Source of the DNA: a virus
IMG/VR virus record: IMGVR_UViG_3300032265_002238
Span: 1-34,105 of that record
Strand: one strand, 5' to 3'
DNA: 34,105 nucleotides
In this document: in pieces, positions 1-34,105 of the stretch
Layout: each line of letters starts with the position of its first letter
How positions within the stretch are numbered: position 1 is the first letter of the stretch
Made by a program: the position numbers and the translations under genes
Notes under the pieces: generated by a model
What the model was told of the DNA's origin: nothing
Database searches by the model: none
What the model saw: the letters and a program-made list of their open reading frames with translations, nothing else

Positions 1-2
1 GC

Positions 3-302
3 AAGACCATCATCGGCGTTCTCGTAGGCTCAAACAACGAGCGTTCCTACAAGAACTTCGGTTTCATCACCGAAGGCGGTATCCGCAAGTGGGGTTCGTC
101 AACGGTCAGCGAGCGTGTCATCGCTTCGGCACAGTTCCTGCTCACGGGCAACATTGACGAGGCTCGTGGCGAGTTCTTTAACCAAGCGGATGCCAACGCT
201 ATGACGAGCAACACCTGCCTGTGCTGTCTAAAGACTTTGACCGTTCCTGCGAGCGTGTCTCGTGGACTTGGCCCTGTGTGTGCCAAGCAGATGGGGCTGT
301 AA
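3..302 (+). CDS. C-terminal part of a DUF6011-like Cys-rich phage protein (5' end outside window)
   Basis: The reading frame is open from the left edge and stops with TAA at 300-302, so only the last 99 residues are seen. The C-terminus reads NTCLCCLKTL, then TVPASVSRGLGPVCAKQMGL. This matches the pattern of the small DUF6011 zinc-binding module common in actinophages (C-x2-C-x-x-L-T, then S-x-x-x-G-x-G-P-x-C). The upstream part (GVLVGSNNERSYKNFGFITE) looks like a folded domain I cannot name; in other phages DUF6011 modules are often appended to replication or helicase-like proteins. A strong terminator follows at 323-366, so this is the last gene of its transcription unit. The DUF6011 call is fairly confident; the function of the whole protein is unknown. 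Confidence 0.7.
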   Translation, partial: KTIIGVLVGSNNERSYKNFGFITEGGIRKWGSSTVSERVIASAQFLLTGNIDEARGEFFNQADANAMTSNTCLCCLKTLTVPASVSRGLGPVCAKQMGL

Positions 303-322
303 GACCAGCACCTTATCGCATC

Positions 323-366
323 AGCCCCTGATAGAGCGTTCCCCCCTCGCCCTGTCAGGGGCTTTT
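323..366 (+). terminator. Rho-independent terminator after the first gene
   Basis: The arms GCCCCTGATAG (323-333) and CTGTCAGGGGC (352-362) form an 11-bp stem with one G-U pair and an 18-nt loop, followed directly by TTTT. Smaller alternative stems exist inside it. It separates the upstream gene from the promoter at 382-410. Confidence 0.8.
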
Positions 367-381
367 GCGTTGCCCATTGAC

Positions 382-410
382 TTGCCATCGGCATCACCAC
401 GCACTAGAAT
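382..410 (+). promoter_or_regulatory. Sigma70-type promoter for the 463-1645 genes
   Basis: TTGCCA (382-387), a 17-nt spacer and TAGAAT (405-410) lie just after the terminator and about 50 nt before the ATG at 463. The nine bases TTGCCATCG are the same as in the promoter at 19269-19297, which supports both calls. Confidence 0.65.
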
Positions 411-462
411 AAAGCCCCTACACCACCCTTTAGCGTTGCTCGTAAGCACGGAAAGATGACCA

Positions 463-810
463 ATGAACCAACACGAGATACAGCAAGCCATTGAAGCCGA
501 ACTAGAGCGTATGGAAGGTCTAGTAGATGCCCTTCAGCAAGCAGGCATTGACCAGAGCCGAGCCGAGGTTGACTACAAGGTGAACTTCGCCAAAGAGCGA
601 CTTCGGGCGAGGGTCGCTGGCAATGTGGATGGCGTGAAGGTCACGCAAGACCACGCTGATGACCTTGCCACCGTTGCCACCGAGAGTGACTTCCACGCCC
701 GTTTGCTGACCAGCAACAACCTGATGACCCTGAAGGAAGCCCTACACGCTTCTAAGACCCATCTAGAGGCTCTACGCACCCTCGCCGCATCGTATCGAGT
801 GACCCCGTAA
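463..810 (+). CDS. Small helical phage protein of unknown function
   Basis: 115 residues, almost wholly predicted alpha-helical. It starts with an acidic amphipathic helix (EIQQAIEAELERMEGLVDAL) and ends in a second helical hairpin (LKEALHASKTHLEALRTLAA). The ATG at 463 follows GGAAAGATG and is the first good start after the promoter at 382-410. No catalytic motif, Cys cluster or membrane segment is visible. It lies in the same small operon as ssb, so a role in DNA metabolism is plausible from context only. I recognise the general type (short coiled phage proteins near replication genes) but no named family. Confidence 0.75.
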   Translation: MNQHEIQQAIEAELERMEGLVDALQQAGIDQSRAEVDYKVNFAKERLRARVAGNVDGVKVTQDHADDLATVATESDFHARLLTSNNLMTLKEALHASKTHLEALRTLAASYRVTP

Positions 811-867
811 GCATCATCACCACCCTTACTCACCCCTAGTTATCCGAGTGAGTTTTGGAAGTCGGTG

Positions 868-873
868 TAGTGT
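868..873 (+). promoter_or_regulatory. Possible -10 (TAGTGT) preceded by the AGTTTTGGAA element
   Basis: TAGTGT follows AGTTTTGGAA (851-860) at 7 nt. The same pairing of this element with a TAGCAT-type hexamer occurs before 4174 and, in a weaker form, before 8568 and 12074. It would start RNA about 25-30 nt before the ATG at 905. There is no clear -35. Confidence 0.35.
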
Positions 874-904
874 GAGTTCCAAGAAGGCACTTGGGATATC
901 ACCT

Positions 905-1165
905 ATGAACAACTCACCAATGACTAGTGATGAGATGAAACTCATCGCACTAGAGGAAGGGATGAAGTCTGCCATCTTGCTTGACCAACTACGCCTGCAA
1001 ATGTTGCACACAGCCGTAGAGTGGATTTGTGACTTGTCAGACCTCACGGTGACTGAAGTAAGGCGTGAACTTGCCTACCAAAAGAGTGGACGAGTAGCGA
1101 GCAACCTTGCTACAATAAATGCTGTTCGTCACCTCATCAAAGGGGCCGAACAACCCAAACCATAA
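905..1165 (+). CDS. Small helical protein upstream of ssb, unknown function
   Basis: 86 residues from the ATG at 905. A longer frame opens at GTG 848, but its first 19 residues are low in coding character and cover the putative promoter, so I prefer 905; ATG 920 is another option. The protein is helical: an acidic start (TSDEMKLIALEEGMKSAILLDQLRLQMLH), then a segment that could be a small helix-turn-helix (SDLTVTEVRRELAYQ, then ASNLATINAVRHLIKG). It sits 36 nt before ssb and probably shares its transcript. Function unknown; a small DNA- or protein-binding partner is possible but not shown. Confidence 0.65.
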   Translation: MNNSPMTSDEMKLIALEEGMKSAILLDQLRLQMLHTAVEWICDLSDLTVTEVRRELAYQKSGRVASNLATINAVRHLIKGAEQPKP

Positions 1166-1201
1166 GTCCTCATAAGGGCTTCCAAACAGAAAGACATCAT
1201 A

Positions 1202-1645
1202 ATGTCAGCAAGTATCACCGTAGTAGGCAGTATCGGCAAAGACCCCGAAATCAAGTTTTTTGATAGCGGTACGGCGTTTGTCAACTTCAGCGTTGCAGTT
1301 AGTTCCCGTAAGAAGGATGAGAAAGGCAACTGGGTTGACGGAGACACCTCGTGGTTTGACTGCACCGTTTTTGATGTGCAGGCAGAGAACTTTGCCAACT
1401 CCGTTCAGAAGGGTAGCCGTGTCGTGGTGACCGGAACGCAGACCCAGCGCAAGTACACCGATAAGGATGGCGTTGAGCGCACCGCTTACAACATCCGTGT
1501 GGATGAGGTCGGTGTGTCGCTGAAGTGGGCAACAGCAGAGGTCACTCGCAACCCCAAGAAGGATGGCGCAAGCGATGAAACGCCTCGTGCCGCTTCACAC
1601 AGAAAGTCCGAGGACACCTCGTTCTTTAGCGATGAACCCTTTTAA
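1202..1645 (+). CDS. ssb: Single-stranded DNA-binding protein
   Basis: 147 residues. The N-terminal OB fold begins SITVVGSIGKDPEIKF and continues with TAFVNFSVAVSSRKKDEKG, WFDCTVFDVQAENFANSVQKG and SRVVVTGTQTQRKYTDKDG, the typical SSB order of beta strands with aromatic ssDNA-contact positions. A flexible linker follows, and the protein ends in the acidic SSB tip SDEPF, which in this family recruits replication and repair proteins. The length is normal for a phage SSB (110-180). It coats ssDNA during phage replication and recombination. A hairpin at 1692-1724 lies downstream. This is a confident assignment. Confidence 0.95.
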   Translation: MSASITVVGSIGKDPEIKFFDSGTAFVNFSVAVSSRKKDEKGNWVDGDTSWFDCTVFDVQAENFANSVQKGSRVVVTGTQTQRKYTDKDGVERTAYNIRVDEVGVSLKWATAEVTRNPKKDGASDETPRAASHRKSEDTSFFSDEPF

Positions 1646-1691
1646 TCAAGGGTCGGTGCTGAACCCGTAAGGGTCGGCAACCAAGCCGTGT

Positions 1692-1724
1692 CGGGGTTGG
1701 GGTGCTATCTACTACCTAACCCCG
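1692..1724 (+). terminator. GC-rich hairpin downstream of ssb (probable terminator)
   Basis: Arms 1692-1701 (CGGGGTTGGG) and 1715-1724 (CCTAACCCCG) pair over 10 bp with one G-U and a 13-nt loop. No strong U-tract follows. A second small hairpin, AGTGGG/CCCACT (1750-1765, TATT loop), lies before the next gene. The 151-nt gap holds no gene I can support. Confidence 0.5.
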
Positions 1725-1783
1725 GCAACGGCGTTTCACCACAACATCTAGTGGGTATTCCCACTCGTCATAACTAAATGTTG

Positions 1784-1789
1784 TATTAT
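1784..1789 (+). promoter_or_regulatory. -10 hexamer of a leaderless promoter
   Basis: TATTAT ends 7 nt before the GTG at 1797, and the intervening bases are C plus six T. No Shine-Dalgarno is possible there, so transcription probably starts at or next to the start codon. No clear -35 is seen. Confidence 0.5.
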
Positions 1790-1796
1790 CTTTTTT

Positions 1797-1997
1797 GTGG
1801 AACTTCCAAATCCGGGACCTGACGAGTTTGATAGTGAAATCAAAGGCATTACTGACCCCTTCATTGGCGAAGGGCATCTCGTCATAGCCTTCACGGAACT
1901 AAACGCAAGTTTCCACGCACTTATTGAAGCCGGTTTCACCGAAAACCAAGCCCTGAAGTTCCTTGCCTTCTGTTCCATCTTTGAGGGCGATTACTAA
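1797..1997 (+). CDS. Small acidic actinophage protein, unknown function
   Basis: 66 residues from GTG 1797, which is preceded by TATTAT at 7 nt and has no SD (leaderless-type start). The N-terminal third is acidic and Pro-rich (ELPNPGPDEFD). The rest is one helix-rich segment, FHALIEAGFTENQALKFLAF, a pattern (AGFT-x-x-x-A-L-K) that recurs in short actinophage proteins next to structural genes. The stop overlaps the ATG of the WhiB-like gene (TAATG), so the two are translationally coupled. No molecular function can be assigned. Confidence 0.75.
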   Translation: MELPNPGPDEFDSEIKGITDPFIGEGHLVIAFTELNASFHALIEAGFTENQALKFLAFCSIFEGDY

Positions 1998-2389
1998 TGG
2001 TCTATGTCAACCCAAACTTTAACGGAAGCAACGACTACTTCCTGCCTGATGATGTAGTCCTCATTGACCATCACCTCGCTCTTGCAATGATGCCGCCAGC
2101 GTGGGCTGTCGAGGGGGCGTGTAGGGCGCCGAAGGCCGAAAACTTGCCGAAGTTTTTCCCCGAAAGCACAAAGCACGGTGGAAATCACCTAAAGCCAGCC
2201 CGTGAGTTGTGCTTGTCTTGCCCCGTTCGCTATGAGTGCCTCGAATACGGCATTGACGAGCCGTGGGGCGTTTGGGGCGGCCACTCGCCAAGCCAACGCC
2301 GCCGTATCAGTTCGCTAGTGAAAAATGGTAGTAGCCTATTGGAAGCAAGCCAAGCCATTGACGCACGGAGTAGGGATGCCAGAGGATAA
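1997..2389 (+). CDS. WhiB-like iron-sulfur transcription regulator
   Basis: 130 residues with the complete WhiB signature: C42, C72, C75 and C81 (C-x29-C-x2-C-x5-C) to hold a 4Fe-4S cluster, then the turn motif G91-V-W-G-G95 and a basic region (SQRRRISSLVKNG) for DNA contact. In this family the cluster-loaded form works with the primary sigma factor, and phage versions such as WhiB of mycobacteriophage TM4 can act dominantly over host WhiB proteins. The family is essentially restricted to Actinobacteria and their phages, so it is the best host clue in the window. It is joined to its upstream neighbour by TAATG and overlaps the portal gene by 14 nt, which puts a regulator inside a structural operon. 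An extra 40-residue N-terminus precedes the first Cys. Confidence 0.93.
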   Translation: MVYVNPNFNGSNDYFLPDDVVLIDHHLALAMMPPAWAVEGACRAPKAENLPKFFPESTKHGGNHLKPARELCLSCPVRYECLEYGIDEPWGVWGGHSPSQRRRISSLVKNGSSLLEASQAIDARSRDARG

Positions 2390-4004
2390 AGAACCTTTAC
2401 CACAGGTAGACAACTTCACCGAACTTGGTGCTACGGGTCTTTGGCGCACGGGCGGTTTCGTCATTGACGATATCCTGCCCCAACTTCGAGGTAAGCAAGC
2501 ACAAATCGCTTACCGTGATATGGCTGAAAACGACCCGATTATCGGCTCTATCCTTTTCGCCATTGAGCGAGTAATCCTTCAAGTGGACTGGCGCGTTGAC
2601 CCCTACGACGACCTCGTTGAGGGAACACCACCAACCGATGCAGATGTGGCCGCCGCCGCGTTTGTCCAAGAGTGCATTGACGATATGAGCCACAGTTGGC
2701 ACGAGTTGATGATAGCCATCTGCTCGTTCCTGACCTATGGTTGGTCATTCTTTGAGATAGTTTACAAACAGCGCAAGGGGCCTGACCAGAAAGACCCTTC
2801 CAAGCGTTCCAAGTTCAGCGACAACAAAATCGGTTGGCGCAAAATCGTACTTCGAGCGCAAGACAGCCTTTGGCAATGGCAGTTTGACGAAGGCGGCGGT
2901 ATTCAGGCGATGGTTCAGCGTGACCCCACTACGGGTCGGCTTAATGTCATTCCCATTGAGAAGGCTTTACTTTTCAGAACAACGGCTGCACGAGGCAACC
3001 CCGAAGGCCGTTCCATTTTGCGTTCAGCATTTAAGGCTTGGTACTACAAGCGCCGTATCGAGGAGTTTGAGGCTGTCGGTGTTGAGCGTGACCTCGCCGG
3101 TTTGCCTGTTGGCTATGTGCCTGCCGAGTGGATGTCGGCTTCGGCAACCCCTGCTGAAAAAGCATCTTTCTACGCAATGGAACGCATTGTTCGTGGTGTA
3201 AAGCGCAACGAAAACGAAGGCATCATCCTGCCAATGATGTTTGATGAAAACGGCAAGCAGATGGTGGACTTTAAGTTGCTGAACAGCGGCGGTAGCCGAC
3301 AGTTCCAAACTGGTGCCATTATTGACCGCTACAACAACCAAATCGCAATGACCTGCCTTGCTGACTTCATTATGTTGGGCCACGAGAGCGTTGGCTCGTT
3401 TGCACTTGGTGCTTCCAAAGTGGACTTGTTTATGGCTTCAGTGGAAAGTTGGGTGCGGCTCATTGCCGAAACCTTTAACAGCCACGCCATCCCACGCCTC
3501 ATTGCTCTGAACGGTTTGGACACCTCTCGATGCCCAAGTCTCACTTACGGTCAGGTGAACGCTATTGACCTCAACGAGTTGGGTGGCTACATCTCCAACC
3601 TCACGACAGCACAGTTGCTCACGCCAGACAACAACCTAGAGGAATACCTGCGAGAAATCGCTGGCTTGCCGGGCTTCCGACCTGAACCGAACGGTATGAC
3701 AGACAACAAGCGTTATGGTGGAAACCAAATCCAGCCAGAGCAACCAATGACCCAAGACGGAAAGCCGTTTGTGGGCGTTTCAGCAGAAAACGCAGGCACG
3801 AAGGCATCGGTCAACGGCAACACTCGCACCCCCATCCCCAAGACCCCACAAGGTGGCCCCGCCGACCAAAGTGGCGGTAGTGGAAACCAGAGCGACATCA
3901 CTTCGGCTGGCTACACGGGCGAAGCACCGCCTTCCGCAAAGGGGCCGACCAAAAACACCACAGGTCAGAACGGCCCGTTGACAAATAATCAAGGGCCAAC
4001 ATAG
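2376..4004 (+). CDS. Phage portal protein (DUF935/Mu gp29-like)
   Basis: 542 residues from ATG 2376, chosen over the upstream in-frame ATG 2325 because GGAG lies 7 nt before it and the 2325 start would run deep into whiB. Portal hallmarks are NDPIIGSILFAIERVI near the N-terminus, then KALLFRTTAARGNPEGRSIL and RSAFKAWYYKRRIEEF, followed by VERDLAGLPVGYVP; this stem/clip region is typical of the DUF935-type portals. Twelve copies would form the ring at the capsid vertex through which DNA enters. The last 90 residues are rich in Gly, Asn, Gln, Pro and Thr and look disordered. It lies upstream of the head protease, as is usual. No terminase gene is visible before it, so the terminase must be encoded elsewhere. 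Confidence 0.9.
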   Translation: MPEDKEPLPQVDNFTELGATGLWRTGGFVIDDILPQLRGKQAQIAYRDMAENDPIIGSILFAIERVILQVDWRVDPYDDLVEGTPPTDADVAAAAFVQECIDDMSHSWHELMIAICSFLTYGWSFFEIVYKQRKGPDQKDPSKRSKFSDNKIGWRKIVLRAQDSLWQWQFDEGGGIQAMVQRDPTTGRLNVIPIEKALLFRTTAARGNPEGRSILRSAFKAWYYKRRIEEFEAVGVERDLAGLPVGYVPAEWMSASATPAEKASFYAMERIVRGVKRNENEGIILPMMFDENGKQMVDFKLLNSGGSRQFQTGAIIDRYNNQIAMTCLADFIMLGHESVGSFALGASKVDLFMASVESWVRLIAETFNSHAIPRLIALNGLDTSRCPSLTYGQVNAIDLNELGGYISNLTTAQLLTPDNNLEEYLREIAGLPGFRPEPNGMTDNKRYGGNQIQPEQPMTQDGKPFVGVSAENAGTKASVNGNTRTPIPKTPQGGPADQSGGSGNQSDITSAGYTGEAPPSAKGPTKNTTGQNGPLTNNQGPT

Positions 4005-4114
4005 TGACCATCCGCATCCGCAAGGTGAAAGCATCGAAGCGAAAGGGCCGACCCGTGTTTAAGTCCAGCACGGGTGCGCCCGTTTCGTCACCCCCTCGCC
4101 CACAAGCCAAATAA
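4004..4114 (+). CDS. Very small basic protein (36 aa)
   Basis: GTG 4004 overlaps the portal stop (TAGTG) and the frame ends at TAA 4112-4114. The product is strongly basic at the N-terminus (IRIRKVKASKRKGRPVFKSS) and Pro-rich at the C-terminus. The coupled start and the even codon use favour a real gene, but 36 residues is short and I know no family. A nucleic-acid or portal-associated peptide is possible. It could also be non-functional read-on after the portal. Confidence 0.45.
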   Translation: MTIRIRKVKASKRKGRPVFKSSTGAPVSSPPRPQAK

Positions 4115-4122
4115 CTAAACGC

Positions 4123-4147
4123 AGTTTTGGAAAGCGTGGGGTAGCAT
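4123..4147 (+). promoter_or_regulatory. Promoter with AGTTTTGGAAA element and TAGCAT -10
   Basis: AGTTTTGGAAA (4123-4133) is followed after 8 nt by TAGCAT (4142-4147), 26 nt before the ATG at 4174. There is no -35 hexamer at the usual place, so the AGTTTTGGAAA element may replace it or bind a regulator. Related arrangements are at 851-873, 8514-8535 and 12024-12045. Confidence 0.45.
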
Positions 4148-4173
4148 AAATGTCAAAGCGTGAGGGGAACTAA

Positions 4174-5943
4174 ATGGAACAGATGAACATCATCTCTGCT
4201 GTCACCGACATCTCACTTGGTGATGCCGTGATGAACAAGTCATTGACCAGCGATGTGCGTGAAACCGCTGCCGAACTGTTGCAGAAGGGTTTCACCACCG
4301 CCGACTTGCTCGCCATCTCTGACGAGGAAGGCAACACTTCCCTCGTTGTCGTTCCCAACCAGCCCACCAAGAAGTCGTGGAACCCCTTTCGCCGTAGTGA
4401 AAACCTTTCGCCCGATGCCGAACGCCGTTTGATTTCTCGCAACATTGCTAAGGGTTTGGCAGACGAAGCCCACCCGTTCACCAAGAGCGTGAACGACTTC
4501 GGCGGCGTTCGCCCCTGCACCATCTGCGGCTCGACTTTGGAAAAGGCCGAGTGCGCCCCCCTTGACAAGGCGGTTGGCTTCCCCTTCACCTTCGCTATGT
4601 CTCCCGTTGCCCCTGATGAGCCAGAGGATGACAGTTCCGAGGACAGCACGACTGACGGTGCGGTGCAGGTGAAGTTAGACCCCGCAACTGTCGCTGCCAT
4701 CTTGCAGGCGGTTCAGGCTTCCAATGCTGATGATGACAGTTCCTCGTCATCCAGCGATGACAGCAGTTCGTCAAGTTCCTCGTCATCCTCTGATGACAGC
4801 AGTTCATCCTCCTCATCAAGTTCGAGCAGCAGTTCCTCATCAAGTTCGTCATCGTCATCCAGCAGCAGTTCCTCGTCATCCTCGTCTAGTGAAATGGATG
4901 ACGAGAGTTCGTCAAGCAGCAGTTCGAGCAGCAGTTCGTCTGCTGATGACACGGGCATCTTGGGCGAGAACTGGCAGGATGGACTTGACCCGTGGCAAAT
5001 CCAACTTGCTGAAAGCCTTGACCAGATGGTTGAGGGTATGGGTCGTATTCCGACCACCGATGCCGCTTACACGGATGTTTCACCATTTGCCGGCCAGAAC
5101 TGTGGCACTTGCATTGCTTCGGGCGATAACGGTTGCGACTGGGTTGCCATTTCCTGCACCCCTGAAGGCTGGTGCAAGTTTAATGTGACCCCCGTTCTCA
5201 TTCGTGCCGCTGGTGAAAACGAGCAGTATTACAAGTCTCGCAAGGCACCTGTCGAGCCGATGGATGACAACAGCGAGGACAGTTCCGAGTTGGCTGACGG
5301 TGAAATCCAAAAGGATGGCGAAGGCGCACCTGCTGCACCGGCACCGGCAAACTCTGGCCCGACTGTCGAAACCGTTCACCACGATGCCATTATGGGTTCG
5401 GTGGGCGTTCTGCCGAAGTTTGTTCCCGTTGACCTTGACATTATTGAGGATGAGGAACCCGAAGTTTTGGTTGCCGCCAAGTTTGCCGATGGTGAAATCC
5501 CCGGAACTATCCAAAAGAACGCCGAACAGCGATACACGCTCGGCCCTTGGTATGTTCCAAACCAGAAAGATGCTCACGGCGAGTGGACTGACCCAGAGGA
5601 ACTTCAGAAGGCTCTGTGGGGTTATGTCGAGAACGGTGACCGTGACATCCGACTTCAGCACAATGTGAACATCGTGGCTGGCAAGTGGGTCGAAGCAATG
5701 ATGTGGCCCCACGCAGTCGAAGTTCCGATGCTGAAGGCAGACACGAACGAAATCGTCAAGACCACTTTCCCTGCTGGAACTGCCTTCCTCGGCGTTCAGT
5801 GGGAACCGTGGGCGTGGGAACTCGTCAAGAAGGGCGAAATCCGAGGTTTCAGCATCGGCGGCACAGGCTCACCCATTGAGGTTGATTTGCCCACCGAGTT
5901 TGATGACCCCAACCACTTCCCCCTGCTCGGCGGTGAAAAGTAA
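4174..5943 (+). CDS. XkdF-like putative prohead protease with a long Ser/Asp tract and Cys cluster
   Basis: 589 residues. The C-terminal part (about 452-577) matches the XkdF-type putative phage serine protease pattern: YTLGPWYVPNQKDAHGEWT, then LQHNVNIVAGKWVEAM, then an FPAGTAFLGVQWEPWAWELV-like stretch and KKGEIRGFSIGG, the strongest family signature. Residues 186-259 are almost pure Ser with short Asp and Glu interruptions. Its Ser codons are mixed (TCC, TCG, TCA, AGT, AGC), so it is maintained as protein and is not a recent microsatellite. Residues 310-334 hold five Cys (310, 313, 321, 328, 334) in a pattern resembling high-potential iron-sulfur or zinc modules (C-x2-C ... GWC). In XkdF-type heads the protease trims head proteins during maturation. 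It has its own promoter (4123-4147) and SD (GAGGGG) and is coupled to the next gene by TAATG. The catalytic residues cannot be fixed by eye. Confidence 0.8.
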   Translation: MEQMNIISAVTDISLGDAVMNKSLTSDVRETAAELLQKGFTTADLLAISDEEGNTSLVVVPNQPTKKSWNPFRRSENLSPDAERRLISRNIAKGLADEAHPFTKSVNDFGGVRPCTICGSTLEKAECAPLDKAVGFPFTFAMSPVAPDEPEDDSSEDSTTDGAVQVKLDPATVAAILQAVQASNADDDSSSSSSDDSSSSSSSSSSDDSSSSSSSSSSSSSSSSSSSSSSSSSSSSSSSEMDDESSSSSSSSSSSSADDTGILGENWQDGLDPWQIQLAESLDQMVEGMGRIPTTDAAYTDVSPFAGQNCGTCIASGDNGCDWVAISCTPEGWCKFNVTPVLIRAAGENEQYYKSRKAPVEPMDDNSEDSSELADGEIQKDGEGAPAAPAPANSGPTVETVHHDAIMGSVGVLPKFVPVDLDIIEDEEPEVLVAAKFADGEIPGTIQKNAEQRYTLGPWYVPNQKDAHGEWTDPEELQKALWGYVENGDRDIRLQHNVNIVAGKWVEAMMWPHAVEVPMLKADTNEIVKTTFPAGTAFLGVQWEPWAWELVKKGEIRGFSIGGTGSPIEVDLPTEFDDPNHFPLLGGEK

Positions 5944-6230
5944 TGGCTTCTCACATCTCAAACAACATCTCGCAGGTCAATGGACTTAACGGTTCAGTTG
6001 CTCTCACGGGTGGTGCATCAGCACTCGTTCGCCCCGCAAACGCAGGTCGCTTGCAAGTATGGTTGACGAACACGGGTAGTGCCACCGTTTACATCAACCT
6101 CGGAAGTGCTGCTGTTTCAGGAACGGGCATCCCCCTTGTTGCCAACGCATCCGTAAACTTCACCACCTTCTCCGGTGCGATTTACGCCATCTCTGCATCT
6201 AACGGTTCTGTCGCTTACACCGAGGTTTAG
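5943..6230 (+). CDS. Small beta-rich structural-type protein
   Basis: 95 residues, coupled to the protease by TAATG. The sequence is rich in Ser, Asn, Gly, Ala and Val and is predicted all-beta: RLQVWLTNTGSATVYINLG, then GIPLVANASVNFTTF and AIYAISASNGSVAYTEV. This layout (NTG ... VYINLG ... L-x-A-x-x-x-x-F ... G-A-I-Y-A-I) recurs in short phage proteins encoded next to head genes and in decoration or fibre-tip domains. It contains no Cys and no catalytic motif. A surface or head-accessory role is inferred from position and composition. Confidence 0.75.
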   Translation: MASHISNNISQVNGLNGSVALTGGASALVRPANAGRLQVWLTNTGSATVYINLGSAAVSGTGIPLVANASVNFTTFSGAIYAISASNGSVAYTEV

Positions 6231-6233
6231 GCA

Positions 6234-6281
6234 ATGAGTGACCCGACCTTTGTTATTGGCAGTTTTCCGAAAGGCTTCTAA
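6234..6281 (+). CDS. Possible 15-aa leader peptide coupled to the next gene
   Basis: ATG 6234, 15 codons, stop TAA overlapping the ATG of the next gene (TAATG at 6279-6283). It fills exactly the gap between two genes, and its last codons contain GAAAGG, which also serves as SD for 6281. It may only serve to couple translation. It is too short for coding statistics, so low confidence. Confidence 0.25.
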   Translation: MSDPTFVIGSFPKGF

Positions 6282-8506
6282 TGTCAGACATCAACAGTGA
6301 AATAGAAAAGTGGGTAGCAAAAGCGCTTACCCCCAACCAAGTGTTTGCCCCTAAACCAATGCCTGTTGACCTCTACTCGGACAACGATGCTGTTCGTGCT
6401 GCTCAACTTTTGGAAGCAAAGGCAGCAGTTTTGGTTGGTATGCACGAGGCTCGCACCTTTGATGGTCGAGAGCCGTTTACTTTGGATGATTACACCGCTT
6501 TTGCTGCCGCCCACAAGGACATTGCCGAAGGACACCGCCTTCTGGGTGAGGAACTGAAGGCAAACCGCCCCGATGCACTTCAGGCGATTTCAGCACACGG
6601 CGATGCAATGGCGTATCACAACGATGCTTCCAAACTTGCCGAGATGATGCAACCGAGCGAGGACTTGGGCGAACGCAACAAGATGTGGCCCCATATGGAA
6701 AGCAACTCGTTCCGCTTTGGTCGAACAGCACCGTGGGATACCGAGGAAAAGCAATGGCGTAAGGCTCACCAAGCCTTCCTCACTTCGCAACTCGCCGCCC
6801 AAAAGACAGCCTTTGACACGGGTGTAGTGGAAAAGGGAGATGTCGCTGGACACGCCTTTCACGGCAACCAGTACACCGGCCCATTTGGGGGTTCGGCTGT
6901 AAGTGGACTAGACCCGAAAGTGCTGCAATACGAAGGCAAAACTGTTCGTATGTCTATGCCAACCCCAAGCGGCGAACCCCACATTATTGAGGGTCGTATC
7001 CGCACGGGGATGATTTCCGTCACCCCACCTCGTACCGGCTTTTTCTCACCCGACACGCCACCCCAAGAACCGCAACACATCAAGGTTGCCTACTTGCAAA
7101 CCAAGTCATCCGATTACCAGAACACCAAACAGCCTATTTATCCCTCAATGAAAATAGATGCCGTTCGTGTCGGTAGTAAGTGGCAAAACATCCAAAAGGC
7201 CACTAGTGAAATCCAAAAGGGTGACACCCCCGGACACCCCTTCCACGGAAACCAATGGACTACGGGGCAACTTGCCGCAGCAAACAACGAAGTAAGGCGC
7301 TTGCAGAACGATGCTTACAATAGTGACAGTCTGGATGGGTACGACAACATTGTTGACAAGCACGCACAAATCGCAGATGCCCATCGTGCGCTTGCTGCAC
7401 AGGCACGAGCAGAAGGCCGACCCTCGGATGCAAAGGTTCACGAACGAGCCGCCTTCCGACACGATGAAGCGGCAGAGCAGAACCTCTTTCTCCACGGTTC
7501 TGTTTTTAACGACTTTGGGAGGGCAAAGCAGGCAACTGACGATGCCGTTAATGCATCGCTAGATGCTCTGCCACTTGTAAAGTCTGTTAGTGAAATAACG
7601 AAGGGTGACTTACCCGGACATCCGTTCCGAGGAAACCAGTACACATCTTTGGGTGAAAAGGCTTCAGACCTTGCCAAAGCCGTAAAGAAACTTAATAGTC
7701 GCTCAACACCCGACGAAATCCGTAGCCTTGCCAAAGTCCACGAGCAAGTTGCTAACCAGCACTTTGCGGTATCTCGTCAAAGTGCTGAAATGCGCCATCT
7801 GACTGACCCTTCCGAGGTTGGACAAAAGACATACGACAACCTTGTTTCCACATCCGCAGTTGAGGGCGATAAGCACTTGGATGCTGGATACAGACACAAT
7901 GACACCGCAGACAAACTGTATTACGCCGCCGAACTGAAGGAACAAGGTTCACCATCTGCCTCATCTAGTGTCCTTGCCAACGCCAAGATTTCCTCGGCAA
8001 ATGCCGCCGATGCCAGCAAAGAAGCCGCTTCATCAGGTGTTCATTGGCCCGTAGGCGACCCAGAGTTTGCCCAACACGAGGAAGCCGTTGCTTTGGGCAA
8101 GTCTGCTGAAATCATCCAAAAGGGCGATGTGGTAGGTCACGTATTCCACGGCAACCAGTACAAGGGTGGCACTTCATCCATCCCCGACAATGTTGGACAC
8201 CGTGACTTTGACCCAAACACCACCTTGTCGCAAATCGGCAAGATGAACATCTTGGCTGTGAGTGGTGGAAAAGTCCACTCTATTCACGACACCGATGGCA
8301 AGGCTATCGGTGTGGAACTCCCTGTTTCCAGCGGCTACAAGGTGCGAGTGTTCCTGCGAGATGACGATACCTACACCGTTCAGCGTGTCCACCGTGACAA
8401 TGTGAAGGGCGAGGAAACGGGCGTGTTTGCCGACCAAGTTGGTGAAAGTGTATATCAAGCAGGTATGTACAAGTCAAACCCCTTCGGTGGACACCAGCCC
8501 CGATAA
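6281..8506 (+). CDS. Modular cargo-like protein with four GHxFxGNQ units
   Basis: 741 residues. An N-terminal amphipathic helix (MSDINSEIEKWVAKAL) resembles the start of three or four proteins downstream. Four KGD-x-x-GHxFxGNQ units begin near residues 185, 313, 441 and 614 and divide the protein into blocks: a helical block with several His (1-180), a beta block (200-305), two His/Ala-rich helical blocks (327-430 and 455-600; for example HAQIADAHRALAAQA and VHERAAFRHDEAAEQN), and a C-terminal domain from about 648 (TLSQIGKMNILAVSGG ... GYKVRVFL ... DTYTVQRVHRDNVKGE). That last domain is familiar from many actinophage proteins but has no function known to me. No enzyme motif is seen. From its place behind the head protease and the shared modules I infer a virion-packaged or head-associated protein. 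Confidence 0.85.
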   Translation: MSDINSEIEKWVAKALTPNQVFAPKPMPVDLYSDNDAVRAAQLLEAKAAVLVGMHEARTFDGREPFTLDDYTAFAAAHKDIAEGHRLLGEELKANRPDALQAISAHGDAMAYHNDASKLAEMMQPSEDLGERNKMWPHMESNSFRFGRTAPWDTEEKQWRKAHQAFLTSQLAAQKTAFDTGVVEKGDVAGHAFHGNQYTGPFGGSAVSGLDPKVLQYEGKTVRMSMPTPSGEPHIIEGRIRTGMISVTPPRTGFFSPDTPPQEPQHIKVAYLQTKSSDYQNTKQPIYPSMKIDAVRVGSKWQNIQKATSEIQKGDTPGHPFHGNQWTTGQLAAANNEVRRLQNDAYNSDSLDGYDNIVDKHAQIADAHRALAAQARAEGRPSDAKVHERAAFRHDEAAEQNLFLHGSVFNDFGRAKQATDDAVNASLDALPLVKSVSEITKGDLPGHPFRGNQYTSLGEKASDLAKAVKKLNSRSTPDEIRSLAKVHEQVANQHFAVSRQSAEMRHLTDPSEVGQKTYDNLVSTSAVEGDKHLDAGYRHNDTADKLYYAAELKEQGSPSASSSVLANAKISSANAADASKEAASSGVHWPVGDPEFAQHEEAVALGKSAEIIQKGDVVGHVFHGNQYKGGTSSIPDNVGHRDFDPNTTLSQIGKMNILAVSGGKVHSIHDTDGKAIGVELPVSSGYKVRVFLRDDDTYTVQRVHRDNVKGEETGVFADQVGESVYQAGMYKSNPFGGHQPR

Positions 8507-8513
8507 ACCAAGA

Positions 8514-8541
8514 TTTAGAAATAATGGGATAGCATTATCCC
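8514..8541 (+). promoter_or_regulatory. Promoter with TAGCAT -10 inside a small inverted repeat
   Basis: TAGCAT (8530-8535) lies 32 nt before the ATG at 8568. TTTAGAAA (8514-8521), a weak relative of the boundary element, lies 8 nt upstream. GGGATA (8526-8531) and TATCCC (8536-8541) form a 6-bp inverted repeat around GCAT, so the -10 itself is palindromic and could be an operator. Confidence 0.4.
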
Positions 8542-8567
8542 CGTAAGCCCCTAGAAAGGTAAGTCCT

Positions 8568-9371
8568 ATGTCAGACATCAACGCCGAAGTGACCGAGTGG
8601 GTCGTTAACTTTTGGAAGCAGGCCGAGCCTGTCGCTAGTGAAATCGAGGCTGACGAGGCTGACATCGAAAAGGGCGGTCGAGGTTCGGGTGAACATCAAG
8701 GACACCCTTTCCGTGGAAACCGCTACACCAGCGGCGTTCAGTCTGCTAATCACCACGAAGTGCGCCCCGGCACGGAACACTACGGTCACGCACAGCACTT
8801 GACCGCCGCATCAGCACACATTGCTGCGGGTCGTGCGGCAATGGCACACGGCGAGTTTGGCATTGCCCACTCGCACTTTAACGAAGCCGCCTACCACGCT
8901 TCGCAGGCTTCGAGCCAAATCGTTCACGGTGCTGGAAACCGTGAGATGGGCCACCACGCCGAACTCCTTTACCACGCTGCCCACCACGCTGGCGATGCCG
9001 CTGAAAAGGCTTCCTACCTGACGAACCAGCATCAGGATGCTATCCGTTCGGGTCGTGGCACGACTGTCGTGACCCGTGAGCAGTTGCTTGACACCTCGGC
9101 TGGTCAGGCCGTTCCCTCAACGAACAATGTTGGTAATATTGCAAGTTATTCGCCCCTTATCCCCGGTGCATCGGCAAGTGACCGTATTCTCACCACCGAG
9201 GAACTTGGCAACGCTGCCGCTGGCGCTCGTGCCAACGCTGAAGCCCAGAGCAACATCCTCGCTGCCGCCGACAACGCCGTGAACTCGGCTCGTGGTCTTT
9301 ACGCCCCCGCCACTATTGGTAGTAGCACGGGTCGTTCATATGGTAGTGGTCAAATCGCTTCTGGTCAATAG
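8568..9371 (+). CDS. His-rich helical cargo-like protein with one GNQ unit
   Basis: 267 residues, ATG after AGAAAGG. The N-terminus (MSDINAEVTEWVVNFWKQ) repeats the helix of gene 6281. One long-form GNQ unit (residues 35-53, KGGRGSGEHQGHPFRGNRY) follows. Residues 58-155 are a striking His/Ala helical block with about sixteen His in 100 residues (EHYGHAQHLTAASAHI, HGEFGIAHSHFNEAAYHA, HHAELLYHAAHHAGDAAEKA). The remainder is Ala/Asn/Ser-rich and partly helical. The His spacing (i, i+3/i+4) would put many imidazoles on one helix face, which suggests metal or polyanion binding; that is inference. It is encoded directly upstream of dps. Confidence 0.8.
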   Translation: MSDINAEVTEWVVNFWKQAEPVASEIEADEADIEKGGRGSGEHQGHPFRGNRYTSGVQSANHHEVRPGTEHYGHAQHLTAASAHIAAGRAAMAHGEFGIAHSHFNEAAYHASQASSQIVHGAGNREMGHHAELLYHAAHHAGDAAEKASYLTNQHQDAIRSGRGTTVVTREQLLDTSAGQAVPSTNNVGNIASYSPLIPGASASDRILTTEELGNAAAGARANAEAQSNILAAADNAVNSARGLYAPATIGSSTGRSYGSGQIASGQ

Positions 9372-9380
9372 TTTTCACTA

Positions 9381-9839
9381 ATGAAGGTCACGAAGGAAAC
9401 CAATAGTGCATTATCGGCGGCGTTAGCGACCTGTCTCGCCAATGCCACGATTATGTATCACCGTGTTCACGGTTTCCATTGGAACATTGTCGGCCCTGAC
9501 TTTCCTCAATGGCACAGCAAGTTTGAGGAAATCTACGATGATGTCTATGGCTCGCTTGACCCCCTTGCTGAAAACATCCGCAAGATAAGTGGCGTAGCCC
9601 CGTTCCGTTTGTCGGACTTGGCTATCCGTGCGACTGTTGCTGATGACAATGTGGGTGACTACTCTCCCCAAACCCTTATCAGCAGTCTGTTGGCCACGAA
9701 CTACGGCGTTCTTGACAGCCTGAACAATGCGTTCCAAATGGCTAATAGTGCAAATCAGCAGGGTATTGCCAACTTCCTCGCAGAGCGTATTGACGCTCAC
9801 CAAAAGTGGAACTGGCAACTTTCAGTCTCTAGGGGTTAA
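9381..9839 (+). CDS. dps: Dps / ferritin-like DNA-protection protein
   Basis: 152 residues, the normal Dps length. The four-helix ferritin-like fold is recognisable from YHRVHGFHWNIVGPDF and WHSKFEEIYDDVYGSLDPLA, then ENIRKI. By alignment to E. coli Dps (H51, H63, D67, D78, E82), the ferroxidase ligands here are H33, H45, E49, D60 and E64, so iron binding and oxidation look intact. Dps proteins form 12-mers that store iron, detoxify peroxide and condense DNA. The gene starts 10 nt after the previous stop, lies between two GNQ-module genes, and has no GNQ unit itself. A phage dps inside a presumed virion-cargo cluster suggests protection or condensation of the packaged or incoming genome. That role is inference; the family call is firm. 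Confidence 0.93.
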   Translation: MKVTKETNSALSAALATCLANATIMYHRVHGFHWNIVGPDFPQWHSKFEEIYDDVYGSLDPLAENIRKISGVAPFRLSDLAIRATVADDNVGDYSPQTLISSLLATNYGVLDSLNNAFQMANSANQQGIANFLAERIDAHQKWNWQLSVSRG

Positions 9840-9841
9840 GT

Positions 9842-10855
9842 ATGTCAAATCTTGATGCTGAAATCGTTGCTTGGATTTCCAAAGCACTAGTCGTAAAGGG
9901 CGGTCAAGGTTCGGGCGCACAGCCCGGTCACGCCTTTAATGGCAACCAATGGACTTCTGCTTCTGGTGGAAAGCGCGAACAGGCTTTTGCTGGCGAGGGT
10001 GCAACCCCGTTCTCTGGCAACCAGTACCCCAAGCCCAACTGGGGTGACAAAAACCTCACGCCGAAGTCGCTGGCAAATGTCAAGGTCAACGAAGGTGAAA
10101 CCAAGACCGCCGCACAGATTATGGAAGCGGTCACTCGCTACGCTGATGCCCACCCCGACACGATGCAGGGCTACTCCGACAAGGCCAGCCACGAGAAGTT
10201 TATTGCTGAACACGAGGATGCTATTCCAAAGTGGCTCTCCGACAGGGTGACCCAGAAGGATGTGGATGTCCTAGAGGACAACAACTACCACACGGCAAAC
10301 ACCGTCATCGCTGACCGCCGCCCCGACTTGGGTGGTTGGAATAGCCAAAAGGCTCTCGCACAGTGGGACAAATACAAGTCCGTTAGTGAAATCGCCAAGG
10401 GAGACAGTCCGGGTCATCCGTTCAGGGGAAACCAATACGCCCAAGCACCCGCTAGTGCGACAGACAACCTGAAAATGGTCAGGGGTCGTGCTGTTATTGA
10501 CGAACCTGCGGTTCAGGCGAACATTGACCACTTTACGCAGGTCGCACAAGAACACACTAACCAAGCCAACCAACACGCCGAAGCCGTTGCTGAACTTCAG
10601 GCTCGCATTGCCGAACACGAACGGGCTGGACAAATCCACCTTGATGCGGCAGGACTAGCACGACAAGTTGCTGATGACGAGCGTGAACTTAGCGACCCCG
10701 AAGGCGCCACCGATTTTCTATCTAGTCTGCCAAAGGGCGTAAGCCCCCTCATCGGTGAGGCATCTAATGGTTATACCTACGCAGAAAATCGCCAAAACTC
10801 TATCGCTGCTTCAGAAGCGGCACGACAAGCCACCGAAAGGGCCAACAGACTATGA
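9842..10855 (+). CDS. Modular cargo-like protein with three GNQ units
   Basis: 337 residues, starting 3 nt after the dps stop. The N-terminus MSNLDAEIVAWISKAL is the shared amphipathic helix, followed at once by a long-form unit (residues 19-37, KGGQGSGAQPGHAFNGNQW), a degenerate unit (51-62, ATPFSGNQY) and, at 186-199, the canonical KGDSPGHPFRGNQY. Between the second and third units lies a compact helical block (QIMEAVTRYADAHPD ... EKFIAEHEDAIPKWLSDRV) that I do not recognise. After the last unit comes a His/Ala coiled block (IDHFTQVAQEHTNQANQHAE, ARIAEHERAGQIHLDAAGLA). Its stop overlaps the next start (ATGA). No enzymatic motif is visible, and function is unknown. Confidence 0.82.
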   Translation: MSNLDAEIVAWISKALVVKGGQGSGAQPGHAFNGNQWTSASGGKREQAFAGEGATPFSGNQYPKPNWGDKNLTPKSLANVKVNEGETKTAAQIMEAVTRYADAHPDTMQGYSDKASHEKFIAEHEDAIPKWLSDRVTQKDVDVLEDNNYHTANTVIADRRPDLGGWNSQKALAQWDKYKSVSEIAKGDSPGHPFRGNQYAQAPASATDNLKMVRGRAVIDEPAVQANIDHFTQVAQEHTNQANQHAEAVAELQARIAEHERAGQIHLDAAGLARQVADDERELSDPEGATDFLSSLPKGVSPLIGEASNGYTYAENRQNSIAASEAARQATERANRL

Positions 10856-12012
10856 CCAACCCTTTTTCACTAGCCAGCCTTGCCCCCACTTGGGTCAAGG
10901 CAACCGCCATCCTGAAGGGCGATACGCCGGGGCATCCGTTTCGTGGCAACCAATACGCCAGCGCACATTCGCTTTCCGACAAGGCAACTAACCTGAACAA
11001 CAAGGTTCAACAGGGAACCGACGATTACGCTACTGGTCCCTATCAGGTCACATCGTTCCACGCCGAGGTCGCTGACGAACACCGTGGCATTGCCGAGCAG
11101 CACCGAGCCAGCATTGGTGCGCTGAAGCAGGAAGCGCAGAAGGCACAGGATGAAGGCAAGCCGATTTTGGCTAGTCACATCGTTAGTGAAATGCAAGCGC
11201 ACGCAGACGCGGCGCGAGCGCACGAGGAAGCCGCTGACAGCCACGAGAAAGTTGTTGACCTCGCTCTCAACCCCCGTGCTGGTGACTGGTCACGGCAAGA
11301 GGATGAAGCCACCCACGCTACGAAACTTGCTGATTTGGCTTCAGGACAGGCAGCACAGGCCGAGTTTAAGACGAACTCGCTTCCCCAGACCCAAGGTAGC
11401 CGTACTGTCTCAATGCCCAACGCCAACGGTAATCCCACGCTGGTTGCCAATGTTGAGCGCCACAGCATCTTTGATAAGTCTGCTGAAATCACGAAGGGTG
11501 ACCTGCCGGGACACGACTTTCACGGCAACCAATGGCAAGTTGTTGGAGTAAGTAGTCGCAAAAACGAAAACACCCTTCACGGCCCACGCCACGCTGCTGT
11601 CCTCGCTACTGCCCTCGCACAGCGCGTTCGGGCAAATGACAACAATACGCCAGCGTTTGATAAGAATGTGCTTGCTTGGCGCGAACAGCACCAAAAACTT
11701 GCCGAGTACCACGCCCGCCGTGCGAGCGAAATGCGAGCAAAGGCAGACACCGCTTGGAAACAACACCGCAATGCAGATGATGAGGAAGTTTCCAGCATCA
11801 AGCACGACAAGGCGGCACAAGCCCACCTTGATGCGGCAAGGACTATGAAAAACGCAATGGCTGGCGCTCCGGGGTTTGTTTCACCAGCCTCACAAGCCGC
11901 CGCCGAAGCCAGCCGTGCCGCTTTGGAAAGTGATGTCGCAGCAACTTCCATCTTGGGTCGCAACGGCGCTTGGGGTAAGGGTGTTGTAAACCGAGCCAAG
12001 TACGGTGATTAG
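10852..12012 (+). CDS. Modular His/Ala-helical protein with two GNQ units
   Basis: 386 residues, coupled to the previous gene by a 4-nt ATGA overlap. The short N-terminus (MTNPFSLASLAPTWVKATA) keeps only the W-V-K-A end of the shared helix. GNQ units lie at residues 22-35 and 215-228, and each is followed by a His/Ala-rich helical block: HAEVADEHRGIAEQHRASIG and MQAHADAARAHEEAADSHEK after the first, WREQHQKLAEYHARRASEMR and KHDKAAQAHLDAARTMKNAM after the second. The two halves therefore look like an internal duplication of [unit + His/Ala helix bundle]. No catalytic motif, membrane segment or signal peptide is seen. Confidence 0.82.
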   Translation: MTNPFSLASLAPTWVKATAILKGDTPGHPFRGNQYASAHSLSDKATNLNNKVQQGTDDYATGPYQVTSFHAEVADEHRGIAEQHRASIGALKQEAQKAQDEGKPILASHIVSEMQAHADAARAHEEAADSHEKVVDLALNPRAGDWSRQEDEATHATKLADLASGQAAQAEFKTNSLPQTQGSRTVSMPNANGNPTLVANVERHSIFDKSAEITKGDLPGHDFHGNQWQVVGVSSRKNENTLHGPRHAAVLATALAQRVRANDNNTPAFDKNVLAWREQHQKLAEYHARRASEMRAKADTAWKQHRNADDEEVSSIKHDKAAQAHLDAARTMKNAMAGAPGFVSPASQAAAEASRAALESDVAATSILGRNGAWGKGVVNRAKYGD

Positions 12013-12023
12013 CAGTACAAGTA

Positions 12024-12045
12024 TTTCCAAATAACGGTGTAGCAT
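12024..12045 (+). promoter_or_regulatory. Promoter with TTTCCAAA element and TAGCAT -10
   Basis: TTTCCAAA (12024-12031) and, 8 nt later, TAGCAT (12040-12045), 28 nt before the ATG at 12074, which has GAAAGG as SD. The spacing matches the 4123-4147 promoter. There is no standard -35. Confidence 0.42.
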
Positions 12046-12073
12046 TTCACCAGAACCCGAAAGGATTAGCCAG

Positions 12074-13549
12074 ATGATTAAAGTTCCCAGCACTAACCCA
12101 ACGACTGTCTCCTTCGTGCAGAAGGGTGTGGACAAGAACGCAGGTCGCATTGCTTCCGAGCAAATCACCAAGGCTGCGACTGCCGAAGTTGTGGCTCGCA
12201 CCGAGTTTGAGAACGCCAACTACCGCCTGACGAAGGCTACCGAGGCTCTTTCGGCTAGTGAAATCGCTTACCAAGAGGCTGTCGCTAAGTCCTCGTGGAA
12301 CAAAGAAACCGTTCGTGCCGCTTACAACAACACTCTGGTTGGCTTCCGTGAGGCTGACCGCAATGCTGAAATCGCCGCCGAGAAGTTTGCGAAGGCTAAG
12401 GCTGCTTTGGCTGGACTTCGTGAAGTCGCTAAGGCAGAAATCAGCAACGGCGAGGAACTGAAGGCGGCTGTCAAGAACGCCAAGACCCCGGCTGACCGCA
12501 AGGCTTGCGTTGATGCAGCCGAGCGCCTGAAGTTGGTGTTTTTCTTGCCAAAGGGCTGGAAGGCTGAAGCCGACAAGATGCAAAAGGCAGTTGACCGTGC
12601 ATCGTTGCTTGATGCTGAAAAGCAGGCTCTGGCTGTCAAGGACACCGACCCTGCAAAGGCGATGGAAATCCTGAACAACATTGCTGACCAATACGCAGTC
12701 GAGGCTGGCAAGGCTCGTGAAGCCGGTGACATCCCTCGTCACAGCGCCCTCGCTCTTGAAGGTGGTCGTGTGCGTGGTTTGGCTACCCAAATCCGTCAGG
12801 AAGGCTTTGACAACAAGTATCCCGTGCAGGACATCAAGGACATCCCTAACCTGCCGTTTGCCAACACCAATAAGTCCATCCGAAAGGAAGTTGTAATGCC
12901 CGATGCAAAGATTTTGGTTATCTGCCCCTCTTGTGGTGGTGATGACAACGATGCCCCCTCTTGCCCGATGTGTGGCGGTTCGATGCTCGTTTCACCGCAG
13001 ACCGCAAACGCGGCGTGGGATGACAGTTCCGACAGTTCGGATGACGGTTCCGCACCCGGTATGCAGTTCACCACGAAGGCTCTGCTCACCCGTGACTTTG
13101 AGAAGTCGTTTGGCTTCCAAAACTACATTTTCAGTAAGGGTGGCCCCGGTTCGGGCGAGCATCCCGGACACCCCTTCCGTGGCAACCAGCACACGGGCGG
13201 TATCAAGGTCAATGGTCGCTACATCCACGAGCGTGAAGGCCACAAGGTCACCACGGCTCGCTACAACGAGGGTGTGAAGGCTCACGAGACTGCCGCCGAA
13301 GCAATGAAGGCTATCGCTCGTGGTCACGAAAGTCAGGGTCGCTACGCTAAGGCAGCCGAGGCTATGCGCGCCGCCTCCGACCATCACAAGATGGCGGCTG
13401 GCTTCCACGAGGGTCTTTCTGGCATCCACGAGCGTGTTCACGGCGATGCAGTTGCTCACGACACAGAGCGTGGTCTTGCTGCCCAGCAGCGTGTTTACCA
13501 GACCCGTGCGAGCGCCGAGGCAGACCGCCTCTCCGCGCTGGCTGCGTAG
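12074..13549 (+). CDS. Coiled-coil / zinc-ribbon protein with one GNQ unit and His/Ala tail
   Basis: 491 residues. The N-terminal 270 residues form a long Ala/Lys/Glu coiled coil (ATAEVVARTEFENANYRLTK, then EAALSAS-type heptads). A zinc ribbon follows, C284-P-S-C287 ... C297-P-M-C300, then a short acidic Ser/Asp stretch (DDSSDSSDDGS) reminiscent of the tract in the head protease. A long-form GNQ unit at 355-373 (KGGPGSGEHPGHPFRGNQH) leads into a C-terminal His/Ala helical block (VKAHETAAEAMKAIARGHES, ASDHHKMAAGFHEGLSGIHE). It has its own promoter with a TAGCAT -10. Only the last 140 residues resemble its GNQ relatives, so it looks like a fusion. Function unknown; a scaffold-like or DNA-binding internal head protein is possible. 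Confidence 0.82.
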   Translation: MIKVPSTNPTTVSFVQKGVDKNAGRIASEQITKAATAEVVARTEFENANYRLTKATEALSASEIAYQEAVAKSSWNKETVRAAYNNTLVGFREADRNAEIAAEKFAKAKAALAGLREVAKAEISNGEELKAAVKNAKTPADRKACVDAAERLKLVFFLPKGWKAEADKMQKAVDRASLLDAEKQALAVKDTDPAKAMEILNNIADQYAVEAGKAREAGDIPRHSALALEGGRVRGLATQIRQEGFDNKYPVQDIKDIPNLPFANTNKSIRKEVVMPDAKILVICPSCGGDDNDAPSCPMCGGSMLVSPQTANAAWDDSSDSSDDGSAPGMQFTTKALLTRDFEKSFGFQNYIFSKGGPGSGEHPGHPFRGNQHTGGIKVNGRYIHEREGHKVTTARYNEGVKAHETAAEAMKAIARGHESQGRYAKAAEAMRAASDHHKMAAGFHEGLSGIHERVHGDAVAHDTERGLAAQQRVYQTRASAEADRLSALAA

Positions 13550-13566
13550 TTTCCAAAACTCGCCAC

Positions 13567-13616
13567 TAGCCGCCACTACTGAAATCCCGAAGTCTGGGGT
13601 AAAGTAGTGGCGGTTA
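13567..13616 (+). promoter_or_regulatory. Long inverted repeat overlapping a possible -10
   Basis: CCGCCACTACT (13570-13580) and AGTAGTGGCGG (13603-13613) are perfect 11-bp arms; with flanking bases the stem is 14 bp with one G-U pair and a 22-nt loop. TAAAGT (13600-13605), a possible -10 for the gene at 13639, sits at the base of the right arm. The left arm is preceded by another CGCCACTA (13561-13568), a direct repeat. It could be a terminator without a U-tract, or an operator. Confidence 0.5.
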
Positions 13617-13638
13617 GTCATATTTGAGGGGTCAACCA

Positions 13639-14238
13639 ATGCGTAATCCATTTGAGGCAGAAGCACTTGCGAGTGAGTTGTCACAATGGGTCGCAAAGGC
13701 TCGTCAGGTGGAAATCCACAAGGCTGGCAACGCACAGGGTCTTATTGACTGGTACAACAACGGTGCTGATGGGCAAATCCAATGGGGTAGCGAGGGTGAC
13801 TTTGATGCCTGTGTCGCTATTGCTGGAAAATACCTTGACAACCCGCAGGGTTTCTGTCAACTTCGCCACATAGATGCAACAGGTGGGCCTGCTGGAAAAG
13901 CCCCCGGCGAAATCCAAAAGGGCGACAAACCCGGTCATCCTTTTCACGGAAATCAGCACGTCAAGGTTGACGAGGGGGGGCAACCCGTAGCGGTCAAGAT
14001 GACCCGTGTAGCACCCGGCTACTACACGCACAACGACCTTGCTGGAAACACTTGGCGCATTGAGCAAGTGCAAGGCCGTGACGACCGTGGCTACGGGAAC
14101 GAAAACGGCAAGTGGCAAGCCACGACAACTGGCGGAGAACACCTGCTTGAAGCACCGGCAGACACATTGAGCGAAATGCGTGACGCTCTATTGGAACACA
14201 ACCAAAGACTTGCCGAAAGAACTAATGATGGAAGTTAG
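13639..14238 (+). CDS. GNQ-module protein with a conserved actinophage domain
   Basis: 199 residues from ATG 13639 (SD GAGGGG, 7 nt away); an in-frame TTG at 13624 is less likely. The first helix (EAEALASELSQWVAKARQVE) resembles the shared N-terminal helix. Residues about 32-80 (GLIDWYNNGADGQIQWGSEG, then FDACVAIAGKYLDNPQGFCQ and LRHIDATG) form a domain I know from many actinophage structural-region proteins, without a defined function. The GNQ unit is at 94-107. The C-terminal 90 residues are mixed beta/alpha with APGYYTHNDLAGNTWRIEQV. It overlaps the next gene by 14 nt. The domain context suggests the same virion-associated set; no enzyme residues are evident. Confidence 0.8.
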   Translation: MRNPFEAEALASELSQWVAKARQVEIHKAGNAQGLIDWYNNGADGQIQWGSEGDFDACVAIAGKYLDNPQGFCQLRHIDATGGPAGKAPGEIQKGDKPGHPFHGNQHVKVDEGGQPVAVKMTRVAPGYYTHNDLAGNTWRIEQVQGRDDRGYGNENGKWQATTTGGEHLLEAPADTLSEMRDALLEHNQRLAERTNDGS

Positions 14239-14425
14239 CGACTTTTTCAGCGACAACCTCGCCCCCAAGACCACCAAGACTTTGGAAGCCGAGAAACTGA
14301 CGAAGGCAGTCAAGACCGGCTCGTGGGATTTCAGCACTAATGGGCTTCTGAAGGTAGCCGTTCCTGTGGCAGTCAAGCGTGTCAGGGATTTGGACTTCAG
14401 CACGAACGCCCTGCTCTCGGAGTAG
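14225..14425 (+). CDS. Small protein with a duplicated DFSTN motif
   Basis: 66 residues from ATG 14225, which overlaps the previous gene by 14 nt; the longer frame at 14180 would lie wholly inside that gene. The sequence holds two near-identical nonapeptides, WDFSTNGLL and LDFSTNALL, about 25 residues apart, with different codons. Lys and Thr are frequent in the N-terminal half (KTTKTLEAEKLTKAVKTG). The next gene begins 3 nt after its stop. I do not recognise a family. It may be a small partner of the large protein that follows. Confidence 0.65.
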   Translation: MMEVSDFFSDNLAPKTTKTLEAEKLTKAVKTGSWDFSTNGLLKVAVPVAVKRVRDLDFSTNALLSE

Positions 14426-14428
14426 GCA

Positions 14429-17400
14429 ATGTTCCAACCCAACTTCGTCACTTTCACCAGCACCGACATCACGGGTCGTGAGCCGTTAGACGGTCAGACC
14501 TTTAAGGGCAACCAGAACGATGGCTTCGTTTTCGTGCGGTTTGCTGATGGCTCTGGCGGTTTGGAAAAGGAGATGAAGGACTGGGTTGGCAACAAGACAG
14601 GTCGGCTCTACCGTGCTGAAATCCTTGCTGCACAAGAGTATCTGGCAGCCCAAGTCGGCAAGGCGATGAACGCCCCCGTTCGTGACTGCTATTTCACTAG
14701 CCCCACAACGGTCATTATGCCCTTCATCTTTGGAACGCCCGGAGACAAGGCCAGCGAAACTTCTTTGCCACAGAACGCACAAGGAACAGCACTCCAACTG
14801 TTTGACTACTTGGTTGCCAACGCAGACCGCCGCCCGAAAAACTGGATAATCACCTCGGACAACCGCATTGTGGGTATTGACCACGCCCTCTGCAACTTCC
14901 GACCTCGCTTCCCCGACCCCGACTTCGTTGCTGAAATGTGGAACAACGGCGTGTCGCTGGACAGTTTGACAATGCTGCGCCCGAAGTTGGCTGCCCTCGT
15001 TTTGGATTTCACCTCACTAGGGATGGGTGACAAGCACGAAAACTTGATGGCAAACTTTGACCGCCTGCTCAACGGTTTCCAAGTCCTTGACCAAGTGGCG
15101 GTGGTGATTAAGGATGCCCTTACGCCCCCGAAGGGTGTTCAGGAAACCGCCCAACGAGCATTGGCGTGGATTAAGGATGGCAAGGCTGGCTCTGGTTTCA
15201 CCCCTGTGGGTCGTAAACGAGCCTCTGACCTTGCTAACGCCCACCCCGTGTCTCTTGACACGCTGAAGCGTATGAAGGCGTATTTTGACCGCCACCAGCC
15301 CGACCAGAAGGCCGAAGGATTTCAGCAGGGCGAAAAAGGCTACCCCTCACCGGGTCGTGTGGCGTGGGATGCGTGGGGTGGCGATGCAGGTTGGTCGTGG
15401 GCAAAGTCTGTGGTGGAACGCAATGTGGAGAAGGAAGCCGCAGGACACGAGTTTCACGGTAATCAGCACACCGGCTCAAAAGGCAGTAGTGCGCCCCCTC
15501 GTCAGTCTGACCCCAACCGCAACCAAGTGTCGGCAGACCGTAATAAAGTTCCAGCAGACCGCAACCAAGTCGCAAGTGCCTCAACAGATGACCAGCCGAA
15601 GGCAGATGCCGGTGGTGATACCAAAAAGATATGGGCGCAGGAACAGGCGCAACAAATCCTTGATGGCAAGATGCCCGTTATTCCACCAGACCAACTTCTT
15701 GACTTTTTCCGTCAAGTCAAAGACCTACCAAAAGAGTTTCAGGAAGCGGATGCTACTGAAATCAACACGGAAACGGCTGGCCCTCGCGGCCCCCTGCTTG
15801 GCGATGAAGGCGTAGGCGGTGGTGTTTCACGCACCGAGATGCCCCAACTCAATGGTGATGAACAGAAGCGAGAGTTCATCAAGGAGTTAGAGGAAAAGAT
15901 GGGGGTCAAGACCACCGAGGAACGGGTTGACCCGACCACTCTTTCCCCCTACCAAAAGGAAATGGTTGCTGGAAAGATAGGCAACCTTGTCTCACAAAAT
16001 CCCACCGGCATCCCCGACAGTCAGCGCATCATCGTGTCAAGCGACAACATTGTTATTGACGGTCACCACAACTGGGCTGCTGGCGTTGCTCTCCACGAAG
16101 GTTTGGATAGCAGACCACTTCTGCCGATTTTCCGTGTGAATATGACCGCCGCCGAACTTATTCCACTAGCAACCAAGTTTGGCGATGAACACGGCAACGA
16201 GCGCAAGGGGATGACAAACAAATCTGTCGAGGTGGTGGAAAAGAACGCCAAGAAAGCCGTTGCCACGATTTTGCACGGCATCTCCCTGCACATCCACCGA
16301 CACCTCAAAAAGCAGGCAACAGCACCCGTTCCTCGCTACGAAGGCACTTCCTACGAAAACCCCGTTCCAAAGCACGATGAGCAGTCGTGGGGCAACTTGG
16401 GTGAAGGGCAGACAATGCCCCAGAGCCACGCTGAAACGGGCGATGCCCTAGCCAGCCACGCCTTTGACCTCTGGCGTAAACAGCAGTATCAAAGTGCCGG
16501 TTTCGCACACGAGGATGCCGCAAGTTCCTACCGCCGAGCAGCCAAAATCACCTCTGACCCGCACGAACGAGCCTCGCTCGAAAGCAAGGCACAAGCGCAA
16601 GACAACGAAGCCAAAGCCGCCCACTTCACGCACGAGATGGGTGAGGCACACTCGCCTACTGAAATCTACAAAGGGGATGTTCAGGGGCATCCATTTCACG
16701 GGAACCAATACGAGAGTGGTGAAGGCGGCTGGAAGCCTGTAATGACTTCAGCCGAGGCAATGGAGTGGGCAAAAAACTCTGCCATCCAAGTTCCCCTGTA
16801 TCACGGCACGAATAGGCCAGACAGCATTATGTCCGAAGGCTTTCGGGATAACACGGGTGGTGGAAACCTCATCAACGGCACTTGGCTGAACGACTTTGAC
16901 CCCCGACAGAGCGAAAACGAAGTGCACTGGGGACAACACACTCTCACGGTGATGGCAAATGTCAAATCAGTTGCTACCCCCGAACAGACAAAGGCAATAC
17001 ACATCAAGGTTGAGGAACTGATTTGGGGAACCCAAGACCGCAAAATCAACCCCGGCGATGAAGCACGGAAAATCGCTCTAGAGCAAGGGTTTGATGCACT
17101 TCAGCCAAGCAAGGGCGTTTACATTGTTCTCAACCCCAAAAACCTGACGGTTGTTTCCGATGAGGTGAAAAAGGGCGAAGCGGCTGGACATCCCTTTCGG
17201 GGCAACCAATGGACAACGGGGCAGGATAGTGAAATGCCCGACAATGTGGCGGCGTTCGCTCGAAACCTGAAAGAGTTCTACGGTGCTGGTGGAAAAGTAG
17301 AGCGCATTGACAACCCCGACAAGATGCACGAAACCTACGAGCAAGCACTCCAACTCCAAAAGACCCCCGAATACAAAAATGGGGATACTCGACACAAGCA

Positions 17401-19186
17401 GGGCATCCGTTTTCTAGCAGAAGCGGCATTAGAAGCAAAAATCGCACACGGCCAAACAAAGGATGGGCTTTACAGTCTCACCGGCTCGCACCTATTTGTC
17501 GCTCGTGACAAAGACGGACAAATGGTATCCGCTATCAACATTTCCACCTTTTCTGGTGGTCTGACTTCCGGCTACAAACTAGATGGCCCCGAAGTTCCCC
17601 ACGCTGAAATCGGTTATCTTGGCTCTACGGGAACAATGCCCGGTGCGGCAACAGCACTTATGGAACAGGCTCTCCAACTTGCTTCCGACAAGGGGCTAAC
17701 AGTCACCTACACAACTACATCTGACAGCCAGCCCTATCACGATATGTTGGGTGTGCAGGAACTGAACTACCGAGGATTACGAGGTTTTTCACCAGAAAGT
17801 GCAGCAGAGGTAGCGGCACTTCCAAATCCGAAGCCAACCATCATTAAGTCGTTCCTGAACTTGTTTATCACCAAAGGAGATGTAGCGGGTCACGCCTTTC
17901 ACGGAAACCAATACGAGCAGGTAGCGAGTTCGGGTAAGACAACTTCACCTCGCAAGCCACGAGCCAAGACCCCGACCATCGCCGGTCTGCCAAAGGGCTG
18001 GAAACTGAAGTCGAAGGATGGAAGCCGCGTTGTCCTGACATCCAAAAACGGGAACACCGCCATCTTTGCCACTCGCAGCCGAGGTTGGAAGCCTACTGAA
18101 AAGTATTCCCAGATGGTCTTGGCTACCTGCGAGAAGTTTACTTCGGGCAAGACCATCAACTTCGTTGCTGAAGCCAATGTCGGCAGCAACTCTCTTGCTT
18201 ATGTCAACCGCGCCAAGCCAGATATCATCGGTATGGGGCGTTATTCCAGCGTTCTCCAAACCCTTGACCACCAGCGCAGCGAGTTTGAGAAGCAGGTCAC
18301 CAATAACGCCCTTGTCGGCACAGACTTGTCGTTGGCGTTGATGGGGATGGCCAAGGGTTCACCAGAACGGGAAGCCCTTATTGACAAGATGGGGGCAATA
18401 TACGACAGCCAGCCACGCACCGAAGCAATGGTGCAGGGCATCAGCCACTCCTACGCTTCGTATGTCACCCCCGAAAAAATCATCGAAACGATGTTTAACC
18501 ACGAACTTGGTCACTCGGACTTCTTTGGCGAGGGTCACAAGATTAGTGAAATCTACCCCGCCCTGACCGAAGCAGCGAAGGCAACTTTGGATGCCTCAAG
18601 GCAGGCAGGTGGCAGCCGACCTGTCTCGCTGGCAAGTTTCACCGCCCCCGAAATCTGGGCGCAAACCCAACTGCAAGCCGCACAGGATTTGGCGACCAAT
18701 ACTTCATCTCGCTACTCCGGCTTTGATGTGGGCAACGGCGTAATCGTGCCTCGTGGTGATTATGTGGACTACGAAATGAAGCAGCAAACGGGAAGCCTTG
18801 TGCTGCGAAGCACCCCTCAGTCCATCTTGCAGAGTATTGGAGTGACCCAATACGGCTCGACCAAACTTCAGGAAACCGTTGCTGAAGCACGGGCGTTTTA
18901 CTCATCGCCCGAACTGCCGAAGTCTGCCCTGACAAACCGTATTGCTGAAATACTTGGTTGGAACAAAACGGCCAAGTCTGTTAGCATCCCCTTCGTGAAG
19001 TCCGAGGATGACAGCGTTCCCCCATCAAGCGACAATGTATATCAGGATGCCAACGGGAACACCATCGCTCGCATCTTTGATGTCGTTGACACTTCGGGCA
19101 ACGGGGCTATCACCATCGTGGGCGAGCAAGTCATCCTGTCTGATGGCTCGGTGGTCAGCCTCAATGACTACAACGCCACGCACTAG
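14429..19186 (+). CDS. Giant mosaic polyvalent-type protein: kinase, ParB-like, ART-like, GNAT-like and zincin domains
   Basis: 1585 residues. Domains in order: (1) 1-230, PI3/4-kinase or HipA-like kinase, with LEKEMKDW and YRAEILAAQEYLA in the N-lobe, catalytic D126-Y-L-V-A-N131-A-D133-R-R-P-K-N138-W and metal motif I150-D151-H; (2) 233-329, a helical domain frequent in actinophages (GVQETAQRALAWIKDGKAGS ... SPGRVAWDAWGGDAG); (3) 500-600, ParB/sulfiredoxin-like, with SPYQKEMVAGKIG and VIDGHHNWAAG (541-552); (4) 771-909, ADP-ribosyltransferase-like, with LYHGTNRP (about 790), GTWLNDF and GVYIVLNPKNLTVV; (5) 932-1130, GNAT-like, with IGYLGSTGTMPGAATALMEQ then YHDMLG; (6) 1165-1585, zincin with H1358-E-L-G-H1362. 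GNQ units near 21 (degenerate), 335, 748, 915 and 1149 mark the borders; a short ADRNQV/ADRNKV repeat lies at 365-383. The architecture fits the phage polyvalent proteins described by Aravind and colleagues, thought to enter the host with DNA and act on defences. Activities are predicted, not shown. Confidence 0.88.
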   Translation: MFQPNFVTFTSTDITGREPLDGQTFKGNQNDGFVFVRFADGSGGLEKEMKDWVGNKTGRLYRAEILAAQEYLAAQVGKAMNAPVRDCYFTSPTTVIMPFIFGTPGDKASETSLPQNAQGTALQLFDYLVANADRRPKNWIITSDNRIVGIDHALCNFRPRFPDPDFVAEMWNNGVSLDSLTMLRPKLAALVLDFTSLGMGDKHENLMANFDRLLNGFQVLDQVAVVIKDALTPPKGVQETAQRALAWIKDGKAGSGFTPVGRKRASDLANAHPVSLDTLKRMKAYFDRHQPDQKAEGFQQGEKGYPSPGRVAWDAWGGDAGWSWAKSVVERNVEKEAAGHEFHGNQHTGSKGSSAPPRQSDPNRNQVSADRNKVPADRNQVASASTDDQPKADAGGDTKKIWAQEQAQQILDGKMPVIPPDQLLDFFRQVKDLPKEFQEADATEINTETAGPRGPLLGDEGVGGGVSRTEMPQLNGDEQKREFIKELEEKMGVKTTEERVDPTTLSPYQKEMVAGKIGNLVSQNPTGIPDSQRIIVSSDNIVIDGHHNWAAGVALHEGLDSRPLLPIFRVNMTAAELIPLATKFGDEHGNERKGMTNKSVEVVEKNAKKAVATILHGISLHIHRHLKKQATAPVPRYEGTSYENPVPKHDEQSWGNLGEGQTMPQSHAETGDALASHAFDLWRKQQYQSAGFAHEDAASSYRRAAKITSDPHERASLESKAQAQDNEAKAAHFTHEMGEAHSPTEIYKGDVQGHPFHGNQYESGEGGWKPVMTSAEAMEWAKNSAIQVPLYHGTNRPDSIMSEGFRDNTGGGNLINGTWLNDFDPRQSENEVHWGQHTLTVMANVKSVATPEQTKAIHIKVEELIWGTQDRKINPGDEARKIALEQGFDALQPSKGVYIVLNPKNLTVVSDEVKKGEAAGHPFRGNQWTTGQDSEMPDNVAAFARNLKEFYGAGGKVERIDNPDKMHETYEQALQLQKTPEYKNGDTRHKQGIRFLAEAALEAKIAHGQTKDGLYSLTGSHLFVARDKDGQMVSAINISTFSGGLTSGYKLDGPEVPHAEIGYLGSTGTMPGAATALMEQALQLASDKGLTVTYTTTSDSQPYHDMLGVQELNYRGLRGFSPESAAEVAALPNPKPTIIKSFLNLFITKGDVAGHAFHGNQYEQVASSGKTTSPRKPRAKTPTIAGLPKGWKLKSKDGSRVVLTSKNGNTAIFATRSRGWKPTEKYSQMVLATCEKFTSGKTINFVAEANVGSNSLAYVNRAKPDIIGMGRYSSVLQTLDHQRSEFEKQVTNNALVGTDLSLALMGMAKGSPEREALIDKMGAIYDSQPRTEAMVQGISHSYASYVTPEKIIETMFNHELGHSDFFGEGHKISEIYPALTEAAKATLDASRQAGGSRPVSLASFTAPEIWAQTQLQAAQDLATNTSSRYSGFDVGNGVIVPRGDYVDYEMKQQTGSLVLRSTPQSILQSIGVTQYGSTKLQETVAEARAFYSSPELPKSALTNRIAEILGWNKTAKSVSIPFVKSEDDSVPPSSDNVYQDANGNTIARIFDVVDTSGNGAITIVGEQVILSDGSVVSLNDYNATH

Positions 19187-19235
19187 TCTCGCCTACCGCT
19201 AGGGGCGTTCACCAAACCCTCATAAACCGCTTCTC

Positions 19236-19254
19236 ATCAGGGGAAACACCTGAT
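19236..19254 (+). terminator. Small hairpin after the giant gene (weak terminator)
   Basis: ATCAGG (19236-19241) and CCTGAT (19249-19254) form a 6-bp stem with a 7-nt loop, followed by TTTAG. It lies between the stop at 19186 and the promoter at 19269. Confidence 0.4.
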
Positions 19255-19268
19255 TTAGACGGATAAAC

Positions 19269-19297
19269 TTGCCATCGAACAGTCGTTCGGTTAAACT
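19269..19297 (+). promoter_or_regulatory. Sigma70-type promoter of the lysis module
   Basis: TTGCCA (19269-19274), a 17-nt spacer and TAAACT (19292-19297), 36 nt before the GTG at 19333. It shares TTGCCATCG with the promoter at 382-410, which suggests co-regulation by the host sigma factor. Confidence 0.65.
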
Positions 19298-19332
19298 AGA
19301 CCAACCCCCAATGGCTACCCAAAGGAGGCGTT

Positions 19333-19440
19333 GTGCTACACAACACCACTAGCAGCAACGGCTACCAAGCCGCCAATGAAGTGAGCAAGGCGTTAGCGAA
19401 GCCTTGTGTGTCCTGTTCCTCGTTAAAGGCAGGAAGGTGA
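19333..19440 (+). CDS. 35-aa Cys-containing leader protein of the lysis operon
   Basis: GTG 19333 follows the best Shine-Dalgarno in the window (AAAGGAGG, 19321-19328). The peptide ends KPCVSCSSLKAGR, with a C-x2-C pair, and its stop overlaps the next start by 4 nt (GTGA). The strong SD and the overlap argue that it is translated. It may mainly load ribosomes for the downstream lysin, or be a small regulator. No family recognised. Confidence 0.55.
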   Translation: MLHNTTSSNGYQAANEVSKALAKPCVSCSSLKAGR

Positions 19441-20006
19441 TACTTGCGGTGCGAGGGTTAGCCCTTGCACTCACAGTCTCGCTCGGCATTGTCACGGCAA
19501 GCGGTCACGGTTCGGGTTCAGCACCCACTACGACCCTACCCAAGACGATTACGGTCATCGTTTACAGCGACCCGACCACGACCAGCACGACCACAACGAC
19601 CCCACCTGTCCGTAAGGCGTTGCACAGCCACGCTCTAGGGGCTTCAGCACCCCTTGACTACGACAATGTGGGAAATCCCCTGTGGCACACTTGGCACACC
19701 GACCCAACGGCTTACAAGCCATCAGCAAGCGACCCGATGCGGTCTTTGCCGTTGAGCGTTCAGGTGGTCTTTGCTTGCATCCGCTATGTCGAGAGCCGAA
19801 ACCATCCAAATGACACAAATCAGCAGTCAGGCACGGAAGGTTTGTATCAGTTCCAGCCCTACCTGTGGCGGTTTGGGGCAGGTTATCTCGGTATCAAGGC
19901 GGTATCAGCCAACTACGCCACGCCCGAACAGCAGTCGGCGGTGGCAGTTTGGTATTACAACCGTAATCACGGCTTCCACCCAGAGTGGCAGGATGGTTGC
20001 CAATGA
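19437..20006 (+). CDS. Secreted lysozyme / transglycosylase-like muralytic protein
   Basis: 189 residues from GTG 19437, chosen for the 4-nt GTGA overlap with the upstream peptide; a TTG at 19404 would remove the normal signal-peptide form. An N-terminal hydrophobic segment (AVRGLALALTVSLGIVTASG) is a probable signal peptide. A Pro/Thr linker follows (SDPTTTSTTTTTPPVRK), then a C-terminal lysozyme-fold domain with C114-I-R-Y-V-E119-S-R, GLYQFQPYLWRF and a closing Cys188. E119 is the expected general acid. In the Rpf/SLT superfamily this domain cleaves the glycan backbone of peptidoglycan. It probably degrades host cell wall at lysis, although a virion-borne entry enzyme is also possible. It is coupled to a second lysin downstream. 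Confidence 0.82.
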   Translation: MILAVRGLALALTVSLGIVTASGHGSGSAPTTTLPKTITVIVYSDPTTTSTTTTTPPVRKALHSHALGASAPLDYDNVGNPLWHTWHTDPTAYKPSASDPMRSLPLSVQVVFACIRYVESRNHPNDTNQQSGTEGLYQFQPYLWRFGAGYLGIKAVSANYATPEQQSAVAVWYYNRNHGFHPEWQDGCQ

Positions 20007-20416
20007 GCCTTCGCAACAAACTTCAGCGAGTTGGCTACGCCGCCCTTCTGATTAGCGGTCTTATCCAAATCACGGCAGAACGGGCTTCAGCCCACACGGA
20101 AGTTCACAAGACTGTCACGCCCTTCACCATCGCTTTACCCGACCCACAGCCCCTGCTACACGCCTTGACGATGGCAAAGTGGCAGAAGGTAGCGGTCTGC
20201 GAAACAGGTGGAAACTGGCAGATGCGAGGCTCGGTCTATTCGGGTGGCATCGGCATCAAAAACACAGTCTGGCAAGACTACGGCGGTGGTGATTTCGCCC
20301 CTGATGCAGGGCTGGCTACCCCCGAACAGCAAGTTGTCGTGGGGAAAAGGATTTGGGCTGCCACCGGACAACCAAACCACATCCCCGACCAGCGAGGTTG
20401 CGACGGTGCGTGGTGA
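20003..20416 (+). CDS. Secreted Rpf-like transglycosylase domain protein
   Basis: 137 residues from ATG 20003 (ATGA overlap with the upstream lysin). There is a signal peptide-like start (YAALLISGLIQITAERASA with an A-S-A-type cleavage site). The domain from about 60 onward has the resuscitation-promoting-factor pattern W-Q-K-V-A-V-C66-E67-T-G-G-N-W, a short GGIGI stretch, ATPEQQVVVGKRIW and a final Cys near the C-terminus. E67 is the catalytic glutamate by family analogy. Rpf proteins are nearly confined to Actinobacteria, which supports the host inference. Together with the previous gene it gives two different glycan-cleaving enzymes in tandem. No holin is obvious next to it. Confidence 0.85.
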   Translation: MSLRNKLQRVGYAALLISGLIQITAERASAHTEVHKTVTPFTIALPDPQPLLHALTMAKWQKVAVCETGGNWQMRGSVYSGGIGIKNTVWQDYGGGDFAPDAGLATPEQQVVVGKRIWAATGQPNHIPDQRGCDGAW

Positions 20417-20426
20417 AAAAAGTGCG

Positions 20427-20452
20427 GAATACAGTGTGGGGACACTGTATTC
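20427..20452 (+). promoter_or_regulatory. 11-bp perfect inverted repeat before the C5 methyltransferase
   Basis: GAATACAGTGT (20427-20437) and ACACTGTATTC (20442-20452) with a GGGG loop. It follows the lysin stop by 10 nt and overlaps the spacer and -35 area of the leaderless promoter below. It could terminate the lysis transcript or act as an operator that controls methyltransferase expression. The TTTTT tract starts 10 nt after the stem, far for a terminator. Confidence 0.6.
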
Positions 20453-20456
20453 GTGG

Positions 20457-20462
20457 TACCCT
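20457..20462 (+). promoter_or_regulatory. -10 hexamer of a leaderless promoter for the methyltransferase
   Basis: TACCCT is separated by exactly 6 nt from the GTG at 20469, and no SD is present. The position matches the other leaderless-type starts in this window. Confidence 0.4.
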
Positions 20463-20468
20463 TTTTAA

Positions 20469-22649
20469 GTGCTGGAACAGACAACTGACCTGACCGCCGT
20501 TTCACTATTCGCTGGCGTGGGGGGCTTTGATTTAGCCCTCGAACGACAGGGCGTAAAGGTCGTTGCTGCGGTGGAAATAGACAAGAACGCCAGAGGTGTG
20601 CTTGCCCATCGCTTCCCGAACAGCACACTCTTTCCCGATGTCACGGAGGTCACAGGTGAGCAACTACGAGCAGCAGGCTTTATTCCCGAACGGGGAATAC
20701 TTACAGGAGGCTTCCCTTGCCAAGACCTCAGCGTTGCTGGAAAACGGGCCGGTTTGGCTGGCAAGCGTTCTGGCCTCTTTTGGGAAATCGCTCGGCTCAT
20801 TGACGAACTCTCGCCGCAGTACTTCATCCTCGAAAATGTCCCCGGTCTTTTGTCCTCAAACGGAGGACGAGACTTTGGAGCCGTCTTACGGGCGTTGGTT
20901 GACAGGGGGTACGGGGTCACATATCGGGTATTGGACGCTCAATACTTTGGAGTACCACAACGCAGAAGGCGCGTGTTCATTGTCGGATGTCTTGGAGACA
21001 CAGGGGCCACAACTAGTGAAATACTCGCTCTCTCCGAGGGCTTGTCAGGGTATCTTGAACAGAGCATCAAGAAGGAACAAGAAACTTCCACCACTACTAA
21101 GCGCCGCACTAGAAGCAGTAGCAGCGAAGGAAGCAGCGTAGCCAACGATGTGGTTGTCGGCCCGTTAACAGCAACGGGTATGTCTCGTGCGAGAGGCACG
21201 GAGACTGTCGAAAGTAATCACCTTGCTTTGGAAAACCCCTCGGTTATCGCTTTCAGCGGCGGTCAGTCATCTGGTTCGTATGGCTTGGGTCTTGACGAAA
21301 ATGTTGCCCCACCGCTTCGTGCGTGTGGTGGAAACAACTCGATGGCAACGATTATGGTTCCTGACCTTGCTCTTGCTTTACCACAAACGCTGGCATTTGA
21401 CACGCAGTTTGGGTCTAACGCAAATGTGTTTGAGGACATTTCACCAACCCTGAAGGCTTCGCAAGCGCCGCCAAGTTTCACCGAAGTCGGTATGGAGCCG
21501 ATTTTCTTTGATAGCGCCACACACGGCGATGGCGCTCGTATTTCTGACAAGACCATTCCGACCCTGACATCCCGTATGGGAACAGGTGGAAACAACACGC
21601 CCCTCGTGGCTTACGCCTACCCCATAATCGGCATTGACCAAGAACTCAATGCCCGTGAGGATGTGATGGGAACGCTACAAGCCGGTGCTGATAGCGGCAC
21701 TCGGATGCAAGCGGTTGCCTACTCGGTGCGTGAGGATGCCCAGAGCGACACTTTCAGCGCAACGGAACTCACGGCGGTTAACGCCCTGCAAGCCCACCAG
21801 CCATCACCACAGAGCCACCACGCCCAGACCTTCATTGTCGAGCCAGCCGTGTATCCAATACAGGATGGTCGTGAGATGAACCACCAGCAGAACGGCATTG
21901 GCTTGGGTGGTGAAAACGACCCCGCCTACACCCTGCTGGCTACGGGCGGTCAAAGCGTTGCCCTTGCGTTTGAGCCGGGGGCGATGAGCCGACTTCCGCA
22001 CCGTCACCTAGAGGAAGTCGCCCAAACCCTTCGTGCCAACGCAGGGGATAATCAGCAAGCAGTCCTCATCAACAAAACCGAGCAAGTAGCCGTTTCCTAC
22101 GATGGCTACAACCAGAGCGTTGAGGTGGAAACCCACCGTTCCCTTCGCACGGGTCGTGACAGTTCGGACTTCGTGGCAACCATTCAGGTTGGTGAAACAG
22201 CAGACGAGGAAGCAACGCCTACGGGCAACCTCACCCCTTGGCCGGATATGGGCCAGCCCAATATGGTCTATCGCACCGACACGGCAACACGCTCGGTGGA
22301 TACCACCAACCGCCACTTGATTTTGGATACAGAAGCGGCAGCGAAGGTGGTTTCACCAACCCTGACTGCTTACAATATGGACAGTCGCTCGCCCCAGAGC
22401 GAGGAAAGCCAGCGTATTACGGGCGCAGTCCACGCAGTCACCTCAACTGTTCGCCGCCTAACACCAATGGAGTGCGAACGCCTTCAGGGATTTGACGATG
22501 GCTGGACAGCCTTCCGCATTGACGAAAAGAAGGGTCTAATCAGCCAAGCCGATGCCCCTCGCTACAAGCAGATGGGAAACGCCGTGGCCGTTCCTTGCGT
22601 GGAGTGGATAGTCAAGCGACTAGTTGAGGTGGACAAGGCTCGTGCCTAA
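20469..22649 (+). CDS. DNA (cytosine-5) methyltransferase with a long repeat-containing target-recognition region
   Basis: 726 residues, far longer than typical C5 methyltransferases (320-450). Conserved motifs: I, LFAGVGGFDLALE (13-25); IV, GGFPC84QDLSVAG with the nucleophilic Cys; VI, E122-N-V-P-G; VIII, QRRRRVFIVG (about 164-173); IX-X at the C-terminus, LTPMECERLQGFDDGW and YKQMGNAVAVPCVEWIV. It transfers a methyl group from SAM to C5 of cytosine in a specific site. Between VIII and IX lies an insert of about 450 residues with roughly ten diverged copies of a 30-45-residue unit ending P-T-L-x-A-x-x-G (for example APPLRACGG, SPTLKAS, QTLRANAG, SPTLTAY). The GTG start has a -10 but no SD. 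It probably shields phage DNA from host restriction, and the insert may carry several specificity segments. Confidence 0.93.
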   Translation: MLEQTTDLTAVSLFAGVGGFDLALERQGVKVVAAVEIDKNARGVLAHRFPNSTLFPDVTEVTGEQLRAAGFIPERGILTGGFPCQDLSVAGKRAGLAGKRSGLFWEIARLIDELSPQYFILENVPGLLSSNGGRDFGAVLRALVDRGYGVTYRVLDAQYFGVPQRRRRVFIVGCLGDTGATTSEILALSEGLSGYLEQSIKKEQETSTTTKRRTRSSSSEGSSVANDVVVGPLTATGMSRARGTETVESNHLALENPSVIAFSGGQSSGSYGLGLDENVAPPLRACGGNNSMATIMVPDLALALPQTLAFDTQFGSNANVFEDISPTLKASQAPPSFTEVGMEPIFFDSATHGDGARISDKTIPTLTSRMGTGGNNTPLVAYAYPIIGIDQELNAREDVMGTLQAGADSGTRMQAVAYSVREDAQSDTFSATELTAVNALQAHQPSPQSHHAQTFIVEPAVYPIQDGREMNHQQNGIGLGGENDPAYTLLATGGQSVALAFEPGAMSRLPHRHLEEVAQTLRANAGDNQQAVLINKTEQVAVSYDGYNQSVEVETHRSLRTGRDSSDFVATIQVGETADEEATPTGNLTPWPDMGQPNMVYRTDTATRSVDTTNRHLILDTEAAAKVVSPTLTAYNMDSRSPQSEESQRITGAVHAVTSTVRRLTPMECERLQGFDDGWTAFRIDEKKGLISQADAPRYKQMGNAVAVPCVEWIVKRLVEVDKARA

Positions 22650-23766
22650 TGCAACGATTTTGGTGGGCGATGTCCGACAACGCCTTAGTGAAATCCCCGA
22701 TGCGACAGTCCAAACCGTAGTCACATCCCCGCCCTACTTTGGGCTGCGTGACTACGGAACGGCTACTTGGGAAGGCGGTTCACCAGACTGCGACCACCGA
22801 GTAGGTAGAGCCACACGGGGCGGTCTGACCGAGAAGCAAGACACCAACAACGGCTCGTTTGGCGATGAGGCCGTATGGGTATGTCCTCATTGTGGGGCTA
22901 ACCGCATAGACAGCCAAATGGGGCTAGAGGAAACACCAGAAGCCTATGTAGAGGCGATGGTTGCCCTGTTCCGTGAAGTCCGGCGTGTGCTGAAAGACGA
23001 TGGCACACTCTGGCTCAACTTGGGGGATAGTTATTTCCCTCACAATGGTTCAAGGGGAAACAAAACACCAGCAGGCGATACTTTGCGAGGGCGAGATAAC
23101 GAATACCAACCTTCACCAAAAATAAATGCAGAGGGACTAAAAGGAAAAGACCTAATCGGTATCCCTTGGCGCGTTGCTTTTGCACTTCAGGCCGATGGCT
23201 GGTATCTGCGCTCGGACATTATTTGGCACAAGCCGAACCCAATGCCCGAAAGCGTTCGTGACCGCCCAACCAAGAGCCACGAGTATGTGTTCCTTCTCAC
23301 CAAATCAGCAAAGTATTACTACGACCACGAGGCAGTAAAAGAGCCGGTGGCAGAGGCAACTGTCGGGCGTATGAAGCGTGGAACTTCAGCAACGCACAAG
23401 AACATCAACGGTGCGCCCGGACAGACAAAGCACGGACTTGCCCAGCCCAGAGACTACGACCCTGACCGCCCTGTTGCTGAAAAGCGAAACCGCAGGTCAG
23501 TATGGACTATCAACACCAAACCCTTCAAGGGGGCGCACTTTGCCGTGATGCCCGAAGCCCTTGTCGAACCCTGCATCTTGGCAGGAAGCAAGGAAGGTGA
23601 TTTAGTCCTTGACCCGTTCACGGGCAGCGGAACTGTCGCTGTGGTTTCACTACGGCACGGCAGGAACTTCATTGGCACAGAACTCAACCCTAACTACGCC
23701 GAAATCGCACAGAACCGCATTGCGAAACAGCACCCCGAACCCGATTTAAGGTGGCACATTGTTTAA
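22642..23766 (+). CDS. SPPY-type DNA methyltransferase (beta-class N4-C or N6-A), copy 1
   Basis: 374 residues from GTG 22642, overlapping the C5 enzyme by 8 nt. Motif IV is T28-S-P-P-Y32 and comes first; the SAM-binding motif D324-P-F-T-G-S-G330 is near the C-terminus, the order of beta-class amino-methyltransferases. SPPY is commonest in N4-cytosine enzymes but also occurs in N6-adenine ones, so the target base cannot be fixed. C50, H52, C81 and C84 (P-D-C-D-H ... V-C-P-H-C) form a probable zinc finger inserted before the helical LFREVRRVLKDDGTLWLNLG segment. The middle third (KSHEYVFLLTKSAKYYYDHE) is typical of phage and type II/III modification enzymes. It is adjacent to a close paralogue; no restriction enzyme is encoded beside it. 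Confidence 0.92.
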   Translation: MPNATILVGDVRQRLSEIPDATVQTVVTSPPYFGLRDYGTATWEGGSPDCDHRVGRATRGGLTEKQDTNNGSFGDEAVWVCPHCGANRIDSQMGLEETPEAYVEAMVALFREVRRVLKDDGTLWLNLGDSYFPHNGSRGNKTPAGDTLRGRDNEYQPSPKINAEGLKGKDLIGIPWRVAFALQADGWYLRSDIIWHKPNPMPESVRDRPTKSHEYVFLLTKSAKYYYDHEAVKEPVAEATVGRMKRGTSATHKNINGAPGQTKHGLAQPRDYDPDRPVAEKRNRRSVWTINTKPFKGAHFAVMPEALVEPCILAGSKEGDLVLDPFTGSGTVAVVSLRHGRNFIGTELNPNYAEIAQNRIAKQHPEPDLRWHIV

Positions 23767-24859
23767 CGCCCGTATCCTCATTGGCGATGCTCGCAAGAGA
23801 CTTGCTGAAATCCCAGAAGGTTCAGTTCGCTGCGTAGTCACTTCCCCGCCCTATTTTGGATTACGGGATTACGGCACAGCCGACTATGAGGGTGGCGACC
23901 CTGACTGCGAACACACGATTTCCCGACCTGATGCTGAAAAGACCGCCAAGCAAGACGAGAGGGTGACCCGTGGTGATAGGACATTTTGTATCAAGTGTGG
24001 GGCTAACCGTGTGGACAGCCAAATCGGTCTAGAGCCGACCCCTGCGGAGTATGTTGCTGAAATGGTCGCTCTGTTCCGTGAAGTCTGGCGAGTGTTGTCT
24101 GACGATGGAACTGTCTGGCTCAACATCGGAGACAGTTATGCCGGTGGCGGTGGTGGAAACTACAACAAGACCGGCATCTCGCAGGCTGGCGGTCAGCACA
24201 TCGCCAATGTCCGAAACCGCCCAGAGTGGCTGGACAACGCAGGGGTGAAGCCGAAGGACTTAATCGGTATTCCGTGGCGAGTTGCCCTTGCATTACAGCA
24301 GGATGGCTGGTACCTTCGCTCGGACATCATCTGGGCCAAGCCAAACCCGATGCCAGAGAGCGTGACAGACCGACCCACGAAGTCTCACGAATATGTCTTT
24401 CTGCTTTCCAAATCACCAAAGTATTTTTACGACCACGAAGCCGTGAAAGAGGATGCCGTTCTCCCCGCAGGAACGAAGGCGGCAAAGGGAAGTGCTGAAA
24501 GGCAAGCCATCAAGGGCGTGAACGCTCGACCCCCCGAATACAAGATTTATGACGGTAAGCGGAACAAGCGGTCAGTTTGGACTGTGAACACCAAACCGTT
24601 TAAGGGCGCTCACTTCGCCGTAATGCCAGAGGCACTTGTCGAGCCGTGTGTCTTGGCTGGTTCAGCACCCGGCGATACCGTTCTTGACCCCTTCACAGGA
24701 AGTGGCACGGTGGCGGTAGTTTCACTACGCAACGGGCGCAACTTCGTAGGAACGGAACTTAACCCCGAATACGCCGACATTGCCTACGAGCGCATCACCA
24801 ACGACCAACCGCTAATGAACCAAGTTGTGCTGGATTTCAGCACCAAAACAAAGGAATAA
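23759..24859 (+). CDS. SPPY-type DNA methyltransferase, copy 2 (paralogue)
   Basis: 366 residues. The start is TTG 23759, overlapping copy 1 by 8 nt with AGGTGG as SD; it makes the N-termini align (FNARILIGDAR versus PNATILVGDVR). The motif order is the same: T28-S-P-P-Y32, a zinc finger (C-E-H ... I-K-C-G-A), LWxNxGDSY, KSHEYVFLLSKSPKYFYDHE and DPFTGSGTVAVVSLRNG. By eye it is about two-thirds identical to copy 1; the main differences are in the segments after the SDSY-like helix and before RNKRSVWTVNTKPFKGAHFA, the likely target-recognition parts. The pair looks like a tandem duplication followed by divergence of specificity. It is the third methyltransferase in 4.4 kb. Confidence 0.92.
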   Translation: MFNARILIGDARKRLAEIPEGSVRCVVTSPPYFGLRDYGTADYEGGDPDCEHTISRPDAEKTAKQDERVTRGDRTFCIKCGANRVDSQIGLEPTPAEYVAEMVALFREVWRVLSDDGTVWLNIGDSYAGGGGGNYNKTGISQAGGQHIANVRNRPEWLDNAGVKPKDLIGIPWRVALALQQDGWYLRSDIIWAKPNPMPESVTDRPTKSHEYVFLLSKSPKYFYDHEAVKEDAVLPAGTKAAKGSAERQAIKGVNARPPEYKIYDGKRNKRSVWTVNTKPFKGAHFAVMPEALVEPCVLAGSAPGDTVLDPFTGSGTVAVVSLRNGRNFVGTELNPEYADIAYERITNDQPLMNQVVLDFSTKTKE

Positions 24860-24861
24860 CT

Positions 24862-25044
24862 ATGAGCAAAGCAACCGCAAACGCCAAGTGGCGGCAATGG
24901 CGAGCCGATTACTACGGCATCAAGCCCATCGTGAGCATCTATGCGAGTGGTGATGTCCACCGTGTCAAGGCGCACGAGCCAACTACCGTAGCAGCCCAAG
25001 CCCAGAAGTCAAGTCGTTTTGGAAAGTTTTTTAAGCGTGCGTGA
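24862..25044 (+). CDS. Small basic protein, unknown function
   Basis: 60 residues; ATG 24862 is preceded by AAGGA and comes 2 nt after the methyltransferase stop. The N-terminal half is basic and aromatic (KWRQWRADYYGIKPIVSIYA), and the C-terminus ends SSRFGKFFKRA. The composition suits a small nucleic-acid-binding protein, but no family is recognised. It overlaps the next gene by 8 nt. A near copy of the boundary element (CGTTTTGGAAA) lies at its 3' end. Confidence 0.7.
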   Translation: MSKATANAKWRQWRADYYGIKPIVSIYASGDVHRVKAHEPTTVAAQAQKSSRFGKFFKRA

Positions 25045-25222
25045 ACTTGGCGAAGGTGAGAAGCGATTAGTTCACCTTGACACCGGCCCATACTTCACGG
25101 TCAAGGTTTACGAGGAAGCGGATTACTCCTTCCACGCCGTTTTCACCACCCAAGATTTTGGTAGCCTTGCCGAAGTCCAAGCGATAATCGCTCGTGTGAC
25201 GGAAGGATTACGAAATGGCTAA
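25037..25222 (+). CDS. Small alpha/beta protein, unknown function
   Basis: 61 residues from GTG 25037, overlapping the previous gene by 8 nt; a TTG at 25019 in the same frame is less likely. The sequence reads as three beta strands (KRLVHLDTGPYFTVKVYEEA, YSFHAVFTT) followed by one helix (SLAEVQAIIARVTEGL). The pattern suggests a compact phage accessory protein. No Cys or catalytic residue stands out. Its stop overlaps the next ATG region by 8 nt. Confidence 0.68.
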   Translation: MRELGEGEKRLVHLDTGPYFTVKVYEEADYSFHAVFTTQDFGSLAEVQAIIARVTEGLRNG

Positions 25223-25385
25223 GTGCGCCAATACGCAACACAAGTGGATGCTGATGACCATCAACGGCAAAAGTGTGTGGGTTTACTGCCACACTTGTGG
25301 TGAAAAGTTTCCCTTTACAGGCGAGCAGAACGGTGCAAGGTTCAGCGGCAAACTCCCCGACAGGTATCTGGTTGACAATGCGTAA
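25215..25385 (+). CDS. 56-aa zinc-finger-like protein
   Basis: ATG 25215 overlaps the previous gene by 8 nt and the frame ends at TAA 25383-25385. It contains C4, H9, C25, H26 and C28 (A-K-C ... Q-H-K-W ... Y-C-H-T-C-G-E-K-F), a likely single zinc-binding fold, then GARFSGKLPDRYLVDNA. Its overlap arrangement on both sides is like that of its neighbours, which supports a real gene. Function unknown. Confidence 0.62.
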   Translation: MAKCANTQHKWMLMTINGKSVWVYCHTCGEKFPFTGEQNGARFSGKLPDRYLVDNA

Positions 25386-25638
25386 ACAGGATTTACTCGC
25401 CCAAATCAAGACAAATCAGCAGGCTATTAACGCTCTTGTCCGTCAAACCGACCTTCTGACGGTTGCTGGAAATGAGCAACGAGAAATCATTGCCGAACTG
25501 AAGCAACAGATGGGCGTGTATGAGAAGGCGTTCCAAATGGCGGCGGGTCGTTTGGCAGCCCACAACGGTATTTCACTAGACGAGGTGGCCGAGTATGCAT
25601 CAAACCTCTTGCGTGAAGCCGCCGTGTCGGGCGAGTAG
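25378..25638 (+). CDS. Small coiled-coil protein
   Basis: 86 residues from ATG 25378, overlapping the zinc-finger gene by 8 nt. The N-terminal 60 residues form a predicted coiled coil (RKQDLLAQIKTNQQAINALV, then EQREIIAELKQQMGVYEKAF). The C-terminal part, LAAHNGISLDEVAEYASNLL, resembles a short helical hairpin. No enzymatic feature is visible. It ends the first run of coupled small genes. Confidence 0.7.
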   Translation: MRKQDLLAQIKTNQQAINALVRQTDLLTVAGNEQREIIAELKQQMGVYEKAFQMAAGRLAAHNGISLDEVAEYASNLLREAAVSGE

Positions 25639-25684
25639 CACAAACTTCACAAAAGTGTAGAAACTTCACCAAAAGGAAACCTTG

Positions 25685-25855
25685 ATGTTTGGCAAATGGC
25701 AAGATAGTATTTTTGCCGTGACTGACCACGACATTTTGTGCGGTGCGTGTGGGGCTGCCATCGAGGAAGTTGATGGTGAACTTCGCCACATCAGAACACG
25801 CGCTAGGGCGTGTGACCTTGACGACCCATCTAGCCTGATGGCACAGAGAAAATAG
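25685..25855 (+). CDS. 56-aa protein with a CGAC motif
   Basis: ATG 25685 has AAAAGGAAA 8-16 nt upstream, and the frame ends at TAG 25853-25855. Features are C19-G-A-C22 and a third Cys at 43, within LCGACGAAIEEVDGELRHIR. That is the start of a rubredoxin/zinc-ribbon-like knuckle with only one clear C-x2-C. Codon use is like that of neighbouring genes. No function can be assigned. Confidence 0.55.
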   Translation: MFGKWQDSIFAVTDHDILCGACGAAIEEVDGELRHIRTRARACDLDDPSSLMAQRK

Positions 25856-25884
25856 TTGCATAACGCTTTGTCTTGAAGTAGCAT
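25856..25884 (+). promoter_or_regulatory. Sigma70-type promoter before the LexA-like gene
   Basis: TTGCAT (25856-25861), a 17-nt spacer and TAGCAT (25879-25884). A start about 7 nt downstream would leave a leader of only about 6 nt before GTG 25897. Confidence 0.58.
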
Positions 25885-25896
25885 AAGGCTCATCTA

Positions 25897-26298
25897 GTGA
25901 AAAGGATGGCCGTGCTGCTCAACGGAAACAACTACACCACCCGAACGGGTAATGATGTTGTTCGCTACATTTCGTGGCATTGGAGGCAGTTGGGCTACCC
26001 GCCTTCTATTCGCACCATCGCTAAGGCGGTAGGCATCACCAGCACTTCGACTATGCAGCAAGTGCTGAAAGATTTGGAACGGCAGGGCAAGATTATGCGT
26101 GACCCCTACCATCGTTCCGTCAAAGTGGTGAACGGCAAGACCCCCGAAGTCTGCGAACACGACTGGCGCACGAAAGAACCAAATGGTGAAATAATCAAGG
26201 TCATCTGCGTTGCCTGCTTCCGTGAAACCGAGTTTGAGTTTCACCCCGACCCAGAGCAGCCATCCACTTGGCTACGCTTTATGGGTGAAGCGCAGTAA
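25897..26298 (+). CDS. LexA-type winged-helix protein fused to a zinc ribbon
   Basis: 133 residues from GTG 25897; ATG 25906 is an alternative. Residues about 19-78 match the LexA DNA-binding domain ([57 protein letters not shown]), with the GYPPSIR turn and the STST recognition-helix start. Instead of the LexA S24 autoprotease, it carries C86-x-H88 ... C104-x2-C107, a probable zinc-binding tail, and ends in an acidic Phe-rich segment ([10 protein letters not shown]). It should bind DNA but cannot undergo LexA self-cleavage. It is a candidate phage repressor or activator of the neighbouring genes, or a decoy at host SOS boxes; those roles are inference. Confidence 0.82.
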
Positions 26299-26314
26299 AG
26301 CAACTAGGGTGTGA

Positions 26315-26320
26315 TAACAT
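26315..26320 (+). promoter_or_regulatory. Possible -10 (TAACAT) for the 26352-26869 pair
   Basis: TAACAT lies 31 nt before the ATG at 26352, which has a good SD (AAGGAG). No convincing -35 is present, so this is tentative. Confidence 0.35.
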
Positions 26321-26351
26321 CATTTCAGCAACCCCCCTACAAGGAGTAGCA

Positions 26352-26600
26352 ATGAAAACTGAAGCCCTAGCCGATTTGGTTGAGCGAGTTCACAAGGCTG
26401 TCGTTCACGATGCCTACGACACGAACGACATCACCAACCTCCTCAACATCGTCCTAAACCAGAAGGCAACCCTTGATGAGTTGGCTGCTGATAACCGGCG
26501 CCTCATCGAGGCTTTGGAAATCGCAGGCAAGCACATCGAGAGGCTGGAAGCGGTTGAGCCAATGACCAACCTGTTGCAGTATGCCGAGGGAAGCAAGTGA
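26352..26600 (+). CDS. Small coiled-coil protein
   Basis: 82 residues with SD AAGGAG 8 nt before the ATG. It is almost entirely helical, with two predicted coiled segments (TEALADLVERVHKAVVHDAY and QKATLDELAADNRRLIEALE, then IAGKHIERLEAVE). It is coupled to the next gene by a 4-nt GTGA overlap. Similar short acidic coiled proteins are common in phage early regions, but none has a function I can transfer. Confidence 0.72.
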   Translation: MKTEALADLVERVHKAVVHDAYDTNDITNLLNIVLNQKATLDELAADNRRLIEALEIAGKHIERLEAVEPMTNLLQYAEGSK

Positions 26601-26869
26601 TTTTCAGCAAGCGCCTGAAGTGGTCTGAAGCCGATGACTTCGGACAAGTCGAAGCCAACGACCACCCGTATCGCTACATTGCGTGGAATAACAAGGAATA
26701 CGGCGAACTGCGTATCGTGCGCCGTGCCAATGAAGGCGGCATCATCGTTCCGTTGCAGGATTTCAGTATTTACTGCCGTGACCGTGAAGCAGCCAAGCGT
26801 ATGGCCGAGGAAATCAACAAGGCCCTACGCAAGGCTCGCCGCTATAACAAGTTTCAGCCCTTGCTCTAA
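26597..26869 (+). CDS. Small alpha/beta protein, unknown function
   Basis: 90 residues from GTG 26597 (GTGA overlap). It begins with an aromatic and acidic stretch (KRLKWSEADDFGQVEANDHP), continues in beta strands (RYIAWNNKEYGELRIVRRAN, GIIVPLQDFSIYC) and ends in a basic helix (AAKRMAEEINKALRKARRYN). The basic C-terminal helix could contact nucleic acid. It precedes the RecB-like nuclease, which has its own promoter. No family recognised. Confidence 0.7.
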   Translation: MIFSKRLKWSEADDFGQVEANDHPYRYIAWNNKEYGELRIVRRANEGGIIVPLQDFSIYCRDREAAKRMAEEINKALRKARRYNKFQPLL

Positions 26870-26872
26870 TCC

Positions 26873-26901
26873 TTGTTTGTGTCACACACCTTTGCTAGGA
26901 T
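26873..26901 (+). promoter_or_regulatory. Leaderless-type promoter of the nuclease gene
   Basis: TTGTTT (26873-26878), a 17-nt spacer and TAGGAT (26896-26901), then 6 nt and ATG 26908. This is the clearest leaderless arrangement in the window because both hexamers are present. Confidence 0.62.
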
Positions 26902-26907
26902 GTGCCG

Positions 26908-27723
26908 ATGTCATCTACCCCCGTTTATCTCGGCCCTAAGCCTGACGGTGTATCACCAAGCCGAGTGAACCAAATAGAGACTTGTCCTCGGCAATACCAA
27001 TACAGTTCCGTAGAAAAACTGCCCGAAGCCAAAAAGATGGCTACCTATCGGGGAACGGTGTTCCACGCTGTCTTGGAAACGATGTTCCTGCGAACTGCTG
27101 AAAACCCTGAACTTCGCACCATTGACTACACCCTTGAAGTAATGCGTGAGTTGCTTCCTGAACTCGTAAGTGACGAAATCGCTGCTGAAATGGAACTTGA
27201 CGAAGTGGGCAAGCAGGTCTTTGTCCGTGACCTCGCCAAATACATCCGCACCTACTTTACGATGGAAAACCCCACCGAAATCACCAGCGAAGGCATTGAG
27301 ATACGGCTTGACCTTGATATGGGTGGCTTTGGGCTTCGGGGCATCCTTGACCGCCTTGACCGTGACCCTGATGGCTCACTCGCCATCGTGGACTACAAGA
27401 CCGGCAAAGTGCCGGGTGACCAATACAAGGCTTCAGCACTTCTGCCTTCCAAAATCTACGCCTACCTGTCCGAGCAAGTCTTAGGTGAACGCCCCAAGCA
27501 AATCCGCTTGCTTTATGTGCAGTTCGGCAAGACCCTGACCGTAGATGTCACCGATGCCGATGTTGCCTACGCTGAAAAGCGAGTTCGGGCGGCGTGGGAA
27601 AAAATCAACGGTTGGTATGAGGATGGCTACTTCCCACCCGTGCGAAACAACCTCTGCGACAAGTGGTGTTCGTTTAAGAACATCTGCCCCCTCTTTAACT
27701 ACACGAACGACTACCCGTTCTAA
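26908..27723 (+). CDS. PD-(D/E)XK nuclease of the RecB / Cas4-like family
   Basis: 271 residues from ATG 26908 (a GTG at 26902 is in frame, but the -10 ends at 26901). Motifs in order: C26-P-R-Q-Y-Q-Y; G-T-V-F-H53-A-V-L-E; G-I-L-D148-R-L-D-R; I-V-D162-Y-K164-T-G-K; S-K-I-Y-A-Y-L (QxxxY position); and C250-D-K-W-C254-S-F-K-N-I-C260-P. The Asp and Lys residues are the metal-dependent nuclease core. The four Cys should bind a 4Fe-4S cluster, as in Cas4 and AddB. Such phage enzymes act as 5'- or 3'-exonucleases in recombination and replication. There is no CRISPR array or cas1 nearby, so a recombination exonuclease is the better reading. Confidence 0.9.
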   Translation: MSSTPVYLGPKPDGVSPSRVNQIETCPRQYQYSSVEKLPEAKKMATYRGTVFHAVLETMFLRTAENPELRTIDYTLEVMRELLPELVSDEIAAEMELDEVGKQVFVRDLAKYIRTYFTMENPTEITSEGIEIRLDLDMGGFGLRGILDRLDRDPDGSLAIVDYKTGKVPGDQYKASALLPSKIYAYLSEQVLGERPKQIRLLYVQFGKTLTVDVTDADVAYAEKRVRAAWEKINGWYEDGYFPPVRNNLCDKWCSFKNICPLFNYTNDYPF

Positions 27724-27769
27724 TCGTTCCAAAACTGGAACAATAAACGCCTTCATCTCTACGGCGGTT

Positions 27770-27787
27770 TAGTGCTGAAAAGCACTA
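27770..27787 (+). terminator. Hairpin with GAAA tetraloop after the nuclease gene
   Basis: TAGTGCT (27770-27776), loop GAAA and AGCACTA (27781-27787) form a 7-bp stem with a GNRA-class loop. It lies between the boundary element at 27727-27736 and the capsid promoter. No U-tract follows, so it may be an insulator or RNA-stability element as much as a terminator. Confidence 0.45.
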
Positions 27788-27792
27788 GACAC

Positions 27793-27820
27793 TTGACATA
27801 CAGAAAAGTGCCTCTACGCT
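27793..27820 (+). promoter_or_regulatory. Capsid operon promoter
   Basis: TTGACA (27793-27798), a 16-nt spacer and TACGCT (27815-27820). It is the only consensus -35 in the window and stands before the scaffold/decoration/capsid genes, which need high expression. Confidence 0.65.
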
Positions 27821-27833
27821 TTGTCTTGTCAAG

Positions 27834-27857
27834 ACCAACGAAGTCAAACTCGTTGGT
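27834..27857 (+). promoter_or_regulatory. 5'-leader hairpin of the capsid operon
   Basis: ACCAACGA (27834-27841), an 8-nt loop and TCGTTGGT (27850-27857) are perfect arms, immediately before the SD AAGGAG (27866-27871). GTCTTG-T-CAAGAC (27823-27835) is a second, competing palindrome. The leader could control translation or protect the 5' end of the mRNA. Confidence 0.5.
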
Positions 27858-27876
27858 GAAGTCGTAAGGAGAACGA

Positions 27877-28686
27877 GTGGCACGCAAGTTAGTGAAACTC
27901 AACATTAAGGAGACATCGGGTGTTGACCACCCGGCGCACCTCACTGAAGGTTGGGTAGTAATGAAGTCTGCCAACGCATCCGATGTGACTGCGGTTCTTG
28001 ACGAACTGCGCCCCGTTGACGAAGTAATCGAGGCAGCACCAACCGTTGATGAAATGGGTGGGGCTGATGAGGCTACTGAAATCATCGAGGCAACCAAGTC
28101 GGCAACCGCCGATGAGGTATTCACACACCCTGTTTCCAAGGAGGAAACTATGCCCAACACTTCCGAGATGACAGAAGTTGTCATCATTCCGGAGGCCGCG
28201 AGCGAGGCTGAAATCATCAAGGCAATGCCTGCGGCTATCCGCAAGATGCTGGACGAGGCTTCGGCAAACGCCGATGCCGCACTCCGCAAGGCTGCCGCGA
28301 GTGAGGCTGCCCTTATTGCCGAGCGTGAGGCTCGTGCCGATGAGGCTGCAGTTATTAAGGCTTCGCAGTGGTCATTCTTAAACATTGACCCCACCATTGT
28401 CGGCCCGGCGCTTCGCCGCCTTGCCGAGACTGATGGCGTTCTTGCTAACGAGGTCGTAAAGGCCCTTGACAGCGCGAACGAAATCTCCGCTACCAACGCG
28501 GTTTTCACTGAAGTCGGCACGGATGCGCCTGTGGTCGCTGACGATGCTTTCTCAAAGATGGAGAGCCTTGCCAAGTCACTCGTGGCTGATGGCGTTGCCC
28601 CCTCTTTTGAGGCTGCTCTGTTGTCGGTTGCCCAGACCAACGCTGACCTCTACACCCAGTACCTCAACGAGAAGGCAGGTCGCTAA
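27877..28686 (+). CDS. Putative capsid scaffolding protein
   Basis: 269 residues from GTG 27877 with SD AAGGAG at 5 nt. The N-terminus KLVKLNIKETSGVDHPAHLT plus EGWVVMKSA is a recognised start of actinophage head-assembly proteins related to the XkdF region. The middle is acidic, and residues about 120-165 form a long Ala/Glu coiled coil (IRKMLDEASANADAALRKAA, ASEAALIAEREARADEAAVI). The C-terminal part is helical (FSKMESLAKSLVADG). An acidic, coiled protein encoded directly before the decoration and major capsid genes fits a scaffold, which would guide shell assembly and be removed at maturation. It is coupled to the next gene by TAATG. Scaffold function is inferred from position and composition. 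Confidence 0.75.
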   Translation: MARKLVKLNIKETSGVDHPAHLTEGWVVMKSANASDVTAVLDELRPVDEVIEAAPTVDEMGGADEATEIIEATKSATADEVFTHPVSKEETMPNTSEMTEVVIIPEAASEAEIIKAMPAAIRKMLDEASANADAALRKAAASEAALIAEREARADEAAVIKASQWSFLNIDPTIVGPALRRLAETDGVLANEVVKALDSANEISATNAVFTEVGTDAPVVADDAFSKMESLAKSLVADGVAPSFEAALLSVAQTNADLYTQYLNEKAGR

Positions 28687-29141
28687 TGGCTTGGGAACAG
28701 AACCCCTACGCAGTAAAGGTCACTCTTGTCGCAGGTGCAGACCTGTCGACCAAGCAGTTCACCTTCGTCAAGTTGGATGGCAACGCCATCACTGGTACGC
28801 CCTCGGCTATTAGTGCTGCCGCCGCCACCGACTACGTTATCGGTGTCCTTCAGAACCAGCCGAAGGTTGTGGCTACTGGTATCGTTTCCGGTGCCACCTC
28901 TTACAACTACGGTGAGGCTGAAGTCACGCTGTCGGGCATCACCAAGGTTGTTGCTGGCGCAAACAACATCGGTATTGGAAACCGCTTGTCGGTTGACAGT
29001 AGTGGTCGTGCCGTGCCGGTCACCGCTATCAACGCAAGTGCAACCAAGTACATCTTTGGAACGGCCCTTGCGGCTTCGTCTGCGACTGGTGACATCATCA
29101 CTATGGTCGTGAACACCGCCGCTTCCGTTCTCGGCGCTTAG
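28686..29141 (+). CDS. Putative head decoration protein (DUF2190-like)
   Basis: 151 residues, coupled to the scaffold gene by TAATG. The sequence is Ala/Gly/Val/Thr-rich with many short beta strands (VKVTLVAGADLSTKQFTFVK, DYVIGVLQNQPKVV, AEVTLSGITKVVAGANNIGI, AVPVTAINASATKYIFGTAL). The G-V-L-Q-N-x-P pattern followed by a T-x-A-x-V-x-x-S-G-I-T-K-V strand is that of the DUF2190/decoration-type proteins that precede capsid genes. Such proteins bind the outside of the mature shell and stabilise it. It is 18 nt upstream of the major capsid gene. Confidence 0.82.
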   Translation: MAWEQNPYAVKVTLVAGADLSTKQFTFVKLDGNAITGTPSAISAAAATDYVIGVLQNQPKVVATGIVSGATSYNYGEAEVTLSGITKVVAGANNIGIGNRLSVDSSGRAVPVTAINASATKYIFGTALAASSATGDIITMVVNTAASVLGA

Positions 29142-29159
29142 TCAAGAAAGGACTGAAAA

Positions 29160-30146
29160 ATGCCACAACCCAACGTAAACAACGTTCACATTGACGCTAT
29201 CTTGACCAACATCTCGGTTGCGTACTTGCAGAACACCAACAACTTCATCGCTGACAAGGTTTTCCCTGTTGTGCCGGTAGATAAGAAGTCAAACATCTAC
29301 TTCAAGTACACGAAGGATGACTGGTTCCGTGACGAGGCCCAGCGCCGTGCTGACGGCACCGCTTCGGCTGGTTCGGGCTACGGCTTGACCACCGACAACT
29401 ACCTTGCGGATGTTTACGCATTTCACAAGGACATCGGTGACCAGACCCGTGCGAACGCTGACAACCCGCTCAACCCCGATATGGAGGCTACGCAGTTCGT
29501 CACGCAGCGTCTGTTGCTTCGCCGTGAAGTGCAGTGGGCTTCGGACTACTTCACCTCTGGCGTGTGGGGAACCACGAAGTCGGGTACCTCGGCAACGGGT
29601 CAGACCAACGGCTCTACGCAGGTCACGGTGTGGTCTGACTACACGAACTCGACCCCCATCCCGGACATCGAGTACGCCAAGACCACTGTGTTGCAGAACA
29701 CCGGCTTTGAGCCGAACACGCTCGTGCTGTCTTACGCCGTGTTCCAGAAACTGAAGGCTCACCCCACGCTGGTTGACCGCTACAAGTACACGCAGGCTGG
29801 TGCCATCGTGACCGAGGACTTGCTCGCCGCCCTGTTTGGCGTTGACCGTGTTCTCGTTGCGAAGGCTGTTGTCAACGGTGCTAACGAAGGTGCTTCCGGC
29901 ACTTACGCTTTCACCGCAGGCAACTCGGCGCTTCTGTGCTACGTTGCACCCAACCCCGGTCTGATGACCCCCTCGGCTGGCTACACCTTTATGTGGACTG
30001 GCGTTTCGGGTGGTCTCGGCACGACTGTCGGCGTTTCGCGCTTCCGTATGGAGGAACTGAAGGCTGACCGAGTTGAGGGTGAAATCGCCTTCGACAACAA
30101 GGTTGTTGCTGCAGACCTCGGCTACTTCTGGTCAAGCATCATCTAA
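29160..30146 (+). CDS. Major capsid protein
   Basis: 328 residues with SD AAGGA. Features of HK97-type shells of this subgroup are an N-terminal helix (NNVHIDAILTNISVAYLQ), NNFIADKVFPVVPVDKKSNI then YFKYTKDDWF, a spine-helix region (EATQFVTQRLLLRREVQWAS), the long beta-rich A domain (NTLVLSYAVFQKLKAHPTLV) and the closing strand (EGEIAFDNKVVAADLGYFWS). The ADKVFPVVPVDK and QWASDYF patterns recur in major capsid proteins of actinophages. There is no separate protease domain. It forms the icosahedral shell. It ends the capsid operon, and a strong terminator follows at 30158-30209. Confidence 0.9.
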   Translation: MPQPNVNNVHIDAILTNISVAYLQNTNNFIADKVFPVVPVDKKSNIYFKYTKDDWFRDEAQRRADGTASAGSGYGLTTDNYLADVYAFHKDIGDQTRANADNPLNPDMEATQFVTQRLLLRREVQWASDYFTSGVWGTTKSGTSATGQTNGSTQVTVWSDYTNSTPIPDIEYAKTTVLQNTGFEPNTLVLSYAVFQKLKAHPTLVDRYKYTQAGAIVTEDLLAALFGVDRVLVAKAVVNGANEGASGTYAFTAGNSALLCYVAPNPGLMTPSAGYTFMWTGVSGGLGTTVGVSRFRMEELKADRVEGEIAFDNKVVAADLGYFWSSII

Positions 30147-30157
30147 GCCAGAAACGC

Positions 30158-30209
30158 CTAGCGTTCCGCTAGTGAAATCCCCCTCGGCTTTAGGGTCGGG
30201 GGGGATTTT
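30158..30209 (+). terminator. Double-hairpin rho-independent terminator after the capsid gene
   Basis: CTAGCG/CGCTAG (30158-30172, 3-nt loop) is followed by AAATCCCCC (30175-30183) paired with GGGGGATTT (30200-30208), ending in a T-run. A copy of the TAGTGAAA 8-mer (30170-30177) bridges the two stems. Confidence 0.82.
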
Positions 30210-30235
30210 GCTATGTCAGGGCAAATGAGTGGTGA

Positions 30236-30241
30236 TACGCT
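30236..30241 (+). promoter_or_regulatory. -10 hexamer of a leaderless promoter
   Basis: TACGCT, then exactly 6 nt, then ATG 30248, with no SD. The -35 region is weak. Confidence 0.45.
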
Positions 30242-30247
30242 ACCTGT

Positions 30248-30553
30248 ATGACTGAAGCCCCTTTTACCCACATTGTTGTTCGCCGTATTTCATCGGGAAC
30301 AGAGAGTTTTGTTAGCGTGGGAACTCTGCTGAAAGAAAGCGAAATCCCTCACGCCAACCTTGTAGCACTTGTTGGTGCTGATTATGTTGTTCCTCTGACC
30401 GATGAGGAATACGCCAAGCACGATGCCCCTGCCGAGGTGGAAACTGTCAAGGCAGATGAAGTTGTAAAGTCGGTGGCTACTAAGCCAACCGCCGCCAAAT
30501 CACCAGCCAAAAAGCCTGCAACCAAGACGGTCAAAAAGGCAAACACAAAGTAA
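30248..30553 (+). CDS. Small protein with a histone H1-like Lys/Ala/Pro tail
   Basis: 101 residues. The N-terminal half is a compact alpha/beta segment (FTHIVVRRISSGTESFVSVG, TLLKESEIPHANLVALVG, YVVPLTDEEY). The C-terminal 45 residues are Lys, Ala, Pro and Thr only (KPTAAKSPAKKPATKTVKKA), very like the tail of histone H1 or HU-like proteins of actinobacteria. The tail should bind DNA without sequence preference. It is the first gene after the capsid terminator and has a leaderless-type start. Either a head-completion protein or a DNA-binding protein would fit. Confidence 0.72.
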   Translation: MTEAPFTHIVVRRISSGTESFVSVGTLLKESEIPHANLVALVGADYVVPLTDEEYAKHDAPAEVETVKADEVVKSVATKPTAAKSPAKKPATKTVKKANTK

Positions 30554-30576
30554 GTCGTATTGCGCGTAATGCGTGA

Positions 30577-30582
30577 TACGAT
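30577..30582 (+). promoter_or_regulatory. -10 hexamer of a leaderless promoter
   Basis: TACGAT, then exactly 6 nt (TTCACT, part of a TTTCACTA 8-mer), then ATG 30589. No SD is present. Confidence 0.45.
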
Positions 30583-30588
30583 TTCACT

Positions 30589-30846
30589 ATGTCGCTAAAG
30601 GATGCCGAGCAACGACTAGAGCAGGTATTCACTTGCAAGTTTGTTGACTTCTACGATGCACTTGATAAGGATGACAAGTCCACTTTTAGCAAGTGGCTTG
30701 CCGACACTAAGCCAGCAGGGTGGATTTCCCGTGTCGTGACTGCCGATGGCAAACACCTCAACGAAAAGACCCTAAAGCGCCACCTCGATGGGCATTGCAA
30801 ATGCCCCGAAACAGCACCGCACAAGGGGGCTTACCGTGGCGCTTGA
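30589..30846 (+). CDS. Small phage protein, unknown function
   Basis: 85 residues from ATG 30589 with a -10 at 6 nt and no SD. The sequence is mixed helical (SLKDAEQRLEQVFTCKFVDF, DKSTFSKWLADTKPAGWISR) and ends with a helix carrying K-T-L-K-R-H-L-D-G-H-C-K-C. The last part contains H, H, C and C and could bind one zinc. The shape of the C-terminal half (substrate-specific R-x-V-T-A-D-G ... L-x-x-H) resembles small DNA-binding phage proteins, but I cannot assign one. It overlaps the phosphoesterase gene by 11 nt. Confidence 0.68.
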   Translation: MSLKDAEQRLEQVFTCKFVDFYDALDKDDKSTFSKWLADTKPAGWISRVVTADGKHLNEKTLKRHLDGHCKCPETAPHKGAYRGA

Positions 30847-32056
30847 CGATGCAGCCAAGTCGTTCACCAAGCACAATGTTCCAAAAGGCAACGAGCCGAA
30901 CATTAAGTGGGATGGTGAAAAAGGCTTTATTGACACACCAGCCTTAGCCGATGAGCCTGACCAAGCCATTTGGGAAACCATCATTGCCGACTGGGGATTA
31001 TCACCAGACAAGACCGAAATCGTAGATGGCTCTGTCCACATCCGAGCGTGGGATAGTGCCATTGGCGGTGGTGAAACGCAGCGGATGCGCTACTACCGAG
31101 CCTCTATCCGCAAGAAGCAGGATGGTGGCTTCACTTCCGAACAGGTTCAGAACTTGTTCCGTCAAATCCAAAACCGCAAGCCCATCAAGGTTAGTGAAAA
31201 AGATATTGACTATGGCAACCGAGCGTTGCTTTGTCTCGCAAGTGACTGGCAGTTGGGCAAAGGTGAAGGCGGTGGCCCAGAAGCCGCCATCGAACGCATC
31301 TGTGCCGCCCAAGACAAGTTCATCGAGAAGGTGCGATACCTTCGCAAGGTAGGTCGTGGCCCATCCGTTGTGTATGTGGTGGGTATGGGCGACTTGGTGG
31401 AAAACTGCGACAACCACTACGCAATGCAACGCTTTACCGTTCGGCTAGACCGCCGAGAGCAGAAGGATGCAGTCATTTTTCTCCTTGACCGCCTTATTGA
31501 GTTGCTGGTGAAAAACTTCCCTGATTTGGACATTGTGATGGCAGCAGTTCCCGGAAACCACGGTGAAAATAGGTCTAACGGGAAAGCATTTACCCAATGG
31601 ACAGATAACGATGACTTGGATGCGGTGGCGATGACTTACCGTGCTTTCACTAAAAACCCCGAACGCTACGGCAGGGTTTCAATGCCACAGTTTGATGGGT
31701 TAATCCAAGAGGATATGACCATTACCCTCAATGTGTGTGGTGTAAATGTCGGTTTCGCACACGGGCATCAGTTCCGCAACGGGGTTAACGCTGCCGCCAA
31801 AGCCGAAGGGTGGTGGAAAGGTCAAGTTATGGGCGAGCAACCCATTGCTGCCGCCAAACTTCTTTTCGCTGGGCATTTACACCACGCAGTCGTATCCGAA
31901 GCCACGGGTAGAACTTTTTTCCAATGTCCAGCAATGGATGGTGGCTCGGCGTGGTTCACCAGCACTTCCGGTGCTTCCTCACCCGCAGGTATGTTGACTG
32001 TCGGTATTGGAACGGGCTATGACCGCAACGGTTGGGGTGATTACGAAATCCTATGA
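30836..32056 (+). CDS. Calcineurin-like metallophosphoesterase
   Basis: 406 residues from GTG 30836 (SD AAGGGGG); the in-frame ATG at 30788 lies inside the previous gene. Metallophosphatase motifs are in the correct order: D137-W-Q-L-G (first motif, Gln in place of the usual His), G-M-G-D186-L-V-E-N, G-N241-H242-G-E, A-H309-G-H311-Q-F and G-H347-L-H349-H. The N-terminal 110 residues may be a DNA- or partner-binding domain. Such phage enzymes are Mre11/SbcD-like nucleases or phosphodiesterases; the substrate is not known here. The D-x-Q change is also seen in active family members, so activity is plausible. A 4-nt ATGA overlap couples it to the DUF4406 gene. Confidence 0.87.
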   Translation: MALDDAAKSFTKHNVPKGNEPNIKWDGEKGFIDTPALADEPDQAIWETIIADWGLSPDKTEIVDGSVHIRAWDSAIGGGETQRMRYYRASIRKKQDGGFTSEQVQNLFRQIQNRKPIKVSEKDIDYGNRALLCLASDWQLGKGEGGGPEAAIERICAAQDKFIEKVRYLRKVGRGPSVVYVVGMGDLVENCDNHYAMQRFTVRLDRREQKDAVIFLLDRLIELLVKNFPDLDIVMAAVPGNHGENRSNGKAFTQWTDNDDLDAVAMTYRAFTKNPERYGRVSMPQFDGLIQEDMTITLNVCGVNVGFAHGHQFRNGVNAAAKAEGWWKGQVMGEQPIAAAKLLFAGHLHHAVVSEATGRTFFQCPAMDGGSAWFTSTSGASSPAGMLTVGIGTGYDRNGWGDYEIL

Positions 32057-32427
32057 GCAACAAGTTCTACATCGCAGGCCCTATGAGGGGTATTCCGCAG
32101 AGCAACCACCCCTCGTTCATTGAAGCAGCACAGAGGCTTCGTAGGGCTGGCTACGAGGTTTTTTCACCAGCCGAGGGGCAAGATGGGGAAGCCAACAATG
32201 AAACCTTTACAGGGGCAATGAAGGCACTCCTGCCCGAACTGCTGAAATGTGATGCAGTTGCCATTCTGCCGGGTTGGGCAAAGAGCGAGGGTGCAAAGTT
32301 GGAAGTCCTTGTGGCTATCAGCACCGGCAAGCCTGTGTATGGCTACTACCAGCACCGCCCCCAATACCTTGAACCGATGCCGACCCTCAAAATCATCACC
32401 AGAGCCGAGGCACTTCCCAATGGCTAA
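32053..32427 (+). CDS. DUF4406 nucleoside 2-deoxyribosyltransferase-like protein
   Basis: 124 residues, ATGA overlap with the upstream gene. The signature is clear: F-Y-I-A-G-P-M-R-G-I-P near the N-terminus, L-R-R-A-G-Y-E-V-F-S-P-A-E, then L-L-K-C-D-A-V-A-I-L-P-G-W, S-E-G-A and E-V-L-V-A. These residues line the active site in the nucleoside deoxyribosyltransferase superfamily, with the S-x-G-A-x-x-E helix at its centre. Phage members are thought to act on nucleotides or bases, but the substrate of DUF4406 proteins is undefined. It overlaps the membrane-protein gene by 8 nt. Its neighbourhood with a DUF1599-like gene suggests nucleotide metabolism. Confidence 0.87.
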   Translation: MSNKFYIAGPMRGIPQSNHPSFIEAAQRLRRAGYEVFSPAEGQDGEANNETFTGAMKALLPELLKCDAVAILPGWAKSEGAKLEVLVAISTGKPVYGYYQHRPQYLEPMPTLKIITRAEALPNG

Positions 32428-32875
32428 CAACGACTGGACTGACGGTACAGAAATACTGTGGGAAAACAGTCCGTGGGAACTTCTACCCGGCGTTCGTTCG
32501 GGCGATGAACTGTCTCGTGGTGAAAAAGCCGCCGACATTGTTCGCAACAAGATGGGGTCGTGGGGTTTTGTAGCCTTTTTCACTGGCTTTATGCTCATCT
32601 GGGCGGTTGTTAATATGTTCCTACTCGCCAACAAGGGTTGGGACCCATATCCGTTTATTCTGCTGAACTTGATGCTCTCGGCGTTGGCTGGCTTGCAGGG
32701 GGCTATTTTGCTCATCGCCGCCAAGCGTGCTGATGCCGTTGCCGCCGAACAGGCCTTGTCACACTTGACTATTTCCAAGACAAGTGGTGAAATGTTGCGA
32801 GAAATCAAAGCCGAGATGGGTACCATCAAGCGGCTGGCACACGAAATCTATCAGCACACGAAAGAGGGAAAGTGA
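32420..32875 (+). CDS. DUF1003 family membrane protein
   Basis: 151 residues from ATG 32420; the frame runs further upstream, but the 8-nt overlap with DUF4406 marks this start. There are two transmembrane helices, about 46-70 (GSWGFVAFFTGFMLIWAVVN) and 77-101 (YPFILLNLMLSALAGLQGAI), joined by the family signature W-D-P-Y-P-F. The cytoplasmic C-terminal part is a coiled coil (MLREIKAEMGTIKRLAHEIY). DUF1003 proteins are common in bacteria and actinophages with no settled role. Two TM helices and a helical tail would also suit a holin-like function, but the lysis genes are 12 kb away. It is joined to the next gene by GTGA. Confidence 0.87.
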   Translation: MANNDWTDGTEILWENSPWELLPGVRSGDELSRGEKAADIVRNKMGSWGFVAFFTGFMLIWAVVNMFLLANKGWDPYPFILLNLMLSALAGLQGAILLIAAKRADAVAAEQALSHLTISKTSGEMLREIKAEMGTIKRLAHEIYQHTKEGK

Positions 32876-33414
32876 CTTCATCATCCAAAAACAAGTTTGG
32901 GCAAAACATTAACGAGTTGCTGAAGTCCGATGAAAACCGCATCCGCAGTATGGCGACCCACCCCTCAAACCCGATTTGGATTTCAGCAGGCCCCGAAGTC
33001 ACTACCCTTTCCCCAAAGGTTGTTCGTGCGGGGTCGGGTCGCACCCGTGTCAACCCAGACGGAACGCCGTATGTCCAGCCAGAGTTTCCTGAAGGCGGTG
33101 ACCCCCGTTTTCGTGCCATCCTTGCTGAAATGCTGCGTGTCCACATCTCCAAGTCCAGCGACTACGGCACGGGCAAGGACATCTACGCCAACTACCGAGC
33201 CTCGGAAGCCATTGGTGTTCCTGCGTGGAAGTCGTGCTTCATACGTGCTTTGGAAAAAGTGCAGCGTTTGACCAATGCGGCTAGTGGAAAGCGACTAAAC
33301 CACGAAAGCGTGACGGACAGTTTCCTTGACCTCGCTAACCACATCGTTATCAGCAAGGTTTTGTATGACGAAAGCCAAGCCAAATCCTGCGGAAACCCCG
33401 ACTGCGGCTGCTGA
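32872..33414 (+). CDS. DUF1599 / nucleotide-modification-associated-like helical protein
   Basis: 180 residues from GTG 32872 (GTGA overlap). The C-terminal 100 residues follow the pattern of the all-alpha DUF1599 (NMAD1) and related MazG-like modules: H-I-S-K-S-S-D-Y-G ... D-I-Y-A-N-Y-R-A-S, A-W-K-S-C-F-I-R-A-L-E-K-V-Q-R-L, then E-S-V-T-D-S-F-L-D-L-A-N-H. The D-Y-G, E/K and D-x-x-x-D-L-A-N positions are the conserved acidic face. The family is linked by genome context to base modification or nucleotide clean-up. The tail C-G-N-P-D-C-G-C adds three Cys that may bind metal. The N-terminal 80 residues look disordered and Pro-rich. The family match is by eye and moderate. Confidence 0.65.
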   Translation: MTSSSKNKFGQNINELLKSDENRIRSMATHPSNPIWISAGPEVTTLSPKVVRAGSGRTRVNPDGTPYVQPEFPEGGDPRFRAILAEMLRVHISKSSDYGTGKDIYANYRASEAIGVPAWKSCFIRALEKVQRLTNAASGKRLNHESVTDSFLDLANHIVISKVLYDESQAKSCGNPDCGC

Positions 33415-33424
33415 AAGTTAGGAT

Positions 33425-33435
33425 TTTCCAAAACT
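33425..33435. repeat. Boundary element TTTCCAAAACT (representative copy)
   Basis: Exact or 10/11 copies lie at 851-860 (reverse), 4123-4133 (reverse), 13550-13560, 27727-27736 and 33425-33435, always in the gap just after a gene or just before a -10. A near copy (CGTTTTGGAAA) is at about 25017-25027 and a shortened one (TTTCCAAA) at 12024-12031. One further 10-mer lies inside a coding region near 13116. Confidence 0.6.
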
Positions 33436-33479
33436 TGTGGCAGACTAGGTGTGTCCTAAAGAACCCATAGGAGTACAAC

Positions 33480-34105
33480 GTGGCGCAGATTTTTCCTAAC
33501 GATGGCCTGAACTACATCTTTACGCAGTTGAGTATGGGTGGCACGAACGCATCTGCTGTCAGCAGCACTTACTACGCAGGTCTGCTCGCTGGTGGAACGG
33601 CAACCTCCGTTCCTGCCGCCACCGCCGTTTTGGGAACCCTTGGTGGAACCTTCACGGAAGTTTCGGGAACGGGATACGTTCGCCAGACTGTCGCTTTTAG
33701 CACCGGGGCAACCTCAAACACCGCAGTTTTGTCGGGTGCAGCCATCACGGCTGGTGGTGCAAACGCCTCGTGGGTTGTCACCGTTGCCTCAAACTCTGGT
33801 GTTCGTGCCGGTATGACAGCAACCCTTTCGGGTGGCTCTGGCTCGGAAACCAAAATCGTCACCAATGTCGTTGGCTCGACCCAAATCGTTCTGTCCTCGG
33901 CTATCGGTTCGGGAACACAGACCACGATTACAGTAGGTGACCTCTACGCAGGTCGTAAAGTTTACCCTGCCTCTGCCATTACCTTCGGCCCCGCCCTTTC
34001 AGCGTGGACTGCTTCTACGGGATACTTCATTGCTACTTCGTCAGACAACACCGGCAAGTTGTTGTATGTGAGCAACTTTGCTGATGGCACCACGCCGACC
34101 CTTGC
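33480..34105 (+). CDS. N-terminal part of a virion structural-type protein (3' end outside window)
   Basis: GTG 33480 follows a good SD (GGAG, 33470-33473); the frame stays open to the window end (208 codons). The start M-A-Q-I-F-P-N-D-G-L-N-Y-I-F, then YYAGLLAGGTATSVPAATAV, is typical of short beta-rich phage tail or capsid-surface proteins. The rest is rich in Ser, Thr, Gly, Val and Ala with repeated strands (YVRQTVAFSTGATSNTAVLS, VTVASNSGVRAGMTATLS). No enzyme motif or Cys is present. It is probably a tail or surface structural protein; the exact role cannot be decided from the part visible. Confidence 0.75.
   Translation, partial: MAQIFPNDGLNYIFTQLSMGGTNASAVSSTYYAGLLAGGTATSVPAATAVLGTLGGTFTEVSGTGYVRQTVAFSTGATSNTAVLSGAAITAGGANASWVVTVASNSGVRAGMTATLSGGSGSETKIVTNVVGSTQIVLSSAIGSGTQTTITVGDLYAGRKVYPASAITFGPALSAWTASTGYFIATSSDNTGKLLYVSNFADGTTPTL

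Follow-up and report, generated by a model that had tools for sequence, protein, structure and literature searches.

A short peptide unit with the core GHxFxGNQ, which recurs in seven genes of the window (the whole stretch of 34,105 bases analysed here, a fragment of an uncultivated actinophage-like virus that carries a WhiB gene), is, as judged from sequence, a widespread mobile module. The unit is likely to be a cargo signal in the wide sense, acting in loading, in release or in both. As the best explanation, to which we give about an even chance, we propose that the unit is a signal for in-head proteins, which marks the starts of cargo modules and probably also provides sites of cutting or release. 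That cutting at or beside the unit is part of the mechanism of such a cargo signal seems nearly as probable. This reading is based on the distribution and placement of the unit, the leaders shared among its proteins, the loss and splitting of unit-bounded cassettes and the position of the unit outside the neighbouring fold; the steps that we infer are that the proteins enter the head, that a head component recognises the unit and that the chain is cut.

The genes of the window run in the order SSB, WhiB, Mu-type portal, XkdF-type protease, a 95-aa gene and the unit genes, followed on the 3' side by a transglycosylase-like gene, three DNA methylases, a PD-(D/E)XK nuclease and a capsid-E-like major capsid protein (at 29160). 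The earlier note had placed the unit genes between the head protease and the lysis genes, with an XkdF-like protease just upstream, and this arrangement was confirmed. The XkdF-type head protease (4174..5943, + strand; Peptidase_S78_2 at residues 447-568) matches PF14550 with an E-value of 2.7e-14 as well as PHROG head maturation protease families, and the lysis side is represented by the transglycosylase-like gene beginning at 19404, a weak match (E 0.0005). The window protease contains zero units and has a long Ser/Asp-rich tract at approximately residues 180-255. A stretch resembling xEIPGTIxKDAExRYTLGPWYVP is kept just ahead of the XkdF protease domain (relatives L154, L156 and L157). The families phrog_14859 and phrog_1530 match the same domain of the window protein though named 'RNA ligase' and 'DNA methyltransferase', names that are probably artefacts derived from fusions. 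Between the lysis gene and the nuclease, three consecutive DNA methylase genes (one C5, two of N6/N4 type) occupy positions 20469-24859.

The strict pattern GHxFxGN[QR] occurs 15 times in seven window genes, whereas in 2000 residue shuffles of those proteins it appeared 0.0005 times on average and never more than once. All seven genes and their units lie on the + strand. The first gene (6281..8506) encodes a 741-aa protein with no known domain and four strict copies, namely unit 1 (KGDVAGHAFHGNQ, 6833..6871), unit 2 (KGDTPGHPFHGNQ, 7217..7255), unit 3 (KGDLPGHPFRGNQ, 7601..7639) and unit 4 (KGDVVGHVFHGNQ, 8120..8158). The 267-aa protein (8568..9371) begins with the leader MSDINAEVTEWV and has one copy, unit 5, of the GSG form (KGGRGSGEHQGHPFRGNR, 8670..8723); some of its homologues carry the unit and some do not. 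A 337-aa protein (9842..10855; leader MSNLDAEIVAWISKAL) contains two strict copies, unit 6 of the GSG form (KGGQGSGAQPGHAFNGNQ, 9896..9949) and unit 8 (KGDSPGHPFRGNQ, 10397..10435), together with the degenerate unit 7, GATPFSGNQ, read from the translation (9998..10024). The 386-aa protein (10852..12012; leader MTNPFSLASLAPTWVKATAIL) has two copies, unit 9 (KGDTPGHPFRGNQ, 10915..10953) and unit 10 (KGDLPGHDFHGNQ, 11494..11532), and the 491-aa protein (12074..13549) has one, unit 11 of the GSG form (KGGPGSGEHPGHPFRGNQ, 13136..13189), ahead of a short C-terminal domain. The 204-aa protein (13624..14238), of which the N-terminal part stands alone as a 98-aa ORF in the relative L283, also has one, unit 12 (KGDKPGHPFHGNQ, 13918..13956). 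The last gene (14429..19186) encodes a 1585-aa polyvalent protein with four strict copies, unit 14 (EKEAAGHEFHGNQ, 15428..15466), unit 15 (KGDVQGHPFHGNQ, 16670..16708), unit 16 (KGEAAGHPFRGNQ, 17171..17209) and unit 17 (KGDVAGHAFHGNQ, 17873..17911), and the degenerate unit 13, GQTFKGNQ (14492..14515). The two degenerate copies, which are probable true units, raise the count to the 17 in seven genes reported earlier, and the extent given for them was correct, the first KGD lying at 6833 and the last GNQ ending at 17911. At the conserved unit residues of the window copies, codon identity is 99% at positions 1 and 2 and 47% at position 3. Because the third positions have diverged, the copies are not recent DNA repeats, and since positions 1 and 2 are kept, selection acts on the unit peptide, as had been claimed from the differing codons. 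DNA-level repetition as the source of the units was thus ruled out.

The 1585-aa protein is built from a kinase-like domain (residues 1-225, weak family match), a phrog_2859-type region (226-335), a ParB-like part (345-600, by motif, read by eye), an ART-like part (763-915, by motif only, read by eye), a GNAT (930-1145, fold match) and a zincin-like HELGH domain (1170-1520, by motif, read by eye). Relatives of the ART-like domain were not found in our search, and it gave no alignment outside the unit with the Pfam-confirmed ART of L070; therefore the ART label is a motif-level guess. Comparison with L283, which lies in a 108.7-kb contig, revealed 68% identity between window residues 1-767 and the first ORF of L283. 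The ART-like cassette (window residues 768-911) is missing from L283, the gap falling exactly between units 15 and 16, which form its left and right borders, and the homology resumes at residue 912, just ahead of unit 16. The metalloprotease-like part (window residues 1147-1585) is a separate ORF in L283, its match beginning exactly at ITKGD of unit 17, with the leader MNLTKYYEWGFDEPLFPRDGS ahead of the unit (leader start read from the ORF by eye). L283 also encodes, at 658-4404, another ART-like domain (by motif) behind the GNAT unit, in the place that the metalloprotease-like part takes up in the window, as if one effector had been exchanged for another at a unit border.

An AlphaFold model of window residues 899-1170 (unit-GNAT-unit) showed a GNAT core with pLDDT mostly of 85-96, and its Foldseek matches were GNAT-fold acetyltransferases. 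Both units had pLDDT of about 35-57 and were each drawn as a tiny two-strand turn. Burial of the unit in a single fold, which the earlier note had named as evidence against its proposal, was not seen in this one model: since both units are of low confidence and lie outside the confident core, the unit is not buried in the GNAT region.

A degenerate DNA pattern for the unit core matched at least 118 stretches of the viral collection. The resulting set holds at least 260 distinct units after removal of near-duplicates, nearly all from viral contigs, and includes a few chance matches that came from scanning cellular genomes. These genomes are nearly all uncultivated fragments, and the contigs are not independent. 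Large contigs have up to 25 units, most of which share one strand and lie in a main cluster. As controls, 120 stretches around an arbitrary pattern contained zero units, and a reversed pattern gave zero matches in large unit contigs. When genomes of bacteria and archaea (257 Gb) were scanned with a slightly longer pattern, it matched 14 times in total. About five of these matches resemble genuine units and probably sit in prophages (Ideonella, Rhodocyclaceae, Comamonadaceae, a Verrucomicrobia MAG and Akkermansia). The unit residues G, H, F, G and N were fixed by the search pattern and are 100% by construction, and the first pattern was also biased to P/A and R/H at variable positions. Outside the pattern, among the matches listed (260 units), G is found at -4 in 92%, D or E at -3 in 93%, Y/W at +8 in 82%, T at +9 in 52% and G at +11 in 56%.

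A tblastn search of the unit against cultured phages gave no match, which for so short and low-complexity a query is weak evidence of absence. The unit was also absent from the stretches examined of Arthrobacter phages Waltz and Ottawa, Microbacterium phage ValentiniPuff, Actinomycetia phage DSL-LC01, Roseobacter phage CRP-811 and Mycobacterium phage prophi79-1, which were reached via portal or protein similarity and some of which share the portal type, and from two further phage records, so that these searches yielded no cultured phage bearing the unit. In the literature we found no phage paper containing the unit peptide strings, and neither there nor in Pfam, NCBIfam or PHROG a description of the unit; these libraries hold no family specific to it, one phrog_2859 match spanning a unit inside a longer match, and no meaningful PDB chain was found.

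The placement of the unit is consistent with a cargo signal. Among the matches listed (260 units), 82 are found in the first 60 aa of their proteins, 171 in the interior and 7 near the C-terminus, some of these seven being only cut by contig or locus ends. Most of the families recognised among unit proteins are those of head proteins or of toxin-like effectors. In MuF proteins the unit starts 13-37 aa after the MuF domain (MuF end to unit start 297 to 310 in L070, 285 to 307 in L041, 284 to 321 in L028 and 204 to 226 in L013). It likewise follows the Mu-type portal in L008, L083, L134 and L138, another portal family in L024, and XkdF in L009, L071, L080 and L112, and by alignment in L045. Directly beyond the unit lies an ADP-ribosyltransferase in L070 (MuF-unit-ART), a PBECR3 nuclease in L138 (portal-unit-PBECR3) and a ParB-like domain in L009 (XkdF-unit-ParB-like). 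The Mu-I-type match of L003 (53-243) overlaps the unit at 202 and leaves no clean border. With the units masked, 28-30% of homology-block ends fall within 25 aa of a unit, compared with 9-11% for random sites under equal masking and 15% if positions are spread uniformly, an enrichment of about 2.7-fold that is not universal. In 48 aligned protein pairs, one member has the unit at its N-terminus and the other has it internally, ahead of the same downstream block. The claim that the unit is always at a domain border is thus borne out by most testable cases, the word 'always' having been an inference of the earlier note. In the window and its large relatives, the unit clusters lie directly behind the portal and protease.

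Proteins with an N-terminal unit share their leaders within a contig. The leader identity was 31% within the same contig, 11% between contigs and 7% after shuffling, and the same-contig proteins with common leaders have unrelated bodies. For instance, five proteins of L019 begin with variants of MSGFTTNELLYPLTKGD. The T4 protease has the consensus LxE/IxE, and the unit differs from the T4 signal in that such sites are not enriched beside it, [LI]xE being found within 22 aa upstream of 13.3% of units versus 14.3% of random windows. In SPN3US, propeptides of 20-24 residues are cut from head proteins (PMC10052503), and a cleavage motif of this type was not enriched beside the unit either. The motif [SAT]E[IVL] was enriched twofold beside the unit (16% versus 7.5%). 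'SEIxKGD' as a cleavage signature common with XkdF stayed a weak lead, most units lacking [SAT]E[IVL].

Based on these features, we propose that the start of each cargo module would be marked by a unit. In stand-alone cargo proteins, a short N-terminal leader followed by the unit would act like a capsid-targeting propeptide. In fusions, the unit would separate a head-anchored part (portal, MuF or protease) from the cargo, or one cargo domain from another. In the prohead, the chain would probably be cut or released at the units, and the pieces would be ejected singly.

Two known signals may be functional analogues of the unit, likened by function and not by sequence kinship. As described in PMC9958956 and PMC9024508, the capsid-targeting sequence (CTS) of T4 IPII and IPIII is an N-terminal signal of about 10 aa on head cargo, which can also load foreign proteins. 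Similar to the unit leaders, it is a short N-terminal signal common to otherwise unrelated proteins of one phage, whereas the unit also occurs between polyprotein domains and after portal, MuF and protease domains. In P1, a reporter is sent to the capsid by the first 30 residues of DarB, a large antirestriction protein, which compares with the proposed role of the unit as an N-terminal signal for head cargo; however, it is a single signal at one N-terminus, and the available part of the source mentions no repeated internal copies (PMC9024508). The polyvalent proteins described in PMC5512222 overlap with the unit proteins in their domains (ART, PBECR, ParB, zincin, MuF and portal fusions) and in their position beside head genes. 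The 1585-aa protein agrees with this description, combining kinase-like, ParB-like, GNAT and zincin-like parts in one chain behind portal and protease, of which the GNAT alone was assigned by fold match. Term searches found no short border module in the text of that source, whereas in the unit phages a defined peptide marks both domain borders and stand-alone cargo genes. The MuF polymorphic toxins consist of a MuF domain followed by a toxin domain (PMC5576092). Similarly, the unit of L070 lies exactly between MuF and an ART-PolyVal domain, but the words motif, linker and cleavage are absent from that source, and the unit is not restricted to MuF proteins.

We consider it rather unlikely that the unit is a docking tag only, a small hairpin binding a head component (scaffold, portal or inner shell) on proteins that stay uncut. 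Docking only is favoured because the conserved core, of 15 or more residues, exceeds the usual length of a protease site, because five proteins start with MGDxPGHPFRGNQ or similar, with the unit directly after Met and no leader to remove, and because several head-protease types accompany one unit. These features and the few units at the very C-terminus also argue against our best explanation, and the C-terminal units, like the two-strand turn predicted in both modelled copies, agree with a docking hairpin. Further points against our explanation are the lack of enrichment of T4-type and SPN3US-type cleavage motifs beside the unit, the phrog_2859 match across a unit, the failure to find the unit in cultured phages, including relatives of the same portal type, and the fact that block ends near units are enriched but not universal. 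However, for docking only, a tag would be superfluous on the portal, MuF and protease fusions, which belong to the head in any case; a single chain with as many as eight GNQ units (L392) has more than loading needs; and the splitting into separate genes occurs at units. Cutting is favoured because portal-fused effectors could hardly be ejected otherwise, because fused and split forms interchange at units, and because the unit is also found in protease chains.

The earlier note had tied the unit to the XkdF protease, as a site cut specifically by it. In 50 unit contigs, XkdF was over threshold in 19, a Mu-I-type protease in 6, a DUF2213 protein in 5 and the HK97-type S78 in 0, and XkdF, Mu-I-type and DUF2213 did not overlap. 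Among 50 random viral contigs, a few of which are shorter than 18 kb, XkdF was found in 0, S78 in 7 and the Mu-type portal in 0. The Fisher p-value for XkdF is 5e-7, a value that ignores kinship and near-duplicate contigs. In addition, units lie within XkdF chains behind the protease domain and adjoin XkdF in relatives, as does the unit cluster of G102, of which G024, seemingly without XkdF, appears to be a truncated relative. Nevertheless, a site specific to XkdF is improbable. The Mu-type portal was matched in 22 of the 50 unit contigs, and all of these have XkdF or a Mu-I-type protease, never both, so that the XkdF association may reflect lineage; other unit contigs have DUF2213. In contigs with the sister unit described below, XkdF is over threshold in only 2 of 50. 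Because Mu-I-type or DUF2213 proteins take its place in other unit phages, XkdF is not a necessary partner; on the present sequence comparisons, the unit goes with the head-assembly setting and not with XkdF as such. A model of XkdF-unit-ParB, asking whether the unit docks in the protease, had a pLDDT of 40.

More improbable still is that the unit is a self-cutting element, or a substrate of the zincin-like domains in some polyvalent proteins. The 1585-aa protein has the HELGH motif, and Iyer et al. 2017 proposed that such metallopeptidases release the domains of polyvalent proteins (PMC5512222). However, among the loci compared, only five other ORFs had relatives of the zincin-like domain, and in L283 the zincin-like part is a separate gene that itself bears a unit. 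A unit that binds no partner, serving as a passive flexible linker or as a DNA element that favours the shuffling of domains, would suit the glycine-rich composition, the low model confidence and the location at shuffling borders, but is very unlikely given that the peptide is kept at diverged third codon positions, that the conserved His, Phe, Asn and Gln are not needed for flexibility, and that N-terminal units come with shared leaders.

A sister unit, GGxGSGNxGHxGRPGxxGGS, is also widespread in the viral collection (loci L300-L417). Among the matches listed, 89 are N-terminal and 101 internal, and the proteins match ART, portal, MuF, DUF2213, Zeta toxin, PBECR3, Ntox50 and GNAT. GNQ and GRPG units occur in one chain in L385 and L392, and a hybrid form, KGGxGSG...GHxFxGN[QR], present three times in the window, links the two types. 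A tblastn search of the sister unit against cultured phages found nothing, again weak evidence of absence for a short and low-complexity query, and the literature apparently holds no description of it. We tentatively suggest, with more doubt than belief, that GNQ and GRPG are variants of one transplantable cargo code across phage lineages that differ in portal and head protease, which would load effectors into the head and release single pieces. If so, cargo genes could be freely swapped, fused and split as long as each keeps its unit. If the cargo-signal reading is right, one searchable peptide would predict which uncharacterised phage proteins travel in the head and enter bacteria at infection. 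The unit would then give a way to study the effectors that phages direct at the defences and metabolism of their hosts, as well as the division of large multi-domain phage proteins, and would suggest a transferable signal by which proteins could be loaded into phage heads.

Within the unit cluster of the window lies a Dps/ferritin-like gene without a unit (9381..9839, + strand; PF00210, E 3e-15). Its homologues in the relatives L295, L299, L117, L093, L062, L058 and L076 are likewise unit-free, and where visible they adjoin homologues of the 267-aa unit gene. The product might be a head protein that protects the packaged DNA.

Follow-up and report, generated by a model that had tools for sequence, protein, structure and literature searches.

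Results

Architecture of a 1585-residue protein encoded among phage head genes

What brings a kinase, a metallopeptidase and several other unrelated modules together in one protein encoded among the head genes of a phage, and what joins these modules to one another? This question is raised by a gene in a 34.1-kb linear virus record from an uncultured freshwater phage; the record, 34,105 nucleotides in full, is the stretch of DNA analysed here and is called the window. The gene (14429-19186, plus strand) has an ATG start and encodes, as first annotated, a single chain of 1585 residues, here P0001, with relatives in loci L004-L012. Upstream lie the portal gene (2325-4004; Portal_Mu, PF06074, E 2.3e-33) and the gene of a prohead protease (4174-5943; Peptidase_S78_2 at residues 447-568, PF14550, E 2.7e-14), a candidate processing enzyme. 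These are followed by seven ORFs at 6281-19186 that bear a repeated peptide (the tag), of which the P0001 gene is the last and longest, and then by two lysis-like ORFs; three DNA methyltransferase genes and, later, the major capsid protein gene (29160-30146; phrog_1005, E 5e-102) lie further downstream. The portal, protease, capsid and tagged genes are all on the plus strand.

The tagged ORFs are interrupted by two others, a Dps-like one that lacks the tag and a small one. The former, a Dps/ferritin-like gene at 9381-9839 amid the putative head-cargo cluster, matches phrog_3636 and scores E 2e-14 with NCBIfam DpsA, under that family's cut-off; an 81-residue ORF at 14180-14425 lacks the tag and carries the leader-like motif DFSTN[GA]LL twice. 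The C5 DNA methyltransferase encoded at 20469-22649 has a repetitive insert of ~430 residues that splits its N- and C-terminal motifs, and two more methyltransferase genes follow it at 22624-24859. In the protease ORF, a long Ser/Asp-rich tract precedes the S78_2 domain; S78_2 ORFs are extended in many, not all, phages with the tag, and are ~300 residues long in two S78_2-bearing control contigs. A WhiB-like ORF at 1997-2389, read from the sequence, and an Rpf/transglycosylase-like ORF elsewhere in the window point to a probably actinobacterial host.

P0001 begins with a kinase domain (residues ~10-222; 14456-15094), as the initial annotation had proposed. The five residues on which that proposal was based (D126, N131, D133, N138 and D151) are present and, together with R134, invariant in 12 sequences that include divergent paralogues, and K47 is nearly so; the ATP-binding lysine (K47), the catalytic D133 and N138, and the metal-binding aspartate (D151) of a PI4KII/HipA/CtkA-like kinase are thus conserved. 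The AF2 model of this domain, with pLDDT mostly >90, has a kinase fold and matches CtkA (Z 14.5, rmsd 3.9, 207 residues aligned), PI4KII-beta (Z 13.5) and HipA (Z 12.7). A profile search against the PDB gave PI4K2B (PI4KII-beta; E 2.7e-4), and a match to the NCBIfam SCO1664 family (3e-4) lies below the family cut-off.

Behind the kinase lies a domain that the initial annotation did not list (residues ~229-335; 15113-15433). It is the best-conserved part of P0001 and terminates in GGDAGWSWA, and within P0001 no database match is stronger than the one that covers it (phrog_2859, E 1e-75). In roseophages the same GDAGW domain forms the N-terminal part of protease-capsid polyproteins, and it recurs in cyanophage ORFs named 'major capsid' and in an ORF of Actinomycetia phage DSL-LC01 named 'capsid maturation protease'; this occurrence in head polyproteins and capsid ORFs suggests a role in prohead targeting. 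The domain is without a Pfam match, and both the copy in the window and that in locus L132 belong to a type common to head polyproteins of unrelated phages. In 12 GDAGW domains of IMG/VR loci, some of them close relatives, the tag follows 8-14 residues behind, and the module behind one and the same GDAGW domain varies among phages.

Four further modules had been claimed for the rest of the chain, and they fare differently. The ParB/sulfiredoxin-like module (residues ~452-600; 15782-16228) contains the motif VIDGHHNW; across 16 relatives its D, G, H and W never vary, and the surrounding core DGHHxWAA is conserved. The module also has a weak PHROG match (phrog_3041). Relatives of it were found in ~200 phage records, with many Ackermannviridae among them, and a homologue, ORF101 of Dickeya phage LIMEstone1, is a confirmed virion (structural) protein. 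The variable GHHxW position, which may or may not be that of the conserved active-site arginine of DdrB-like ParB domains, is an arginine in some relatives and an asparagine in P0001. A long-helix segment follows (16346-16648), defined by predicted helices and by the relatives. The next module (16766-17173) carries LYHGTN and had been taken for an ADP-ribosyltransferase (ART), an assignment that neither homology nor fold confirms: a pattern scan found no relatives, Pfam returned nothing up to E 10, a profile comparison with other YHG[TS] modules gave no match, and the model, built without homologues, is of low confidence. We refer to it as ART-like.

The GNAT module (residues ~936-1132; 17234-17824) is substantiated by its fold and its conserved residues. 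Its model matches AtaT (Z 11.1, rmsd 3.5, 159 residues aligned) and TacT3 (Z 11.0), and the GAAT of the acyl-CoA loop is invariant. AtaT and TacT3 are tRNA-acetylating toxins; the likeness of the predicted fold says nothing on the substrate of this module. In the zincin-type metallopeptidase module (17981-18958), the HELGH at residues 1358-1362 (HELGHSDFF, 18500-18526) and the downstream Glu1486 both lie in predicted helices with pLDDT >90, and HExGHS and the glutamate are invariant in six sequences. The residues named at first for this module hold; whole-model fold searches of the PDB and BFVD returned lists filled by GNAT matches, and we claim no independent fold match for the zincin.

Catalytic residues of the kinase and zincin modules and the motif residues of the ParB-like module are thus kept in relatives, and structure prediction returned kinase and GNAT folds. 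The chain combines disparate domains, two seen as folds (kinase, GNAT) and two as conserved residues (zincin, ParB), in a virion gene context with Portal_Mu and S78_2 upstream and the major head protein downstream. The label 'polyvalent protein' that it had been given fits the available text of Iyer et al. 2017 (PMC5512222). The domain mixture in P0001 is that of an ordinary phage polyvalent protein, and the novelty lies in the tag.

A conserved peptide stands between the modules

The modules had been described as separated by 'GNQ modules'. Four of these are real tags: GHEFHGNQ (residues 339-346; 15443-15466), GHPFHGNQ (753-760; 16685-16708), GHPFRGNQ (920-927; 17186-17209) and GHAFHGNQ (1154-1161; 17888-17911). 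The first GNQ of the chain is not; GNQNDGF (~residue 29) is the glycine loop of the kinase, predicted to be ordered and conserved as GxQNxGF in kinase modules. The four tags lie in or beside segments with pLDDT <50 and are predicted to be disordered.

The tag can be summarised as [VIL]xKGDxxGHxFxGNQ[YWH]TxGGG, and an alignment of 294 copies gives [VIL]xKGD[VYFL][PAE]GH[PE]F[RH]GNQ[YWH][TVE]xGxGG with unconserved flanks; in some tags KGGPGSG substitutes for KGD. Most loci were fetched with GHPFxGNQ, so conservation of the core letters is partly by construction, and that of the lysine, the aspartate, the aromatic residue and the glycines is not. In all, we collected 275 copies in 184 non-redundant ORFs from 105 loci, almost all of them viral. 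When these ORFs were rescanned with a relaxed pattern, only 8 decayed copies, with one or two core changes, appeared beside the 275 intact ones.

Several trivial origins were discarded. The window holds 14 exact tags, all in plus-strand genes at 6281-19186, and none of the reversed pattern; the GHxFxGNQ codon pattern occurs ~192 times in 21 contigs and its reverse never, and a viral collection holds at least 118 stretches as against 12 for the reversed-codon control, which rules out chance. A DNA repeat is ruled out as well, as all 14 copies in the window differ in DNA and their codons vary freely. Nor is the tag a cellular feature: a slightly stricter pattern found only nine stretches in 257 Gb of bacterial and archaeal DNA (84,980 genomes), five to six of them real and these mainly in betaproteobacterial contigs. 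We consider it very probable that selection maintains the tag as a recognition peptide.

Short-peptide searches of limited sensitivity brought up a convincing tag in a single cultured phage, Xanthomonas phage Rb1, an INPHARED record. In the open-access literature we found no paper that describes the motif in a phage context, and the tag appears to be undescribed. The initial annotation had supposed that the GNQ separators might be new in this combination of domains; their novelty stands as far as the searchable literature goes, and their restriction to this combination does not, the tag probably being a general one of head cargo. Phage DSL-LC01 (locus L133, 7764-12683) has another short motif, QVRDKTGKFA or PRDAKGQF, in comparable places of capsid-protease genes, once behind a leader of ~25 residues; this may be an analogous tag.

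Tags follow leaders and head domains

The other tagged genes of the window show how the peptide is placed. Four ORFs of putative cargo come first: one at 6281-8506 with tags at 6848, 7232, 7616 and 8135; one at 8568-9371 with a leader and a variant tag, GHPFRGNR (8700-8723); one at 9842-10855 with the leader MSNLDAEIVAW and tags at 9926 and 10412; and one at 10852-12012 with the leader MTNPFSLASLAPTW and tags at 10930 and 11509. Two more ORFs have a single tag each (12074-13549, tag at 13166; 13624-14238, tag at 13933).

This pattern is general. In about half of the complete tagged ORFs, the tag stands near the N terminus behind a short conserved leader. Two leader classes were recognised among 77 N-terminally tagged ORFs: F[HST]xx.L (for example MSGFTTNELLYPLTKGD and MSNPFSTDALVPVWKSASEILK) in 30, against a mean of 0.2 in shuffled sequences, and xE[IV]xx[WF] (MDNLNNEIIAWVQLAKGD) in 9, against 0.05. 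Together they account for 39 of the 77, against about 0.2 in shuffles, and thus conserved leaders are found on diverse cargo, as in T4. In larger ORFs the tag stands behind a portal, protease, MuF, DarA_N or GDAGW domain or another cargo module, with variable cargo after it.

According to Pfam, the carriers of the tag among the 184 ORFs are portals (Portal_Mu, Phage_portal, Phage_portal_3), Phage_Mu_F, DarA_N and prohead proteases (S78_2, S78, Mu-like_Pro, DUF2213), and other modules comprise ADPrib_exo_Tox, ART-PolyVal, zeta toxin, InPase, NUDIX, TopoIB, HipA_2 and PBECR1. Nearly all cases read individually have the tag on the C-terminal side of the core domain, be it portal, protease or MuF. 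An S78_2 domain, for example, is joined by a tag to a P-loop kinase of zeta-toxin type (L197), and Rb1 has the order InPase, DarA_N, tag. At least 90 residues nearly always follow the tag. The exceptions are five ORFs with a tag at the extreme C terminus (L044, L045, L091, L093 and L016), four of them with the variant GHPFYGNQH; such tags favour docking rather than cleavage.

In contigs >40 kb, tags lie mostly downstream of the portal and protease genes and on one strand. S78_2 is present in 21 of 42 tag contigs, as against 2 of 12 controls; the half in which it is not visible is to be read with the fact that most contigs are fragments. S78 (PF04586) is ruled out as the common protease, with one weak match in the 42 contigs. 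Two control heads with S78_2 and Portal_Mu and no visible cargo cluster (L148 and L153) have no tag in the stretches read.

Whole modules are gained and lost at tags

Comparison of close relatives (73-95% identical) shows that whole modules are gained or lost exactly at tags. P0001 and its relative in L004 are 73% identical where they align; a unit of 166 residues, the ART-like module, is present in P0001 and missing from the equivalent place in L004, and L004 has a different unit with a pattern, LWRGM...EKEW, that by eye resembles R-S-E ARTs and has no Pfam match. In L004 the zincin is encoded apart, in an ORF that has a leader and a tag of its own. In the L004 protease ORF, a tagged module is inserted between two GEIxK stretches, and the homologue of this insert is module 1 of the window's ORF at 9842-10855. 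In addition, L005 and L008 (95% identical) differ in two units of 247 and 197 residues whose boundaries are tags. Across alignments, 27% of HSP ends fall within 25 residues of a tag as against 14% for random positions, a 2-fold difference only and a weak test. As judged from these comparisons of relatives, modules move as tag-to-tag units.

Discussion

Taken together, these results suggest that tagged proteins are probably head cargo; by analogy, the structural ParB homologue of LIMEstone1 counts indirectly towards this. Because tags stand on the cargo side of prohead components and nearly every copy is retained, with up to eight per chain, each tag would serve its own module, and is best explained as a processing site or an individual anchor for that module. 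For P0001, we favour, at slightly under an even chance, a head-packaged cargo polyprotein with tags at its module junctions that is most likely processed there during head maturation.

The packaging, cleavage, ejection and host action that we infer would run as follows. The front part of P0001, kinase and GDAGW domain, would bring the chain into the prohead, a task that a leader of 10-25 residues would perform in stand-alone tagged genes, and the ParB-like, ART-like, GNAT and zincin modules behind it would be the payload. The peptide K-G-D-x-x-G-H-x-F-x-G-N-Q-[YWH] with its Gly/Ser linker would mark the junctions between targeting part and cargo and between one cargo module and the next, and would be recognised by the prohead protease, here of the S78_2/XkdF type, which would separate the modules as the head matures. 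The small enzymes would then be stored in the head and ejected with the DNA.

That the tag is a cleavage junction is close to evenly balanced, since several observations speak against cutting. With nine residues the core exceeds known prohead-protease sites in length, it is the same in phages that have different families of protease in their tagged ORFs, and at the extreme C terminus cutting would separate nothing. To these we add, against our reading as a whole, that the portal and capsid proteins of the window are untagged and that S78_2 is unseen in half of the contigs. The main rival, which we regard as the less likely reading, is that each module carries the tag as a peptide for docking or packaging: it would bind one conserved surface inside the prohead, or bind a host factor, and stay uncut, leaving the polyproteins intact and multivalent. 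A long, nearly invariant core is typical of a binding peptide, and the shared core in phages with different proteases, the rare C-terminal tags and the disordered flanks also fit. However, portal, protease and MuF proteins enter the prohead without a tag and yet bear one at the cargo junction, the two control heads that lack a visible cargo cluster show none in the stretches read, and no common receptor was found. Moreover, one anchor per chain would be enough, yet every copy is kept; this, and the trimming of N-terminal parts of head-internal proteins by prohead proteases in T4, P1 and SPN3US, is why we favour processing over anchoring.

Could P0001 instead be an ordinary polyvalent protein in which the tag is a lineage-specific, recombination-friendly spacer that aids domain shuffling? 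Modules do shuffle at tags, and the domain types match those in the available text of Iyer et al. (PMC5512222), but conservation is at the level of protein, with DNA and codons free to differ among the 14 copies of the window, and a spacer would need neither the retention of GHxFxGNQ[YWH] in 275 copies nor its placement behind leaders and head domains; we consider this improbable. Cutting of P0001 at its tags by its own C-terminal zincin, in line with what the available text of Iyer et al. proposes for MPTase domains, is the least probable reading, for although zincins are common in polyvalent proteins and the catalytic residues are conserved here, tags occur in 105 loci and this zincin in about 14, and in L004 the zincin is a separate gene.

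More broadly, and more tentatively than for P0001 itself, processing at tags could amount to a cargo cassette system of uncultured phages. A portable peptide recognised in head maturation would allow interchangeable effectors to be placed behind any head-targeted part, these parts possibly being a leader, the GDAGW domain, a portal, a protease, MuF or DarA, and to be released as separate injected proteins across unrelated proteases. If this is true, injected effectors that domain databases miss can be found in phage genomes with a search string of nine residues, modular loading of proteins into phage heads is indicated, and the building, shuffling and dismantling of polyvalent proteins, an open point since 2017, is explained.

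Comparison with known systems places the tag in context. The available text of Iyer et al. 2017 describes phage polyvalent proteins, including P1 DdrB, and proposes their packaging, injection and processing by zincins (PMC5512222). Like P0001, these have many unrelated enzymatic domains per chain and are encoded beside portal and capsid genes, and the list given there holds ParB-like, GNAT, MPTase, kinase and ART types, all as in P0001; in the same text a repeated junction peptide was not found. P0001 departs from the proteins described there in having a kinase of the PI4KII/CtkA/HipA type and a tag that elsewhere links portal, protease and MuF domains to cargo as well. In phage P1, DarA is packaged, lies on the inner face of the capsid and is cleaved N-terminally by the prohead protease (PMC12810830). 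A DarA_N domain, as in the DarA/Hdf anti-restriction proteins, is present in the tagged protein of Rb1, whereas P0001 has no DarA domain. The ejection proteins of SPN3US and phiKZ are likewise head-internal and lose N-terminal propeptides to the prohead protease; according to the available text, the SPN3US site comprises three residues ending at P1, a short motif with no repeated tags described, unlike that of the tagged phages (PMC10052503). Closest to the leaders is the capsid targeting sequence of T4, a short N-terminal leader on diverse small internal proteins that directs them to the prohead and is removed by the gp21 prohead protease (PMC9026906). The putative targeting leader of tagged phages differs from it in sequence, and in contrast to T4 it is followed by a conserved tag of ~18 residues, which is repeated further inside the ORF, up to 8 times.
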